Below, one piece after another: positions 1 through 64,000 of a DNA stretch of 64,000 nt. This DNA is from Ectocarpus siliculosus (Eukaryota > Sar > Phaeophyceae > Ectocarpales > Ectocarpaceae), in contig FN649741.1 in assembly GCA_000310025.1 (NCBI GenBank), positions 707,058-771,057 on the forward strand. The letters run 5' to 3'. A program made the translations under genes and the position numbers. The notes beneath the pieces are model-generated. The model searched no databases and was not told the DNA's origin. It worked only from the letters and a program-made list of their open reading frames with translations. Numbering within the stretch: the first letter of the stretch is position 1; each line of letters starts with the position of its first letter.

Positions 1-3000
1 ACCCCCCCCCCCCCCCGCCCCCGCCTTTTTTTATCCATCCACCACTGGTGTTTTCCAGACCTGTTCCTATTTCACGCAGCAGCAGCAGTCCCGCCACCAA
101 GTGATTATTTAGGTGTATGGCCGCCAAGTGTCGCACAAAAAGTTTTTCGATATGATGTTATTTTATAGGAACCGACAACAAAGCAGTCAGTCATCGACGT
201 GTGGGGTTAACAACTCTTCACCGGTTTTACGTTTTAGTCTTGGCAATACAATGCCTTTTGAGTTCGTCTGTCTTGTCTGTCTTTAGTTCGAATCGAATCG
301 CGACTGCTGTCGGTAGCGGCCCCGCAAATAGTGCGGTGTAACGGCAAGAAAAGTTGCAGCAGTATACCGCGGGGACCCCGCACTATTCGGTTGAGGATCG
401 CCTGGGCTTAGGTGAAAGACGTCGCCAAAACATGCGCGAAGAGGTTGGCTGTGCCCGTAATATGTCGGTACCTCCCCACAGCTAGGGAGCCCGTTGCGTA
501 CTCCGTGTTTGGCGGTGCAACTTTGGGTTTTTAAACTGTTGGCGAGGTGTGCGATGTCCCCTTTCGCAGCACCATTGTGTAGTGCTGTAAGGCGTGACCT
601 TGGAACGGGTTGGCTGCTGCCGTGATGGCCTTGGACGTGAAGGGGCGGGTGTTTGTTTCCCGAAGGCGTTCGTGGTTCGACAGGCACACGAATCAGAAGG
701 AGGAAAGGGAGACTACTGTAGTGCGACGCCGCCGTGTTAAGCATCATCGTGATAGGCACTAGCAGTGCTCCGATTTCTGGAGGAGGATCCACGTATGCGC
801 TCGAGGGTGGAACTGAGCTATCATGTCGTGCCCGATCTGTTTAGCTGAGGGGGTTGGCAAACCCTGCCGTGAAGTAACGCTTGTTTTTGTAAGGTAACTG
901 TTTTGTACTTGTACTATTTTTTATGAGGGTTTCCGCTCGCCGCTCTTGGGCGTGACGTTTTTTTTTAGTGGTGCAGCAGCTGCTGACGACCGGGGGGAAA
1001 CGGCTTTCCTGTTTTTTTTTCCGCGCTGGAGTTTTTTTTTGGGCCCCTTTTCATTGATTTTTTTTTTAGTACTGCTTGGGCACCCCCCGGGGTGGGGGGG
1101 GGGGGGGGGGGTGCTCAACGCGAAGGTGTCCTTTGGCATCAACGTGCTGGTCTCACCGCCGTTTTTATGTCGCTGTTTCCTTTGCGATTTTTACATGTTT
1201 CAAGGGGCGGGGTCTAACTTTGTGGCTCACGTTCGTCTTTAAAGTGTCATCACAAGTTCTCGCTCTTGTGAAGAATTTTTGCTTCTTGTTGTCGCTGTTA
1301 TTTACGGAGGGCTTAATCCTCCTTCAACGGCATGTACATAGGTTTCGGAGGTAGGTTGAGCTGGTTTTTTTTTTTAGGCCGGATTTTAGGTGAGACGTTA
1401 TGGGGTAAAGGGTGTGTAATTCCGTACACGAGGCAGTATACGGGACGGGAGAATAGTCTACGAGTATTCCGCAACCTGCTTCTGGTGTCGAGCAACTGGG
1501 TTCGCAGTTGGCTGTTTGTGTTTGCAAGGAAGTTAAGTACGTGTCTGAGCGTAAGCAACCGCAGATGGGCACTATGTAAATAGATGAAGGAAGTGTAGGC
1601 ATTTCCTGCCATGCCATGTCGTGTGGCCTCCGTACTTCTTGATCAGTTTCCCTCGAGTTGTCGTCATCTTGAGTGGCACTTCCCACATAACTCTGTTTTT
1701 GTTGAGTCACTCACGGCATGTCGTTTTCGTGTGTGCGTTTTTCTTTGTTCAGACAATTTACGCGGGGATCATTTTGGTTCTTGAACCACACATTTCGGTG
1801 TCGGTTCCTTTGTTCACTTTGACTTGGGCTTCCACGTGACACGTGTGTGTGTGTCTGGCGTTTGTCTATGCTTTAGTGTCGAGGTAAATAGTCGTTTGGC
1901 ATGGAGGAGAGCATCGATCGGTGTGGAGTGATGTTGCTTTTGACGTTATCTTGAATATCAATGAATACATGCAAACAGACAGCAATCGTTCGACTTCTTG
2001 GTTGGCCTACGGTAGAGAGGGGCTCGGGCCTTGTCGGTGGCGTTCTGTGCAGCGAAAGGAAGAGCAGGTATTTTCTTTCAGCTATCCCTTTTGCCTTGCG
2101 AGCAGCTTCGTCAGTTGGCCGCCGCCGTAAAAAAATGTGTTATCTTTCTGTCGGCGGTTGGTGTGTTTCATGAAAGGGCCCCTGCCCGGTGATCGTGTGC
2201 TTTCTTTTCTTTCCACTTGGCGCAAAAAGCTCATCACCGAATGTCGGCGAAAAGCAAAACACCATGTGTTTATATCTCTCTGATTCAGCTATCTACCGTG
2301 CAGTGTGCCTTGTAGCCTGGAACGAGGCCATCGGAAAATAAGTGTACTTGTTGCCCATTGCAGGGTTCGCCCCCCCCCCGACCATCCATCCACCAATGCG
2401 AGTGAAACAAGAGAGGTGGGGGGGACATGTCAGTCTTTTGGACATTGACCGAAGAGCAAGCCATCATCCGTCTTCTTCTTTTTGGTTACACTCAGAGAAG
2501 CACCTTGAATTTTCTCCCATCATTTATTTATTTATTTTTCTCTTCATCGTAGTCTCTTCCATCAGCAGCCTATTGTAGTCTCCGTCCAAACTCCCCGTGT
2601 TTCAACACTCAAAGCATGCCTGGGTGTTGACATGTTTCTTATTCTTACAAATGCCGCAGGGCATTGTCGCACAACCAACCTTGTTCTTCACCTCTCCACT
2701 ACAAAACCACCAACCAAACCACCCCTTCCGAGCGTGTGTGCTCAGCCAATGAAAATAAATAGCACGTAGATACGAACAGACATTCTTAACGAAGCTAAGG
2801 AGAAAGCGGCAGAATATCGCCCCGAAAAACATGTTTATCTTGTCAAGGCATGATCTAATACCCGGTTTGACCCAATCGCTGGCAACAGCCATCACCCGCC
2901 ACATCTTCACACCAAAAATATGCACCTAGTCTACCCCTACCCGTACCCCCGGCCACCAACTACAACCATTCACCACTTGCCTATGCCCGCCCTTGATACA

Positions 3001-4081
3001 CTTACTACATTTTTGCTGCCGTGTAGTACGACACGTATAGTGCAACTAGTTCCTTTTTGGTGCCTCCCTGCCAGGAAAGGGGCCGCAGAGGACAATCATC
3101 AAGTAGATAGACCTATATCCTACACACAATGAGGTAAATAGAAAAATCAGAAAATCCCGCCCGGCGTTTGGCGTCGAGCGCTAGCTCCCGGGGGCAGACC
3201 GATACGTAATAAACCAGAAGCTAAGGGACAAACCACCCGTCCGTCCGGGTGGATGCTAGACTATTATACATGACCACGGAATACAAGAGGAATAGAATAA
3301 CACACGATGCTCCCAGTCCGAGCACCACATACAACAACGATTTGTGCCACAGCGCTAGAGTGCCTTGTCTGCTAGCATACATATTTTTATACCAGTTTTC
3401 GGTGTACGAACATCTCACACACGGGGTGGGGGGACACCAACCCTAACGTCTGCCCGTGCATGCATTTATTGATCACCAAACATCGACATAAAAAAATATA
3501 AAAAAACAGTAAACATCGCTACAGATGATAAAACTAGCACCGTACGCCAACCGGTACGCCATCCACGGTAGTATCACCAACAACATCAAGTTGACGTCAC
3601 AAACAATCATGACTGTACAGGCCTATCAACCATCAACCAGCATGAACATGAACATGAACATGGCCGGGCGTACAGAAGGTACGTACATATCCACCCGTGC
3701 GTCGGTATAATACGTGCTCGCGCCTAAATCAATCCTCCTGCAGCAGTCCATCTGTCAACACTCGCAGCCAGATGCAAAACTCCAAAATACCCCGGGGTCA
3801 TCGGAAGATTATCACCGTCTATAACGAACCAGGCAAAAGACGGTTCCACCGAAAAATTGTACATCGAACCACCAATTCTCATTTTCCAAACGCGTACGTA
3901 AAATAACACCGACCATACTTTTCGAGCCCGTCGAATAAATCCAGATCCTTTTTTTTTCTCCACGCTTTCGCCTCTTCGTCCACAGTAAGTAACAACAACA
4001 GACTTTTTTTTCAAATAAGAAACCAATGCACTGTACTCTTTTTTCCAGCGCAATCTCGCAGCTTAACCCCATGCATACCTA
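1..4081. other. Non-coding flank downstream of the heat shock factor gene
   Basis: I find no convincing exon here on either strand. The open frames are short, lack family resemblance and mostly lack an ATG. The stretch contains a C-rich run at the window start, an 18-base G run at 1094-1111, an ATTT repeat near 2525 and a small ATGAAC repeat at 3641-3662. The part next to 4082 probably carries the 3' untranslated region of the heat shock factor. Confidence 0.5.
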
Positions 4082-7000
4082 TCAGGCAAAGTCTACGGGG
4101 CCATAACTACCAGCGGCGCCACCGACGCTACAAGTACTGCGGGGGACAAGAAGATCCTCCACGCCGATGAACACCCCGGCGGCCTGTGCCTCCTTCAAGA
4201 AAGCGTCGCTGTTGTTCATACTTCTCCCGTCGCCACCGCCGCCGCCGCCGCCGCCGCCGCCGCTCTTGCTGTTGTCGGGAGGAGAAGAGGCCCTTACCCC
4301 CGAGTCCGTCGACGAAGCAGGCGAACTAGAAGGAGCACTGCCGCCGTCGTTAGGATCCCAGTTAGCCGCGAACAGGTCGATGAAGCCGAAGTCCTCCTGG
4401 TGGGGGGACGCATGAGACAGCTGGTGGTGAATCGGCACCCCGGAAGCAGGCGAGGGTTCGGGGGACCACGGGGCCCCCGCATCGCCAGGGATAGCGATGT
4501 TGGCGGCCCCCCACCCGAACTGCTCCAGGTGCGAGAGCGGCGAGGACTGGTGCGGGGAGTTCCACCCGTTGAGCGAGGCGCCCACGACCGCCGCAAGGGA
4601 GAGGTCCTGGTCGTGCTGCTGCATCGATGGAGACGCCTGGGTCGCCTTCGCCGCCGCCGCCTTCGCCGCCTTCGCCGCCGCCGCCTGGACGGTCGCTACG
4701 GCCTGCCCGACCGGCGAGTGGATGGACATCGGGGAGTGCCGGTTGATGATGGGGTCGCTGTGGCCGCCGCTCTCGTCGCAGTCGGTGTCGTGGAACAGGT
4801 AGGGGCTGCTGGGGTCGAAGGTCGTGTCGGACTGGCTCGGCGAGGACGACCCCGCGGAAGAGAAGGACAGCGAGGAGGCCAAGGAAGAGCTAACGGAGGA
4901 CGTCCGGTCGAGGCCGCCGAAATCGCCGACAGGAGAAAGCTCGTAGTCGGAGGGCGAGGTCATGGTGGTGGGGGTCAACACGTGGTGCAGGCCGGTGGGA
5001 GACCTCGCGGGCGAACCGGGCACCTGTTCCCGCCAGTGGTTGTTCATGTTGTCGGGCTGCCCCCAGCACAGCCGGTCGTCCTCGCTGTCGCCGCTCGAAA
5101 CCCGCTCGAGGCCCCCGGTGGTACTCTGGGTCGGCCATGTCTCGTCGTTGGAGCTCTCGTCGCCGCCGTTGCTGCTGCCGTCCTGAACGTACCTCGCGCC
5201 GCCCCCGGTGCCAGAGTCCACCCGCCGACGCAGGGCGCTGCGACGAGACCCCGCAGCCGCCGGCCCGAACTCTTCGTCGTCCGAGACCTCGTCGTCACCG
5301 TCATCGTCGTCGTCATCGTCGTCGTCGTTGGCGGTGGTGGCGTCGTCTTCGAGCTTCCGGCTGCGGCGGATCGGGCGGAGGTCGGCTTGCGCGGCCGCCC
5401 TCGTCCTACCCCGCCCGGACAGCTGAGAAGCAACGAAAGCATTCCCGCCGCCGCCGCCGCTGCCGCCGCTGCCGCCGCCGCCCTTGGCGCGGGCGAGGCG
5501 CTGCGCGGCTCTTGCCTCAACGGCGAGGTCCCGCTTCACCTTTTGGCGCCGGACCTTGGAGAGCAGGTGGCGCTGCCCCCTGCGGAAGCTGGGGTGGTGG
5601 AAGGCCCCCGCGTGCGCACCTTTCCGGCGCTTGAACTGGTAGAGGTTGAGCTGCCGCTGAAACGAGGTGAACTTGGAGTCTGCGTGGTGGGCGAGGGGGC
5701 AAGAAAGGGTAGGTAGCCGAGGGGCGGGGTAGGGGCGGCGGTTTAGCGGGGGCACCGGAAGGAGGGGGTAGGAAAAATGGATACCTTTCAACGGCTGTAA
5801 ACGGTGCGCTTTGGAGACCCTCTTCTATTCATAGGTACCACACACCGGCCGCCGACACCGCCACCGCCACTGCTTCTAGGTGTGTGTTAGTCTAAGAGCG
5901 GGGCACGCGAGACAAGCGAGACAAGCGTCGCGAGTGTGCTTGCAGTAGGGGGCGGAAGGTGCACATGGTAAATGGTTCGCGCGGGATTTAAAATTCTGAA
6001 GTGCTCTACACTGCACGCGCGGTAGTGGTGTACAGGGGTGCCGGCAAGGTTGGTTCGGGCAGAATAGGGTACGCTCTATGCGGGCGGTAGGTGCTTGTTG
6101 TCGACCGACATTTTATTAGGGTAACACGGGCAACCGTTAGTCGCCGTGAACAGGGTGCTCTGCGAAGACGCTTGCTTGTAGTAGTAGTCTAGAGGAGCGC
6201 GGATGTATTGCGTGACATTTGACGATTGTACATGCAGCAAAGGTTAAGGTTGTTCCAAGTAGCAATGTTGAACGGGAAATGAATCAGGGAAAAGTTAAAG
6301 TTGTCGACCGCGCATCATGTATGCAATGTACTACGGTACTCTGTATCACAGCTTTTTGTCCGTGCGCGAACCGACCACGAACGGCAGCAGAGAGGGTCGG
6401 CAAGCCCAGTCAGCCGCCGAAAGCATACAGCAACAGCGACTTGACAATCACTTTGCTCTGAAGAGAACGGGGTCCGGGAAAAAGCCATGGGCAGGATATA
6501 TACACTGCTGTAGAAAAGGACAAAGAAATCGTGTGGCGCCCAGCCGAGATTGCATTCATAATTTAACGGAAAACAGCAATAAGTAAGTTGCATCGGTTCC
6601 TCCGGGTCATTGATTTTTTCTCCTCATTCTTTAGTGCCAAATCACTATTTATTGTCCGACGTTAACTTCCAAGCACATAAAGTCCCCGCCAGGTCAGGGA
6701 GAGATGGAATCTGAAGGATGCACGTATAATATGTGCATAAGGCGACCGACCGGTTCGGTCATCGCGTCTACGACATATCTGCCATTCATGTCGAATACGC
6801 ACACACGCGCGCAACCACGCACCACCGGTTAGTGCGGTCGATGTTACAATACAATGTACAAACAAATACGGGCAAAGAAACATACACACACAAAACACAC
6901 ACGCAGCCAGCAGCATCAGCCACACACTCACGATTAAAGTACTTCTCCAACACCTCGCAGCTGAAACGTTGTATGTCCTTCACGCGAAACGCCAAGCCGT

Positions 7001-7220
7001 CAGGCAGCCACTCCACGATCTCGGAGTCCTCCTCTTCCACGAGCGTGAACAGCTTCTGGGCGAACAGCTGAGGGCCACCGCGGGCACCCACCCTGCGAGT
7101 GGGACTGAATGCCGTGCCGCCGCCACCCCCTGTGCTCGAGAGCTCCTCGTGCTGCGCCTGATGCTGCTTCATGCTTGGTGCTTCTTCCGCATCCTGGAAC
7201 TTAACGGGCGTCGGGCGCAT
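4082..7220 (-). CDS. Heat shock transcription factor (HSF-type DNA-binding protein)
   Basis: Two exons: 7220-6932 and 5679-4082, with a 1252-base GT-AG intron in phase 1; about 628 residues. Exon 1 gives the first half of the HSF winged-helix domain (PQLFAQKLFTLVEEEDSEIV, then the tryptophan of EWLPDG, ending EKYFN). Exon 2 continues HSKFTSFQRQLNLYQFKRRK, the recognition helix and wing. The splice falls exactly where HSF families read YF(K/N)HxxF, which confirms the junction. The domain spans about residues 50-140. Afterwards comes a basic stretch, then low-complexity Gly, Asp (nine in a row), Ser and Ala segments and a short C-terminal part with FIGVEDLL. I see no clear HR-A/B leucine-heptad trimerisation region. 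The start is the first ATG in the open frame at 7220; the frame stays open upstream to about 7397 without another ATG. It should be a nuclear activator of stress genes. Confidence 0.88.
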
Positions 7221-10200
7221 GGTGTTTGACGATGACGGTGGCGCGAGCCGCGCAGTTGCGGAGAAAATTGGCAACGCACTACCTAGGAGAGAGTTGGTGC
7301 CAAGGAGCACGTCGTCGGAATGAAGGGTTGGGACAGACAGACGTATGCTGCTCGAGAGGGGTACCAGCGACGGGCAAGACAGCGGGACCAAAAACAAGTA
7401 CTACAATGGGGCGTCATTCGGCGAAGTGATGTAGAAGAAAGAGGTCTCCCGCCCTCATTTCCAACCTACAGCAACAGGTTTACGGCTTCACAGATTATTT
7501 GTTTGTGCGGAGTGCGGGTTGCGCACCATCACGCACATGTTTACTGAGGTAGGCTCCTGTTTTCAGGAACGACAGGAAAACGGTAGAAAAAACTCCGAAA
7601 ATGCCGGTGGTCCGCGCAGAAAATAGTGAAAGTTACGTCAGTTTCTGTGAGCTTATGAGACACACACACGGAGCGACACGCAGCGATATCGAAGTTCACC
7701 GCGAAGACACCGACAGAGATCAGCGAAGCACTTGTATGTCTTGAGACCGCAGCGCTCACTTTTTCTGCTCTATGTCGCTGACATCTACGCCACGTGTCTG
7801 TTTGTGTACTGTGCTGCTGTAGTTGTGTTGTTGTTGTTATTGTTGTTGTTGTTGTCTTTTCAAAATAAACAAAGGAACTGTTTCTTCGCAGCTGTCGGTC
7901 GGTGTATTTATTTGCTGAATGAAGAACTCAACCCACTGCTGTATTATACACCATCACCAGCAAGCTCGGTGGTGGCTGGTGCATCACGTCCCAACCGTTG
8001 TATGTGCATGCAGGCAGTGCCCTATTATTTGCTGCTAGCGAGGGAATCAGCGATCTGTTGAATCTCTTGTGCATCGTATGTAGACACGTTTGTGTTCGAC
8101 TCGTCGTGTTGGTTGTTGTGCGCATGCATGCATGCATGTGAGCGCAGGAAAGATGTGAAACTGCGCGGCTCATAGGCCACGAGTGAGAGTCCTCCCATCC
8201 AGCATTCCCCTGTAGTCATGACTGACTCTACTTCAGCCCCCTCAGTTGGCCACGCATGCATCGTGCCATCATTCACAAACAAACGTGCCGCGTGTGTGTG
8301 TGCTTTATTTAGCTACAAGTAGGGTGCTTTTTTATGTGTGTGTGTTCGCTTGCTTGCAGAATTATTTCTTTGGCCTTGCGTCTACCACCTTCTTCTTCGA
8401 TGTAAACCCTTGGTTTTTCCTGTCGCCTCGATACTCCTTGCTGTACATAGATGTTGTTGACACCCCCACCGTGAGACCAGCAAGCTACAACAACAACAAC
8501 AGCCTCTGTTGTTCGGTCCTCCTGCCTATCAAACCAATGAAGTAGTAGCGCAGACAGAGACGCGCGAAGGCGCTCCCATTACCTGCTGTTGTTGTTGTTC
8601 CTCCACAGACAGCTATTATTATTATTATTATTATAGCTGCAGGGATGGATCATCATCCTCTACGCGAATGCATGCATACTGCATACTTGGTATATATATA
8701 TTCTATGTACACCTGATGATATGCCATGACGTGGATCACATGAAACCTGATGATGCATAGGCATTTATTATTCCTTAATGCATAGGCATTGCTGCTGCTG
8801 TAGACGCGCTGCAAGTAACAACTGCTGTGAATCTTCTTCTTGCTTGCTGGTGAAAAAAATATTCATCAGTTTCTTCTCCTCCTCCTGCTTTGACCTTCTC
8901 GGTTGGTGAAAACATACATACCAATCCATGACCAACCGCGTAGTAGATAGTCGCCGCATCGAGTTCTTACATACACACACCTGGTGCTGCATCATCTACA
9001 GCAACGACACTACAGTACATACTAATCGCTTCACTGTCTTACTTACATCATGAAGGAACAGAGACAACGTCATGCAACAACAACAGCACATCAGTCCAGG
9101 TTTCTTATTTTCGAGGAGTTTTTTTGCCGGGGGGCATGAGGCTGTTCAGAAGGAGAGAAGTTGGTGAGAGGCTCTCACCAAGAGTTGGTGAGAGGCTCTC
9201 ACCAAGCTCTCACCAACTAACTCCTCTCGCCAACTCTTCTCCTCCTGATGATGAGCACTCTCGAGACGTGAGAGGACATCGCTCGCCGTACGGTTCCGTC
9301 CGACGGAGTAACACCATATATATATATATGTATAATATTATATATGTACCACCATCTAGACTGCTGTTATTATATTATTGTTATTGCCGAGGAGGGAGGC
9401 AGACTACTTTGTACCCAACATACACGTTGCAATCAATCAGGTTGGTTGGCTGTGCAACCAACGGTTGGGAAAAAAGTATTCCATCGGTTCAGGGAAGGTC
9501 TCGAGCTCTCGAGTTTAGCAAACAAACGCGGTAGGTATCGTTTGAGCTGTTCGTTCTGGACCGAAAAGAGATTCGACAGCTCTATTTGATATTTTATACT
9601 TTACGGTATCTGAGGATGGGTCCGGCGGCTGTCTGTGCGCTCACTGGCTACAGCAGTAGTAGTAGTAAATAGCAGCCTGTTGCGCTCCCACCCACCCACT
9701 GTGTATGTATGTGCAGCAGCAGCAGCAGCATAAATACATACATGTAGTTCATGAGCCAAAATCGCTACTACGCCCAGCCGGCGTGCTTGAGCTTGCTACC
9801 CGATGGCTGCTGCCGCTCCAAAGCTCCCCTTCCTTGCAAGTCATACCTATCACAGATTGTAACCCCGTGGGTCTTCGAGGCTGTATGTACGCCGTTCAGA
9901 CGTTCAGATAGATATTTTTCGGCGTACCGCGTATAATACCGCAACAAATAGTCTTATGAGTGACATCATAAAAATGTACGTCGTTACTATTTGTATACAT
10001 ACATACCTTTGTGGTGGGTTTCTTCCAAGAGCTTTCATGATGAACGCAGACCGGGGCGGGTGGAGTTGGATGAGAACGCATGCGATCCCAACCTTGGGAG
10101 TACGTGTCATGTGGTCTCCAAGAAAAAAAAAAAATGCCGAAATCAAACCAACCGAGGAGACTGCTGTGTGTGTGTGTGTGTATTTATTTTTTTTCCCAAC

Positions 10201-10820
10201 CGCCGTTTTGTACTCGTACATACGGCAAAACCATGTTTGTTGTGCTGCTGCTTTTTGGTCAGGTCGCGGCACATGTGAGTGATTGCATCTCGTTCGTATA
10301 CAGTTTTCAAGAACATCAAATGCGCTATTGTACAGCAGCAGTTGTACATGATAGATCATTTTCCTACGAAGAACGAACACGGTGGGGACGCAAGTGAGAT
10401 AGAGAGAGAGGAGGAGATCGGAGAGTCGAAAACGTGTTGTAGTTTCGTCGGCGCATGCGGCGAGATCTCCCGTTTGGTGCGCTTTTCTTAATTAAGGAAT
10501 AATAGAGATGGTTTCGTTGTGTCATATTAAGAAAAAAAAAAACACACACACACACACACACACAGAAAGCGGTCGATGCTAATAATAAAAACACACACAG
10601 AAAGACTACCCATTCGAGATATACCCACAGTCGAACGGGATTTGGTGGATGGAGTCTTTTCAGACTCCTTAATATTAATATGACATTTCGAAATTTCGAA
10701 ATTGGAAGGTAAAAATTCTTCTTGACGTTTCATGTTGGCCTCCCGACGTTTGTGGAAACCCTATCATTCAAAAACACATGTTTTTCCGCCCTGTGGCGGG
10801 AGCACACATGTAAGTGCGGT
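7221..10820. other. Divergent intergenic region between HSF and the synthase-kinase gene
   Basis: About 3.6 kb separates two genes pointing away from each other, so both promoters should lie here. No exon is recognisable. It contains simple repeats: GCAT at 8121-8138, TAT at 8613-8634, TA around 9316-9330, CAG at 9715-9730, and AC at 10543-10563. A single GAAnnTTC half-site pair lies at 10690-10697, about 125 bases before the plus-strand start codon; one such pair is expected by chance, so it is not claimed as a heat shock element. Confidence 0.5.
9161..9216. repeat. Tandem pair of 21-base palindromes
   Basis: The 21-base unit TTGGTGAGAG-G-CTCTCACCAA is a perfect inverted repeat around one central G. 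It occurs at 9161-9181 and again at 9185-9205, separated by GAG. A further half-unit (CTCTCACCAA) follows at about 9207-9216. Single strands could form one or two stable hairpins. Confidence 0.85.
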
Positions 10821-13800
10821 ATGCCCGGCTTCCCTCTGGCAGTGTTACTCAGCTTCGCAGTGCTCAGCTGTCAAATAGTGGAGGGCTTTGTGCCACGGCG
10901 CGTATCCATACCGTCATCCCGTACGCGCAGCGCAACGGGGACAGCACACCCGATCATGGCCGAGAGGAGCGGCAGCAGCATCAGCAGCAGCAGCAGCAGC
11001 AGCAGCAGTCCCCAGGGGCGGAGCGGCAGCACAGCAATAGCGTCGAGGAGGAGCGACGACAGCCTGCCTCGCCCTGGCATCCTCATCGTCGGGTTCGGGG
11101 GCGGGAATGGTGTCACCGTGGCCGCCGGCGTGCTCGCGAACCAGAAGAAAATCTCCTGGGAGGGGCCCACCGGCCGCAACTCTCCCAACTACCTCGGCTG
11201 CATCACGCAGCTCCCGAGCAAAGGCGGCAGCGGAGGCTACCGCGAGCGCTACGCCCTCGCCGATGCCAACAACGCGGCCATCGGAGGCTGGGACATCCGC
11301 CCCACCCCTCTCGGCGAGGCCCTCTACAACGCCCGCATCCTCGACTTCGACCTCGTCCGGCAGGTGCGCGAGGAGATGGACACCCTCAGGCTGCTCCCGG
11401 GCGTTTGGGACCCGGACTTCATCGGCGAGTCGCAGCATGAATCGGCCACGAACGTCGTCGGGGACGGAGAGAGCCAGCAGAGCCGCCTGGAGCGCCTCCG
11501 CATTGACATCCGAGAGTTTCGGGAGGCCGAGGGCGTGACGGGGCACGTGACGGTCATCTGGAGCGCGAGCGTGGAGCGGCCCAGCGAGCGGGAATTCCAG
11601 GAGCCTAGCCAGGTAGTACAACGTCAACTCGAACTCTCGTAGTCTACATTAGCCCATGCTGCGGTAGAATACACATGAGCGTGGAATGCATACATACATC
11701 ACCATGAACACCTGTAGCCGGGGGCTGCCGTTGGGTTTCTTTACAGCAGTCAAACTATCTTATGAGGGCTAACAGGATTGTTTTGTGTCACTGCTGTAGC
11801 TGTTTTCGGAACCGAGCCCCCCCGCGTGTGCAACATCTGGTGTCCTGTTGCAGTCGACTGCTGTGTTCAACATGTGCAAAGTAACACCTTTTGATGCAGT
11901 TGTAGCGTCGTGAGAGCTGAGCCTTCTTGCAGACGCTGGAGGTCGTGCACTGTTGATGGGGTTATACAGCGCCAATCCTCCTGCTCCTGCTGCAGTATAC
12001 CAACCACTTCAATTTCGCCTTCTGACCTGTGGGCTGCTTGGAAGCCATCAATTGCCAGCATGAGTAAGTACCGATCAGGTCGTGGCCATACCTCGGTGCT
12101 TCTTATCTACCTCGCGCCCGCTTCTTCGGACGTAGCGATCTGTTTTTGCGAAAAGTGCCGGCCCACGCATAAGAAGCACCTGTTTCAAGCAAGACTCAAA
12201 GCCTCGCTGTGTCTCACCGTGTGAGCTACCGCGTAGCATATTTTCGTACATATGGTGCCCCTTTGGCTGAGCTTATATTTCGTATTTAAATTAGCGCCGT
12301 TTCTTCTTGTGTCCTAAGAAAAAGAAACTTGAGCCCGAGCTCCTCGTGCGGAGGCATGTTCCTTACGAGCTGGCCGGCACCGCTTTGCTTGTTTCCCCTT
12401 GCGTTTCTTCTCCCACGTCCAGCTACTAGAGGCAATCGCTGCAGACGACAAGGAGGTGTCTCCTTCCATTCTGTACGCGGCTGCAGCCGTACTCGAGGGA
12501 TGCTCCTTCGTCAACGGTGGCTCGCAGAACACCATGTGCGGGGCGCTCCTGAAGTTGGCCGAGGTGTGGTGATCATGTTCCTGTTTTGCGTCATGTTTCT
12601 GCGGCGTGGGAGTGCGCGAGCCGTAGTGCGTTTCGTTGTAATCTGCGTGGTGGTCTTACCCGAGAAGGTTTTGGTGACACAGCAGTATGGCATGTACGTG
12701 AGGCAGTACGTATAGCACGGTGGATTTCGTTTCCGCATGGCAACGAGGATCACGTTGACGTGATGATGATGAATGGCATGCGTGCTATGATAGCCCCTTT
12801 TTTCGTGACACGAAAAGGTTGACCGTCATGCGCGTACACAGCAGTAGTACCTGATCAAGGTGGGGGTGTACGACATTCTGCCTCTTTTTCGGCACTGCTT
12901 GCTTCTTGGTGAAAGGCGCTTTGCTCTGCCCACTTTGCGCCGCTACTCCTTGTAAGCTGCTGTACCCAGTAGCCCAGCATCCACTCGCCATTCGCATGCA
13001 TGACCGCTGGGCGTCAAGCCATTCACATGCATGACTGCAGGACATGAAACATCCGGTGCAAAGGGGTCACACATGAGGTGTCACGGCGCGAGGTTTGCAC
13101 CTTTTACCCACCCAAGGCATAAAGGGGTACGGTAAGCTACACGATAGCTGTTGTTGTCGTGGGATAAAGACATTACTCCACGTACTCTTCTGCAGACATT
13201 ACATCAGTCGATACAACTGGTCGTCTCCCCTGTTGTCGTGTACCTGACTGGCCGGAAACTCGTTGTTTGTGCCTGATGTCCCCAACCCGCCGTGTTCACT
13301 TCCCGCTCCCGCTCCTCCCAGGACAACGCGTGCTATATGCTCGGCACCGACTTCAAGGCCGGGCAGACCAAGTTCAAGACCGCTGCGGTGGAGTATATCC
13401 GCTCCCTCGGCATGTGCCCCAAGGTGAGATGGGTGTCGTCGTCGATGTGTGCAGCTAGGTAGCGGTATGTGCGTCTTGCCCAAGGTGTTACGAAAACCGT
13501 TTTGGTGCTTTTTGCCCAGACCTGCAGTCTAGGTTGCAGGCGTCTCTGCTTGCCTTGGTGCTGCATCTTGTCCGAGAGACTGGGCTGCCGTGGTGCATCG
13601 ATTACGAAGGAACGAGAAAAGAGAATACGTTGCCCTAAGTCAAACTGTCATCTCTGCCCGTGACGGTGTTCATATATCGTGGAAGCAAGAGCAGGGTGCG
13701 CCGGAGGCGCCCCACCCATGGGAGTACCTCACCACGCACAGGCGTTTTTTCGCTCGGTGGTTCTACAGTACGTGACAAGTCTGACTGAACAAACACCGAG

Positions 13801-16800
13801 AGCCTGCCCCCCACCCGGGTGCCTTCTCTCTTTCACCAACACGGTAACGCTGCTACAAGGAAACAACTTGCATTGCCTGTCGAATTGCTGGGTGCAAAAA
13901 GGGCAACAGGTGACCTCCCCCCCCCCCCCCCCCCCCCCACAACCACCATCTCATTTTCCAAACAATCGCTCTCGATGAAAAAAGGTGATCGCGTCGTCCA
14001 ACCACCTGGGCAACAACGACATGCTAAACCTCACCACCAAGAAGACCCTGGGCGCTAAGATGCGAGTCAAGAGCAACATCTTCGCTCCGTGGGAAGAGGA
14101 CATCAACCACGAGGTGGGAAAACGTCTGTTGACGTACGTAAGTAGGATGTGGGGGAGGTGCGGGTTATCCTATGAAGCAACACGCAAGCTGTTGATTCAG
14201 ACACGGTTCTGAAATGTTGCACACAACTACTTCCAACATTTGTTTCCACGTAGACCACTCGATACCCTCAAAACGCCAAAAATATATCTTAGCACGGATT
14301 AATTTGTGGCGCATGAAGGGGGGGGTGATGTGGAGAACAGATATACGGGTGTTACAACCATTGTTGCACATATTACAGTGGACCTAAAAGGATCCGATCG
14401 AACGCAGTATCTTGGTAATGGTTGAACAGCAAGAAACCTGACCAGGGACGCGGACCTTTCTTCAGCTGCACCTGTGGAGGTGAGGAATGCGGGACCCTCG
14501 GTCCTCGCTCCCCTCTCCCCTGAGTGTCTCTCTCTCTCTCTCTTTTCTCTCTCTCTTCCAAGACCTTCTTGTCCTTGCCAAACCTCAACAAAGAGAGAAC
14601 TGCGAGCCCCCGGTTGTGGGCCAAGACTATCTACCACAAACTAGGTCTCCTTACGACAAGGGAAGCCTGCCCTTGCGGACTTTTTTTTTGCGGGCTTTTT
14701 TTTCTTGCGTTACATGTGACTGTACCATACACAACGTGAAGTACGCGTTGCTTGTTGTGTACGGTAGTGCTTGGCAAAACGCCTTCCAGCGAAGGACCTG
14801 GCAAAGAGTGTCGAAACTGGGTTAATTTCGCGGAACCTCTCGCGCTTCAACCATTTCCACGGCCCACCCGGATGGGACAGCTACCGATATCATCTCTGAT
14901 GCTTGTATCGACTCTTGGCATGCTGTTTTCCATACCAATGTTAATGTGCATGATCCAAATTACTCATTTGGCCCCAATCTTGACATTTCACTCCATAACT
15001 TCCATGTGCGCACGGAACGACTTTCCAATTTTCGCATCCACGCAGCACCCACGCTGAAACCGCTGTTGTTTTTGGTTTGGTGTGCGCTTTCTCCGTTAAT
15101 ACGACTTCTTTTTTTTTTTCTCCGTATGACCCAACGAATCCATTTCTATCTACATTGTTTAAGAAAAGAGAAACGAGTAGAAAGATAGATTAGCAGCGTA
15201 TAACGAAAGCTCTGTATTTTTTTTCCCGCGCGCACGTGTGTCTCAGGTGCGCGTGATGTACACGCCCCTCATGGGTGACGAAAAGCGAGACATCGTCGAG
15301 TACACCTCGTTCGGGTTCATGAACTGCGCGCACACCATGCTAACCTACACCCGCGCCATGGACAGCGCCCTCTGCGTGCCCCTCATGATCGACGCGGCCG
15401 TGTGGTGCGACTACTTCGCCCGCGCGGGCGCGCACCAGGGCAGCGTCGCCCGAGCTCTGGCCTACCTCTTCAAGGTACCCGAGGGGGGAGCGCAGGGCGT
15501 CGACCCTGGTTTCTTCAAGCAGATGCGTGCCCTGGAAGAGGAGCTAGAGGCCACGCGGCTGGGAAGTGTGGAGGCGGCGGCGGCGTCTCCCGGAGGGGCG
15601 TCCGCGGTCGGCGGGATGCTGGTGGGGAGGGTGCTGTGCGCCGGGATAAGCTGCCTGGATCTTCAGCTGTGTGGGTCGGGGGGCGGCGGCGAGGGGGGTG
15701 TAGAAACGATCCGAAAGTTCAAGGAGACCAAGTACTGCCCCGGGGGGTCGTGCCCGCAGGCATCGACGGCGTTGGCTAGGCTCGGAGTGCCGGGGGTGGT
15801 GGCGGTGACCAAGATGGGGGCGGACGCCCACGGGGATGAGATGGTTCGACAGGTGAGAGGGTGCGCCTGTCTTATCTGTCCCGCGTGCCGTGTTTTGTTG
15901 CGATCGAGTGGGGCTGCTTGTGTGATGGCATGTTCGGAATGTGGGAGAAAGCGCTTCTTTGGTGCGCGCTTCCCAGTGCGATCTGGTGTTTGTAGACGAG
16001 GCTATCACGGAAATTGTGTCGTGCTTGTTCATCGCGGTATGCATGCCACCGCTGAATGCGGCGAGTACAGCAACAGCAAACCTGCACCTCAGTCAACTGG
16101 TATGTCGTGCGATGCGCTGATTCTACCTTGCATGTCCGAGGCGATGCCGATATAACAAACGTGTGTTGCAGAGGAGTATCACAATTTCGCTTAGACCTTA
16201 AGGGTCGACCTTGTGTGGGCGTACTCCCGTGGTTGCTTGAGAAGTCAAAGGGATGGTTGTGTGTAGTAGGGTAGGGCATTTCATTTTTTGCCAGGTCCGA
16301 CCAACAGCGAACTTTTATCGACCGGGTAAACATCCTATTCATGTGGCACCCCGGCCAACAATACAATCCCACCAGGCCGGTGGCTCGACTCTATCGATCG
16401 TGAAGAAACCGACGTAACCCTATCCCTGATTTTTCTCCAACCGCCGACCCGTCCCAGATGTTAGCCGCCGGTGTGGACTGCTCCCGGGTTATCCGCGACG
16501 CTTCCGTCCAGACGGCTCTCGCGGTGCTGCCCATATTCTCGTCGGGCGAACGAGGCTGCTTCGTTAACCTTGCCGCCAACGACGACCTGTTGGGCGACGA
16601 GGTGGCCGCGGTGCTAAAGGAGGTGGCAGCGGAAGACGGGCCGCCTCTGGCCGCGTTTCACTACGGTTACCCGCACTTCACTAAGCAGGCACGTTTGCTA
16701 CTACCATGTTTCGTGGTTTCATGTAGTATGGCACGATTGACTATGGGTCAGTGTTTGGCCGAGAAAACAAGAGCCGGACGTCCATCGTGGACCCGATTTT

Positions 16801-18030
16801 CACCATTTTCCTGGTATCAATTGCCAGGTGTTTGCTTTACTACAATGTCAGTGAAGTTTCATGTCCATGAAGCGAGCATGCGTGTAATGCGCGCACGAGG
16901 ACGGTGTCCCGCTTCGGACACCTACCAAATTAACCACCCATCCACTGGCAAGACCACTATCACACAATACGGTTGCGTATTCACACATACTCGATAGGCA
17001 AAAAGCAATGCGTGTTTTAGAACGACTCTCTGGAGTGCGATCTCAATCCCACATCAGACGCTGTGGCCATCGCCGTGTTGCCAAAGTAGCCCGTTCCGTT
17101 TGATGCAAGCCTTCTCGTGGCGGTTTGCACTTTCAATCGTCGGGTGGTTGGGCTCCAGCAGAGTTGAGTGCAATGTTTGTCAGACGCAGACACCCCCCCC
17201 CCCCCCCCCGCGCGTCGTGTTGNNNNNNNNNNNNNNNNNNNNNNNNNNNNNNNNNNNNNNNNNNNNNNNNNNNNNNNNNNNNNNNNNNNNNNNNNNNNNN
17301 NNNNNNNNNNNNNNNNNNNNNNNNNNNNNNNNNNNNNNNNNAACCCCCCCCCCCCCCCCCCCCCCCCCCCTCCCGGCTCCAGATCCAAGGGCAAGCACTG
17401 GCGGACGTCCTCCGCCTTCCGCGAAGCCTCCCCGGCTCCCCATTGGTCAGCCTGGACCTCAACGGCGTCGATCCTGGGAACGACGCCCCGACCCGTCACG
17501 CCGCCGTCCTTGAGAAGGCATACCCCTTTGTGGACATCCTCCACGCCAACCTCGAAGAGGCCGAGGCGATCGTGGGACCCTTGGAAACCGGCGACGGCGA
17601 TGCTCGCCTCCGGGCGCTAGCGGAGTGGTTCCTGAGCAAGGGGGTCGCCGTCGTGGCGATCACGGCGGGGGCTAAGGGCTCCTTCACCGCGGTGACGAGC
17701 GACGCCGAGAGGCTGGCCGCGTCCCCGGGCCTGGCGAGGCAGGTCTCGGCGTGGGCGGGCCGGGAGGTCAGGGCGGCCGCTTTCGCGGCAGGGGAGGGTG
17801 CCGCCGTTAACGCTAACGGTGCCGGGGATGCCTTCGTCGGGGGCCTGGTGCTAGCCGCCGCGGCGTGGAGGGAGAGCCTGAGCCTGGAGGAGGCGGTGAG
17901 GTTCGCGGCGCTGGCGGCCCTCCAGCGCGTGGACGAGAGCCTGCGGCAGGCCGAGGACGCGACTAACGCGGCGGAGCTGATGACGGTTGCCAGGGCCGGC
18001 TCGTTGCCGCCCACGCTCCCGCTGAGTTGA
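10821..18030 (+). CDS. Inositol-3-phosphate synthase fused to a PfkB-family sugar kinase
   Basis: Seven exons: 10821-11612, 12423-12563, 13322-13423, 13985-14113, 15247-15852, 16458-16688, 17383-18030; every intron is phase 0; about 882 residues. Residues 1-45 look like a signal peptide ([18 protein letters not shown]) followed by FVPRR and a Ser/Arg-rich stretch. Residues about 86-493 are myo-inositol-1-phosphate synthase: the NAD loop [52 protein letters not shown], lysines in AKMRVKSN and GDEKRD, and the C-terminal [12 protein letters not shown]. Without a stop the same exon 5 enters a PfkB kinase (about 514-882): [42 protein letters not shown] and the anion-hole/catalytic-base motif NANGAGDAF. 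The synthase makes inositol 3-phosphate from glucose 6-phosphate. PfkB enzymes phosphorylate sugars, nucleosides or, in plants, myo-inositol; the substrate here is unknown. Intron 6 starts with GC and contains an N gap, so a small missing exon is possible. Confidence 0.88.
17223..17341. other. Assembly gap (119 N) inside intron 6 of the fusion gene
   Basis: A run of N is bordered by a C run of about 18 on the left (17191-17208) and about 27 on the right (17344-17370). The gap lies just upstream of the acceptor at 17381-17382. The homopolymers probably stopped sequencing. A short exon inside cannot be excluded, though the phase-0 join across it reads sensibly (FTKQ to [10 protein letters not shown]). 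Confidence 0.95.
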
Positions 18031-19163
18031 CGTATTTTGTTTTTCTTTCGGTGTGTGACCCGGGTTTGTTCGTTCAGCGGTAGAACTTGCGTTTTTGTGT
18101 GTTTTGTGTGCAAAAAATAGGCTAATTTTTTCGTCGGCTGAGTTAGTGAGCCCAGCTGGCAGAGGTGTTAGCAAGATACATGCGTTCTTTGCACGGCCGC
18201 GGTTTTGTTGCTGTTGATAGGTAGGCCAGCTAACACGCTGAGCGATGGAGTGCCGACGTGAGTGTGCGATACGCCGCTTATCGTACGAGTTCGCAGTACA
18301 TGTAGTAGAGTTTAGGCTTTTGAGAGATGTAAGGCGGCCAGGAATCCTCAAGCTGTCCTTGTTCATGTCCCGATTCGACGAGGCTTGCAGGGTCGCAAAC
18401 GTGTTGTATTTATGGAAAGCTATTGGTGCAGCTTTTCGAAAGAGATGTGACTGCTTGTCCCAGGAGGTTGGATGCTGGTCATGGGCTGTCCTCCCTTAAA
18501 CTCCCGATCAACACTTGTTAATAAATTAACCATTACATGTACATGTAAACAGTCATCTTGGCTGGCTCGTGCGCACGCACAACTCTACTTTCTAATCTAA
18601 ACCTTCGAGGGGTAAATGTCACAGGCTATACGCACCTCCTCAGCTTTATCTATGCCTCTATCTAACCTGCTAACCAACCTCCACCTGCACCGATGCATCC
18701 CCAAAACATACGTACAGACCCCGTCAAAGAGCTGGGCAATGCAGAACAAAACGGCACAGGGCAATATACTCCGTCTACCGCATTCAACTTTAAAACAGCA
18801 AGGGCCGGAGCTGAAGGCTCACTAACCCATGGCCTACATAAAACGGCAACGAGGCAAGACAATCACAACACAAACGCCTACAATGCACATCTACAAATGA
18901 AATAACCTTGGACACATGGACCCTAGTATTCGCGGGTGGTGTTCGCAGATCGACATTGACCCCCCCCGCCCCCTCCCTTCTGCCCTCTACCGAGAGTACC
19001 CAAACACCGTTTTTTCCGTTGGACTTCAGGGGGTGCCGGGAAAATGGCACACGCCGAGGTTCCCTTCTGAAACAATAACACGGAAAAAGATAAACTAACC
19101 TATTGCCTCGATTTGTGGATGACCTCGCTTGCCGTAAATTAGAGGACCAGATTTCTTCCTCCG
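18031..19163. other. Convergent intergenic region
   Basis: About 1.1 kb lies between the 3' ends of the fusion gene (plus) and the Popeye-like gene (minus). No coding signal is seen. It should hold both 3' untranslated regions. Confidence 0.5.
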
Positions 19164-22100
19164 TCATGTTGAAGGCTGCGTACCGGCCGGTGCCGTCGTC
19201 GAGAGGGGGGTACGGTGACCCGCCGTCGTCCCCTCTTCCAACTGGTCGAGACTCCAGCCCAGTTTCTTCAGCACGCGCATGTGGTGTAGCGAGTCTATGC
19301 CGTTGTTTTGGCGGTGTATCCGAAGCTTTGCTCTGCCCTTGTCGTTGACAGTGCCGTCGCGCAGTACTTCCTTCGCGAGCGCTTCGTACGTCCGACTCGA
19401 AAAATCGTCTTGGTAGCTGCCCGACACGCAACGCGTTACAACGGCGTCACGGAGTTTTGCGCCCCACGGTGGAAGGAAGATAGGCACGGGTACAAAAAGC
19501 CACATTGTAAGGTTCCAGTTTTAAGACTGTCTGGACGAGTTTTAAGCCGTGGATAAGTTAAAAATGGGGGGAGGTACAATTCACACAGCAATAACTTTCT
19601 ATACACATTAACTTGGCCACAGCTATCAAGGAGGCCGGCAACAGGATGATACCGAACCCCGACGTCCTTCTCTCACCCTTGGTCGAACTCCTGGGTACTC
19701 CACCCCGCAGTCTTGAGCTCTGCCGTGTGTGTGGCTTCGTCCACGTTCATGTCTTGCCGCATCTTTTCGAGCTCGTCCTTCTCCATCGTTGTCACGACGC
19801 CATCCACGAGCACCCCCTGCCCACGACATGACAACGGCAGCCATGACGATGACAACGCGGCCATGCAACCACAGGGGGGAGGAGTACGTTTTGACACTTG
19901 AAAAGACATTCGAAATACCCAAGCATACAAGTTCAGCGAGCGTCGGTTCCATCGACGCCGTCCAAGCAAGCACACGAAGCAAGTACCTGAGGAGCACGTA
20001 AGACTGAGCAGGTGCACGTCGGCATGGGAATGAAGTGGACGAAAATGTAGAAGTACAAAATAGTCCAACGCCAGGGTCCCCCAAGAGCGCGGCATAGCGA
20101 CGATCCCGTGTATGCGCGCTATTATCAAGAGACTCCTCATTTCAGCGGGCATTGCTGCTAGGATAAATAGTTGGCACAATCAGTGTGCGAAAGAAAAAGC
20201 TTGACCACACCACCACTACATCGGGTCCCCACTCCAGTCGGGACCGCACTATTGAGGGACCCTGACCGCACCAAGACGGGCGAAGCAGACAGCCGCACCC
20301 AGGCACCCGCACGCAACAAAACAGCTAACTAAACCCGTACCCAAAAGGATACGGCGAAGCCGAACCCACCGTGAGCAACTGCCGGTACTTGACCGCGGGG
20401 TCGTGCGTGTCCACCAGCTTGGACACCATCGCCCTGGCTAGGGCGGCGTGGAATCGGACCGACATGTTGGGATTGTGCGCCAGCAGGTCTCTCAGCTCGT
20501 CGAACTGCCATGACGTCACCTTGGCTCCACCGTGCTTCACTTTCACCTGACATTGTCAAAAACAGCAAGAAACGAATGAGCAAAGGTGGTGATATTTCTA
20601 AGGAAAAGTTAAGGTTCATTGTCGGAGCTAAGGATAACAATCACGAAGACGAGTAAAACGTTAACACTCACCCCGGAAAAATTAATCACTTTTTCTGGTA
20701 TAACATCTTCACACAACGGGCAGTCCCTCTTTGATTGTATATTTTCTAAAAACCACACCCGTTGTGGAGAAATACTTTTTACCCGTGCCTAAAAGGAACC
20801 CCGAAAAATAACAACGACCACTAACCTTCGGAGAAACTTTCGGGCGCGAGACCTCCACTACTGTCTCCCACTGCAGGAAGATTCGGCAGCCAAACCTCGC
20901 CTTCTAGAAACTAAAACCACCCACATACACAAAGCATGCCAGCTTCGGCTTTGTAGGGATGCCATGTCTAACGCTGACAGGATGAAGACGAACAGTGACT
21001 GCCGCCTACTTTTCCAATTGTCCCTGCTTCATGGGGTATATATTGTGCGTCCTGGTCGAACCGCGGGCTCACATTGGCGACAGCGACACAGTCACATACT
21101 GCGGGACCCCTCCCCGATGATCCTTCGCACTCCCTTCGAACGTGCCGAAGAAAGCTCATCTTGACGATCGATGTGGTGGTACGAATGGTAATGGTGTTCG
21201 GAAGGGTGTTTATGTCGTGGCGGAATGATAATGATATGAACCACAGGGAATGACAAGGTGCGGCAAATTTTGCTTTGTGCAACACGTGATCTTTCAAGTA
21301 CGGCGTGAGATGATACAGCGGGAGATGATATGGCGGTTTCGTACCCATACAGTAGATGGTATGGTGCCGGTGACGAGTAGGGCAACTGGAGATGCCATGA
21401 GGAACGACGGCCGCAGCCAAGGCATCGGGTCTTGCACAAAATGTTGGTGGATGGAATGCACGGAAGGAAGTAACTTCGATGTGCGTGTAGTGACCTTGCC
21501 ATCGCAGAAAACAAAAAAAGAAAAAACGGTCACAGGCTAACGCACGACGAAACGCAACAAATGTAAGAGCCCACCAAACAGGTAAGGTCTTCGCGCACCT
21601 CTCCCGCGAATTCTCCCGCCTTCACGGGGGCAATATCGTTGCCGCCCTTGGACACCTGCAGCTCTCCCTCCATGACGAGATACAGCCTCCTTTGCGTCAC
21701 GTCTTGTTCTGCCAGGACATCACCTGCTCGCTCACACGAAAAGAGAAGAGGTTTAGGAAAGCAACGAACGGTATTAATAGTAGGGGTCAAGCACGGACGT
21801 CATGTATAGGAAGGTAGAGGAGGAAGGAGCAGAGGAAGCGAGGGGTGGGGACTTGGGGTGGCTCAAAATACGGGACGGCAAAAATTGCTCAATATTTTTC
21901 GTCATCTCATTTACTACATGCGCAGCTATGAGACCCACCCCTCAGTGACCCCAGAAAACCGAACAAAAGACGATTTTCGAACCATCGTCGTATTTCTAAT
22001 TCTTCCGTTTCACAATAAACGCCAGTTTGTTCTGTTCTACAACAAGAAAAAAAATATGTTATGGTGACCGTCGCTCCCAGTTTAGGACCATCCCTTTCCT

Positions 22101-23607
22101 CTTTCACTGAAGCGCTCCGATCGGGGGACACACAGACAAGAATTCTTCCGTGCGTGGAACATTAAAATCGAAAAGGGTTACGCCTGCCTTCCCTCAAGCA
22201 CACGGCTTTCAACAGAGAGAAAAAACGCCCCTTCCATGTACGCTCCATTGCTGTTGTGGTGTGCATAGGCTAGATAGACGCCTGCCTACGCTTGTGCCAA
22301 GTCCAACTCGTACAAACGCTACCTTTACTTCCCTTGATCTTGATCTCACCTGCGGTATGCCTCGAGTCCTCCGAGATGCCTCTGATTTTCATGAAGTCCA
22401 CCGCGGTTAGTCCTGACTCACGAAACGTCTGTACGGAGCCACCATCGCAACAAGTCGACATGGTTGGGGGTCGCGTTGTTTTTCCGAAGGTAATGAAAAA
22501 CATCAAACAAGAATACGCGAAATCATTTCCCAGCTCTGTGCGTGTTCAAGTTCAGGCCGAGGTCGAATGTGATGTGCGAACGTACGTACGTAAAGACACA
22601 CCGCTCCTGACCAGGCTTTTCATAGCCGCACATGTGCTTCGAATGAACGAAAACTACCAACAACGCCGGGCCGGCAACATAACAAGATAGCGGGTGAACG
22701 TCTGCAAGCAGCGCGGTGCAAGAGGTAAGTGCTTGCTGCTTCGGGGCGTTGCTCTCAAATACCGAGGACGCAACGATCCCATCCCCGGTGATCTCCAATA
22801 GACAAACAACGCCTCCTCCTCCGAGAAACCAAGAAGAATACTGTAAGATCGTAGGAAGGAGCACCTTGTCGTAGAGAGCAGCCGTTTCTTGGTCTTGCCG
22901 CGTAGCGTCGCGCTTCTCCTTGAGCAGGACTCCCGCCATACCGACGTTGATGGCGAGAAACACAAAGTTCCAAGAGATGGGTATCCACAACGGCTGCGGT
23001 CTGTAGTACTGGAACACGATTGATGCCGACACGCCTGCGAACATACACGAGAAGGGAGAGAGAGAGAGAGAGAAAGTAGAACGCTGAATGTTAGTTAGTA
23101 CACCGCCGTACGTGATGTGTGTGTGTTTTGACATGTTTTTTTGTCTCTGTAGTTCCGTCTCATCGGGAAAATCGCCTTCGGTGTCGGTTGGTGAGTGCCT
23201 GGTGCAGGGATCGATCTTAGGGCTCAAGTACTTGTGCCAGATGCCACCGGATCTTTGTTGATCAAGACGAGCAAACGTGACAAACAACAACATCAACAAC
23301 AACGAAAACGAAAACAGTATTACAAGCATGAACAACAACAGCAGCAGCGGGAAGGACCTAACTAACGAGATTAGACGAAGTGAGAGCAGCAGTTTATCAA
23401 CAACCATCAGTTTCTTACGCCAGCAGCACAGAGGTTACAAAATCCCGCCGTCATTCCACCCACTGCCCCCCCTTTCGTCTTACCCGCGGCCGCGTAGACT
23501 CTCAGCGGCAGCAACTCCGTCTCCAAGAAGCCTATCCCCAAGCAAACGAACGACAAGTGCCCGGCCGCCTCGCTGAGAGACATCCGACAGAGGTGTGTGC
23601 CGAACAT
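19164..23607 (-). CDS. Popeye-domain-like membrane protein with cyclic-nucleotide-binding fold and two C-terminal repeat modules
   Basis: Seven exons: 23607-23484, 23034-22865, 22428-22350, 21723-21599, 20546-20370, 19816-19677, 19416-19164. Phases 1,0,1,0,0,2 join cleanly to about 355 residues. The N-terminus has membrane segments (GHLSFVCLGIGFLETELLPL; ISWNFVFLAINVGMAGVLL) placed as in animal POPDC proteins, whose last helix also carries WNxVFLxIN. Next comes ALYDKTFRESG...FMKI, then a cNMP-binding beta-roll: AGDVLAEQDVTQRRLYLVME, GELQVSKGG, AGEFAGEV, AKVTSWQFDELRDLL, and a closing helix. The phosphate-binding cassette is short and lacks the usual arginine. The tail holds two 46-residue repeats (VLVDGVV...GWSTQEFDQG and VLRDGTV...GWSLDQLEEG). 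It is probably a membrane cAMP/cGMP-responsive protein. The start is uncertain: the frame is open upstream of the ATG at 23607 to about 23742, so a further 5' exon is possible. Confidence 0.72.
19281..19816 (-). repeat. Duplicated 46-residue helical module (protein repeat)
   Basis: Copy 1 is encoded by exon 6 (19816-19677) and copy 2 by most of exon 7. Both are 46 residues long with no indel, sharing VLxDGxV at the start, an Arg in the middle helix, then HxxxLKxxGWS and a closing (F/L)(D/E)(Q/E)G. The residues just before each copy also match (KYRQLLT and TYEALAK). The equal length and matching flanks point to an internal duplication. I do not recognise the family. Confidence 0.75.
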
Positions 23608-26600
23608 GGAGATGTCGTGGCGCTCGTTCCAGCGAGGGGAGAGGTGGTGCGGCAAAAACGCCTTAATACCCTCACCCTTTCCGGCGGCGGCGGCGGCAGT
23701 GGCCGACGTGGTCTCCTTGGCGGAGGTGGTGCTGGGTCGGCTGTGTGTAGGCAAGGAGAGGCCAGGAACGGAAAACGAGAAGGTTCATCCGTCCGTGGGC
23801 GTGGTGAATAGGTCGGGTGTGTCTGCTCCAATCTGACAATATCATATCATACGGTACGAGATTCTTACGCGCTCTGGGGTCACGCGCAAACACGTAGAGG
23901 CAGCTCTCGGCCATCCCCAGTAGACTAGGTATTGGTCGTCCCCGCAGCGAACAAGTCGGTGAGTGCTGTAGGGAGAGGATGCTGGCGAATGCGTGCATTT
24001 GGCGTTTTACATCGGATCAATGCAAAGTTGTGCTCGAGGTATCGCTAAAGCCGGCTGAGTGGTAGGGATTAACCGAAGTACTGCTGTGTCGTATCGGATC
24101 CCATCGGAATACAATATCGACACGATGTAGACCGCAGGTGCTTTTGACGGCTGTTCGATGAATAGACTCTTGATACGGCGCGGAATGTACACACGTTCGG
24201 CACGTGTCTGATCTCTGCAATATCCAACACGGATGGTGTCAATGTTGTACATAGTGTTACATACTTCTATACACCGCTCTCGTCCCACCTTCCAATCTTC
24301 CAACACACCTCGCCACCAGCTGGTTCATGCTGCTGATGGATTGACTGCTGTGTCCACATCGTCTACTACTTCGAAGTTCAACGTTACCGGGCCACAACTG
24401 CAGGGGGGAGTGTGCTGTGTGTTTTCGTCCTATTTATTATGGCGAGTGAAACGAAAAATTCCGGGTGTAATATTGGCACAAAGAAGGCGGTAGAGAAACA
24501 CAAGGCACACTAAAGAAACGTTGGCGATTCGCAAAGTAAACGGATGGATTGTAGCAGGCCACGGTACATGGCTGCTGCTATCCTTCTACATTTGTTGTGT
24601 GGGTAGACTATTGTAGAGCGACGCTACTGCTGTGGCTATCTCGACTACCGCACAGCAGGTTGCAGAAGATGTCACACACCCCGGTCTGATTTTCAACGCG
24701 AGATTAAAAGCTCTCTCTGCATCAACATACATATAGCGACGGTGCCAGAAACGGCGGCGTTGGAACCATCGTAGTTGAGAGCTGTCCAACATTGCATCAG
24801 GCGATTGGCATCCTCTTCGATGTGGAGCACTAGAGATTTAAAATTTCGGTCCAAGCGGGTGTGGTATCTGTATGGTAATCGTATCTACTGGCTGTACAGT
24901 ACATGCCGGCGAAAGGTGGAGGAGCAGGTGCTGGCTCTACTTGTGCTTTATGCATCGGCTGCGCACTCGGAGCCGGCCTACGCACGGAAACGTGAAGGTT
25001 CCATGCCGGATGAACCGCAGTACACTAGTCTGCCGACCTCGTTGATAGAGCGTACGGCTACTGCAGACCTTTGAGTTCTGGGGCACACCGCTCATCACAT
25101 ATTTCATCATCATGTCAATCATACACAACAGATTGTCGATCCGGTGTGCTATCCTACCGGGCATTGCGGAGTTTCACGAGTGCGGTATCCGGGAGCGCCC
25201 TGCGTGATGAGAGGAACCCAGCGCCAGGATATTTCCACCTCAGCAACTCAGGCCGGCATCCTCGACGTAAAGTTCCCTGAGCCCACATGAAACTGGTCCT
25301 CTCTGTGTCTGGGTGTGTGCAGCTGCAGCAGTGTGTAGTAGAAGAAGGGTTAGTGTTGCTTCGTCGTGAGGGCACAACAGATGGCAGGGGGACAGGGTAC
25401 CCAAGGGGGCTTTTTCACTTTCACGACGTTCTCCGATCCACCAGCCCAGAGATCATGTTTGTCTACATCTCATGAATCGCTGTAGGTGTTTAGCCTACAA
25501 TGCAGACAGAGAAGGCAGCTGGCAGTGCCTCCCCACACGTACAGCAATACGCAGAAGATGTGTAGGGCCAGACAAAAAGGCAGAGCACCTCATCCTACTT
25601 CATCCATCCGTTCATTCATAGTACATAGGCGAGAAGTCAATAATTAATGTACGGACTATAGTGTAGCAGTCTATTTTCTAATACAAAAAAATTCACGGTC
25701 TAGCTAGCACGGTTGTCTCTTGTATGCACGCATGTATCCGTAGGCGGCAACTTTGACTTTCTATGCGTGACCACCACACCATCCGAGAGATCGCAGCAAG
25801 CAATAGTCTATGACCTTTTGTAGCCTACCTGTAGCATCATCAACAGCAGCCTTCGAGCCCCATCAACTATTGCCAAGATCCTCAAGAACGGCCTTTGGCT
25901 GTTTCCGAGTACGAACTGCAAAGAAGGTTAGTATACGGTTGCACGGCGACGAGTGGTTACAGAGAGACTGAAGATTACCTTTGTTTACGACCACTCATCA
26001 TGCATGCACGCACGTGGTATGATAAAACAGACAGGTCGAGCGAGCACTCACAAAAAAAATACGAGTACATACATACATGGATTGTTGAAGCAGGAACCAA
26101 CACATGGATTGGGTTCCCATCTGTCTCCAAATAAATCCTAAAGGGTTGCGTGCGTGTAGCAGAGTGGGTGAACGAACTACTTGCTTTATGTGTAATACGT
26201 AGATGGCCCGCGCACGACAGCATGACAGTCACCTTGCTTGGTGTATCTACTTGTACCAACAACGAGTAACGAGCAATTGTCGTCGCAAAGTCTTGCCACA
26301 AACACATGGATGGATGGGCATACCGTGGATATACACAGCCCCACAGGCCCAGCGGAACGCGCGGCGGGTACTTTCGGGACCAACCGCGGGGGAGGGAGGG
26401 AAATCATTCACGCGGGGCGGTCAAAATAACAACAACAAACATTGGAGCCCACACTTATTTTGTACTGTAGCTGGCGAGGGGCAATTGGAACGAGTACTGG
26501 GGTGCACAACACCCGGCCCGGCGTTGTTTGCGATGACGCATACCTCGCATTCGCCGTAGTATCATTGGATGTACGTGGCGCCACCACCAACAAATTACGT

Positions 26601-27256
26601 TTTGTACCGTATGGTTTGAGATCAAATAAAGACAGCCAAGTAGGATGTACCAAGCATGCAACACAAAACATGCACGCGTGTTCACCAGTACACAAAACAA
26701 ACGAAATGGCACACTCCGTACCCTAAAAGCAAAAAGACAATTTTTGCGCATGTACCGAAAAAAACGAACAAACCCTAATCGACAGTTATGATACTTACGT
26801 AGAGAAAAACAAACGACAAAGCGACAAGCTAGACTATGTACCTACCGCGCGAGGACCCCCCACCCAACTGCCTTCAAAACGTGACCCTGGCCTTGGTCGG
26901 CATCGTGCCGTGTGGGCGAAACGCCTATTCGTTCAATCAGTCGACGGTGCATGCGTGCTCCACTCCGTCCCCGCCCAATCCTTACACCAAAGCGCATGCT
27001 AGTCATTCCGCTCTCTTGTCATTCTTCATGCATGAGGTTGTGCTGGAGGGGGAGTCGTTGCGCACAACACAGCAGCCCTGGACTACTTGGTAGTACCGTT
27101 CTCGCCGATGGCTACCGCAATGCTGCTGCGATGGCGAAGCAGCACAACCAGACCCAGCGCCAACACAGCCCCGTCTCTAATCTCGGCAAAATTATCATCG
27201 TAGACTACCGACCGACACTGCATGTTGTATCGCGCGACCTAAGCAAACATCTACAT
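23608..27256. other. Intergenic region between the Popeye-like gene and RPA1
   Basis: About 3.6 kb with both neighbours on the minus strand. It should contain the Popeye-like promoter, perhaps an unrecognised first exon of that gene around 23650-23920, and the RPA1 3' untranslated region. Other open frames in it show no family resemblance and no consistent splice phase. Confidence 0.45.
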
Positions 27257-30200
27257 CTAGTTGTACTTGGCGATTGCGTCCAGTAGGGCCGCGCATTCTG
27301 CCTTCACGTCGACCGGCGCCAACCTCTGCAGCGTCTTCCTCGACCTCGTTTCGTCGTTGTACATGTCGGTCTTCACGCGGAGGGTGAGCATGTACGTCTT
27401 GAAGCACGCCTCGGAGAACAGTTCTTCGAGCTCAGCGTCCTTCGCAAAAAAAAAAAAAAAGCGAACGGAAGGCGTCCCCGTCAGTTGGACCAGTACACAT
27501 ACTACGGATAGTAAAAGGTAAGTGGAGGACCGGAACGGTTGTTAATGTGAAGACAACAACAACACCGGAAAAAAAAAAAATCAGGGTTGCCACAAAAAGG
27601 ACGTCCTCCCTCGCCCCACACTTAAAAACTTTGGTAAGCACTTTGCTACGTGTGTCTTGTGTGTTAATAGTTTGGTTTGGTTTGGTTTGGTTTGGCAAGA
27701 AGATTGCTGATGCAGAATACAGCGTGCGCTGAAGATGTAAACTCTTTACGTACGATTGCGTGCTTGCAGAGAGGAGCCAAAAAACAAAGAAAAATAAACC
27801 AGCAAAACAAAACACAAGTCAAAGCGGCGTGCGCTCGTTGTACTGAACAAACTCGTGCAACTTACGTTTCCCTCTTCCTTCATCTGGAAGAGCTCGTCCG
27901 CGGTCCTGTTGTCGAGTAGCTCCACCCCTTGGTCGTTGAAAGCCGTCACCCACGCTTTGCCGGTGTTGTCCGAGATTTGCATGCTCAGCATGTACCTTTT
28001 TTGTGCCAAGTGCCGAACGAGAGGACAGGGCTTGAGGAAAACCGTGGAAATCGTCACCACTTGAAGCTCCTACATGTAATTAGCTCTAGCGCGGGGAAAC
28101 AAAGCTACCCGGTACAAGGTAGAGATCGTCGGGAAAAATCGACCACGCTATTGTAACGCCTTGCGGACAAGGTAGACAACTACAATCCAAACTGTTGTAG
28201 ATTTGTCGTCCCGTATTTTTGAGTCATCCCACGGTACCCACACCACGGTACGGTATCTACAACCCAATTAGGGGCGGCGGTCACTGTTTCCGTATCCAGC
28301 ACCAGCTCAAAGGTGAACAAAAAAGGAATCGTGCGGTGGAACAGAATAAACGGATGCAAACACATCCATTTCGGTTGGTGGTGTCCCCACGCCACTAGAT
28401 AAAACATCCAGTTTTCGCCCTACCGTAGTTTCCGGTTCTTCCTCTGGGCTCATTGTAATCTGTCCTTTTCTCCGACTATAGGTGCCCACCCTCTCTCATT
28501 CTTCATCGCTCGATTCAGACTTGAGCTCGACCGGAACGTTACCATAGAGCACAGCAACCGTACGTATTGTACATACCTTCGTTGGCACTCCGGGTGCGTC
28601 TGGTTGCACTTTTCACACTGCCACGCGCCTTCCATTGTCTCCGTAACCTTTCCGGCGACAGCGATGGAGGGAGGGAGGGAAGGAGGGAGACATGGCGTTC
28701 AAATTAATGGTCTTCCAATAAATGATGGGCATGACCCTCTCTCGGTCCCCATAAACGAGTAACCGCTCTCGATTCGTTTTTGGACAAAATCGAGGTTTTT
28801 ATCTGCTCTCGCCGTTGCCGTGGCAAACTGCTATTTAGATACTGGCTACACCACCAACCTTTTCTCAGCTGTGAAGAGGAAAGCAGGCCTACTGCTTGTT
28901 CGAAGAGCCGGCGCACATCGAACTCTTTTTCGACACAGGGCAACACCAAGAAGAACAAAATTGTGTGCGAAAATATTGCTGTAATAGTTTTTGGGTGCGC
29001 ATGCTTTGCAAGGGGGGTTGGTGAAAAAATGGACCCTCGGTCAACAACCAAATACAAGTCGTCATTACGGTACCTTTTTTCTTTCGCGAATGGTGACCCC
29101 CTCTCCTTTCTTTGAGTCTTGTGATACGCACAGTATCTATACAAACGATATTCCCCCCCCTCCTGTAAAGACTCCAACCCACCCCCCTTCCACTGTAGTT
29201 ATTATCATCTTTGACTGTATGTACAATATATATTCTAAAATGAATCGCGCTCACCTTTTTGTTGCAGCCTTCCTTCGGGCAGGCCGTGTACCACGGGAGC
29301 CGCTCTCCGTCCAGCCTGGTTCACAACAAACGGCCAAAACATAGAATACACCCGTATAGGGGGGAAACACACACACAGGGGCGCGCATGTTTGATTGGAA
29401 GGCGTGTTTGTACTATTTGTTTATCCCACAACAAGTCGGACGTATTTTCATTGGTCAGCGGGCTATGTAGCGCGGTCGATGCAAACTAAAAAAAACACAC
29501 ACACACACACACACAAGGTATATACTTAGAAGCATTTTCTGTTTTCCGCCGCACTGAGACTCATTGGAAGCCGGTTAGCGCAGCCTATGCCAACAATACA
29601 GACACGTACATGCACGCATGGGAGAGAAAATGCAGCAGACAGAAGACCAGAGAGGCGTCGGCCACATTCCTCAACAGGCATGCCGAGGGAAGCATAGCAG
29701 TTAGACACCTGTATGAATATGAATATGAATATATCCCGACTGGTATCTACAAACACGGCCGGGCACAGCACTTGCGCACACTAGCGGCTCCCTCTGCAAT
29801 CGCCTTTCCACAACAAGGTGTTTGTCGTTGGTGTTTCTGCAACAGTACAGTCGTGGGTCCTCAACAAGGCGGGTTTGCGCCAGACCGATTCACCCGCCCT
29901 ATACAGGACACCCGCCATATTCACTCTGTGTACAACAACACGATTATTCCTTCTGTGCCGGCCAATTTTACCCTCGTTATATTGGGCAACCCCTTTTAAT
30001 TTAACCCGTCATTTATAGAGGGCCTACGACTGTACATTGGTATTCTGTTTTTCGAGTGTTATTTTTTTCTTTTTTTCTCACTTGATGAAGGAGATCGTCG
30101 CCTTCACCACGGCCCAGTCGGGCTTCTCGCCGTTCCCCAGGTTGCCGTCAGTTATGCTCTGCAACGTGTACCGCTGCGAGATGTCCTTCTTCGCCGCGTC

Positions 30201-33200
30201 TGCATCATCGCCGTTAGGGGTCACGGGCAGTAGCAACAAAGTTCGCGTTCAGATACGTCGGATACATGCTGTTGTCAGATACGACCATGGTCCGCCTGGC
30301 AACGCTATCGCAAGGGATGCGATGGCGGTTATCAACAGCCACTACGGCGCTGCAAGGAATAAACGTCATGATTGGATTCATACTTCTTTAGGAATGCTAT
30401 CTATTGACATGTGGTCGCACTCCACCGCAAGCGTTGTGGTGGTAGATATGGACGTGACAACATCCTGAATATGAACCACAACGGTCCTGACATTTCAAGA
30501 AGCTGTTGTACTCAGCGTGTGTTGCAATCTGATTGTATCTGATTCTGCCCTGAACCCAAAGAACCTTCTGTGGGCTCTGAGTCTCCACAGCAGAGCATAA
30601 CGACCCACGTTCAAACCGCCGTCCCATGGACCAAGCTGTGCATTTCAAATCATCGCTGCTCGACAGGGCTACTGTATCAACGGCAAAAGCACGCCACCTC
30701 AAAACGACAAGGACGAAGGGTTCCCGTTGACCAGCTAGTACGCAAAAGTCATTCAGCAGAATTTTTAACTCATCGCCCCCCTATGCATACCTCGTCCTAG
30801 AAATACTGAAAGAAGGTCGTTCTTGCCATCCGCTACCTCTCCAACAGATCTTTCAATGGATCTCTCTCATCCACAAATAAATTTACCTACAGCAGTAGCT
30901 CGCCGGTGGGAACCCCCTCCAACGGATCTCTCTGCCTCTCTGACAGTCCGTCGGTGAGAAAGAACCCTCTCCAACGGATCTACCTTTCAACGGATTCACT
31001 CCCCGTCCTCTCTCACCGTCACTGCCGCCGCCCCCTCCGTTCCTGACGGTGACGCTCTTGAAGCTGGACCCGCCGCCGGCGGCATCGAACCACGCCCGTA
31101 GGTCGGCCGTCTCGGGGACGTCGGGGTCGTTGACCAGCGTAGATGCGTTCAACGAGTTGAGCGATCGCCCGCTGAAGTCGGACAGCTGCGGCGCCACGGG
31201 TAAAAAAAGGACAACAACAAAAGGTTTGGGAAGAACTCAGGTTGCGCGCTATCCGGTTGACCAATGAAAAAGACGTGAGTCTCGGATTAAAAAAAAAGGT
31301 GAAAAAAACGTGAACACGCACTCTACGCATTCTAATCGCGGGCATGTGCTTGTTACACACTGCGTGAAACTTGAGCCAACGACTTTCGTATCGTTCAACA
31401 TAGCGCAAGCGCCACGTCAGCGCAGGCGAAGGGGGTGTTGTTGTACTCTTCGTGGCCTATGCATAAGGTGACTACTCACGCCACAACGCAAACGCTGACG
31501 CTAACGCCAGAAGGCTAGGCTGTACCTTGACGCCCTTGAAGGCAACGACAGGGTTGCCCTCCCACCGACTCCCGTCCGCCTTGGCCATATCCCCCCACAG
31601 CGTCAAGTTGATCTCCGTGCACGTGTCATCCACCAGGATCAAGTTGCGCTTGTCCAGCTGCTTGCCAGCCCTGCTTCATGTCGGCATTGTTGTCGCTGTT
31701 TGTTTGTCTTGCACTTGATCCTTTTGTTACTCGTGATGTTGCGGTGTGATCACGTTGTGCTTGACGTGGCTGTCAATGTCTCCTCTTCTGATACTGCTGT
31801 TGTTTCATGTTTCATGTTTCATGTTTCATGTTTCATGTTCCTGCCGGGGTTGTTGACAGCACAATCGTCAAAACTCGACTCCACACAACTTCGTCGATGT
31901 CAACTTTTGATCAGTACGATAGCCAAGCCTACCTCAATATTGGCATAGTCTTCCACGCCGGTCGCACTGCACGGCACGAAGACTACTTGCTACCATCGCG
32001 GCGGAGACGCTCTACAGTACTCTCGCTGCACCGTACCGCAGAGAGATCTGCCAAAGACCAAAGCAGCAGTCATCAGTAATTGCCGTGCTCACCTTGACAC
32101 GAACTGTGCGTGGTCTTCGACGCTCTTGACGACCGCGATCACATCCAAGACCTTGTTCGCCTCCAACGCCTCCATCTCGTTCAGCTTCACGAAGGCGTAG
32201 CTGCGCAGGCGAACGCGGTAGGATTGCAGCGGTAGAGTAGCGACGCCACCACACCAAGAGTTGAGGGGAAGCGAGGCACGAGAAACAATAGGGTACTTTG
32301 TGCTTGAAGGAAGACACGACCGTACAACTGCTATCGATTACCTCCTTGCCGAGCGAGTTGACCCGTGCTCCAAGCCGTACGCAAAACAGCAGTACGTCAA
32401 AACTAAATTTGCGCGCTATGTACTCAGGACCGCGAAACACAGCAGTTGGACACTTCTCTGCTCATGTACTCACGTCGCGCTGCCGATGCGGCTGTCGTCG
32501 TTGATGGGGTTGATCTGCGTGGAGGAGTCGAAGGTGAGCTCGTACTCTGCGTTGAACGAGGAGAACTTCTTGTTTGCCACCTTCACCTTGCCGCCAGTGA
32601 AGGCATAGACCTGCACACATTAATGGACGAGCCGAAACACAGCATCACACACAAACCTGTTCGTGAAAATTCGAGCTTAGCCAAAAGAACGACGGTTAAA
32701 TATGATGTGATTGATACATATAGGTGCCTTCGAAACACAGCACAGCGTCGCGTCGGTATATTTTATCTCTTCGTGCAAGTCTTCATTCCATTTGAGGCAA
32801 ACCCACCACACTAGCATGATGCTGCTAGATAGGATGCGACTGGCTGCTGTCAGCACGCCCTCGAATCATCGCCACCACCACCACCCTTGCAGTAGTAACA
32901 AACGACGCCATACCATGAGTGGACAGACCGTGCACCAACACCAACATTCGTATAGTACATACATACAAGTAGCACTTGAACGAACGTGCGCGGATTCTTG
33001 TGTATGTTGCAGCTGCCGTTACATTGCTGCACGTGGTGTTGTTGCGATGGTTGTTCCTGTTGTTGCCTTCATGTCACGAACCGTTTCCATCTCTACCCGG
33101 TGCCTCAGTATTCCATACTAAACCATGTACCAACCCCGGGCGTGGTGGGAAGGGAGCTCACACGAGATTGTTTTCGAGCACAGGATCAAGTATTGGGGGG

Positions 33201-36200
33201 GGGGGACGAACAGGAATACCAGTCAAGTACCTTGGACGATCCTTACACCCATCGGCTTTCTACCCTGGTTTGTTTTCTTACCTGTCCCTCCTGAAGGATT
33301 TGGAACCATTTGTCCGCGTCTTGCTTGAAGAACGTTCCCTTAATCTCAGACCCGTCTTCGTCGAGCAGATCCACAGAGAAAAGGGTCCCCGAACCCCGGG
33401 CGTTGTTCCATTGACGCATGTCTCCCTTTTTGGTGATCCTGTCGTCGCGACGCAGGGCAACGACAGCATCGCCAGAATTAACCACACTGTGGTCGTCTCA
33501 TGAGATCGCAACGCCACGCAGCAACGCCAGTACCGACATTTCCCAACACACTGCTTGTTCTGCGGTTGTCTCATGAGAAGTCTTACGTACCTCCTTGTGA
33601 GAGTCCCATGAGAGCACGCGGCAGCACGTTACATGTCTAATAGCTCTTCGTTATCATCAAAACTAAACAAACCAACACCAACAACGTCGAGGACGAAAAA
33701 TAAGCCACCGGTTACGCAGGCAATTGCAAGCAGAAATTCTCTAGAGAAACAACGAGCACAACGCTGCTGAAAGTGGGAGTACATGGTTCAACTCCAGGGA
33801 GGAGAAGCAGAGGGAGAAAATGAACAACTCAAATGTGCCGCAAAGGTATACCATATCGCAGTACAGTAGCAGCAGCACGTTCAGTGAGGAAGGAATCGCA
33901 AACCGTCAAAAAAACGAAAAAAAAACATCCCTTCGCCTCTACACCGACCTCTAGTGGGCAAACGCCAAAACTTCGGCACTGAGCATTTACCGTATGCCGT
34001 TGACCTGCTCACAAACAAAGTGCTTCTGCGCCAAACAAAAAAAAAAACGTCCATGTACCAACACAAAACCTACCTCTTGATAGCATTCCTTCTATCGATC
34101 GCTTCAATCACCCTGCTGTGCTTTGCTCTAAAAAAACTCTCCACCTCTTCCCTCCCCTTCCCATGCCAATTGTCGTGTTCCCCCTGTCTCTCGCCCCTTC
34201 GCTTTTTCCCTTTCCCATCCCATTGTCTTGTCCCCCCCCCCCCCTCTCGATACCCCCCCCNNNNNNNNNNNNNNNNNNNNNNNNNNNNNNNNNNNNNNNN
34301 NNNNNNNNNNNNNNNNNNNNNNNNNNNNNNNNNNNNNNNNNNNNNNNNNNNNNNNNNNNNAACCCTTCAAAAAAAAGAAAAAAAAACTCCCTTTCCCTTT
34401 TCCCCCGCCTTTTGGGGGCCAACCCCCAAAATTTGGGCATTGGCCTTTTCCTGTAGGCGGTTGCCTTGTTCCAAAAAAAAGGGTTTTGGCCCCAAAAAAA
34501 AAAAAAAAGGTCCTTGTCCCAACCCAAACCCTCCTTTTGGATGCCTTTCTTTTTTTGGATGGTTTAATTCCCCCTGTTGTGTTTTGTTTTAAAAAAATTT
34601 TCCCCTTTTTCCTTCCCTTTCCCATCCAAATTGTGGTTTTCCCCCTTTTTTTCCCCCTTTGGTTTTTTCCTTTTCCCATCCCTTTTTTTTGCCCCCCCCC
34701 CCCCCTCTCGATCTCCCCCCCCCCCTCGGTGTTTGCCATCGGGGTTGGGTTTTCGTCGCTTGGCAACGACGTTGTAAAACAAGCCGCCCCCCCCGGTGTT
34801 TGCCATCGGGGTTTGGGTTTTCGTCGATTGGCAACGACGTTGTAAAACAAGCCCCCCACTCGGTGTTTGCCATCGGGATTGGGTTTTCGTCGATTGGCAA
34901 CGACGTTGTAAAACAAGCCAATTCACTTCGTGAACTTGGCAACCAGGTTACCGTCTTTTTTTTTTTACCTCTTTTTTTTTTGGCGGTAACCATAATGGTG
35001 GTCGAGTAGATCATGTTGTGCGGGGTCGAGAAACCTCGCTCCGCGCAACGGGGGATGATCGCACCACGTTGTGTTAAAATGGTCAAGCTTCCTCGAGGCA
35101 GTTACACAGTGCTTACAACTGTCTCTGGAAGTGAAAGCACCAGAAAATAAATTAAGTCATACGTAGCTGTCATCCGTACGCAAGGAAGTAAGCACAAGAT
35201 GCCGAACACCCTTAGCAGGATGCAGCTCACCCTTCATGCGACTCGCCAAATACCTCACGGCGCTTCGCGCTTGGTGATGTGAGAGCCTGGTCCGGTGAGA
35301 ACCCGGCGTGCTCCGTCCCGGCTTTGTAGGGATGCGAGGTCAATGGTCAAACGACTACGGCATGCACGACTATGAGTACACCCCCCCCCCCCTCTCGATC
35401 TACTCCGCTTCACTTCTCACCTGGCCTTGATCGTCCAGCGGTTCTGGTAGGGGTTGATCGCCGATATCGGCATGTACGCGCTGTCCTGGCTTTGCCTCTG
35501 CACCGGCCCGCTGTTCGAGCTTCCGCGGTTAGCGTAAGGGTTGTTGGCTGCGCCGTCCCGCGCCCCGCCCCCGCCGCCGTAGTTTCCCCCTCCCCCGCCG
35601 TAGCTGTTGTTGTTACCGCCGCCTGACGCCCCCAAAATGTATGTGCGTATTTACACAAGCATTTTTAGACGGTGAGGAGCGATGTGGTGGATCACGTCCG
35701 CGTCTTGTCTCGCGTTTTCGATCGCTTTCTGTCCGGGTTACACACCACTTTCGGGGGGGTTGCGGGGTCACAACGCCGGCCCGACCCTCGCTTTCGTCTT
35801 CCTTCAATGGAAGTCCGCCACTACACTGTATATCAACGACCAACACCAGCACAGACTGGTCAATGCTACAGCAGCAGCAGCAGCAACATCGACAATAACG
35901 ACAGCACCGCAAGATCAACCAACCGCACCTGCGTAAGGGTTGTTCGCCTGTTTGTTGGCGGCGCCGTAGGGGTTGTTTGCCACCTTCGGCTTGACGTCCC
36001 GTCCTGCTCCGTATCCCCCGGTGTTCGGCTTCGAACCCCCACCGTAATTGCCGGTGTTGTTGTTGCTGCTGCCGCCTCCCAGCTCTTGCTTCACCTGGTT
36101 TCGCGGAGGCATGGCATGGCAAGATGTGGCGGCAAGATGAGCCCCAACAGGCAATTAATTGGCCCGTGATGAAAGGAAAGGGTTCCCTTTGGCCTGCGGC

Positions 36201-36247
36201 TCTTTCTCCTCTTGGCGTGCCTCTGTCTATCTGTCTGCCTGTCCGTC

Positions 36248-36295
<48 letters not shown>

Positions 36296-39200
36296 TTTCA
36301 GTCCGTCTCTGTCTCTGTCTCTTCTCTCTTCCTCTCTCTCAGTCCGTCTCTCTCTCTCTCTGTCTCTCTCAGCTCCTCTGTCTCTCTCTCACTCACTCTC
36401 TCCCATGCCGTCTCTCTCTTTTGTAAGGCCGACTCTGTCTATTGTCTACGTCTGCATGTTTCTCTCACCCCCGCCGAAGAATCCTCCGAGAAATTGATCG
36501 GGTCGCCAATCTTGGGCGTAGGACCAGAAGTAACGTCGAGCTTCAACAGGATGATAAGCCTGTGCGTGTTCCGAAAAAGGCACGGGATGGGTGTCATGGG
36601 GTGATGATATCTGCACGTAGTACTGATATAGTATGGTGAACAGTTGGCAATTGAACGGCGTATCTAAGTAATGTGATAGGTGGTGCGGTACTGCTGCGCC
36701 AGGACAGCAGGGAGCTTTGCTGGGGGTATGTAGGAACACCTGAAACCGGACCTTTCGATGTCTGGTTGCATAGCGTGTAGCCGGAACGCGAAGCGAAATA
36801 AAAATTGAATCAACCCTGGAAGCCGATCTTCCAACTTTCCTCAATGAACCGGCTCATCGCAACGGTGCTGTATTTGGACAGTTCAGAGGCAACAGACCAC
36901 CCGGCAAAACATGTACACACAGAGAGCGGAAACCTGGTTTGAAGACTAAAACTCAGCAATGATACACAGGAAGTCTTGTAAATCCACGTTCAAGAATATG
37001 CACACTCCCCCCACCTCTTGTTCTGTACGACATTGACGATGTAGTCGCTGAGGGTGATGATGCACAGCTCCTTCAGATCACCGCTGGAGATCATCTCGTT
37101 CTGCTGGGTGGCCAGCATGGACTGTGCGAAGTGCTGCCCGTCGGACAGCACCAACCGCCATCGGTCGGTGCCCGCATTTGTCATCTTCTTCAGGCTCACC
37201 ACCTGATGTATCGTTTGAATTCATGCATATGTTTGTCTGCTTTACAGAAAGCATGCATCCAATCAGAGACCACCTTCCGTTCGAGAAAATACCACAGCAG
37301 TCGAAGGGTATGTGTCTTTGCTGTGGGTGACAAGAAAATCGGCTGTTGCTTTCCTTACGGTCAAAGTGTAACGAAATGTACAGCAGTACATAGGCTGACG
37401 CCCGCTGACGCTTGTTTTGCGGTAGGTTTTGTGTTGTTTCATGAGCTGGTGGGTGCGGCTAATAACGGAGCAGCTATTTGGGGCCATCTCATGTGGGCGC
37501 GTGAAAAAGAGCCTCGGCGATGCCTACAGCGTGAGAAAGGACGACCAAAGGAGAGCCTGAGGGCGTTGACACGTTGACATGGCCTTGAGGGGGGGTTCGG
37601 AGGTTTAGCGCACTTCCTCATCGTGCTCGATGATTGTCTCTTGCAACAAGCGCTTTCGTTTCGACATCAACACGGGTCACTGCACCTTCTTCTGAAGAGG
37701 GTGTGGCAGACTGGGGGGAGAAGACTGTCCTCCAGCTCTCAAAACGGTCATGTTTCGAGTGTGAAAAAAAAGGTTAAGGGCGCGGGGGGGATCGCAGTAC
37801 TTCCTCTTCAAAGAAACAGGAAACGCCTGGAAACGCCTGCATATCTCGGTTTTCCAAAGTCTAACTCCAGTACGAAACTACCGTCGTAAATTAACCGCCC
37901 GCAGCGGTCGCTTGTGTACAATGTTAGTAGCTGAGGTTGTACCCCTTGCGATACACTACAGACTAAACGATCCTTCTATCATCGAGTTCGGTGAGCTACA
38001 ATCTAGATTTTTGAAGCTGCTGTGCGGTCCAATTTTGAAACGCTTCAAGCACACGGTGAACACGAATCACCGCCTATGTGAGTGTATGGGGCCGCGAACT
38101 TCAGCGCAGCTCTTCCCTCACATATCCAGCTGGTCGCCATTGTCGATTTGAATGCCTAGGGTCATGTATATGCATGTCCAGCCTTTAGGCAAAGGTGCTT
38201 GAAGCGTTTCAAAATTGGACCGCACAGCAGCTTCAAAAATCTAGCTTGTAGCTCACCGAACTCGATGATAGAAGGATCGTTTGGAAAATCGCGGACCGCT
38301 AGTCTTTATAGTGTATCGCAAGTGGTACAACCTCAGCCACTAACATTGTACACAAGCGACCGCTGCGGGCGGTTAATTTACGATGGTAGTTTCGTGCTGG
38401 AGCTAGACTTTGGAAAACCGAGATATGCAGGCGTTTCCTGGATTTTTCAGAGGAGGTACTGTGATCCCCCCCGCGCCCTTAAGCTAGCCGGGGCCGTCTC
38501 TGGATACTGCGAAACATGCCTCCGTTCTTCAGAAATTCAAATTTCGATTTTTTGCATTTCAAAACTGCTGTAAATACAATCACGTGTGCTGTTGGCAGAG
38601 CTTCTTCTGCTACAGCGGTACAGCGGTGCATGCTTTGAAAAAGAAGCGAAAGACGCGTGCATCAGCCCCCCCTAGATGAAGCGTCGTACAAACGTATCGC
38701 TTAGTACGTACAGAGTCGGTATTATCCGATGCACGATGCACCCCTTTCACCGAACGGCCGGCGAACATCAAAACTACGTGCAGCAGTTTCTGAGTGCTGA
38801 AACGCGCTCTCCTTTCGCTGAAACAACGCAACAACTTTTCATGGTGCTGGACGTGATGTTTACGGCTTCAATCCTCGGGGCAATGAAGCCCACGAGCATG
38901 GACACGCCAACAGAACGAGCAACCCTAACGGGTGTTGATGCTAGGCTCCTTGCTAACCGGATGAGGGTGTGGAGGAAAGGGGCACCCCCGCCAAGGACAA
39001 TTTTTCAAATTCGTCCCGCTTTCCCGCGATTGCCAAACCTGCACAGCGCACCTACCACGCAGTGTCAACCGAGACGACAAACCTCTTACAACCACGCATG
39101 GCACACCCGATGCAAACAAAGTCGGTCAACGAGGGGACAGAGGCGCTGGAGCGTTGGCAGATCTAACCGTCCCTCTGCCTCCGCACACCCATCATAAAAA

Positions 39201-39328
39201 AGAGGGAGTTTTTCAAAAAGGTGTGTGTTTGTGGGCACCCATACCTGAACCGTCGGGTTGTAGCCCGCCGCGCCGGTGGCCCCGCCCATGATCTGATTGA
39301 TCGCGCCGCGGCTGATTAAGTTAGCCAT
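27257..39328 (-). CDS. RPA1: Replication protein A, 70 kDa subunit (RPA1)
   Basis: Fifteen exons: 39328-39245, 37202-37015, 36559-36469, 36094-35929, 35622-35421, 33438-33282, 32610-32474, 32200-32093, 31670-31526, 31185-31017, 30199-30082, 29315-29255, 28647-28577, 27995-27866, 27439-27257; all phases agree; 669 residues (usual about 600-650). RPA1 is the large subunit of the single-stranded DNA-binding trimer used in replication, repair and recombination. The order is the N-terminal OB fold (ISRGAINQIM, WRLVLSDG, NEMISSGDLKEL), a Gly/Asn-rich linker (about 121-225) with repeated ANNPY, DBD-A (ISAINPYQNRWTIKAR, ITKKGDMRQWNNARGSGTLF), DBD-B (LDKRNLILVDD, LSDFSGRSLNSLNASTLV) and DBD-C with a zinc ribbon of Cys534, Cys539, Cys553 and Cys556, then GKAWVTAFNDQG. 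The ATG at 39328 matches the family N-terminus. Intron 1 carries a large inverted repeat; intron 5 carries an N gap and artefactual sequence. Confidence 0.95.
27671..27695. repeat. TTTGG pentanucleotide repeat in RPA1 intron 14
   Basis: Five exact TTTGG units lie between exons 14 and 15 of RPA1. It is a simple intronic microsatellite. Confidence 0.9.
31803..31838. repeat. TTTCATG heptanucleotide repeat in RPA1 intron 8
   Basis: About five consecutive TTTCATG units lie just upstream (in transcript sense) of the exon 9 acceptor. It is a simple tandem repeat that would be length-variable. Confidence 0.9.
33890..34260. other. High-quality copy of a sequence repeated in degraded form after the gap
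   Basis: The segment runs into a C tract and the N gap at 34261. From about 33901 it aligns base for base with 34361-34720 once homopolymer smoothing is allowed. It lies in RPA1 intron 5 and has no coding role. Confidence 0.7.
34261..34360. other. Assembly gap (exactly 100 N) in RPA1 intron 5
   Basis: Exactly 100 N is a conventional placeholder of unknown size. The sequences on either side overlap in content, which suggests the flanking contig ends should have been merged. Confidence 0.95.
34361..34720. other. Probable low-quality read end duplicating 33901-34260
   Basis: The sequence repeats the pre-gap segment in the same order, but neighbouring bases have collapsed into homopolymers. For example GCTGTGCTTTGCTC before the gap becomes TTGTGTTTTGTTTT after it. 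Both copies end at a C tract followed by TCTCGAT. This is typical of late base calls in a Sanger trace and not of mutation. Confidence 0.7.
34730..34920. repeat. Three tandem copies of a roughly 62-base unit in RPA1 intron 5
   Basis: Copies start at about 34731, 34794 and 34860, each beginning CGGTGTTTGCCATCGGG and ending ACGACGTTGTAAAACAAGCC. They differ by a few bases and by C-tract length between units. The unit contains ACGACGTTGTAAAAC, also found next to the M13 forward primer site of lacZ-alpha cloning vectors. Confidence 0.85.
36240..36424. repeat. Polypyrimidine TC-rich tract in RPA1 intron 3
   Basis: About 185 bases of TCTC and TGTCTC repeats on the plus strand, a GA-rich tract on the transcribed RPA1 strand, lie 45 bases downstream of the exon 3 donor. 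It is low-complexity sequence and its translated frames have no biological meaning. Confidence 0.9.
37774..38482. repeat. Large inverted repeat (foldback) in RPA1 intron 1
   Basis: The left arm is 37774-38052 and the right arm about 38195-38482, roughly 280 bases each with a spacer of about 142. The outer ends read TTAAGGGCGCGGG and its complement; the inner ends read CGCTTCAAGCAC and GTGCTTGAAGCG. Arms match closely with scattered substitutions and small indels. In the RPA1 pre-mRNA it would form a long hairpin. It could be a non-autonomous foldback or MITE-like element or a small-RNA precursor; no transposase is present. Confidence 0.85.
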
Positions 39329-39629
39329 GGTCGAGAGAGAGAGGGGGGTAAGTTTCACAAGGGCTTCCTTGTTTCCTGTCGCTCTTTGGGTGTGCGGGAA
39401 CGAGGTGAAGTGCAACCAACTGATTTCAAAACTCCAAACAAGGACCCCCCTCCGCCCCCCCAAGGGGGCTCCGTGGATTCAGATTCCGCAGCATTGCGAG
39501 AACACGCCGCACTTCACACACGCAGCCCTCCGCCTTTTCAAAGCAAGGCGCCTCGCACGCGCGACCGTGGCTGAATCACAGCAAGGAACCAGCGCTGGTG
39601 TCCTTTATTTGCTTACCCCAGGGATAGCC
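39329..39629. promoter_or_regulatory. Short divergent promoter region between RPA1 and the bromodomain gene
   Basis: The RPA1 start codon (39328, minus) and the bromodomain start codon (39630, plus) are 301 bases apart, so both 5' untranslated regions and core promoters must share this space. No TATA box or other named element is clear. Confidence 0.55.
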
Positions 39630-42289
39630 ATGCAAGACCAATTAAGTTCGCGCGGTGGTGTGGACATCATGGATCGCCACCAGCTACACCGCTACGACGC
39701 AGAGAGCCGGCGCACACTACGGAAGGGCATCTCGCACTTCCTGTCCCCTCAGTTGCAGGTTCTCATCAAGGAGAAGCCGCGCATCGCTCTGGCGGAGAAG
39801 GCGGACTTTGCGGAGCTCCTGAGCGAGGAACGATCCGGGAGGTGCATCGAGGAGCTGTCGATGGACCTGATGCGACGATCATTCATGATTCGAAAGAGGG
39901 TTGCTCCAGGCTCCGCGGCGGGCGGTCTGGCGGACGAGGAGGGGGGAGGGCCGCCGGTGCCGCCGGACATGCCGGCGGCGCTTCAAACCACGAACAAGCT
40001 TTCCCCTGCGTTTGCAAAGAAGGTAGGCATCGGAGATGTCCACGTACGAGCTCCATTGTTTTGGGTATTCATGCTTACGTCATTCAAAAGCACACCTTAT
40101 TCGGGAAGAACCTGGAGACGATGTGGTACACGGTCGGTGTATTGCGCTGCTGTAGCATCAATCTACAGCTGTGTAATCACAGCTACAGCTGTGTAATCAC
40201 AGCTATCAGCTGTAGGTAGCTACAAGCTGCTTCGGGGTTCGAGTCAGGGATAGAAGTCGGGGCTGATGGTCGGCCGTGGAGAGGTTATGCTAGGTTTTGG
40301 GACGATGTGCCGCACCGTTTGATTGTTCGAGGACACAGCCGAGATTGGGTGCCCAGCCGCAGGTACACCGGCGACCATCAACAGGGCCTCTTACACAGAT
40401 ATCCAGAACGTGTGTTGAGCAGTAGTCTACGGTCCTGCATCCGTGCGGTAGAAAGTTCACCAAGAGTTGCTCCGCAGGGATTCGGTCTTTTCTGCCCTGG
40501 CGCAACCGGAGGTGGTCACTGCCGACGTCGCCTACTGCTGTAGAATATGGACAACTTTTGATATGCGCAGCAGCAGTGTTCGCTTAAACAGGTAAACGAA
40601 CAACGTAACTCCCACTTGGATTGACGTCGCTCAAGGCTCGCGCTTGCCGAAGCCCTCGAGAGGCATGACCTCGTGGTGCCGATTTTTTTAACGCGGATGG
40701 GGTTCGCATCACTCATACATGCCAGACACGTCATGGCCGAGGCAACGGCGACCGTGACTCAGAATCCGCTTTGTGCCTTTGCCAGCCGCTGGTTTTGGGC
40801 GCGCAGGCGCGCTCCCCTATGACTGACGTCAAGAGGACACGGCGTCGTGTACCACCTGACCGCCGCCATGCCCTCTCTTGCTCGGCAGGCAAAGCAAGTC
40901 GCCAAACAAGCCATGAAACGGCAAAGACCCTCTAGTGATAACGAAGAGGGGGAGATGGCCTCCGCATCAGGGTATTCCTCATCGGCTTCCGCAGCAGCGC
41001 CGCTGTCCCAAGACGCCAAGTCTCTCGTGAAGCCGCTCATCTCCAGGCTAGTGGCGATGAAGTGGCCGTCAGGGTGGGGCAATCCCTTCACGACGGTTTT
41101 CAAGAAGAGCAACGCCCCGCCGCGGTACTTCGAATTCATCAAGCGGCCCATGAATCTCACTTTCATCCGAGACAACTTGAACAAGAACAAGTACACCACG
41201 GTGAGTCGCGAGGCCACCTCGATCTGTTGTTTTCCGCCGTGAATGCACGACCGAGGAGGGAGAGGCGATGCCCTGTTTCGTGTAATGTCTTGCGGTGATA
41301 CCGGCGTAAGGAGCACGGCACTGCGTAGCTTTAACTACATGCCCTTTTTCTATATCATTTCTTCTCGTGGCGACAAGAGTTGTAAGAGGACGTGTGCTAC
41401 AGATGGTTTCAGATGTGTGCTGCGATGCGGAATTCAGATTTCGACCTGCTACGCATGAAGATGCACCAGAATAACACCCACTCATTCAAGCGTGGCGTCT
41501 TCGCAGTATACGTTCGTTGTCCGCGTCTGTTTTAGCTACGGATGGCAAGGTACTGTGGTCCTGTAAAGCAAATATTCGAACATGGTTGAGCCAACTTTGA
41601 CGCGGGATAAGACCCTGGACGTCGCGTGAGAGAAGACTAGACATGCTGAGTCGCTACAGGATCAAAGCAGCGCGACCCCAGCTGTGTTTGAGTTTAAGCC
41701 ACTGACGCAGCGGAGCACGTTGAACCGTTTAATCGAAACTTGCGACTGGTCATCTGTGGCAGTGAAAAAAAAAAACGAGTCCCAGCGTTGTCAATCTCGC
41801 TGTCTGATTCCACGAAGTATCCGGTGCACTGCTGGCCCTCTCGTCCGAAGGTCTCTTTGCGGGTCGCACTGCATATTTGGGCTCGAGCGCTGGAAGCTCG
41901 CAATACAACAAAAGAATTACAATATTACCTTTGACTTTCATGAAACAAGGCGTGTCGCTATCAACACGCGGTCGCGTGGAAATGCATCGTTTGCACTGAC
42001 CAACACAAGTGTCGCGATCCGATTTCTTTCGCATCGGCTAACCACGTCCTTTTGTTCCTTCATTTTCCCGCAGGTAGCCGAGGTCGAAGCGGACCTAGAA
42101 CTCATCGTCACCAACGCCCTGGCGTTCAACCGGCCTAGCGATCCAGTCTACCAGTTCGCCTTAGAGCTGCAGGAAGCCTTCCGAAGCGAGCTGTCGCTTA
42201 TAAAGCGGAACCTCGAAGACCTAGCGCAGCAGGGAGGCGGGGGTAGTGGGAGCGGGGGGGGGCAAGACAAGAAGCAAAGGGTTCGATGA
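39630..42289 (+). CDS. Single-bromodomain protein
   Basis: Three exons: 39630-40022, 40889-41200, 42074-42289, both introns phase 0; 306 residues. Bromodomains bind acetylated lysine on histones and other nuclear proteins. The N-terminal 130 residues (MQDQLSSRGGVDIMDRHQ...) are charged and helical and not recognised. A short acidic, Ser-rich linker follows. The bromodomain covers about residues 172-285: LVKPLISRL (helix Z), the ZA loop with NPFTTVF, RYFEFIKRPMNLTFIR (the family YxxxIkxPMdLxxI signature), then after intron 2 ADLELIVTNALAFNRPSDPV, where Asn254 is the acetyl-lysine-binding position (normally YN, here FN). The C-terminus is a Gly/Ser and Lys tail. It starts at the ATG after an upstream in-frame stop. 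It may be an accessory subunit of a chromatin complex; the partner is unknown. Confidence 0.85.
40164..40216. repeat. Tandem hairpin-forming 20-base units in bromodomain gene intron 1
   Basis: Two exact copies of a 20-base unit (40164-40183 and 40184-40203) each contain AGCTGTG-TAAT-CACAGCT, a perfect 7-base stem with a 4-base loop. A related AGCTGTAGGTAGCTACAAGCT follows. It is short, non-coding and could form successive hairpins. Confidence 0.85.
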
Positions 42290-42400
42290 CATATCTTTCT
42301 GATGCTGCACAATGTAGACTACAGATGGGGGGGCAGCACAAGAAGCAAAGGGTTCGATGGCATTTCTTTCTGATGCTGCACAATGTAGACTGCAGATGGT
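42262..42400. repeat. 71-base tandem duplication spanning the bromodomain stop codon
   Basis: 42262-42329 is repeated at about 42333-42400 with a few changes. The first copy holds the last codons (AAGAAGCAAAGGGTTCGA) and the TGA stop; in the second copy the equivalent triplet is TGG. The duplication extends into the 3' untranslated region and does not alter the protein as modelled. Confidence 0.85.
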
Positions 42401-44412
42401 ATGCATTATAGTGCTTTGATAGGCGAGCGCGACGTGTCGCGTTTTTTTTTTTTTGTTAGTTTTGTTAGTTGCCTTTTCGGGGTGGAAGAAACGGAATCAT
42501 GGTCGTAGGGTGCATTTATCTTTGTCGTCGTTCCCGATGTCTTCTTGTCTACACACGGGCTAGCGCTACGTTTGAGAGTCTCAGAGCGCGTCGGTAGTGA
42601 TTGGATCTGTTCATTTTTCACCCTTTGTTCTCCCAAGGACAAGGCGCAAGGTGGGAATGGAAAACACCATCGTGGTCGATAGCTCTTGACACACCGATCG
42701 CCGGGCTGTTGTCCATCCTCCATCCGGACGAAGGAAGCGACGTACCTAAAGCGGTGTATCTTTGAAGCAGTTTTCGTGGTAACGGTGTGTTGGTTGTGTT
42801 GTTGTGTGCATAGTGTGCATACGCCCTGCCAGGAGTGGTTCTGACTTCCTCCATCCATTTTCCCCCATTTGCCATTACCTGGGTCTTGGTAAGGCTCACG
42901 CGAGAAGAAGTGGAAAATTCTGTGTGCTTACCGTGGTGCACGAAGTGCCCCCTTCCAAGTTCGTCAGTCAGTTGAAGTCATAACGGTCATGTGAACAGCA
43001 GCCAATCGACGCCTATCCAGTTGTTGCAAAAGTGGAGCTTTTAAGAAGAGGCGGAGTATCTACGGCAGATGTTCGGCGAACCACACACTGTCCCAGAAGC
43101 TTAAGGTGTACGATGGTAACTCCCTCTCGAACAAGGAAGGCAGGGCATCCGCTCAACAAACCAATCAATCAAGTGGATTCAATGGTTGATTACTGTATTA
43201 TGTGAGCAAGTCTTCCCACGAGCCGACTACCGCAGACACATGGTGCTTGTAGATTCCCTACAAACACAACGCGATGGAGCTACTAAACCGATGGATTTCT
43301 AAACCTTGAGAGAACAGATACCAGAACGGCTTTCAACGGGAAAACAACAGCAACAAGATCCACTGGCCCCGAACCGAATGGTCGGGGTGCAACCTAGCTT
43401 TTCGTTCAGACGACACTCAAGCGATAAGATGCCGAAATCACAACCTAAAACTTCCGGATACCGGACAAGGGAGACTTCCATCCCTTGCTTGCGATCTCGA
43501 AACCAACTACGCACGTTTCCGAAAATTCATGTATTGTACTTAAAGTTTACGAGCACTGTAAGATGCATATGTACACGTACAAACAAGCGTGTTTGGGCAC
43601 GACTGAAAATAACACCAACAACAGACCATCAAAATACCTAGGGTGGCGAACCCCGTGCGCATCAAATACCTCTTCCGAGCCTCAAATATCCTGCCGGCTT
43701 CTTCTCCCCATTCAAAAAATAATCCAAAACACAACGGGACCGAAAATTCAACAATCGCCAAAATTCGGAACAATAAATGCTCGTTACCGACGCCGCGAGC
43801 AAACGCCATCCTAGTTCAACCGTTGCCAAGCACCTTGCGCTCTTGTGTCTTTCCCAAACCAGTTGACACTAAGGCACCATCAGATGCGTCACAATACGCG
43901 CAGCACAAGCTACGCTTGTCTAGCACCCCAACAAAAAGGGAGAAGTACCGCACCACCATCTCTCAAAACAAAAAAACTAAAAGGATGCACTGAAAACTTG
44001 CTCCGAACCCCCGAGTCGCTGTGTGAGCGGGTTCCGGATGTCAATGCTCACACATCGGAAGACACGAGACGGCTTTTTACAGCGGTTTCCGACACACGTT
44101 AAAATCCTTATACGTCCAGACGTCCAACCAAATGAAAGGAGGCCTTCGTTCGCGTACGTCATACACGACGACCATGATGTGCAGCTGTTCCGCGGGAAAA
44201 AGCCGTTTCGATCTCCAAAAATGCTGTACATACGAGTCCAATTTCTTGGGGGCACGCCCGGCCCGTTGCATCAACGGCAGAAATTTTGTGGACGCGCGAA
44301 ACAAGACGCAAACACGGTCGTTAACGATGCTAATGGGGAATGAAGCTAGCCAAGCGCATGGCGCGGAAGAGTCTCTCAGGCATATTGGCGGACTGTACGC
44401 CGATCTGACGCG
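42290..44412. other. Convergent intergenic region between the bromodomain and AMMECR1 genes
   Basis: About 2.1 kb lies between two 3' ends. It contains the second copy of the 71-base duplication at its left edge and otherwise nothing I can assign. Open frames on both strands are short and without family features, and both 3' untranslated regions are expected here. Confidence 0.5.
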
Positions 44413-47400
44413 TCAATAAGGCTGGGCGAGCCTTCTCATTTCCAGGTACTCTTGGTACGGCAGCTTGTGCTTCGAGCTCTGGTAGCGGGTGACCTGACGG
44501 GTAACGCGGGTGCGAGTATGGCAGGAAGATGGTGGATCGCTTATACAAATTAGTCTTTTGCACGACGCACGCTGCCGTAGCAGGGTTGTAGATCCACGCG
44601 GAACTCGGGGCACAAGCACTGAAGTAGTGCTTGGCCGCTCGCGATAAGATTTGACACTCAGACCACGTTCATACGTGAAGAATGTGCGCGCGTTACAGCT
44701 ACGATACATCGCACAAGACAAGAGGCGAAGCCAACGTTTACCAATGCTGCCACTTCTCGCGACGGAAAAACTGGCTGTCGGTCTACAAGGAGCACCGCGA
44801 AATGTTGATCGTTTATGTGCAGAACGCCTCTCGACTACGCTTCACCTCGCCTCGCTGCGAGATGAACCAAAGCTAAACACGCCCCACAGGGAGGACATGG
44901 GAGGCGGCATTCACCCCGTTAACCGTCGGGCTGTTGGACGCAAAGCGCCTACAATAGCTGGTCTGACGCTCGCCAGTCTTACCTCTACGCCCGCAAGGAA
45001 AGCCCTGTCCACTACCCGCTTGTACCCGGCCTTACGCACTAGCCGTGAGAGGGTCACCTTCCTGCTCCAACCTGACAAGACAGCCGAACGAGGGGTGTCG
45101 TAAAACTATTTCCGCGCAGCGAAAGAGTTAATGTACCGGGAAGCGCAATGCAAATCATGTATGTGTTGTGTGTTCGTCCTACTTATTCTGGCGCCAGTCT
45201 GCACACCTCTCACATACATCGACCCAACTATCAAGCCCTCAAGATGCAACCCGCGCAAACGCAGGGTCAAAGCGCGCCTGTTCCATTCGCGAGCCATAAC
45301 ACAGCAGTTGCACCGCTACTCAAGGGGGGGGGGGGGGGTGGAGTTCTCTCATGTTTCGCGTGCCTTGCCGGTTAGACAAGTGACCACGAGTCCTCACATT
45401 GTTCCTACAGGACCGATTGCCGATGGCCAATCGTTCCTTCCTACTTTGCCAAAAGGTGGCCCAAAAATGTTTTCCCTAGCCAATCAATCTATCCTATCGA
45501 TATCACTCCTCGCCTTCCCAACCTACTTCCTACGGGAGGGGAAGGGGGCTTGGATCGCTTCGTGTTTCGTTTCGCGCACCTTGTTCTGCCGCCACCTCCG
45601 GGAGGAAAGTGGCGCTGTAACTCGACCCCCGATCGTCGTCAAACTTGATCACAATGCCGTGCACGCCGATCTGTTTCGTTGCAAACAATCCGACAACACA
45701 ACAAGACAGGCAACGGTGGTGGGGGGTAAGATGCTCGGCGGAAAGGAGATGGGCACGGAAGCAGGAGGTGTATAGTGTTCACTGGCATCCGAATCAGCGC
45801 CTGTTCAGACAGAAAACGAGCGCCGGGCGTCCACCCCAAGCCGTTCGCCTGCCAGAGCAATAAGAGGTGGTCGCTTTTCCACACCACTTTGATCAACTCG
45901 ATAAGCACGCAAAGGTACAGACCGTCAGCAACATTTTTGTACAACAGACCGGGGTTTACTATACCATAGAGCGCAATCAAACAACACACCTTAGGCACAT
46001 CGTCACATACCTCCCAGTCTTCCCAATGTTGGGCCGGCTCGTACTTGACAAGAAGCGAGACGGAGACGTCGAGGGAGGCGAGTTCTGGCATCTCGATCGG
46101 TGCGAATCTCCTGTCATTTAACGCGCTGCTCAAGGTGGCACAGGCCAGCACACATGGCAAGGGAAGCAAGCGTAGCGCACGGTCGGTAGGCCAAGCTGTA
46201 AAAAGAGCCCACAAATCATCAGGAGGAACTTGCCCATACGACAAATACAACGAAATTGCAGCAGCAGCTACGCAAGCGGCTCCGCTCCTGCCAACCTGCT
46301 GTAGGTGTAGTCTCTGAGCTGCGAGATGGCTTGAGGATGAAGGGTTCCTATGCAGCCCCGCAGGGACTCCGTGCCGTGCTCGTGCTTGTCCCAAGTGACG
46401 AACATGCCGCTGCGGAAGCGAGTGCGGGCAAAGCGGGGCTGTGGCGGGGTAACACACGTGAAAACGGCGCGGTTCTCCGGTGGAAGTATTGAGAGCCTCG
46501 GAGGTCTCGCTCAGCTAGATTGACGTGACAGACGGGGACGGATTCAGTCAGAAAGCCAGTGTCGGCGAGAAAAAATCGCCGCGCTATCCTTACTGCCAAA
46601 CAAAAATCTTGCACATCAGAAACAGCAGTGTCTCTCTCGGAATCTCTACCCTGCTTTTGCAGCCGTCAAACAGCGCACGAAAAAACAAACACACAAAGAC
46701 CCCAGTCTGCTTTTACACCCGTCAAAGATTGCACAAAAAAAAAAGACAAAATAGGCTGCACACGTGTCCCACCAGACGTATCTCGTGGAGAACGATGGAG
46801 GAGGTGGCTCGATGTTGTTGAAGTGGGCGATGATCACATCTGACGACAACCGAGCGGGAGGGAGACAAATTACCGGAACAGCAGTGTGTGAGTACCACAC
46901 GGAAGGGGAGCCGGTCCTTGCTTGGGCGGTTGTCAAACGGGCCAACTCGGACACGAATATGTGGGACCTTCTCCGAAGTGTGCCAAGCAGGGGCTTCCAC
47001 TTCGACGATGGCCACCGTTAAAGTACGTGGCATCTCAATTCGACGCGATAGAACCATATGCGAAGGTCCTTCGGTGATTGTATGCATATTTTCTGACGAG
47101 ACAGAAGCCGGGAGAGGAGGGACAGAGTGGCCGGGTCGGAACTTGAACTTGAACTAGAAAAATGCCTTCATCGGGATACATGTACTTGTAGTCTAGTTTG
47201 GTTTTTTAGTCTTCCGTAGACTTTTTCTGTAGTAACACCGCAATTACCCACGTCGGGGGCCACGGCGCGACATGCACAACGGCATGTTCCAAAAACCACT
47301 CAGGCCTCCAGCTTCCTATACGTCACGGCTCAGCGTAGTGAGAAAGCGCTGTGCTCTATACTCAATCTCTGGTGTGTAGGAGCCACGGATGGCTACAACA

Positions 47401-47613
47401 TGAACATGAGCACACCAACACCCACCACCTACCGAAGCAGTAGGCGCACATTTCACGCGTCGCCTGCAGCGTCTCGGCAGGAGGCCCGGCGTCAGCTTGC
47501 TGCTGCAGCCCGCTGCTGCTGCTGCTGCCGCCGCCGTCGCGAGAGAACTGCCGCTCTTGCTCCGCGCGGCTGCTGCCGGCGCTGGTCGGGCTCCCAACGA
47601 GTGCTGTCGCCAT
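44413..47613 (-). CDS. AMMECR1: AMMECR1-domain protein
   Basis: Seven exons: 47613-47433, 46839-46778, 46438-46296, 46125-46011, 45670-45580, 45071-44983, 44493-44413; phases 1,0,2,0,1,0 agree; 253 residues. The AMMECR1 fold occurs in archaea, bacteria and eukaryotes; its biochemical role is still unclear. The N-terminal 55 residues are a Ser/Gln/Gly-rich extension. The domain then reads EMCAYCF + [18 protein letters not shown], the invariant LRGCIGT (about 107-113), [44 protein letters not shown] + [23 protein letters not shown] + [32 protein letters not shown]. Every block matches human AMMECR1 in order. The second coding exon is only 62 bases but is fixed by phase and by its motif on both sides. 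The ATG at 47613 is the first in frame. Confidence 0.92.
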
Positions 47614-48749
47614 CCTGCTCGTGCGTGATGGCCCCGAACCCAACCTACAGGCGCGTAGTGAATAGGGTGGTTCGAAGATGGGTCCGTAGTCCGTAGCGTG
47701 CGTTCCCGCCACGATAGCGACCAACAATATCGAAGACTGGAGGGAAGAAGATATAACATTCCAAAACCTCTTGTCTGTCTCGGTGTACAGCAGTACAAAA
47801 GTACAAAGGCACGCACAGCATTTTACCGGGGCGTGAGGGGCGCGATCGGATCTTCTTTTTCAGAAGATAAAAAAAAGGTCAACCGCAACTTCAAAATGGG
47901 CACCAATTCGACGAGTTCTCCGGAAACATCTCGGGGAAAGCTCAGCACCTTTTCCACGAAAGGAAGTTTACCATTCGCTAACAATGTCCAGAAGGGAGAA
48001 CTACTGGCGCCCTTGCTCTGGTAAGTTATACGTATTCCCGAACCAAGCGCAGGTCGGGATGTGTCGAGAGTCGAGAGCTGATCCGGAGAACGGGAAATAA
48101 ATATGAAAATGTGGGTCGTCGTTGACTCGATGTTTGGCTTCTCTTGTGTGTATTCGAGGTTCACGAGTCGGCCATGAAGTTGAGATCTCGATCCAACGGG
48201 ATAGAAACCATACATCCTAGACAAGATCGTACCACGTCGTTCGAAAAGCAGACAGAGTAACGGGGCCCAGCCCGAGATACTACAGCAGTCAGTGTGTATC
48301 GAGCTCTGTGAATACCAGGTTCTTCCAGTCGCAGAGTAGAGAAGCGCACGCCGCCATGCCCAAATTCTCGTCACACACGCACAGACGCTGACAGGACGGA
48401 GAGGGATAGACAGTTCAGGCATGTGTTCGTCGCATATCTAGCCACTACCTCGCCACGGCTCTCACCTGTTGTAAGCTTTCGGTTGCCTGAGAGAAGGGTC
48501 CACAGCAGTAGTTTGACGCGAGTTGAGCTCTCCGTCCCAGTTTCAAATGCACTGACATGTACAGCGGCGTTTTTCATACGGGGATGCATGGGGCTCCGTG
48601 AATCGAAATACAATACAATACAACCGAGGGTGTGGATCACGTGCTGCTCCTGGCACCCCAGACCTGTGTGCTGCTGCTCGGAGAGGAAGGTGGTGCGTGT
48701 ACAAGCAACTGGACAGCTGGGGGTGTCCGGAGCTTGGTTGATCGAAACC
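47614..48749. other. Divergent intergenic region between AMMECR1 and SF3A3
   Basis: About 1.1 kb between two start codons facing away from each other, so both promoters lie here. No exon is recognised and no specific promoter element is claimed. Confidence 0.5.
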
Positions 48750-51700
48750 ATGTCGTCTTCGTTGCTGGAGAGAGCGCGAGGTTTCCACGAAGACCTCGAG
48801 ATCTACGAGCGTGGGATCATCGACCAATTGGAGACCAAGCCGCGCACCCAAAAGGTGGGGGGATCAGCAGCAGCGCGCACCCGCGTGTGCGGTAAGGGCG
48901 GCAGTTGGCCTTCCGTAAGATTGATAGCAGCTGTGTTGGGGGGGAGGGAGGGTGATTCTCTAAGTCTGCCTCAAGTTTTCCTTATAGGTAAGCAGGGTTG
49001 TTGGTCCACGAAGGATCTACAAGTGGAGGTTCGAGACTGCGTCCGCTGCAGTGAAGCGCGCAACCCCCTTTCGTGGGGGCCGATGTCAGGGCACTGATGG
49101 CGACTCTGTCGGATCGCACGCTGTTGGTTGCAACAGAGGGTTTGTTGCTGCTTCATACTGTCGTGGAGCCAGAGAGATATAGGTTCCTTGGTGCGTGTTG
49201 AATCGCAGACCGCCGCTATCCCGCTATCCACGTCATTGTTCCCAGCTGGTTGTTCCCACCCCTCCCACCTCTGTGTGATGCAGCAAAGATGCTGCTGCAG
49301 ACCCCCTCCACTACCCTCACCCTTTCATTGGTGGTGATTTAGGAGACTGGCGGTGCGAGTCAGCTGTGGCGTCGACAACAGTGTAGTGCACGGCAATAAG
49401 AGAGCCGGTGTTTTTTGGGTATGACCAATGTACTGGGTTCGTAATCGTGAACGATTTTTGATTTCACCAGAGAGTTTGTCCTTCCGTACCTTGCCAACTC
49501 GTCCCTGCAAAGCCATGATATCCTCAGAAAGTTGCTTGTCCTAGACTGCTCGCAGACGTGCTGACAGCACGCCTCGCCTGCTTGATGCCATGAGCCACGT
49601 ATCGTCTCGACACTTGGCGGCATTCTGGACTCAAGTTCTCTCCCCTCCCTGTGCTTCTATCTGCGCGACCAGGAGCGCGTGGCACAACAACACCGGATAG
49701 CCAACCTCTGCGACGGGTCCACCGAACGCAGCCAAGGTCTCCATGAGATTTATGAAGACACTGACGGCTCCATGAGGGAAGAGGTGAGAAACACAAGCAT
49801 GTCTTCTGCCCTTAGGAGCATGGTGCAATCCACCCTCTGTCCCGATACTAGCGCCCAAGCGCGATCTTCATCGTTTCTCGTCAACACAAGCAGTCCTTGC
49901 GCTGTGGCCCATTCCACGCCTGCTATGCGCGCCTGTGGCTTACTCTCCACACGGTGCACGCTTTCTGGGCAACAGGTGGCGTCAATGAGGGGCCAGAAAG
50001 TAATGGATACCTTCTATGACCGGTTGAAGGAGACTTGGAGCTACCACACGCACCATCCGGGACTGCCGGTGAGAGCCCGGAAAGGAGAACGCCTTCACTG
50101 GAGAGTTTTCGTCGAGAGGAGCGCTTTGCGGCATTTTGTGTGTACCCGTTTGTGGCATGTTTGTTTTAACCGGAAGCCAAGCATTTTTCGAGGAAATAAT
50201 GTCTGGCCTTTCGTGTTGCTGCAGAAATCTTCTCGGTGTGGACAGACTTTCGCAAAGGGTTTATCTTTGCTGCATCCCCCTGTTCAGAGCGCATGCCCAA
50301 CGCTTCCCGCGCACTAAATAGAACTTCACACCTGTCCCATTGCGCTGTAGAGCGGTCGGCCTGACTCCGGCTTGTTTTACGGGCGCTGGCTGGCTTTGGT
50401 TCACAGTCAAGAGTGCCGACTCCGCCAAACTTGTTTCGTTGTCGCGTGCGTTTTGACGGTGGCTGTGGTGGCTGCTTGATTGCTTTAATGCTTGCCCTTA
50501 GGTGACATTCGGACCGAACTTGGAGGCAGAGACGGAGGTGAAAGTGCAGTTCTCCGGAGAAGAGCTCTACGGCAAGGTGAGACACTGCTGCTGCTGCGCG
50601 AGTGCCGGCGTGCTTGGGAGGGGGGGAGGTGTACCGTCTCCTCTGCTTGTGTACACGTGATAATCAGGAGGCAAGGATAAGGGTGGCGGCGATGGTGAGC
50701 TCTGTGGTGCTACAATCTGTGCCATGTTGTGTTTATTGTCGAGGTTGTGTGCATATGGCCGTGAAGATGCTATCGATCAATGCCATTCTCACGACATTCC
50801 TGCACGCACCGCCTGCCTCTTTTGATTTAATTCTGCCTTCATCGTCGTCGTCGTCGTTGTCGTTGTGGTGTTGGCGGCGTGTAGTTCTTCGACCTGCACG
50901 GCATGTTCGTTCGGTGGGTCAACCTTCCTCAGTGCAAGGACAAGCAGCTGGACTACTCGCAGTTCCTACAGGCCTTGGGAAGGTTCGAGGACATCCCGGA
51001 GCAAGAAAAGGTGCGGTTAAGCTAGCCGCTTGCCGTGGTGTTGCAAGAGGAAATACTCAAGGTCGTTGCGCCGTTGGCGTGCAAAACGGGAGGGACGGAA
51101 GATTGGCTTCAGCGTACACCATGCCCCAGTGTTTCTCTTGTGTTTGGTTGGTATGTTGACGTGAACCTGATGGAATGACCTTATTTTTTCGTCGAGGTAG
51201 GAGAGTTTTCAACAACATTTCTGGAGCAGAAGAGGTACAGTTTTCGTTGCGGGTTTCGAGGGGCTAGCGGGCCCAAACCGTGGAAAATCGAAGGCGAGCC
51301 GGTCTCTCCCCCTCTCCATGCTTCTCTTTCGTCGTCGGCATTTCTGTTTTGCGTACCGATTGTGCTTGCCAGTGTCCTCATTGTTAGGTTTCATTGCTGA
51401 GGCGGTTCTCTCTGCTTGCTGCGTCATTGATCGCGATGGTGCATTGCTACTGTCTTCCGTCCCCGAGTTCTGCAACGAAGCAGCAGTCCCAACACCCGAC
51501 ACCTTGCCGTGCTCGTTCTGACCCCCCTTTTGCTCTTCTCGCCCGGACAGCTTCGCGGGAAGGCCTACGCGGGTTTCTTGGCGGACCTGAGGGAGTACCT
51601 GGGCGGCTTCCTCACTCGCACACAGCCTCTCGTCGACCTCGACGAGGTGAGAGGAAGCAGTGACTTGAATTGAGTTTTTTTTTCACATTTTTGACTAGAC

Positions 51701-54700
51701 ATAATATATTTCGGTTTCATGTTTGCTGTCTCAGTTTTCGATGTCAATTCACGTTTGCTGCTCATTATTTTTTTCAGCTTCCTATTGCGGTCCAATTTTC
51801 GATGCTTCTGTGTTTTTGTTCTTCGGGTAGAACGTTGGTTCGCTTCACCTAACTGCTGTATTTGGCGCTTATCGGTGTCTATTTTTGCCGACCTCGCTTC
51901 CTTTGTTCTTACCGTGGCCTCATTTCCTTACGTCGAACCGTTTTTATCGTCTTGGGTTTTGGACTACGCTGACGGCTCTAGCGTTATTTATTCCATTGCG
52001 CGCCGCTTTTCGCACGTCTCTCTTGCTTCTATGTATTCATTTTAGGTGCTGGGTGACACGGACAGCTCTTTCGAGGAGGCCTGGGAGGCGGGGACGTTGC
52101 CGGGGTGGACGTCTGGGCGAGCGGCGGCGGCGGCAGCAGCAGCAGCAGCAGCGGGGAAAGGCGGCGCGGCGGCCCCGCGGGTGCTGGACTTGAAAAAGTG
52201 AGCTGTGGGGGCAGGCACTGCTGGTGGTGGTTTGTGCGTAGGTGGTGTTTTGGGGCAGTGTTGAATGGTTCTGTTGCTGTTGGATGGCGTTGTGTGTTGA
52301 CACGCACAGCCATGTTGTTGTTGTTGATGGGAGTGATGACATCACGGGGTTGTTGTCGATAACTCGCCAAGTGCCCGTCGGTACGCGGGTAGGTAGTTAC
52401 CGACGACACAAATGAAGTCTAGGTTGGGTATTTGCATTGGTGTGCCCGTTGGTGTCGTGGGCAGTGATCGCCACCAATCACCGCAAGTTTGATCCGCTGA
52501 CGTGCCGTGTTCGCAGGGTGTATGGTGTGCCCGCATGAGGTCGCCATTGTGGCACGGTGTTCTTTTCTCCCAAGAACGGTGCTGCCGTGCTCATAACGCG
52601 ACAGCTGTGGGTGGTTCTGAGCGACTTGTGAAGGAATGTTATTGTTATTGTTGTTGTCTTCACGTTAAAAACCATTCCGATTTCTCTACCCAGTGCCTCC
52701 CTCTTTCTGTACACTGATCTAACACTTGAAGCGATCGATTGGAGGGTGGGAATTTTGAATCACCAACCGTTGTGCTGAGGAGGCCTTAACATGAGCGATG
52801 CACGCGTGTGCCCGGTGCTGTGGTCGTCTTCTTGTATGCGTATCAGGTTCCACGACGCGGACGAGCTGCGCGCTTTGGGCATGGACCGCCTGAAGGAAGC
52901 TCTTCAAGCCATCGGACTCAAGTGCGGCGGTACCCTGGAGCAGAGAGCGGATCGGCTCTTTTCTGTGAAGGGGAAAAAGCCGGAGGAGATCGACCAGAAA
53001 CTCAAGGTACTGTACCTCAAGACAGCAAACTAGTGTACACACTTGATGAAAAATCTTGTCTTTGACATATGGTCAATTGTAAACCCCTCTGGCTTATATA
53101 AGGGGAATTCGATTTTTCAAACAGCCCATTTATTTTCTTTGGGGCAGCACCGCTTGCCTGCCATGCATGGATTCCAGTTCCTCGAAATTGGTATTCAGCC
53201 GTGGGGTCATCACGTTGTTCTCTCCACCTGACAACGCCAATAATTCGCGGTCATGACACCACAGAACCATGAACCGCTAGACCCGCTGAGGATTTTTTTT
53301 TTGGTTGTCGCCACATGGATGTTGATGCTTGTGTTACGACCGGCAGCAGAGGAACAGCAAGATACTAGGCCAACCGCTGGCTCATCCTTCCACTGAAACG
53401 TTCCCCTGTACTTACGATCCCTTCTCCTTTTTGGTTGTGGTGATTTTTTCCCAGGCGAAGGGGAAAAAGGAGGGGAAGGGCGTGAGCAACGGAGTGGCGC
53501 CGGGCCACGGTGCGGACCCAAACGCGAATGGCCCCGCTGGGGGGGGGGGGGGGAGGGGCGGCGGGAAGGAGGAGCGGCGCAAACAGCTCGCTGCTCTAGA
53601 GACAAAGGTGACCCGAGAGTTTCATGCCGGGATCAATTGGTTTGGGTTTATGTTTGGGAATGTCTTGAAAGGTTTGGTGGAGCTTGAGATCACTTGTAGT
53701 CGGGCACGCTGTGTGGTACGATGGAGGCCGTTTGAGAGTTTCTTGTGGGTTGTGCTATTAGGGGTTGTTCCGGTGGCCCGCATTCAAGGCCAAAGCACAC
53801 GCGGCAGTGAAAACAAGATTGGGGAATGGTTGTCGACGGTGCGATGCGGCACGCAGAGAGAGCCAATGACATCCCTTCTTTGTGTACGGTGGAGTCCATG
53901 AAGCCTCAAACTAGCAAGAATGCCGGCAGGTTATGAGGAACAGCAGTTGTAATTTATGAAGAACAGCAGTACAAGATTTCCATTTCTAGCTCTTGATGAA
54001 CCCATGACCTTGGTTGTTGTGGTTCATCCACATCCCGTCGAACAACGGTGGTGGTGGCAGAGGAAGTGGGGTGTCCACCCCCACCGGAAGCTGACAGTCC
54101 CGTGGCTCCCACAAGCAGTGGAGGCAGCCAGGAGCAATGGAAAAAATCAGACGAGTTGATGACCTTGGTTGTTGTGGTTCATCCATATCCACCGTTGCTG
54201 TTGGTGATGTAGGCGCCGACAACAACCGAAATGCTGGTGACCATCTTCCCCCCTTTTTTTTTTGCCTTCACGCCTGTTATTGGCTCTGGCCATGGTGTCA
54301 AAAAGGTGAAAGCGCTTCTAGAGGTACAGACGGACACACTAGAGTCGACGAAGCGGCAGGTGGACAAGAAGCACACTAGGACGGTAGAGGAGCGCGACCA
54401 GGAGATCCAAGAGGAGGAGCAAGGAGCTCTCCCGGAGTTCAACGAGGTCGGTGCCCACATGTAGTCATGTCTTGGGTTGTCATCGTCGTTGTTGGAGTTG
54501 TATTCGCAATACTGGCCGTTCTAGTGCCAACTTCTGCTCTACATGTGTCTGTCGAAAATACGTTAGTTCTCAGAGATCCATTCGTATGTCTGTCAGATCA
54601 AAGGGGCGATGGGCCCACATCCAACCATCCAACCGATACGGCCCAACCGAAGCGACCGATGACGTCACTCGACTAGGCCAATCAAATCAACCCCAGTCCC

Positions 54701-56170
54701 GAGCTATCTATCCGATCAGAAATGACCTATGGCCTTTACTTGTAACCTAACCTACCGAAACTTGTAACTTAACCTACCGAATCACCAGGAGGAAGAAGAG
54801 GAGAGCGATGAGGAAGGGCCCATCTACAACCCCCTCAATCTCCCGCTCGGGTGGGATGGAAAACCTATTCCGTACTGGCTCTACAAGCTGCACGGGCTCG
54901 GGGTAGAGTTCAAGTGCGAGATCTGCGGCGATTTCAGCTACAAGGGTCGGAGGTATGTGTGTGTTAGTTATTAGCATCCGATCAATGAAAATACGCCAGT
55001 CTTATCGGCAAAGAACGGGCTCAAGGCCATGATCTGTGTGTGTTGCTGGTTGTTTTTGTAATCTTCGTGGCCATGTCCTCACGAATATTGTGAGGGCTTC
55101 CCAGCCGCCATAGGTGCTGTGCTCTTTCATCCACGTAGTGAAGATGAGAGCCGGAGGAAGTGCAAGCTCCGGCTGTTGTATGCATGCCAATAGTCTTGAT
55201 GAAACCGTTCAAAGATAGTCCGCAAATTCGTGCCTGCTCCGTTCTTCTCTCCCGTGCTTGTCGTGGAGCTGTGTTTATCTCTTGTCGGACGTTGTGCTGC
55301 CGCTGTTGTTTCGACCGGCGCAATCGAGCTGCTTCGAACGATATCCTCACCCACACCGATACATTTATGTTTCCCCCTTCTGGTTTATACCTTTGTTTCG
55401 GCTCTTATCGAGCACATGTTTAATTTTTGTCTTCGCCGCGCGCTGTGTGCGTGTGTGTGTCTGTGTGTTTGTGTGTGTGCCTTTTTTTTTTGCTTGTGGT
55501 GCTGTCGTTGCTGCTGCCGCAGGAATTTTGACCGGCACTTCCAAGAATGGCGTCACGCGCACGGCATGCGATGCTTGGGCATCCCGAATACGAAGCACTT
55601 CCACGACATCGTCCTTATCCAGGTGGGGCGGCAGGCAGAACAATTATTTGGTAGAGATATCTGCCAGCAACAATTGGTAAAGATATCTACCAGCTCTTCT
55701 GATGTGCGGTGTGTGTTGCACGTGAACGATGCTGGTCATGTTCGACTCAATCACGGCACCTTGATGATGGCAACATTGGAACGCAGTGTTGCGGTGAACA
55801 GCAGCACTTGTGGCGTCACTCTTTGGAAACTAGACATGGAAACGTTGACGGTTTCGTGTATCAGTGTGGGCAGCTTGGGGTGTCTGGTGGTCAAGAATTC
55901 ACAGACTCACCAACCCCCCAATAGATCACTGCAGCGATAACGTTTTGACCCCTCCAAGCAAAGATGGCTACAAATAAACAACGTTGTTCTCTCGACGATT
56001 GCTTCTCTCTGCTGGTCATGCAGGACGCCCGAGACCTCTATGCCAAGATCAAAGACTCGTTGGACAAGGAGCAGTGGAACCCCGAAGACAACGAGGAGTA
56101 CGAAGACGGGGAGGGCAACGTTCTCAACAGACGCACCTACGAGGACTTGGCCCGCCAAGGCCTCATGTAA
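48750..56170 (+). CDS. SF3A3: Splicing factor 3A subunit 3 (SF3a60, Prp9 homologue)
   Basis: Thirteen exons: 48750-48854, 49673-49783, 49976-50068, 50502-50576, 50885-51010, 51551-51646, 52046-52197, 52847-53006, 53455-53607, 54306-54446, 54789-54952, 55523-55622, 56024-56170; all phases agree; 540 residues (human 501). SF3A3 is part of the SF3a complex of U2 snRNP and is needed to form the prespliceosome. Visible parts are an N-terminal helical region ([19 protein letters not shown]), the [13 protein letters not shown] / [15 protein letters not shown] block, a SAP-like segment ([34 protein letters not shown]), a coiled-coil and acidic region, then [20 protein letters not shown] and a matrin-type C2H2 finger (Cys447, Cys450, His464, His470) running into [15 protein letters not shown]. 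It ends [11 protein letters not shown]. Extra length comes from an Ala tract in exon 7 and a Gly tract in exon 9. Confidence 0.96.
54004..54190. repeat. 32-base direct repeat in SF3A3 intron 9
   Basis: ATGACCTTGGTTGTTGTGGT followed by TCATCCA(C/T)ATCC occurs at 54004-54035 and again at 54159-54190, 155 bases apart, with one mismatch. The sequence between them is not repeated. Confidence 0.85.
54738..54781. repeat. 22-base tandem repeat at the 3' end of SF3A3 intron 10
   Basis: ACTTGTAAC(C/T)TAACCTACCGAA occurs twice in direct succession and ends seven bases before the exon 11 acceptor AG at 54787-54788. Each copy contains a TAAC core in a position suitable for a branch point, so the intron may have two candidate branch sites. 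Confidence 0.85.
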
Positions 56171-56204
56171 CGGAGTGGTGGCCTGGCGTGGTGCCGAGAC
56201 GGCG

Positions 56205-56251
<47 letters not shown>

Positions 56252-56327
56252 AGGCGGTGGCCAGGGGAGTGAGGGAATGCTCCGCTCTGTACCAGCGTGT
56301 GCTCGGGGGGGGGGGGGGGGGTAGTTG

Positions 56328-56360
<33 letters not shown>

Positions 56361-58199
56361 TGGTTTCGGGCATGGACGAAGCGAGAGGGAGGTTTGCTGG
56401 TTTGCTGCTGCTACCGTTGGACCTGCTAAGCGTGCGTGCTCGTGTGGCGGATCGGACATTGGTGGAGTGTTTGTTGGTCTCCCGTTTCAGATGTCGAAGA
56501 GAGTTGCAAGTACAGGGCACGGCTTCATCTTCTCTTGTGCGGGCTGAATGCGTTATTGTACGAAGCGTGTTTCGAAGATGATCACGGTTCGCTATAGGAA
56601 ACAGCTAGTTGCGTGTCTGGAATGCGGGGAAGTGGTGTATCCATTGTCGTAGTTTTTTTTCATTTCCTGCTATTGCCTCAGGTAACGATAGCCAATGTAA
56701 GTGTACAAGTTGCTGCTGCGCACGTTTTTCTACCGCCTATCGTTGATGCGTTCATGGTTTGTACCAGTACGGTGCCTCGTGTAGCAAAAGGGTCAGATGG
56801 ACTTGCTGTCCCAACGGACGTTGTAGTTTCTTTCATTTTCATTTCGACGTACAAGAGATGGCTAGGGTAGGAACACAGCAGACGGGTAGTGTTAGCTTTT
56901 CGAAACGGGGGATCACCCTTAACCAGCGGGTCTCGCATGCCGTTCATCCATACTGACGCAAGGAATAGAGCTCGTCAGGCAGGAAACTTCGCAAAATGAA
57001 ATTTACGCTTATGGCGCCGGCTGCGGAGACCGATCATGAAGCTTGTGTAGCCGTGTTTTCCCGTGACGATCGGGTACACCTTGTATTCATCAAGGAAGTT
57101 CGTATGGCTTGCAGATGCCGGGGATTTGGGTGCCGTTTCCCTGCCACAGCTTTGATGATGCCAAGTTATGCTTGCCCTTGCACCAAGCGGCCTCATTTTC
57201 GATGCCTGTATAGTTTTTCTCTGCTGGCCAAAGAAGCAGGAATAGTTGTTGCACAGGCAAAGCACCAACGTCTCGGCCGATATAAGATAGTGTGTATGGT
57301 GGTGGCGTTTTAGGGGCTTACGGCGGCCACGGCTGGATAGTGTTGGTGTCATCGAAACACGAGCGTCAAGATGGCCTCGACGCTGTCCGAAAGAGGCCGA
57401 AAGTCGATTCCTCGACGTGTGATCACGCTACCTTGGGAAAATTCTTGTGTTCGGGTCAACATCAACATGTGTTTTCAGAAGATACGAGTATGCTACATCC
57501 AACGAGGAAGAGTACCCACCCGGGACAGGGCTAGATGGTACATGGCATGTCGAAGTCCCTAGGGTGAAGCTTGGGTAGCACCGGCCGCAACCATGTAACG
57601 GTCAGAGGCACCAAGTTCAAGTGGAGCACCCTCAGGCAGGGTGCTCGCGGACTCCCTCCTCAGCATGGCCACGCCATAGCACCAATCGTGGAAATGATTA
57701 ATTATGACTTATTTTTCGGCTTGGAACAGCAAACAAACCCGCGGAGCAAACAAGCTGCAGGGGGGTGAAGGCTCTCATCGCCCCCCCCGCCCGCCCGCCC
57801 GTTCGTCACTCTACTTCTCCAGTCGTTTGTGCGGCCAACCAACAACAACGCACTTTCGTCTGTCCCTCATCTGACTACACGTCGTCGTCCTTTCCCCAAA
57901 CACGCAATAGACCCATCCGCGTCGCGAAGACGCACCAAAACCCAAACTGATTTTCGCTACTTTGTTGTTCGAAAGCACGAGGGCATGAAGCTCTACGTGG
58001 GTCTGTACGCTTAAGTCAAAGCGTGAACCACTGCTTCTCTATCGCCCTTTCTCTGCTCCTCTCTACAGTCCTCTACTACACCATATATTGCACTCCTCTA
58101 CACCTTTCCGCACAACGAGCATTCACGTACCCACCCCTCTCAGAGGGCGACAACTCTCATCACTACCGGGTTGCCCCCAGGTCACTCAGCGTAGTACCC
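56171..58199. other. Convergent intergenic region between SF3A3 and the small heat shock gene
   Basis: It contains a GA repeat at 56208-56248, a G run at about 56305-56321 and a CTG repeat at about 56328-56357, all in or near the SF3A3 3' untranslated region. Nothing else is assignable; open frames through the CTG tract are low-complexity. Confidence 0.5.
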
Positions 58200-59243
58200 T
58201 TAGGACCCAGTGTCGCCGTCGGTAGCAGCAGCGCCCCCTTTGATGGAAACCTTGCCGTCGCCAGACCCGCCCCCGACGCCGCCGCCGCCGCCCAACGGGA
58301 TCCGGAAGCGGCTGGAGACGGGGGCCTCCTTCTTAGGGAAGGTAATGGTCAGGACGCCGTCGGTGAGGTCGGCGTTGGCGGTGGCGGTGTCCGCTGCCTC
58401 CGGGAGGCGGACAGACCGGGAAGTCTTGCCGTAGGAACGCTCGACAAAGTGATACCTGTGATGTTGGACAAGTTCGTTTTTTCATTCGAGAGAGACGCAG
58501 CGGACGATTCAGACGGGGGTGGGTGCCAAGAGTTACAGATCTAGCGAAAGAGAAAAACGAAGCCCGGGAAGCGTGTTTTAGCGGGTACATGATCGAGGCC
58601 GGTCGATTTGCTTGTTGATTGCGGGGGATTCGGTCGTTCGGAAATCGTCATGGAGTGTCATCAGGAAGAGGGATCTTGGCTACCGTAGGCAATAGACGAC
58701 TTTCATGCCGACCGGAAAGAAGCTTGAAGCAGCCCATGACTGCCCCGCAATTTTATTCTGTGTTATTCGTGACCACGGATCGAAACCAACTGCTTATACA
58801 TGTCCTCTATCACACCACCTACTTGGCATAGCTTCAACAAAATTGCATCAAACGCCTAGAGGAACACCAAGCTAGATGATCCGGACAAGCCTAGAGACGA
58901 TAGGACCACAAAGGACGTTACATACGCGAACGGGAGTCCAAGAACCTGGTGTCCGGGTCACTCACTTCCTGTCGCCGTCCTTGCCGTCGCCCTTCTCCTC
59001 CTTCTCGCTCTTACGCTCGCCCGACACCGTCAGTACGCCGGATTCCTGGTCAACATCGATGGAGACGTCCTCTTTCTTCATCCCGGGAAGGTCGGCAATC
59101 AGCTCGAACCCATCTTTTGTCTCGTGGAAATCCAGGCTCATGCCGAGGGACCTGCTGCCATCTCCAAAGAGGCTGGTGGGGAAGGTAGGAAACATGTCCC
59201 TCGTCGTGGGGAACCGGGAGGCGAGCCCCCAGGGGGCGAGCAT
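58200..59243 (-). CDS. Small heat shock protein (Hsp20/alpha-crystallin family)
   Basis: Two exons: 59243-58966 and 58455-58200, with a 510-base intron in phase 2; about 177 residues from the ATG at 59243. Hsp20 proteins are ATP-independent holdase chaperones that bind unfolding proteins. The N-terminal arm (APWGLASRFPTTRDMF) leads into the alpha-crystallin domain from about residue 36: LDFHETKDGFELIADLPGMK, KEDVSIDVDQESGVLTVSGE, a Lys/Asp-rich loop, then after the intron YHFVERSYGKTSRSVRLPEA and NADLTDGVLTITFPKKEAP. The tail RFRIPL is followed by a Gly-rich stretch and KVSIKG. The frame upstream of 59243 reads NDVFGSIERE back to a good acceptor (AG before 59284), typical of Hsp20 N-termini, so the true start is probably in an unlocated upstream exon. 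Confidence 0.88.
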
Positions 59244-62200
59244 CTCCCGTTCGATCGAACCGAAGACATCGTTGATGGTGGTGGGCCTGGTGTTTCGTCA
59301 TGCGCACGAGCAGCATATGGTGAGAAGAGCTGTTTGCGGCCGTGAAGGGGAGTGGGGGTCGGGACTTCCTGTGTTCACGGAGCATCGAGTATCTCTTGTG
59401 GCTGTTCATAAAGAGGACACGCTACTTCCCTTCAATGGCTCCCTTGGTGCTGGATGCGTTGCACACAGAGAGAGGGATTTCGAGTTCAAAAAGCAAAGTG
59501 CAGAATGTCGCGCAACGCGTCGACTTATACCATGGGCAAGCGGACAGCGCGAAAACAAGGCTACAAAAAGCTGCCTGGCGCCTGCGAGCTTGATCGAGAT
59601 CAGAGGGGAAACCAAGATGCACACGAGATGAACCGAAGCAGTGCGTTTACATAGAAGAACCGCAATCGATCGAGTGTTTGTTTCATTGCAGCGCTGCTAC
59701 TATTATTCTGACATTATTGTTTCCACCAAATGAAAACCGTGTATCAGCATTGACCTCCTGTGTGTCTGTCATAGGGTTACCGGGAGGTTCAGCAACACTA
59801 ACCCGCTCTCTTCGCTTGTATATGCGTTGCACACCAAGGCGGATGACTATCTTCAACAGGAGGATGACTATCTTCAACGACAAATGTTAAAGTTTTGTCC
59901 ATGCAGATCGTGGGGTCTACAATGCACTGCTGCTGTACATACATAGACTACATAGATAACGCACACACACGTGCCGCGGCACACAGACGTTGGTTTTGTT
60001 CAGTCGTCTTGCCTTGACCAACGTTTCAGCAAGCTACAGACCCGCTCTCTCTTTGTGTGTGCACAACTTTCTTATAAAGAAAGCGTTGCTTGCCTGAGGA
60101 CGACGTTCGCAGGGAGTTTTGACGTGGATGCGTTGTCAAGTTGGGACGGTGTGATGACTGAAAGCTTCACCGCAACGAAATCAGCGCAGGCTTCCTGCTC
60201 GATCGGCCCTGCGCACACTACTCTAGTCTGCTTCGACTACGAGCTGTTTCGTTGGGAACACGCATTCTTCCTCGGACCTTCAACACACTTCGAGGCGCCA
60301 TGGACCGATACACTGCTCTTGCCACACGGACAATGATACTTCGTCACTTTGCGCCAAGCAAGCTGGTTCGGGCCCCGAAACAAGTTGTCTAGAGTATGTT
60401 CTCTCTCGTGGAGATCGAGGTGTTGTGCAGGCAGTTAGTGTCGCTGGTATGCGACTTGAGCGTCATGCTCATAGACAGGCCACTCGTCGCTACTGCAACC
60501 AAGACTTACCTCGAGCGCCCCGATGACGTCGCTGCGTTGTTGTTGGTGAGGCTCATGATGCGTTGGCTTGCCCTTGGGTACAGATTTTTTTGTCGCTGGT
60601 CCTTGGTCCCGATCTCTTTCGGTGTCGCTGTTTGCTTGTGACTTCTTGAGAGTTGATCGGTCGTTCTCTGCTTTGTGATTGAGGTGGCGGTGGGGAGAGC
60701 GGGGTGGCGAGACAGAAGTCTTATTCTCGCTGGCTTTTCTGGAATCCGAAAGCTGGCTCTTTCGTATCTTGCCGTCTTCTAGAAACGGGACTGTCAACTG
60801 TGTTGTCAAACAACCCCGCTTGGTTTCACGAGGGAGGCGTTTTCCATGTATGTACCACCGAAAGTTCGTTCCATTGTTCCATATATTGCATATTACATGT
60901 ATGCATACTGCTCTCGAGTCTCGAGTGCAAACCCAGTGTTTGACCCCGTGTCACCTGCATGTACACTACAATTAAGAGTGCTATAGGTTGTAGGGGCCGT
61001 GCGTGTGGCCGGAAAAGTGCAAATGCTAAGTTTTTGGTGTGTGTGTGGGCGGGTTGTTTCTTTGTGTGGTTGTTGGTGATTTTCCCGACAGAGATCTCAC
61101 CGTGATACATGTAGCAGCATACATACCTGAATTTGCGGGTATATCCGACCTTGTTTGTTTATTAGTCGTGCTTCACCGGCATCGTGGTGCACCTTTCGGG
61201 CCATTATTTTTTTTCGAGCTAAAAACTAATCACGGCACCTCATTCATTTGTGCGCAGTTTAGGGAACCAGGAGGTACACCACTGATGGATGTTTGTAGGT
61301 TCGAATGGTGTGATTTGTAATGTGAAGACAAGCATAATAGCAACAACAAAAATGACCGCAACGACAGTCCGGATGACCTGGCGCACATTAATCTGTTGTG
61401 CCCGCAACAAGCGCAAGAAATTTTTTCGCCGTTAGCTGTGTCCATAAATAAGTACACTTCCTTGTCAGCAGGCTTCCGCGAAGCACGTTTCGTGTATCGA
61501 CGGGACCCAATATTCTGGAGATCTGCCGATTTCCACGGTCTACCCGAGGGTGTTTGTTGCAGTCCTAACGTCCTAAACCCACCTACAATCGATTGTAAAT
61601 GAAATAACGATAAGCTCGGCTCGCCTGTGCATAATAGTTGTTAGTTTTTGGTGCTTATATCCTCGTCCACGTATGGTTGGCGCGGGGAGCTTTGACGCGG
61701 CACGGCAGCATGCACGAACAACAGAAGTCAATGAACACACAGCAGTCGCCCTCTTGATCACACGCCTATCACCGGCCTTCTCATGACAAACACCAACAGA
61801 GTAGTACCCTCTGCCTCTCCAACATAGGCACAGCTAGAGCCGTCTCCCTTCCTGGCTGTCCTGGCGCCAACTCACAGACGCGATGAACATGCCGGCGTAT
61901 TACACCCAACCCTCAACAACCATCAACCACGAGTTTGTGAGCACGCTCATTGAGCAGTGCTGCCAAGTCGGGCTGGAAATTGATAACTTCGTGGGGGGTG
62001 GAGGATTCCATCCCTTCTACACAAACAGGCAGCCAAGCAGGCAAAACTATCGTACCGGCATCCATAAAAAACATCGCTATGGTACTGCTGTACAACCTTA
62101 CAACGCTATGCTCATGGTTGCAGATCAGGTCTGCAACCTCTGGAGAAGCCACGTGAGACTTTGTGTGGACAACGGACGAGACTATCGATCGCGGTTACGC

Positions 62201-62851
62201 AAAAACATGGACAAACGATTGCAGGAGACCTCCCTAGACACTATCCAATCCCACTCGAAACAAAGCAACTCTTCAAGCAGCGGGTGGCCTAATAAAAAAT
62301 TTACGTCACTACTTAGCAGGCGTGCCGACAGGTGACAATGCAAAACCATCCAAAAACAGCAAGGGCAACAACGTTCTCACAAGGAAGCGACGCTCGACAA
62401 TGGAGGGCGGACCCCCCCTTTGTCACCCGTCACTTTTCAAAATTCCGAATGCTTCCTGGTTTTCCTACCCAACTTGCGTTCGACACACAACACCCCCGAA
62501 CAACCTATTAGCTTTCGGAAAGCCCCCCCCCTTCCAACCTTTTCTAACATCCAGTCCTATCCCGCCTGCAGCAAGGCCTGCTGCAAAAGACTCACCATTT
62601 CAACCGCAAAATACTTCCGACCGAAGCGGGATTTTCATAAGGGTGCGATTTCTCCGAAGCAGGGTTTTACCGGTGGTATCGCACCGAGGTAGGCACACCA
62701 AAGGTACGAAAACACCGATACCGTTGCGGAATCACTGTCTATCGCACCCCAGTGTCAAGGCTCCGAGGGGTGCAAAACGCCGATGCGTGCCATCACACGC
62801 ATTGGCACGGTGACCCATGGTAACGCGTGTAGGCCTGCCACTTCCACGAGG
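59244..62851. other. Intergenic region upstream of the small heat shock gene
   Basis: About 3.6 kb. It should hold the Hsp20 promoter and probably its first exon. A 17-base direct repeat (GGATGACTATCTTCAAC) occurs at 59841 and 59862. No other gene is recognised. One ATG-initiated frame at 61883-62335 is described separately. Confidence 0.45.
61883..62335 (+). CDS. Unrecognised open reading frame, possibly spurious
   Basis: A 150-codon frame starting with a real ATG (MNMPAYYTQPSTTINHEF...) and ending in a Ser-rich and Arg-rich tail. It has no recognisable domain, signal peptide or membrane segment. It lies alone between two minus-strand genes. In GC-rich DNA a frame of this size can arise by chance, so I record it with low confidence only. 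Confidence 0.12.
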   Translation: MNMPAYYTQPSTTINHEFVSTLIEQCCQVGLEIDNFVGGGGFHPFYTNRQPSRQNYRTGIHKKHRYGTAVQPYNAMLMVADQVCNLWRSHVRLCVDNGRDYRSRLRKNMDKRLQETSLDTIQSHSKQSNSSSSGWPNKKFTSLLSRRADR

Positions 62852-63123
62852 CTACAAACCCGTCCGCCTCAAACCCGCCGCACCCTGCTGCCAGGGCGCG
62901 GATTCCTGTTGACCCGAAGCCCCCGGTTGTGCCGCACCACTACCGCCGCCTGCCATAAGCCCCGTGCTCTTCAGCCCTCCCTGGCGGGTCTGCCAGCTGG
63001 GAGGCTGCCCCCCGCCTGCACCTCCACCTTGCCTCTGCTCCTGCTGCGGCCACCCCTGCCACTGCCCTGCCTGCGGGGTTCCTTGGTAAGAGGGTGTCGT
63101 CGATGCGGCCCCCAGGGTCGGGG

Positions 63124-63158
<35 letters not shown>

Positions 63159-64000
63159 GGCTGCGGCTGCGGCTGCGGTGGTTCTTGCGGCGTCTCCTGC
63201 AGTCGGCCGCTCAGCCCCGTCTTGTTAAGCCCCGAGCGAGCTCCCAAGAACTCCCTCGTGCTGGCGCGGACTACGACCTCCTCCTCCTGCCCTTCCTCGA
63301 CGTACTCCACCGACGGCTGGGGGGGAGCAAGGTGTGCCGTGCGCTGCTGCTGCTGGGTCAGCGGCGGCGCCGCCACGTGCCTGCCGTCGCTGCCCCGCTG
63401 CCCCTGGCCCGAGAACTCCGTCTTGCCCCCGATGTCCGACGGCTTGAACCCGGTCTGCCGGAGCCCTCCCACCGCTGCGGCTAGGTCGATCCCGCCGATG
63501 CCGGCCCTCACCACCTCTGTCGCCACCCAATCATTGTCGGCAGAGGGAGTAGTAGTAGTAGAGGTCTCGTGCTGGGAGCTTCCTGGGCCTGAAGGTTCGT
63601 GTACCGGCGGCTGGGGTTGGCTGGATTGCTGAGCAGCAGCTTGCGGAGCAACAGCTTGCGGCTGCTGAGCCTGAGGAGGAGGGGGCTGCCGTGACGACAG
63701 TTGGACATGGCCAGGAGGCTGTTGTTGCTGGTGTAGTTGTGAGGGCTGCTCCTGCGGAGGAAGTTGTGGCTGCTGGGCCTGGGCAGGAGGCTGCGGCGGT
63801 TGCTGTGCTTGTGGGGTCGGCTGCCATGCTTGCTGCTGCTGCGGCTGCTGCTGCTGCTGCTGCTGCTGGGGTTGTTGTTGCTGCTGCTGCTGCTGCTGCA
63901 AGAACTGCTGTTGTTGCGACGGAAGCATTGCCTGTTGGTAAGGTTGCTGCTGCTGCTGCTGATACGGCTGCGGCTGTTGGTACGGCTGCTGTTGTTGAGG
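62852..64000 (-). CDS. Gln/Pro-rich low-complexity protein, C-terminal part (truncated by the window edge)
   Basis: An uninterrupted frame from the window edge to a TAG at 62852-62854, at least 382 residues. The visible N-terminal part is Gln/Pro/Ala-rich (CAG and CAA tracts, YQQ and PQQQ). The middle is less biased: DNDWVATEVVRAGIGGIDLA, SVEYVEEGQEEEVVVRASTR. A short motif of the form (G/A/S)GL(R/K/N)xTG(L/F) occurs four times: GGLRQTGF, SGLNKTGL, GGLKSTGL and AGLRRTGL, the last being the exact C-terminus. I do not recognise the family. Gln/Pro-rich regions of this kind are common in transcription and RNA-binding proteins, but that is only a suggestion. The start and any N-terminal domain lie outside the window. 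Confidence 0.7.

Follow-up and report, generated by a model that had tools for sequence, protein, structure and literature searches.

Does the enzyme that makes inositol 3-phosphate share a single polypeptide with a PfkB-type kinase in the brown alga Ectocarpus siliculosus, and if so, on what would the kinase act? The route to inositol lipids and inositol phosphates begins with inositol-3-phosphate synthase. We analysed a window of 64,000 nucleotides, in which a sequence-only reading had proposed that synthase and kinase are encoded together. Rebuilt from this window, seven exons at 10821-18030 join into a single 882-residue frame, with the following features.

10821..10955, + strand: possible bipartite plastid presequence (by inspection, hydropathy and composition)
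10821..11612, + strand: exon 1, residues 1-264, inositol-3-phosphate synthase half, with the possible presequence and the NAD-binding part
12423..12563, + strand: exon 2, residues 265-311, synthase half
13322..13423, + strand: exon 3, residues 312-345, synthase half, containing DFKAGQTK
13985..14113, + strand: exon 4, residues 346-388, synthase half, with NHLGNND and Lys370/Lys374
15247..15852, + strand: exon 5, residues 389-590, one open frame through the synthase C-terminal part, the linker and the kinase N-terminal part
15547..15621, + strand: join between the synthase end and the kinase start, 25 codons, no stop
16458..16688, + strand: exon 6, residues 591-667, kinase half
17223..17341, no strand: assembly gap (N) in intron 6, with poly-C on its flanks, away from the synthase/kinase join
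17383..18030, + strand: exon 7, residues 668-882, kinase C-terminal part, with NLEE (residue 723), TAGAKG and GAGD (residues 813-816)

One reading frame across two enzymes

All seven exon lengths are divisible by 3, and all six introns are in phase 0. The splice acceptors are AG in 6/6 and the donors GT in 5/6, the remaining donor (intron 6, 16689) being GC. An in-frame stop at 10710 lies upstream of the start of the frame, which ends with TGA at the end of exon 7. Third-position GC is 0.72-0.91 across the seven exons, with a linker value of 0.84, compared with an overall GC of 0.48-0.55 in introns 1-5 and 0.45 in intron 6, where the value is diluted by the run of N. Pfam analysis of the spliced protein placed NAD_binding_5 at residues 86-486 (profile positions 2-318 of 321), Inos-1-P_synth at residues 325-428 (1-107 of 107) and PfkB at residues 518-850 (5-290 of 302, E = 1e-25), confirming that one frame carries a complete synthase and a nearly full PfkB kinase.

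Exon 5 contains both of the motifs from which the fusion had been proposed, the synthase [12 protein letters not shown] ending at 15546 and the kinase [15 protein letters not shown] starting at 15622, with no stop or splice site between them. The linker had been described as stop-free and about 20 residues long; it is indeed stop-free, but has 25 codons. The frame through exon 5 is open from 15181 to 16152, beyond the exon's donor site. Since 13 of 2000 Markov shuffles of the exon gave a stop-free frame of its length, and the DNA is GC-rich, this openness alone is only moderately unusual. The main weight for the fusion is carried by two homologous domains in the same frame and the same exon, together with the third-position GC relative to the introns. 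From the one frame and both domains, we infer translation as a single chain.

The synthase half and its possible presequence

The assignment of the N-terminal half as an inositol-3-phosphate synthase was borne out. Both synthase profiles match near full length (E = 2.6e-64 and 3.9e-22), with scores of 218.2 bits for PF07994 (cut-off 25) and 78.9 bits for PF01658 (cut-off 27). Eukaryotic MIPS/INO1 of solved structure (PDB 9m53, 9f2k, 1vko and 1jkf) share with it the full domain content, the NHLGNND motif, and 34-39% identity over segments of 386-395 residues, the best PDB match having an E-value of 6e-72. The catalytic lysines are kept, with Lys370, Lys374 and Lys401 aligning with yeast residues 369, 373 and 412, as are Asp320, Asn350, Asn354, Asp356 and Asp438. 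A fourth lysine lies in the C-terminal part and pairs with a Lys of 7nwr in the alignment; we take it to be the equivalent of yeast Lys489. The KxxxK pentapeptide formed by Lys370 and Lys374 is treated, for its role in this enzyme, in PMC5614600.

Unlike the four compared enzymes, the Ectocarpus protein has a C-terminal kinase and a presequence-like N-terminal extension, and its exon 4 does not have the 10-residue stretch (12 in yeast) that follows KxxxK in all of them. Several short stretches of the yeast enzyme are missing from the synthase half, including one within the catalytic region, Ala occupies the position of yeast Ser323, and no NCBIfam model was matched by this half at E up to 1. 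Given these departures, its synthase activity could be altered.

Presequences in algae with red-derived complex plastids combine a signal peptide, a Phe after the cleavage site and a basic transit region. The layout seen by eye at the N-terminus of the fused protein is a hydrophobic stretch, VEG followed by FVPRR at the putative cleavage site, and a basic Ser/Thr-rich region (6 basic, 1 acidic and 23 Ser/Thr among residues 24-75). By inspection, it resembles an algal plastid presequence, and the protein may be located in the plastid. The second Met, residue 46 (10956), has a better start context than the first, and a start there could give a form without the presequence.

New here is that no synthase other than the fused gene turned up in the 189 Mb assembly, a result on which several searches agree. 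The most sensitive query recovered 5/5 synthase exons of the fused gene, its own positive control, and matched nothing else in the assembly at E up to 10. Two motif-pattern searches of the genome likewise found no second synthase; they had no positive control, and the fused gene itself misfits their patterns. The gene is predicted to be the alga's sole detectable source of inositol-3-phosphate synthase activity.

The kinase half and its candidate substrates

A score of 91.2 bits for PF00294 (cut-off 25.8) places the C-terminal half in the PfkB/ribokinase superfamily, and it keeps the N-terminal Asp, the GG motif, NxxE, TxGxxG and GAGD. Relative to the PROSITE PfkB signature, there is one departure (NANGAGD). 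The acceptor motif is GGSCPQ, with Gln where ribokinase has the Asn of GGxxxN. Among sequences and models alike, it is matched best by those of ribokinase, fructokinase and sugar kinases, and the NCBIfam equivalogs for ribokinase, fructokinase and IolC gave 75.9, 41.1 and 51.6 bits against cut-offs of 299.65, 450 and 300. This half thus resembles the ribokinase/fructokinase type while lying far below any specific cut-off: PfkB motifs are shared with 3ry7, 5ey7 and E. coli YihV, YdjH and RbsK, from which it differs in its unusual GGSCPQ, its sub-threshold equivalog scores and the attached synthase.

The kinase was further compared by pairwise ranking against 12 references and in a 13-row alignment. 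Human ADK ranked 5th of 12 with 14 bits, so that the kinase half is not closest to adenosine kinase among the references. Stretches of 34-59% identity to human ADK are found in another gene, on C2, and a ribokinase-like gene is present elsewhere in the genome, so the adenosine kinase and ribokinase roles look already filled. Another sugar or a nucleoside, offered by the sequence-only reading as its fallback substrate, fits better than inositol. Among nine kinase loci tested, the one match of plant myo-inositol kinase (MIK) was the ribokinase-like locus.

The substrate originally preferred was myo-inositol, with the kinase half acting as a myo-inositol 3-kinase and one protein supplying inositol 3-phosphate through de novo synthesis as well as salvage. 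Such a kinase would yield the same product as the fused synthase, a pathway is often common to fusion partners, and plant myo-inositol kinase is itself a ribokinase-family protein. Searching the genome with plant MIK gave no match to a plant-type enzyme elsewhere, in a search run without a positive control. The archaeal and Thermotoga myo-inositol kinases also belong to the ribokinase family, and inositol is contacted by Gln and Arg, Q136/R140 in the archaeal enzyme (4xf7) and Q141/R145 in TM0415 (PMC5931981). In the fused kinase, Asn694 and Pro698 occupy these columns, and no QxxxR was found in the kinase half; what it shares with the archaeal MI3K (3w4s/4xf7), TM0415 (5ysp/1vk4) and plant MIK is the superfamily and an aligned N-terminal substrate Asp. 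Solved inositol kinases account for 0/37 of its PDB matches at E up to 10, yet the archaeal enzyme is reached in the PDB by plant MIK at 8e-9. Plant MIK and TM0415 also came last of the 12 references. A myo-inositol kinase identity is not supported, and we regard it as unlikely.

Loss of kinase activity, leaving a structural or regulatory domain, would have a parallel in the fructokinase-like plastid proteins of plants, which are thought to play such roles without kinase activity. The PDB matches include fructokinase-like 1 (8xzv), the acceptor site is divergent, and the plastid-like presequence seen by inspection would suit this role; however, the 8xzv match is weak (E = 2.7e-4), and the intact GAGD, NxxE and TxGxxG argue against a non-kinase role, which makes it quite unlikely. 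Were the kinase instead to add a second phosphate to the synthase's product, inositol 3-phosphate, leading to higher inositol phosphates, the fusion would be explained as consecutive steps, and some PfkB enzymes do accept phosphorylated substrates. The low scores of phosphosugar-kinase models (1-PFK subfamily, 29.3 vs 216.4 bits) and the ranks of E. coli PfkB and FruK (8th and 9th of 12) render this highly improbable. Doubt about the fusion itself would come from two adjacent genes, joined in appearance by a sequence error or expressed as alternative transcripts with the kinase starting at Met512. Where the synthase homology ends, the +1 frame contains a TAG, so that a stop could be masked by one wrong base at this point, and Met512 (15616), within the 25-codon join, is placed as the start of a stand-alone kinase would be; it may once have served as the start codon of such a kinase. 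With both domains in one frame and one exon of uniform third-position GC, and with the 75-base join free of N and of homopolymers >4, two genes are very unlikely here; a distance of about 70 bases between genes would also stand out where introns and spacers run to many hundred bases.

A proposed two-domain enzyme and its relatives

Our preferred reading, to which we give a probability of about 0.55, is a two-domain enzyme that combines a working synthase with a ribokinase/fructokinase-like kinase for a sugar or sugar acid, not inositol, probably in the plastid. One gene would give one protein, in which the N-terminal half, as an NAD-dependent inositol-3-phosphate synthase, would convert glucose 6-phosphate to inositol 3-phosphate, and the C-terminal half, a catalytically equipped PfkB kinase of the ribokinase superfamily, would most likely phosphorylate a free sugar or sugar acid. 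With the tether, hexose-phosphate supply or the inositol branch may be managed at a single site, probably the plastid. Both activities are predicted from near-full-length domains with kept catalytic residues, lying in one frame that is also the sole synthase match in the assembly. For the exact substrate, our first choice is a hexose, for example fructose, whose phosphorylation would supply the pool from which the synthase draws its substrate; this is a guess, as is channelling between kinase and synthase. More tentatively, and with considerable doubt, all inositol may be made by a plastid-targeted synthase in permanent linkage with a PfkB kinase of new specificity, coupling synthesis to a second phosphorylation step. 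We know of no studied organism in which a second phosphorylation step of that kind is linked to inositol synthesis.

Brown-algal INO1 genes in print, Ectocarpus Ec-26_005440/CBN77493.1 and two Saccharina latissima copies, are annotated as the same enzyme and are possibly orthologous to the fused gene (PMC6742357). If the fused gene were Ec-26_005440 itself, that would account for the single synthase in the assembly. By the coordinates given there, the S. latissima frames fall short of the 882-residue fusion, at about 536 and 595 codons, and these lengths speak for stand-alone synthases in kelp. A PfkB kinase is likewise joined to an enzyme of inositol metabolism in the bacterial IolC-aldolase fusion (NF047869, bifunctional 5-dehydro-2-deoxygluconokinase/5-dehydro-2-deoxyphosphogluconate aldolase), but that fusion is catabolic and has another partner, and the Ectocarpus kinase scores 16.7 bits against its 600-bit cut-off. 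Pattern searches for relatives of either half gave 20, 0 and 14 matches in viral_contigs and 40 and 76 in genome_contigs, none of them confirmed, and a tblastn search of plasmids gave no match. The main text of a Phytophthora fusion survey (PMC2705460) contains no mention of inositol, pfkB, ribokinase or carbohydrate kinase, and the available part of a diatom paper (PMC2173943) reports synthase and phosphatase genes and does not mention a fusion.

A fusion in the apparent only copy ties the inositol entry step to a sugar-type kinase. The usual logic of gene fusions suggests a functional link between synthase and kinase; we came across no published assay of such a link. In related algae, a second domain could have gone unnoticed where genes were annotated by the synthase domain alone, and the Ectocarpus protein offers a concrete case for testing both what the kinase phosphorylates and in which compartment the cell makes inositol.

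Gene model and integrity of the join

Reconstruction of the gene directly from the window sequence gave a single frame of 882 residues in seven exons, each of a length divisible by three, with an in-frame stop 111 bases 5' of the first Met.

10821-18030 (+): fusion gene, inositol-3-phosphate synthase half followed by PfkB kinase half
15247-15852 (+): exon 5 of the fusion gene, containing the linker between the two halves

Pfam matched both synthase domains and the PfkB kinase, each near full length and far over cut-off. All six introns are in phase 0. Intron 6 has a GC rather than a GT donor and contains a 119-base N gap, and the PfkB match runs continuously across it (profile positions 5-290 of 302). 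On this model the sequence-only reading was correct in its coordinates, its in-phase joins, its stop-free exon 5 and the two peptides it quoted from the synthase end and the kinase start; these peptides do lie close together in exon 5, at a spacing of 25 residues instead of about 20.

A stop-free frame as long as exon 5 also arose in 13 of 2000 Markov shuffles, so the openness of this exon is by itself modest evidence. What matters for the fusion is that recognisable synthase and recognisable kinase sequence share one frame of a single exon, and that third-position GC in the linker is 0.84, like that of its flanks. Retention of intron 5 would not yield the synthase alone, because the first stop would fall only at 16153. 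Two features weaken the join: where the synthase homology ends, the +1 frame contains a TAG, and Met512 is located where a stand-alone kinase would be expected to start. A single base error could therefore conceal two genes. Set against the two homologies in the same exon 5 frame and the unchanged linker composition, such a masked gene pair is unlikely, and at the sequence level the fused frame is real.

Plastid presequences of stramenopile algae comprise a hydrophobic stretch, a Phe after the cleavage point and a basic, Ser/Thr-rich region. By inspection the fusion N-terminus resembles such a presequence: its first 23 residues contain a hydrophobic stretch that ends VEG|F, and VPRR and then a putative basic, Ser/Thr-rich transit region come next. 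The start context of the second Met (Met46) is A at -3 with G at +4, compared with G and C at the first Met, so translation could conceivably also yield a shorter, cytosolic form.

Elsewhere in the window, a Pfam scan of 20 of the 141 long frames gave the following matches.

4085-5824 (-): HSF-type DNA-binding domain, profile 44-100
6789-7400 (-): HSF-type DNA-binding domain, profile 1-48
22526-23434 (-): POPDC1-3, weak, under cut-off (3.3e-4)
41630-42286 (+): bromodomain, weak, under cut-off (5.6e-4)
45642-46514 (-): AMMECR1-domain exon (E 1.8e-8)
55203-55937 (+): SF3a60/Prp9 splicing factor C-terminal domain exon (E 4.7e-12)

The two HSF-type frames carry complementary parts of the domain and are probably pieces of a single minus-strand gene of heat-shock-factor-like type. 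Another N gap, exactly 100 bases long, occupies 34261-34360, and about 360 bases beyond it are three copies of a 67-base tandem repeat bearing poly-C (34718-34919).

The synthase and kinase halves

The synthase half is 39% identical to the matched segment of 9m53 (E 6e-72), 36% to 9f2k, 35% to 1vko and 34% to 1jkf, the last two of which we take to be the nematode and yeast synthases. The conserved residues, whose roles beyond the KxxxK lysine pair are general background, include Asp320, Gly324-Thr326, Asn350, Leu352, Asn354, Asp356, Lys369, Lys373, Lys412 and Asp438 (1jkf numbering), with Ala at the Ser323 position. A C-terminal-region lysine aligns with a lysine of 7nwr and is taken as the putative fourth catalytic lysine. 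Yeast residues 376-385, 389-390, 115, 121-128, 210-216 and 255-257 have no counterpart, and up to an E-value of 1 the synthase half matched no NCBIfam model. According to the accessible text of one report, the KxxxK pair is essential (PMC5614600). On balance the synthase half looks active, and altered kinetics would be no surprise.

In the kinase half, alignment and a motif check showed the PfkB catalytic motifs to be intact. Its best PDB matches were ribokinase 3ry7 (4e-9) and fructokinase 5ey7 (4.5e-7), and the top NCBIfam models, all far under cut-off, were two ribokinase models, IolC and fructokinase. Against 12 reference kinases (nine from annotated E. coli MG1655 and provisional sequences of ADK, the plant myo-inositol kinase MIK and the Thermotoga myo-inositol kinase TM0415), the ranking from 28.1 to 1.9 bits was YihV, YdjH, RbsK, PsuK, ADK, YeiI, FrlD, PfkB, FruK, KdgK, MIK and TM0415. 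Four further PF00294 loci lie elsewhere in the genome (8 of 9 matches); by tblastn with the reference kinases one is an adenosine kinase and another is ribokinase-like, the latter being the only other locus matched by the fusion kinase (37% over 51 residues). The most fitting label for the kinase half is a sugar-kinase-like PfkB.

The sequence-only reading had raised a myo-inositol 3-kinase as an attractive possibility here, which would give one protein with two routes to inositol 3-phosphate, and had named another sugar or a nucleoside as alternative substrates. The accessible part of PMC5931981 lists the residues that contact inositol: for the archaeal kinase D12, G26, Q136, R140 and D219, and for TM0415 D11, N78, Q141 and R145. 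In a 13-row alignment, MIK (in its provisional sequence) and TM0415 (in a sequence differing from the PDB at one residue) share a Q...R pair, whereas the fusion kinase has Asn694 and Pro698 in these columns, and QxxxR occurs nowhere in the kinase half. With the provisional MIK sequence as query, the inositol kinase from an archaeon (3w4s/4xf7) was matched along most of its length (8e-9), whereas the fusion kinase matched neither this enzyme nor TM0415 among 35 PDB matches at E up to 1 or 37 at E up to 10. The double route thus fails the residue test. The substrate of a PfkB enzyme is difficult to infer from its sequence, so these findings make the idea less likely without excluding it.

Inositol synthesis in the genome

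Searches covered the assembly to which the window belongs, with 492 contigs and a size of 189 Mb. It is the genome of a photosynthetic organism, given 87 matches to the strongly amplified chlorophyll-binding-protein family; 20 of these score equally across the whole domain, of which contigs C92, C232 and C488 carry 18, and a cluster also lies on the window's own contig (C16:100-282 kb). The proteins encoded by two of the matches resemble brown-algal fucoxanthin proteins.

PF01658 and PF07994 each gave two matches in the assembly, as did the 9m53 segment, every one within the fusion gene. Queried with the synthase half itself up to an E-value of 10, the assembly gave five matches, one for each synthase exon of the fusion gene; this search doubles as a positive control where exons are short. 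No site in the assembly matched either of two degenerate patterns that describe motifs of canonical synthases; the fusion gene itself fits neither, so the pattern searches had no positive control. The absence of a second synthase is strong, not absolute, because only the best candidates were scored and some stretches read as N. Apparently the genome has no inositol synthase other than the fusion gene.

No title or abstract among the matches listed in the open-licence literature (fusion, myo-inositol kinase/PfkB, brown-algal inositol synthase) describes a synthase-PfkB fusion. The accessible text of PMC6742357 names Ectocarpus INO1 as Ec-26_005440 and places two kelp copies, called full-length by its authors, at contig positions 384-1991 and 333-2118, from which we compute frames of about 536 and 595 codons. 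One Ectocarpus synthase, Esi0279_0022, appears among copper- and peroxide-repressed genes in the accessible part of PMC4108028. Either the published brown-algal synthases are stand-alone and this alga differs, or a second domain went unnoticed or unassembled.

Taken together, the sequence evidence slightly favours, at a probability of about 0.55, one gene encoding one two-domain enzyme, in which the apparently sole synthase is fused to a sugar-kinase-like PfkB, probably in the plastid. The assembly also holds inositol monophosphatase-family genes (15 exon matches). Since these are present and no second synthase was found, the fusion gene would most likely be the source of inositol in this alga, if the alga makes inositol.
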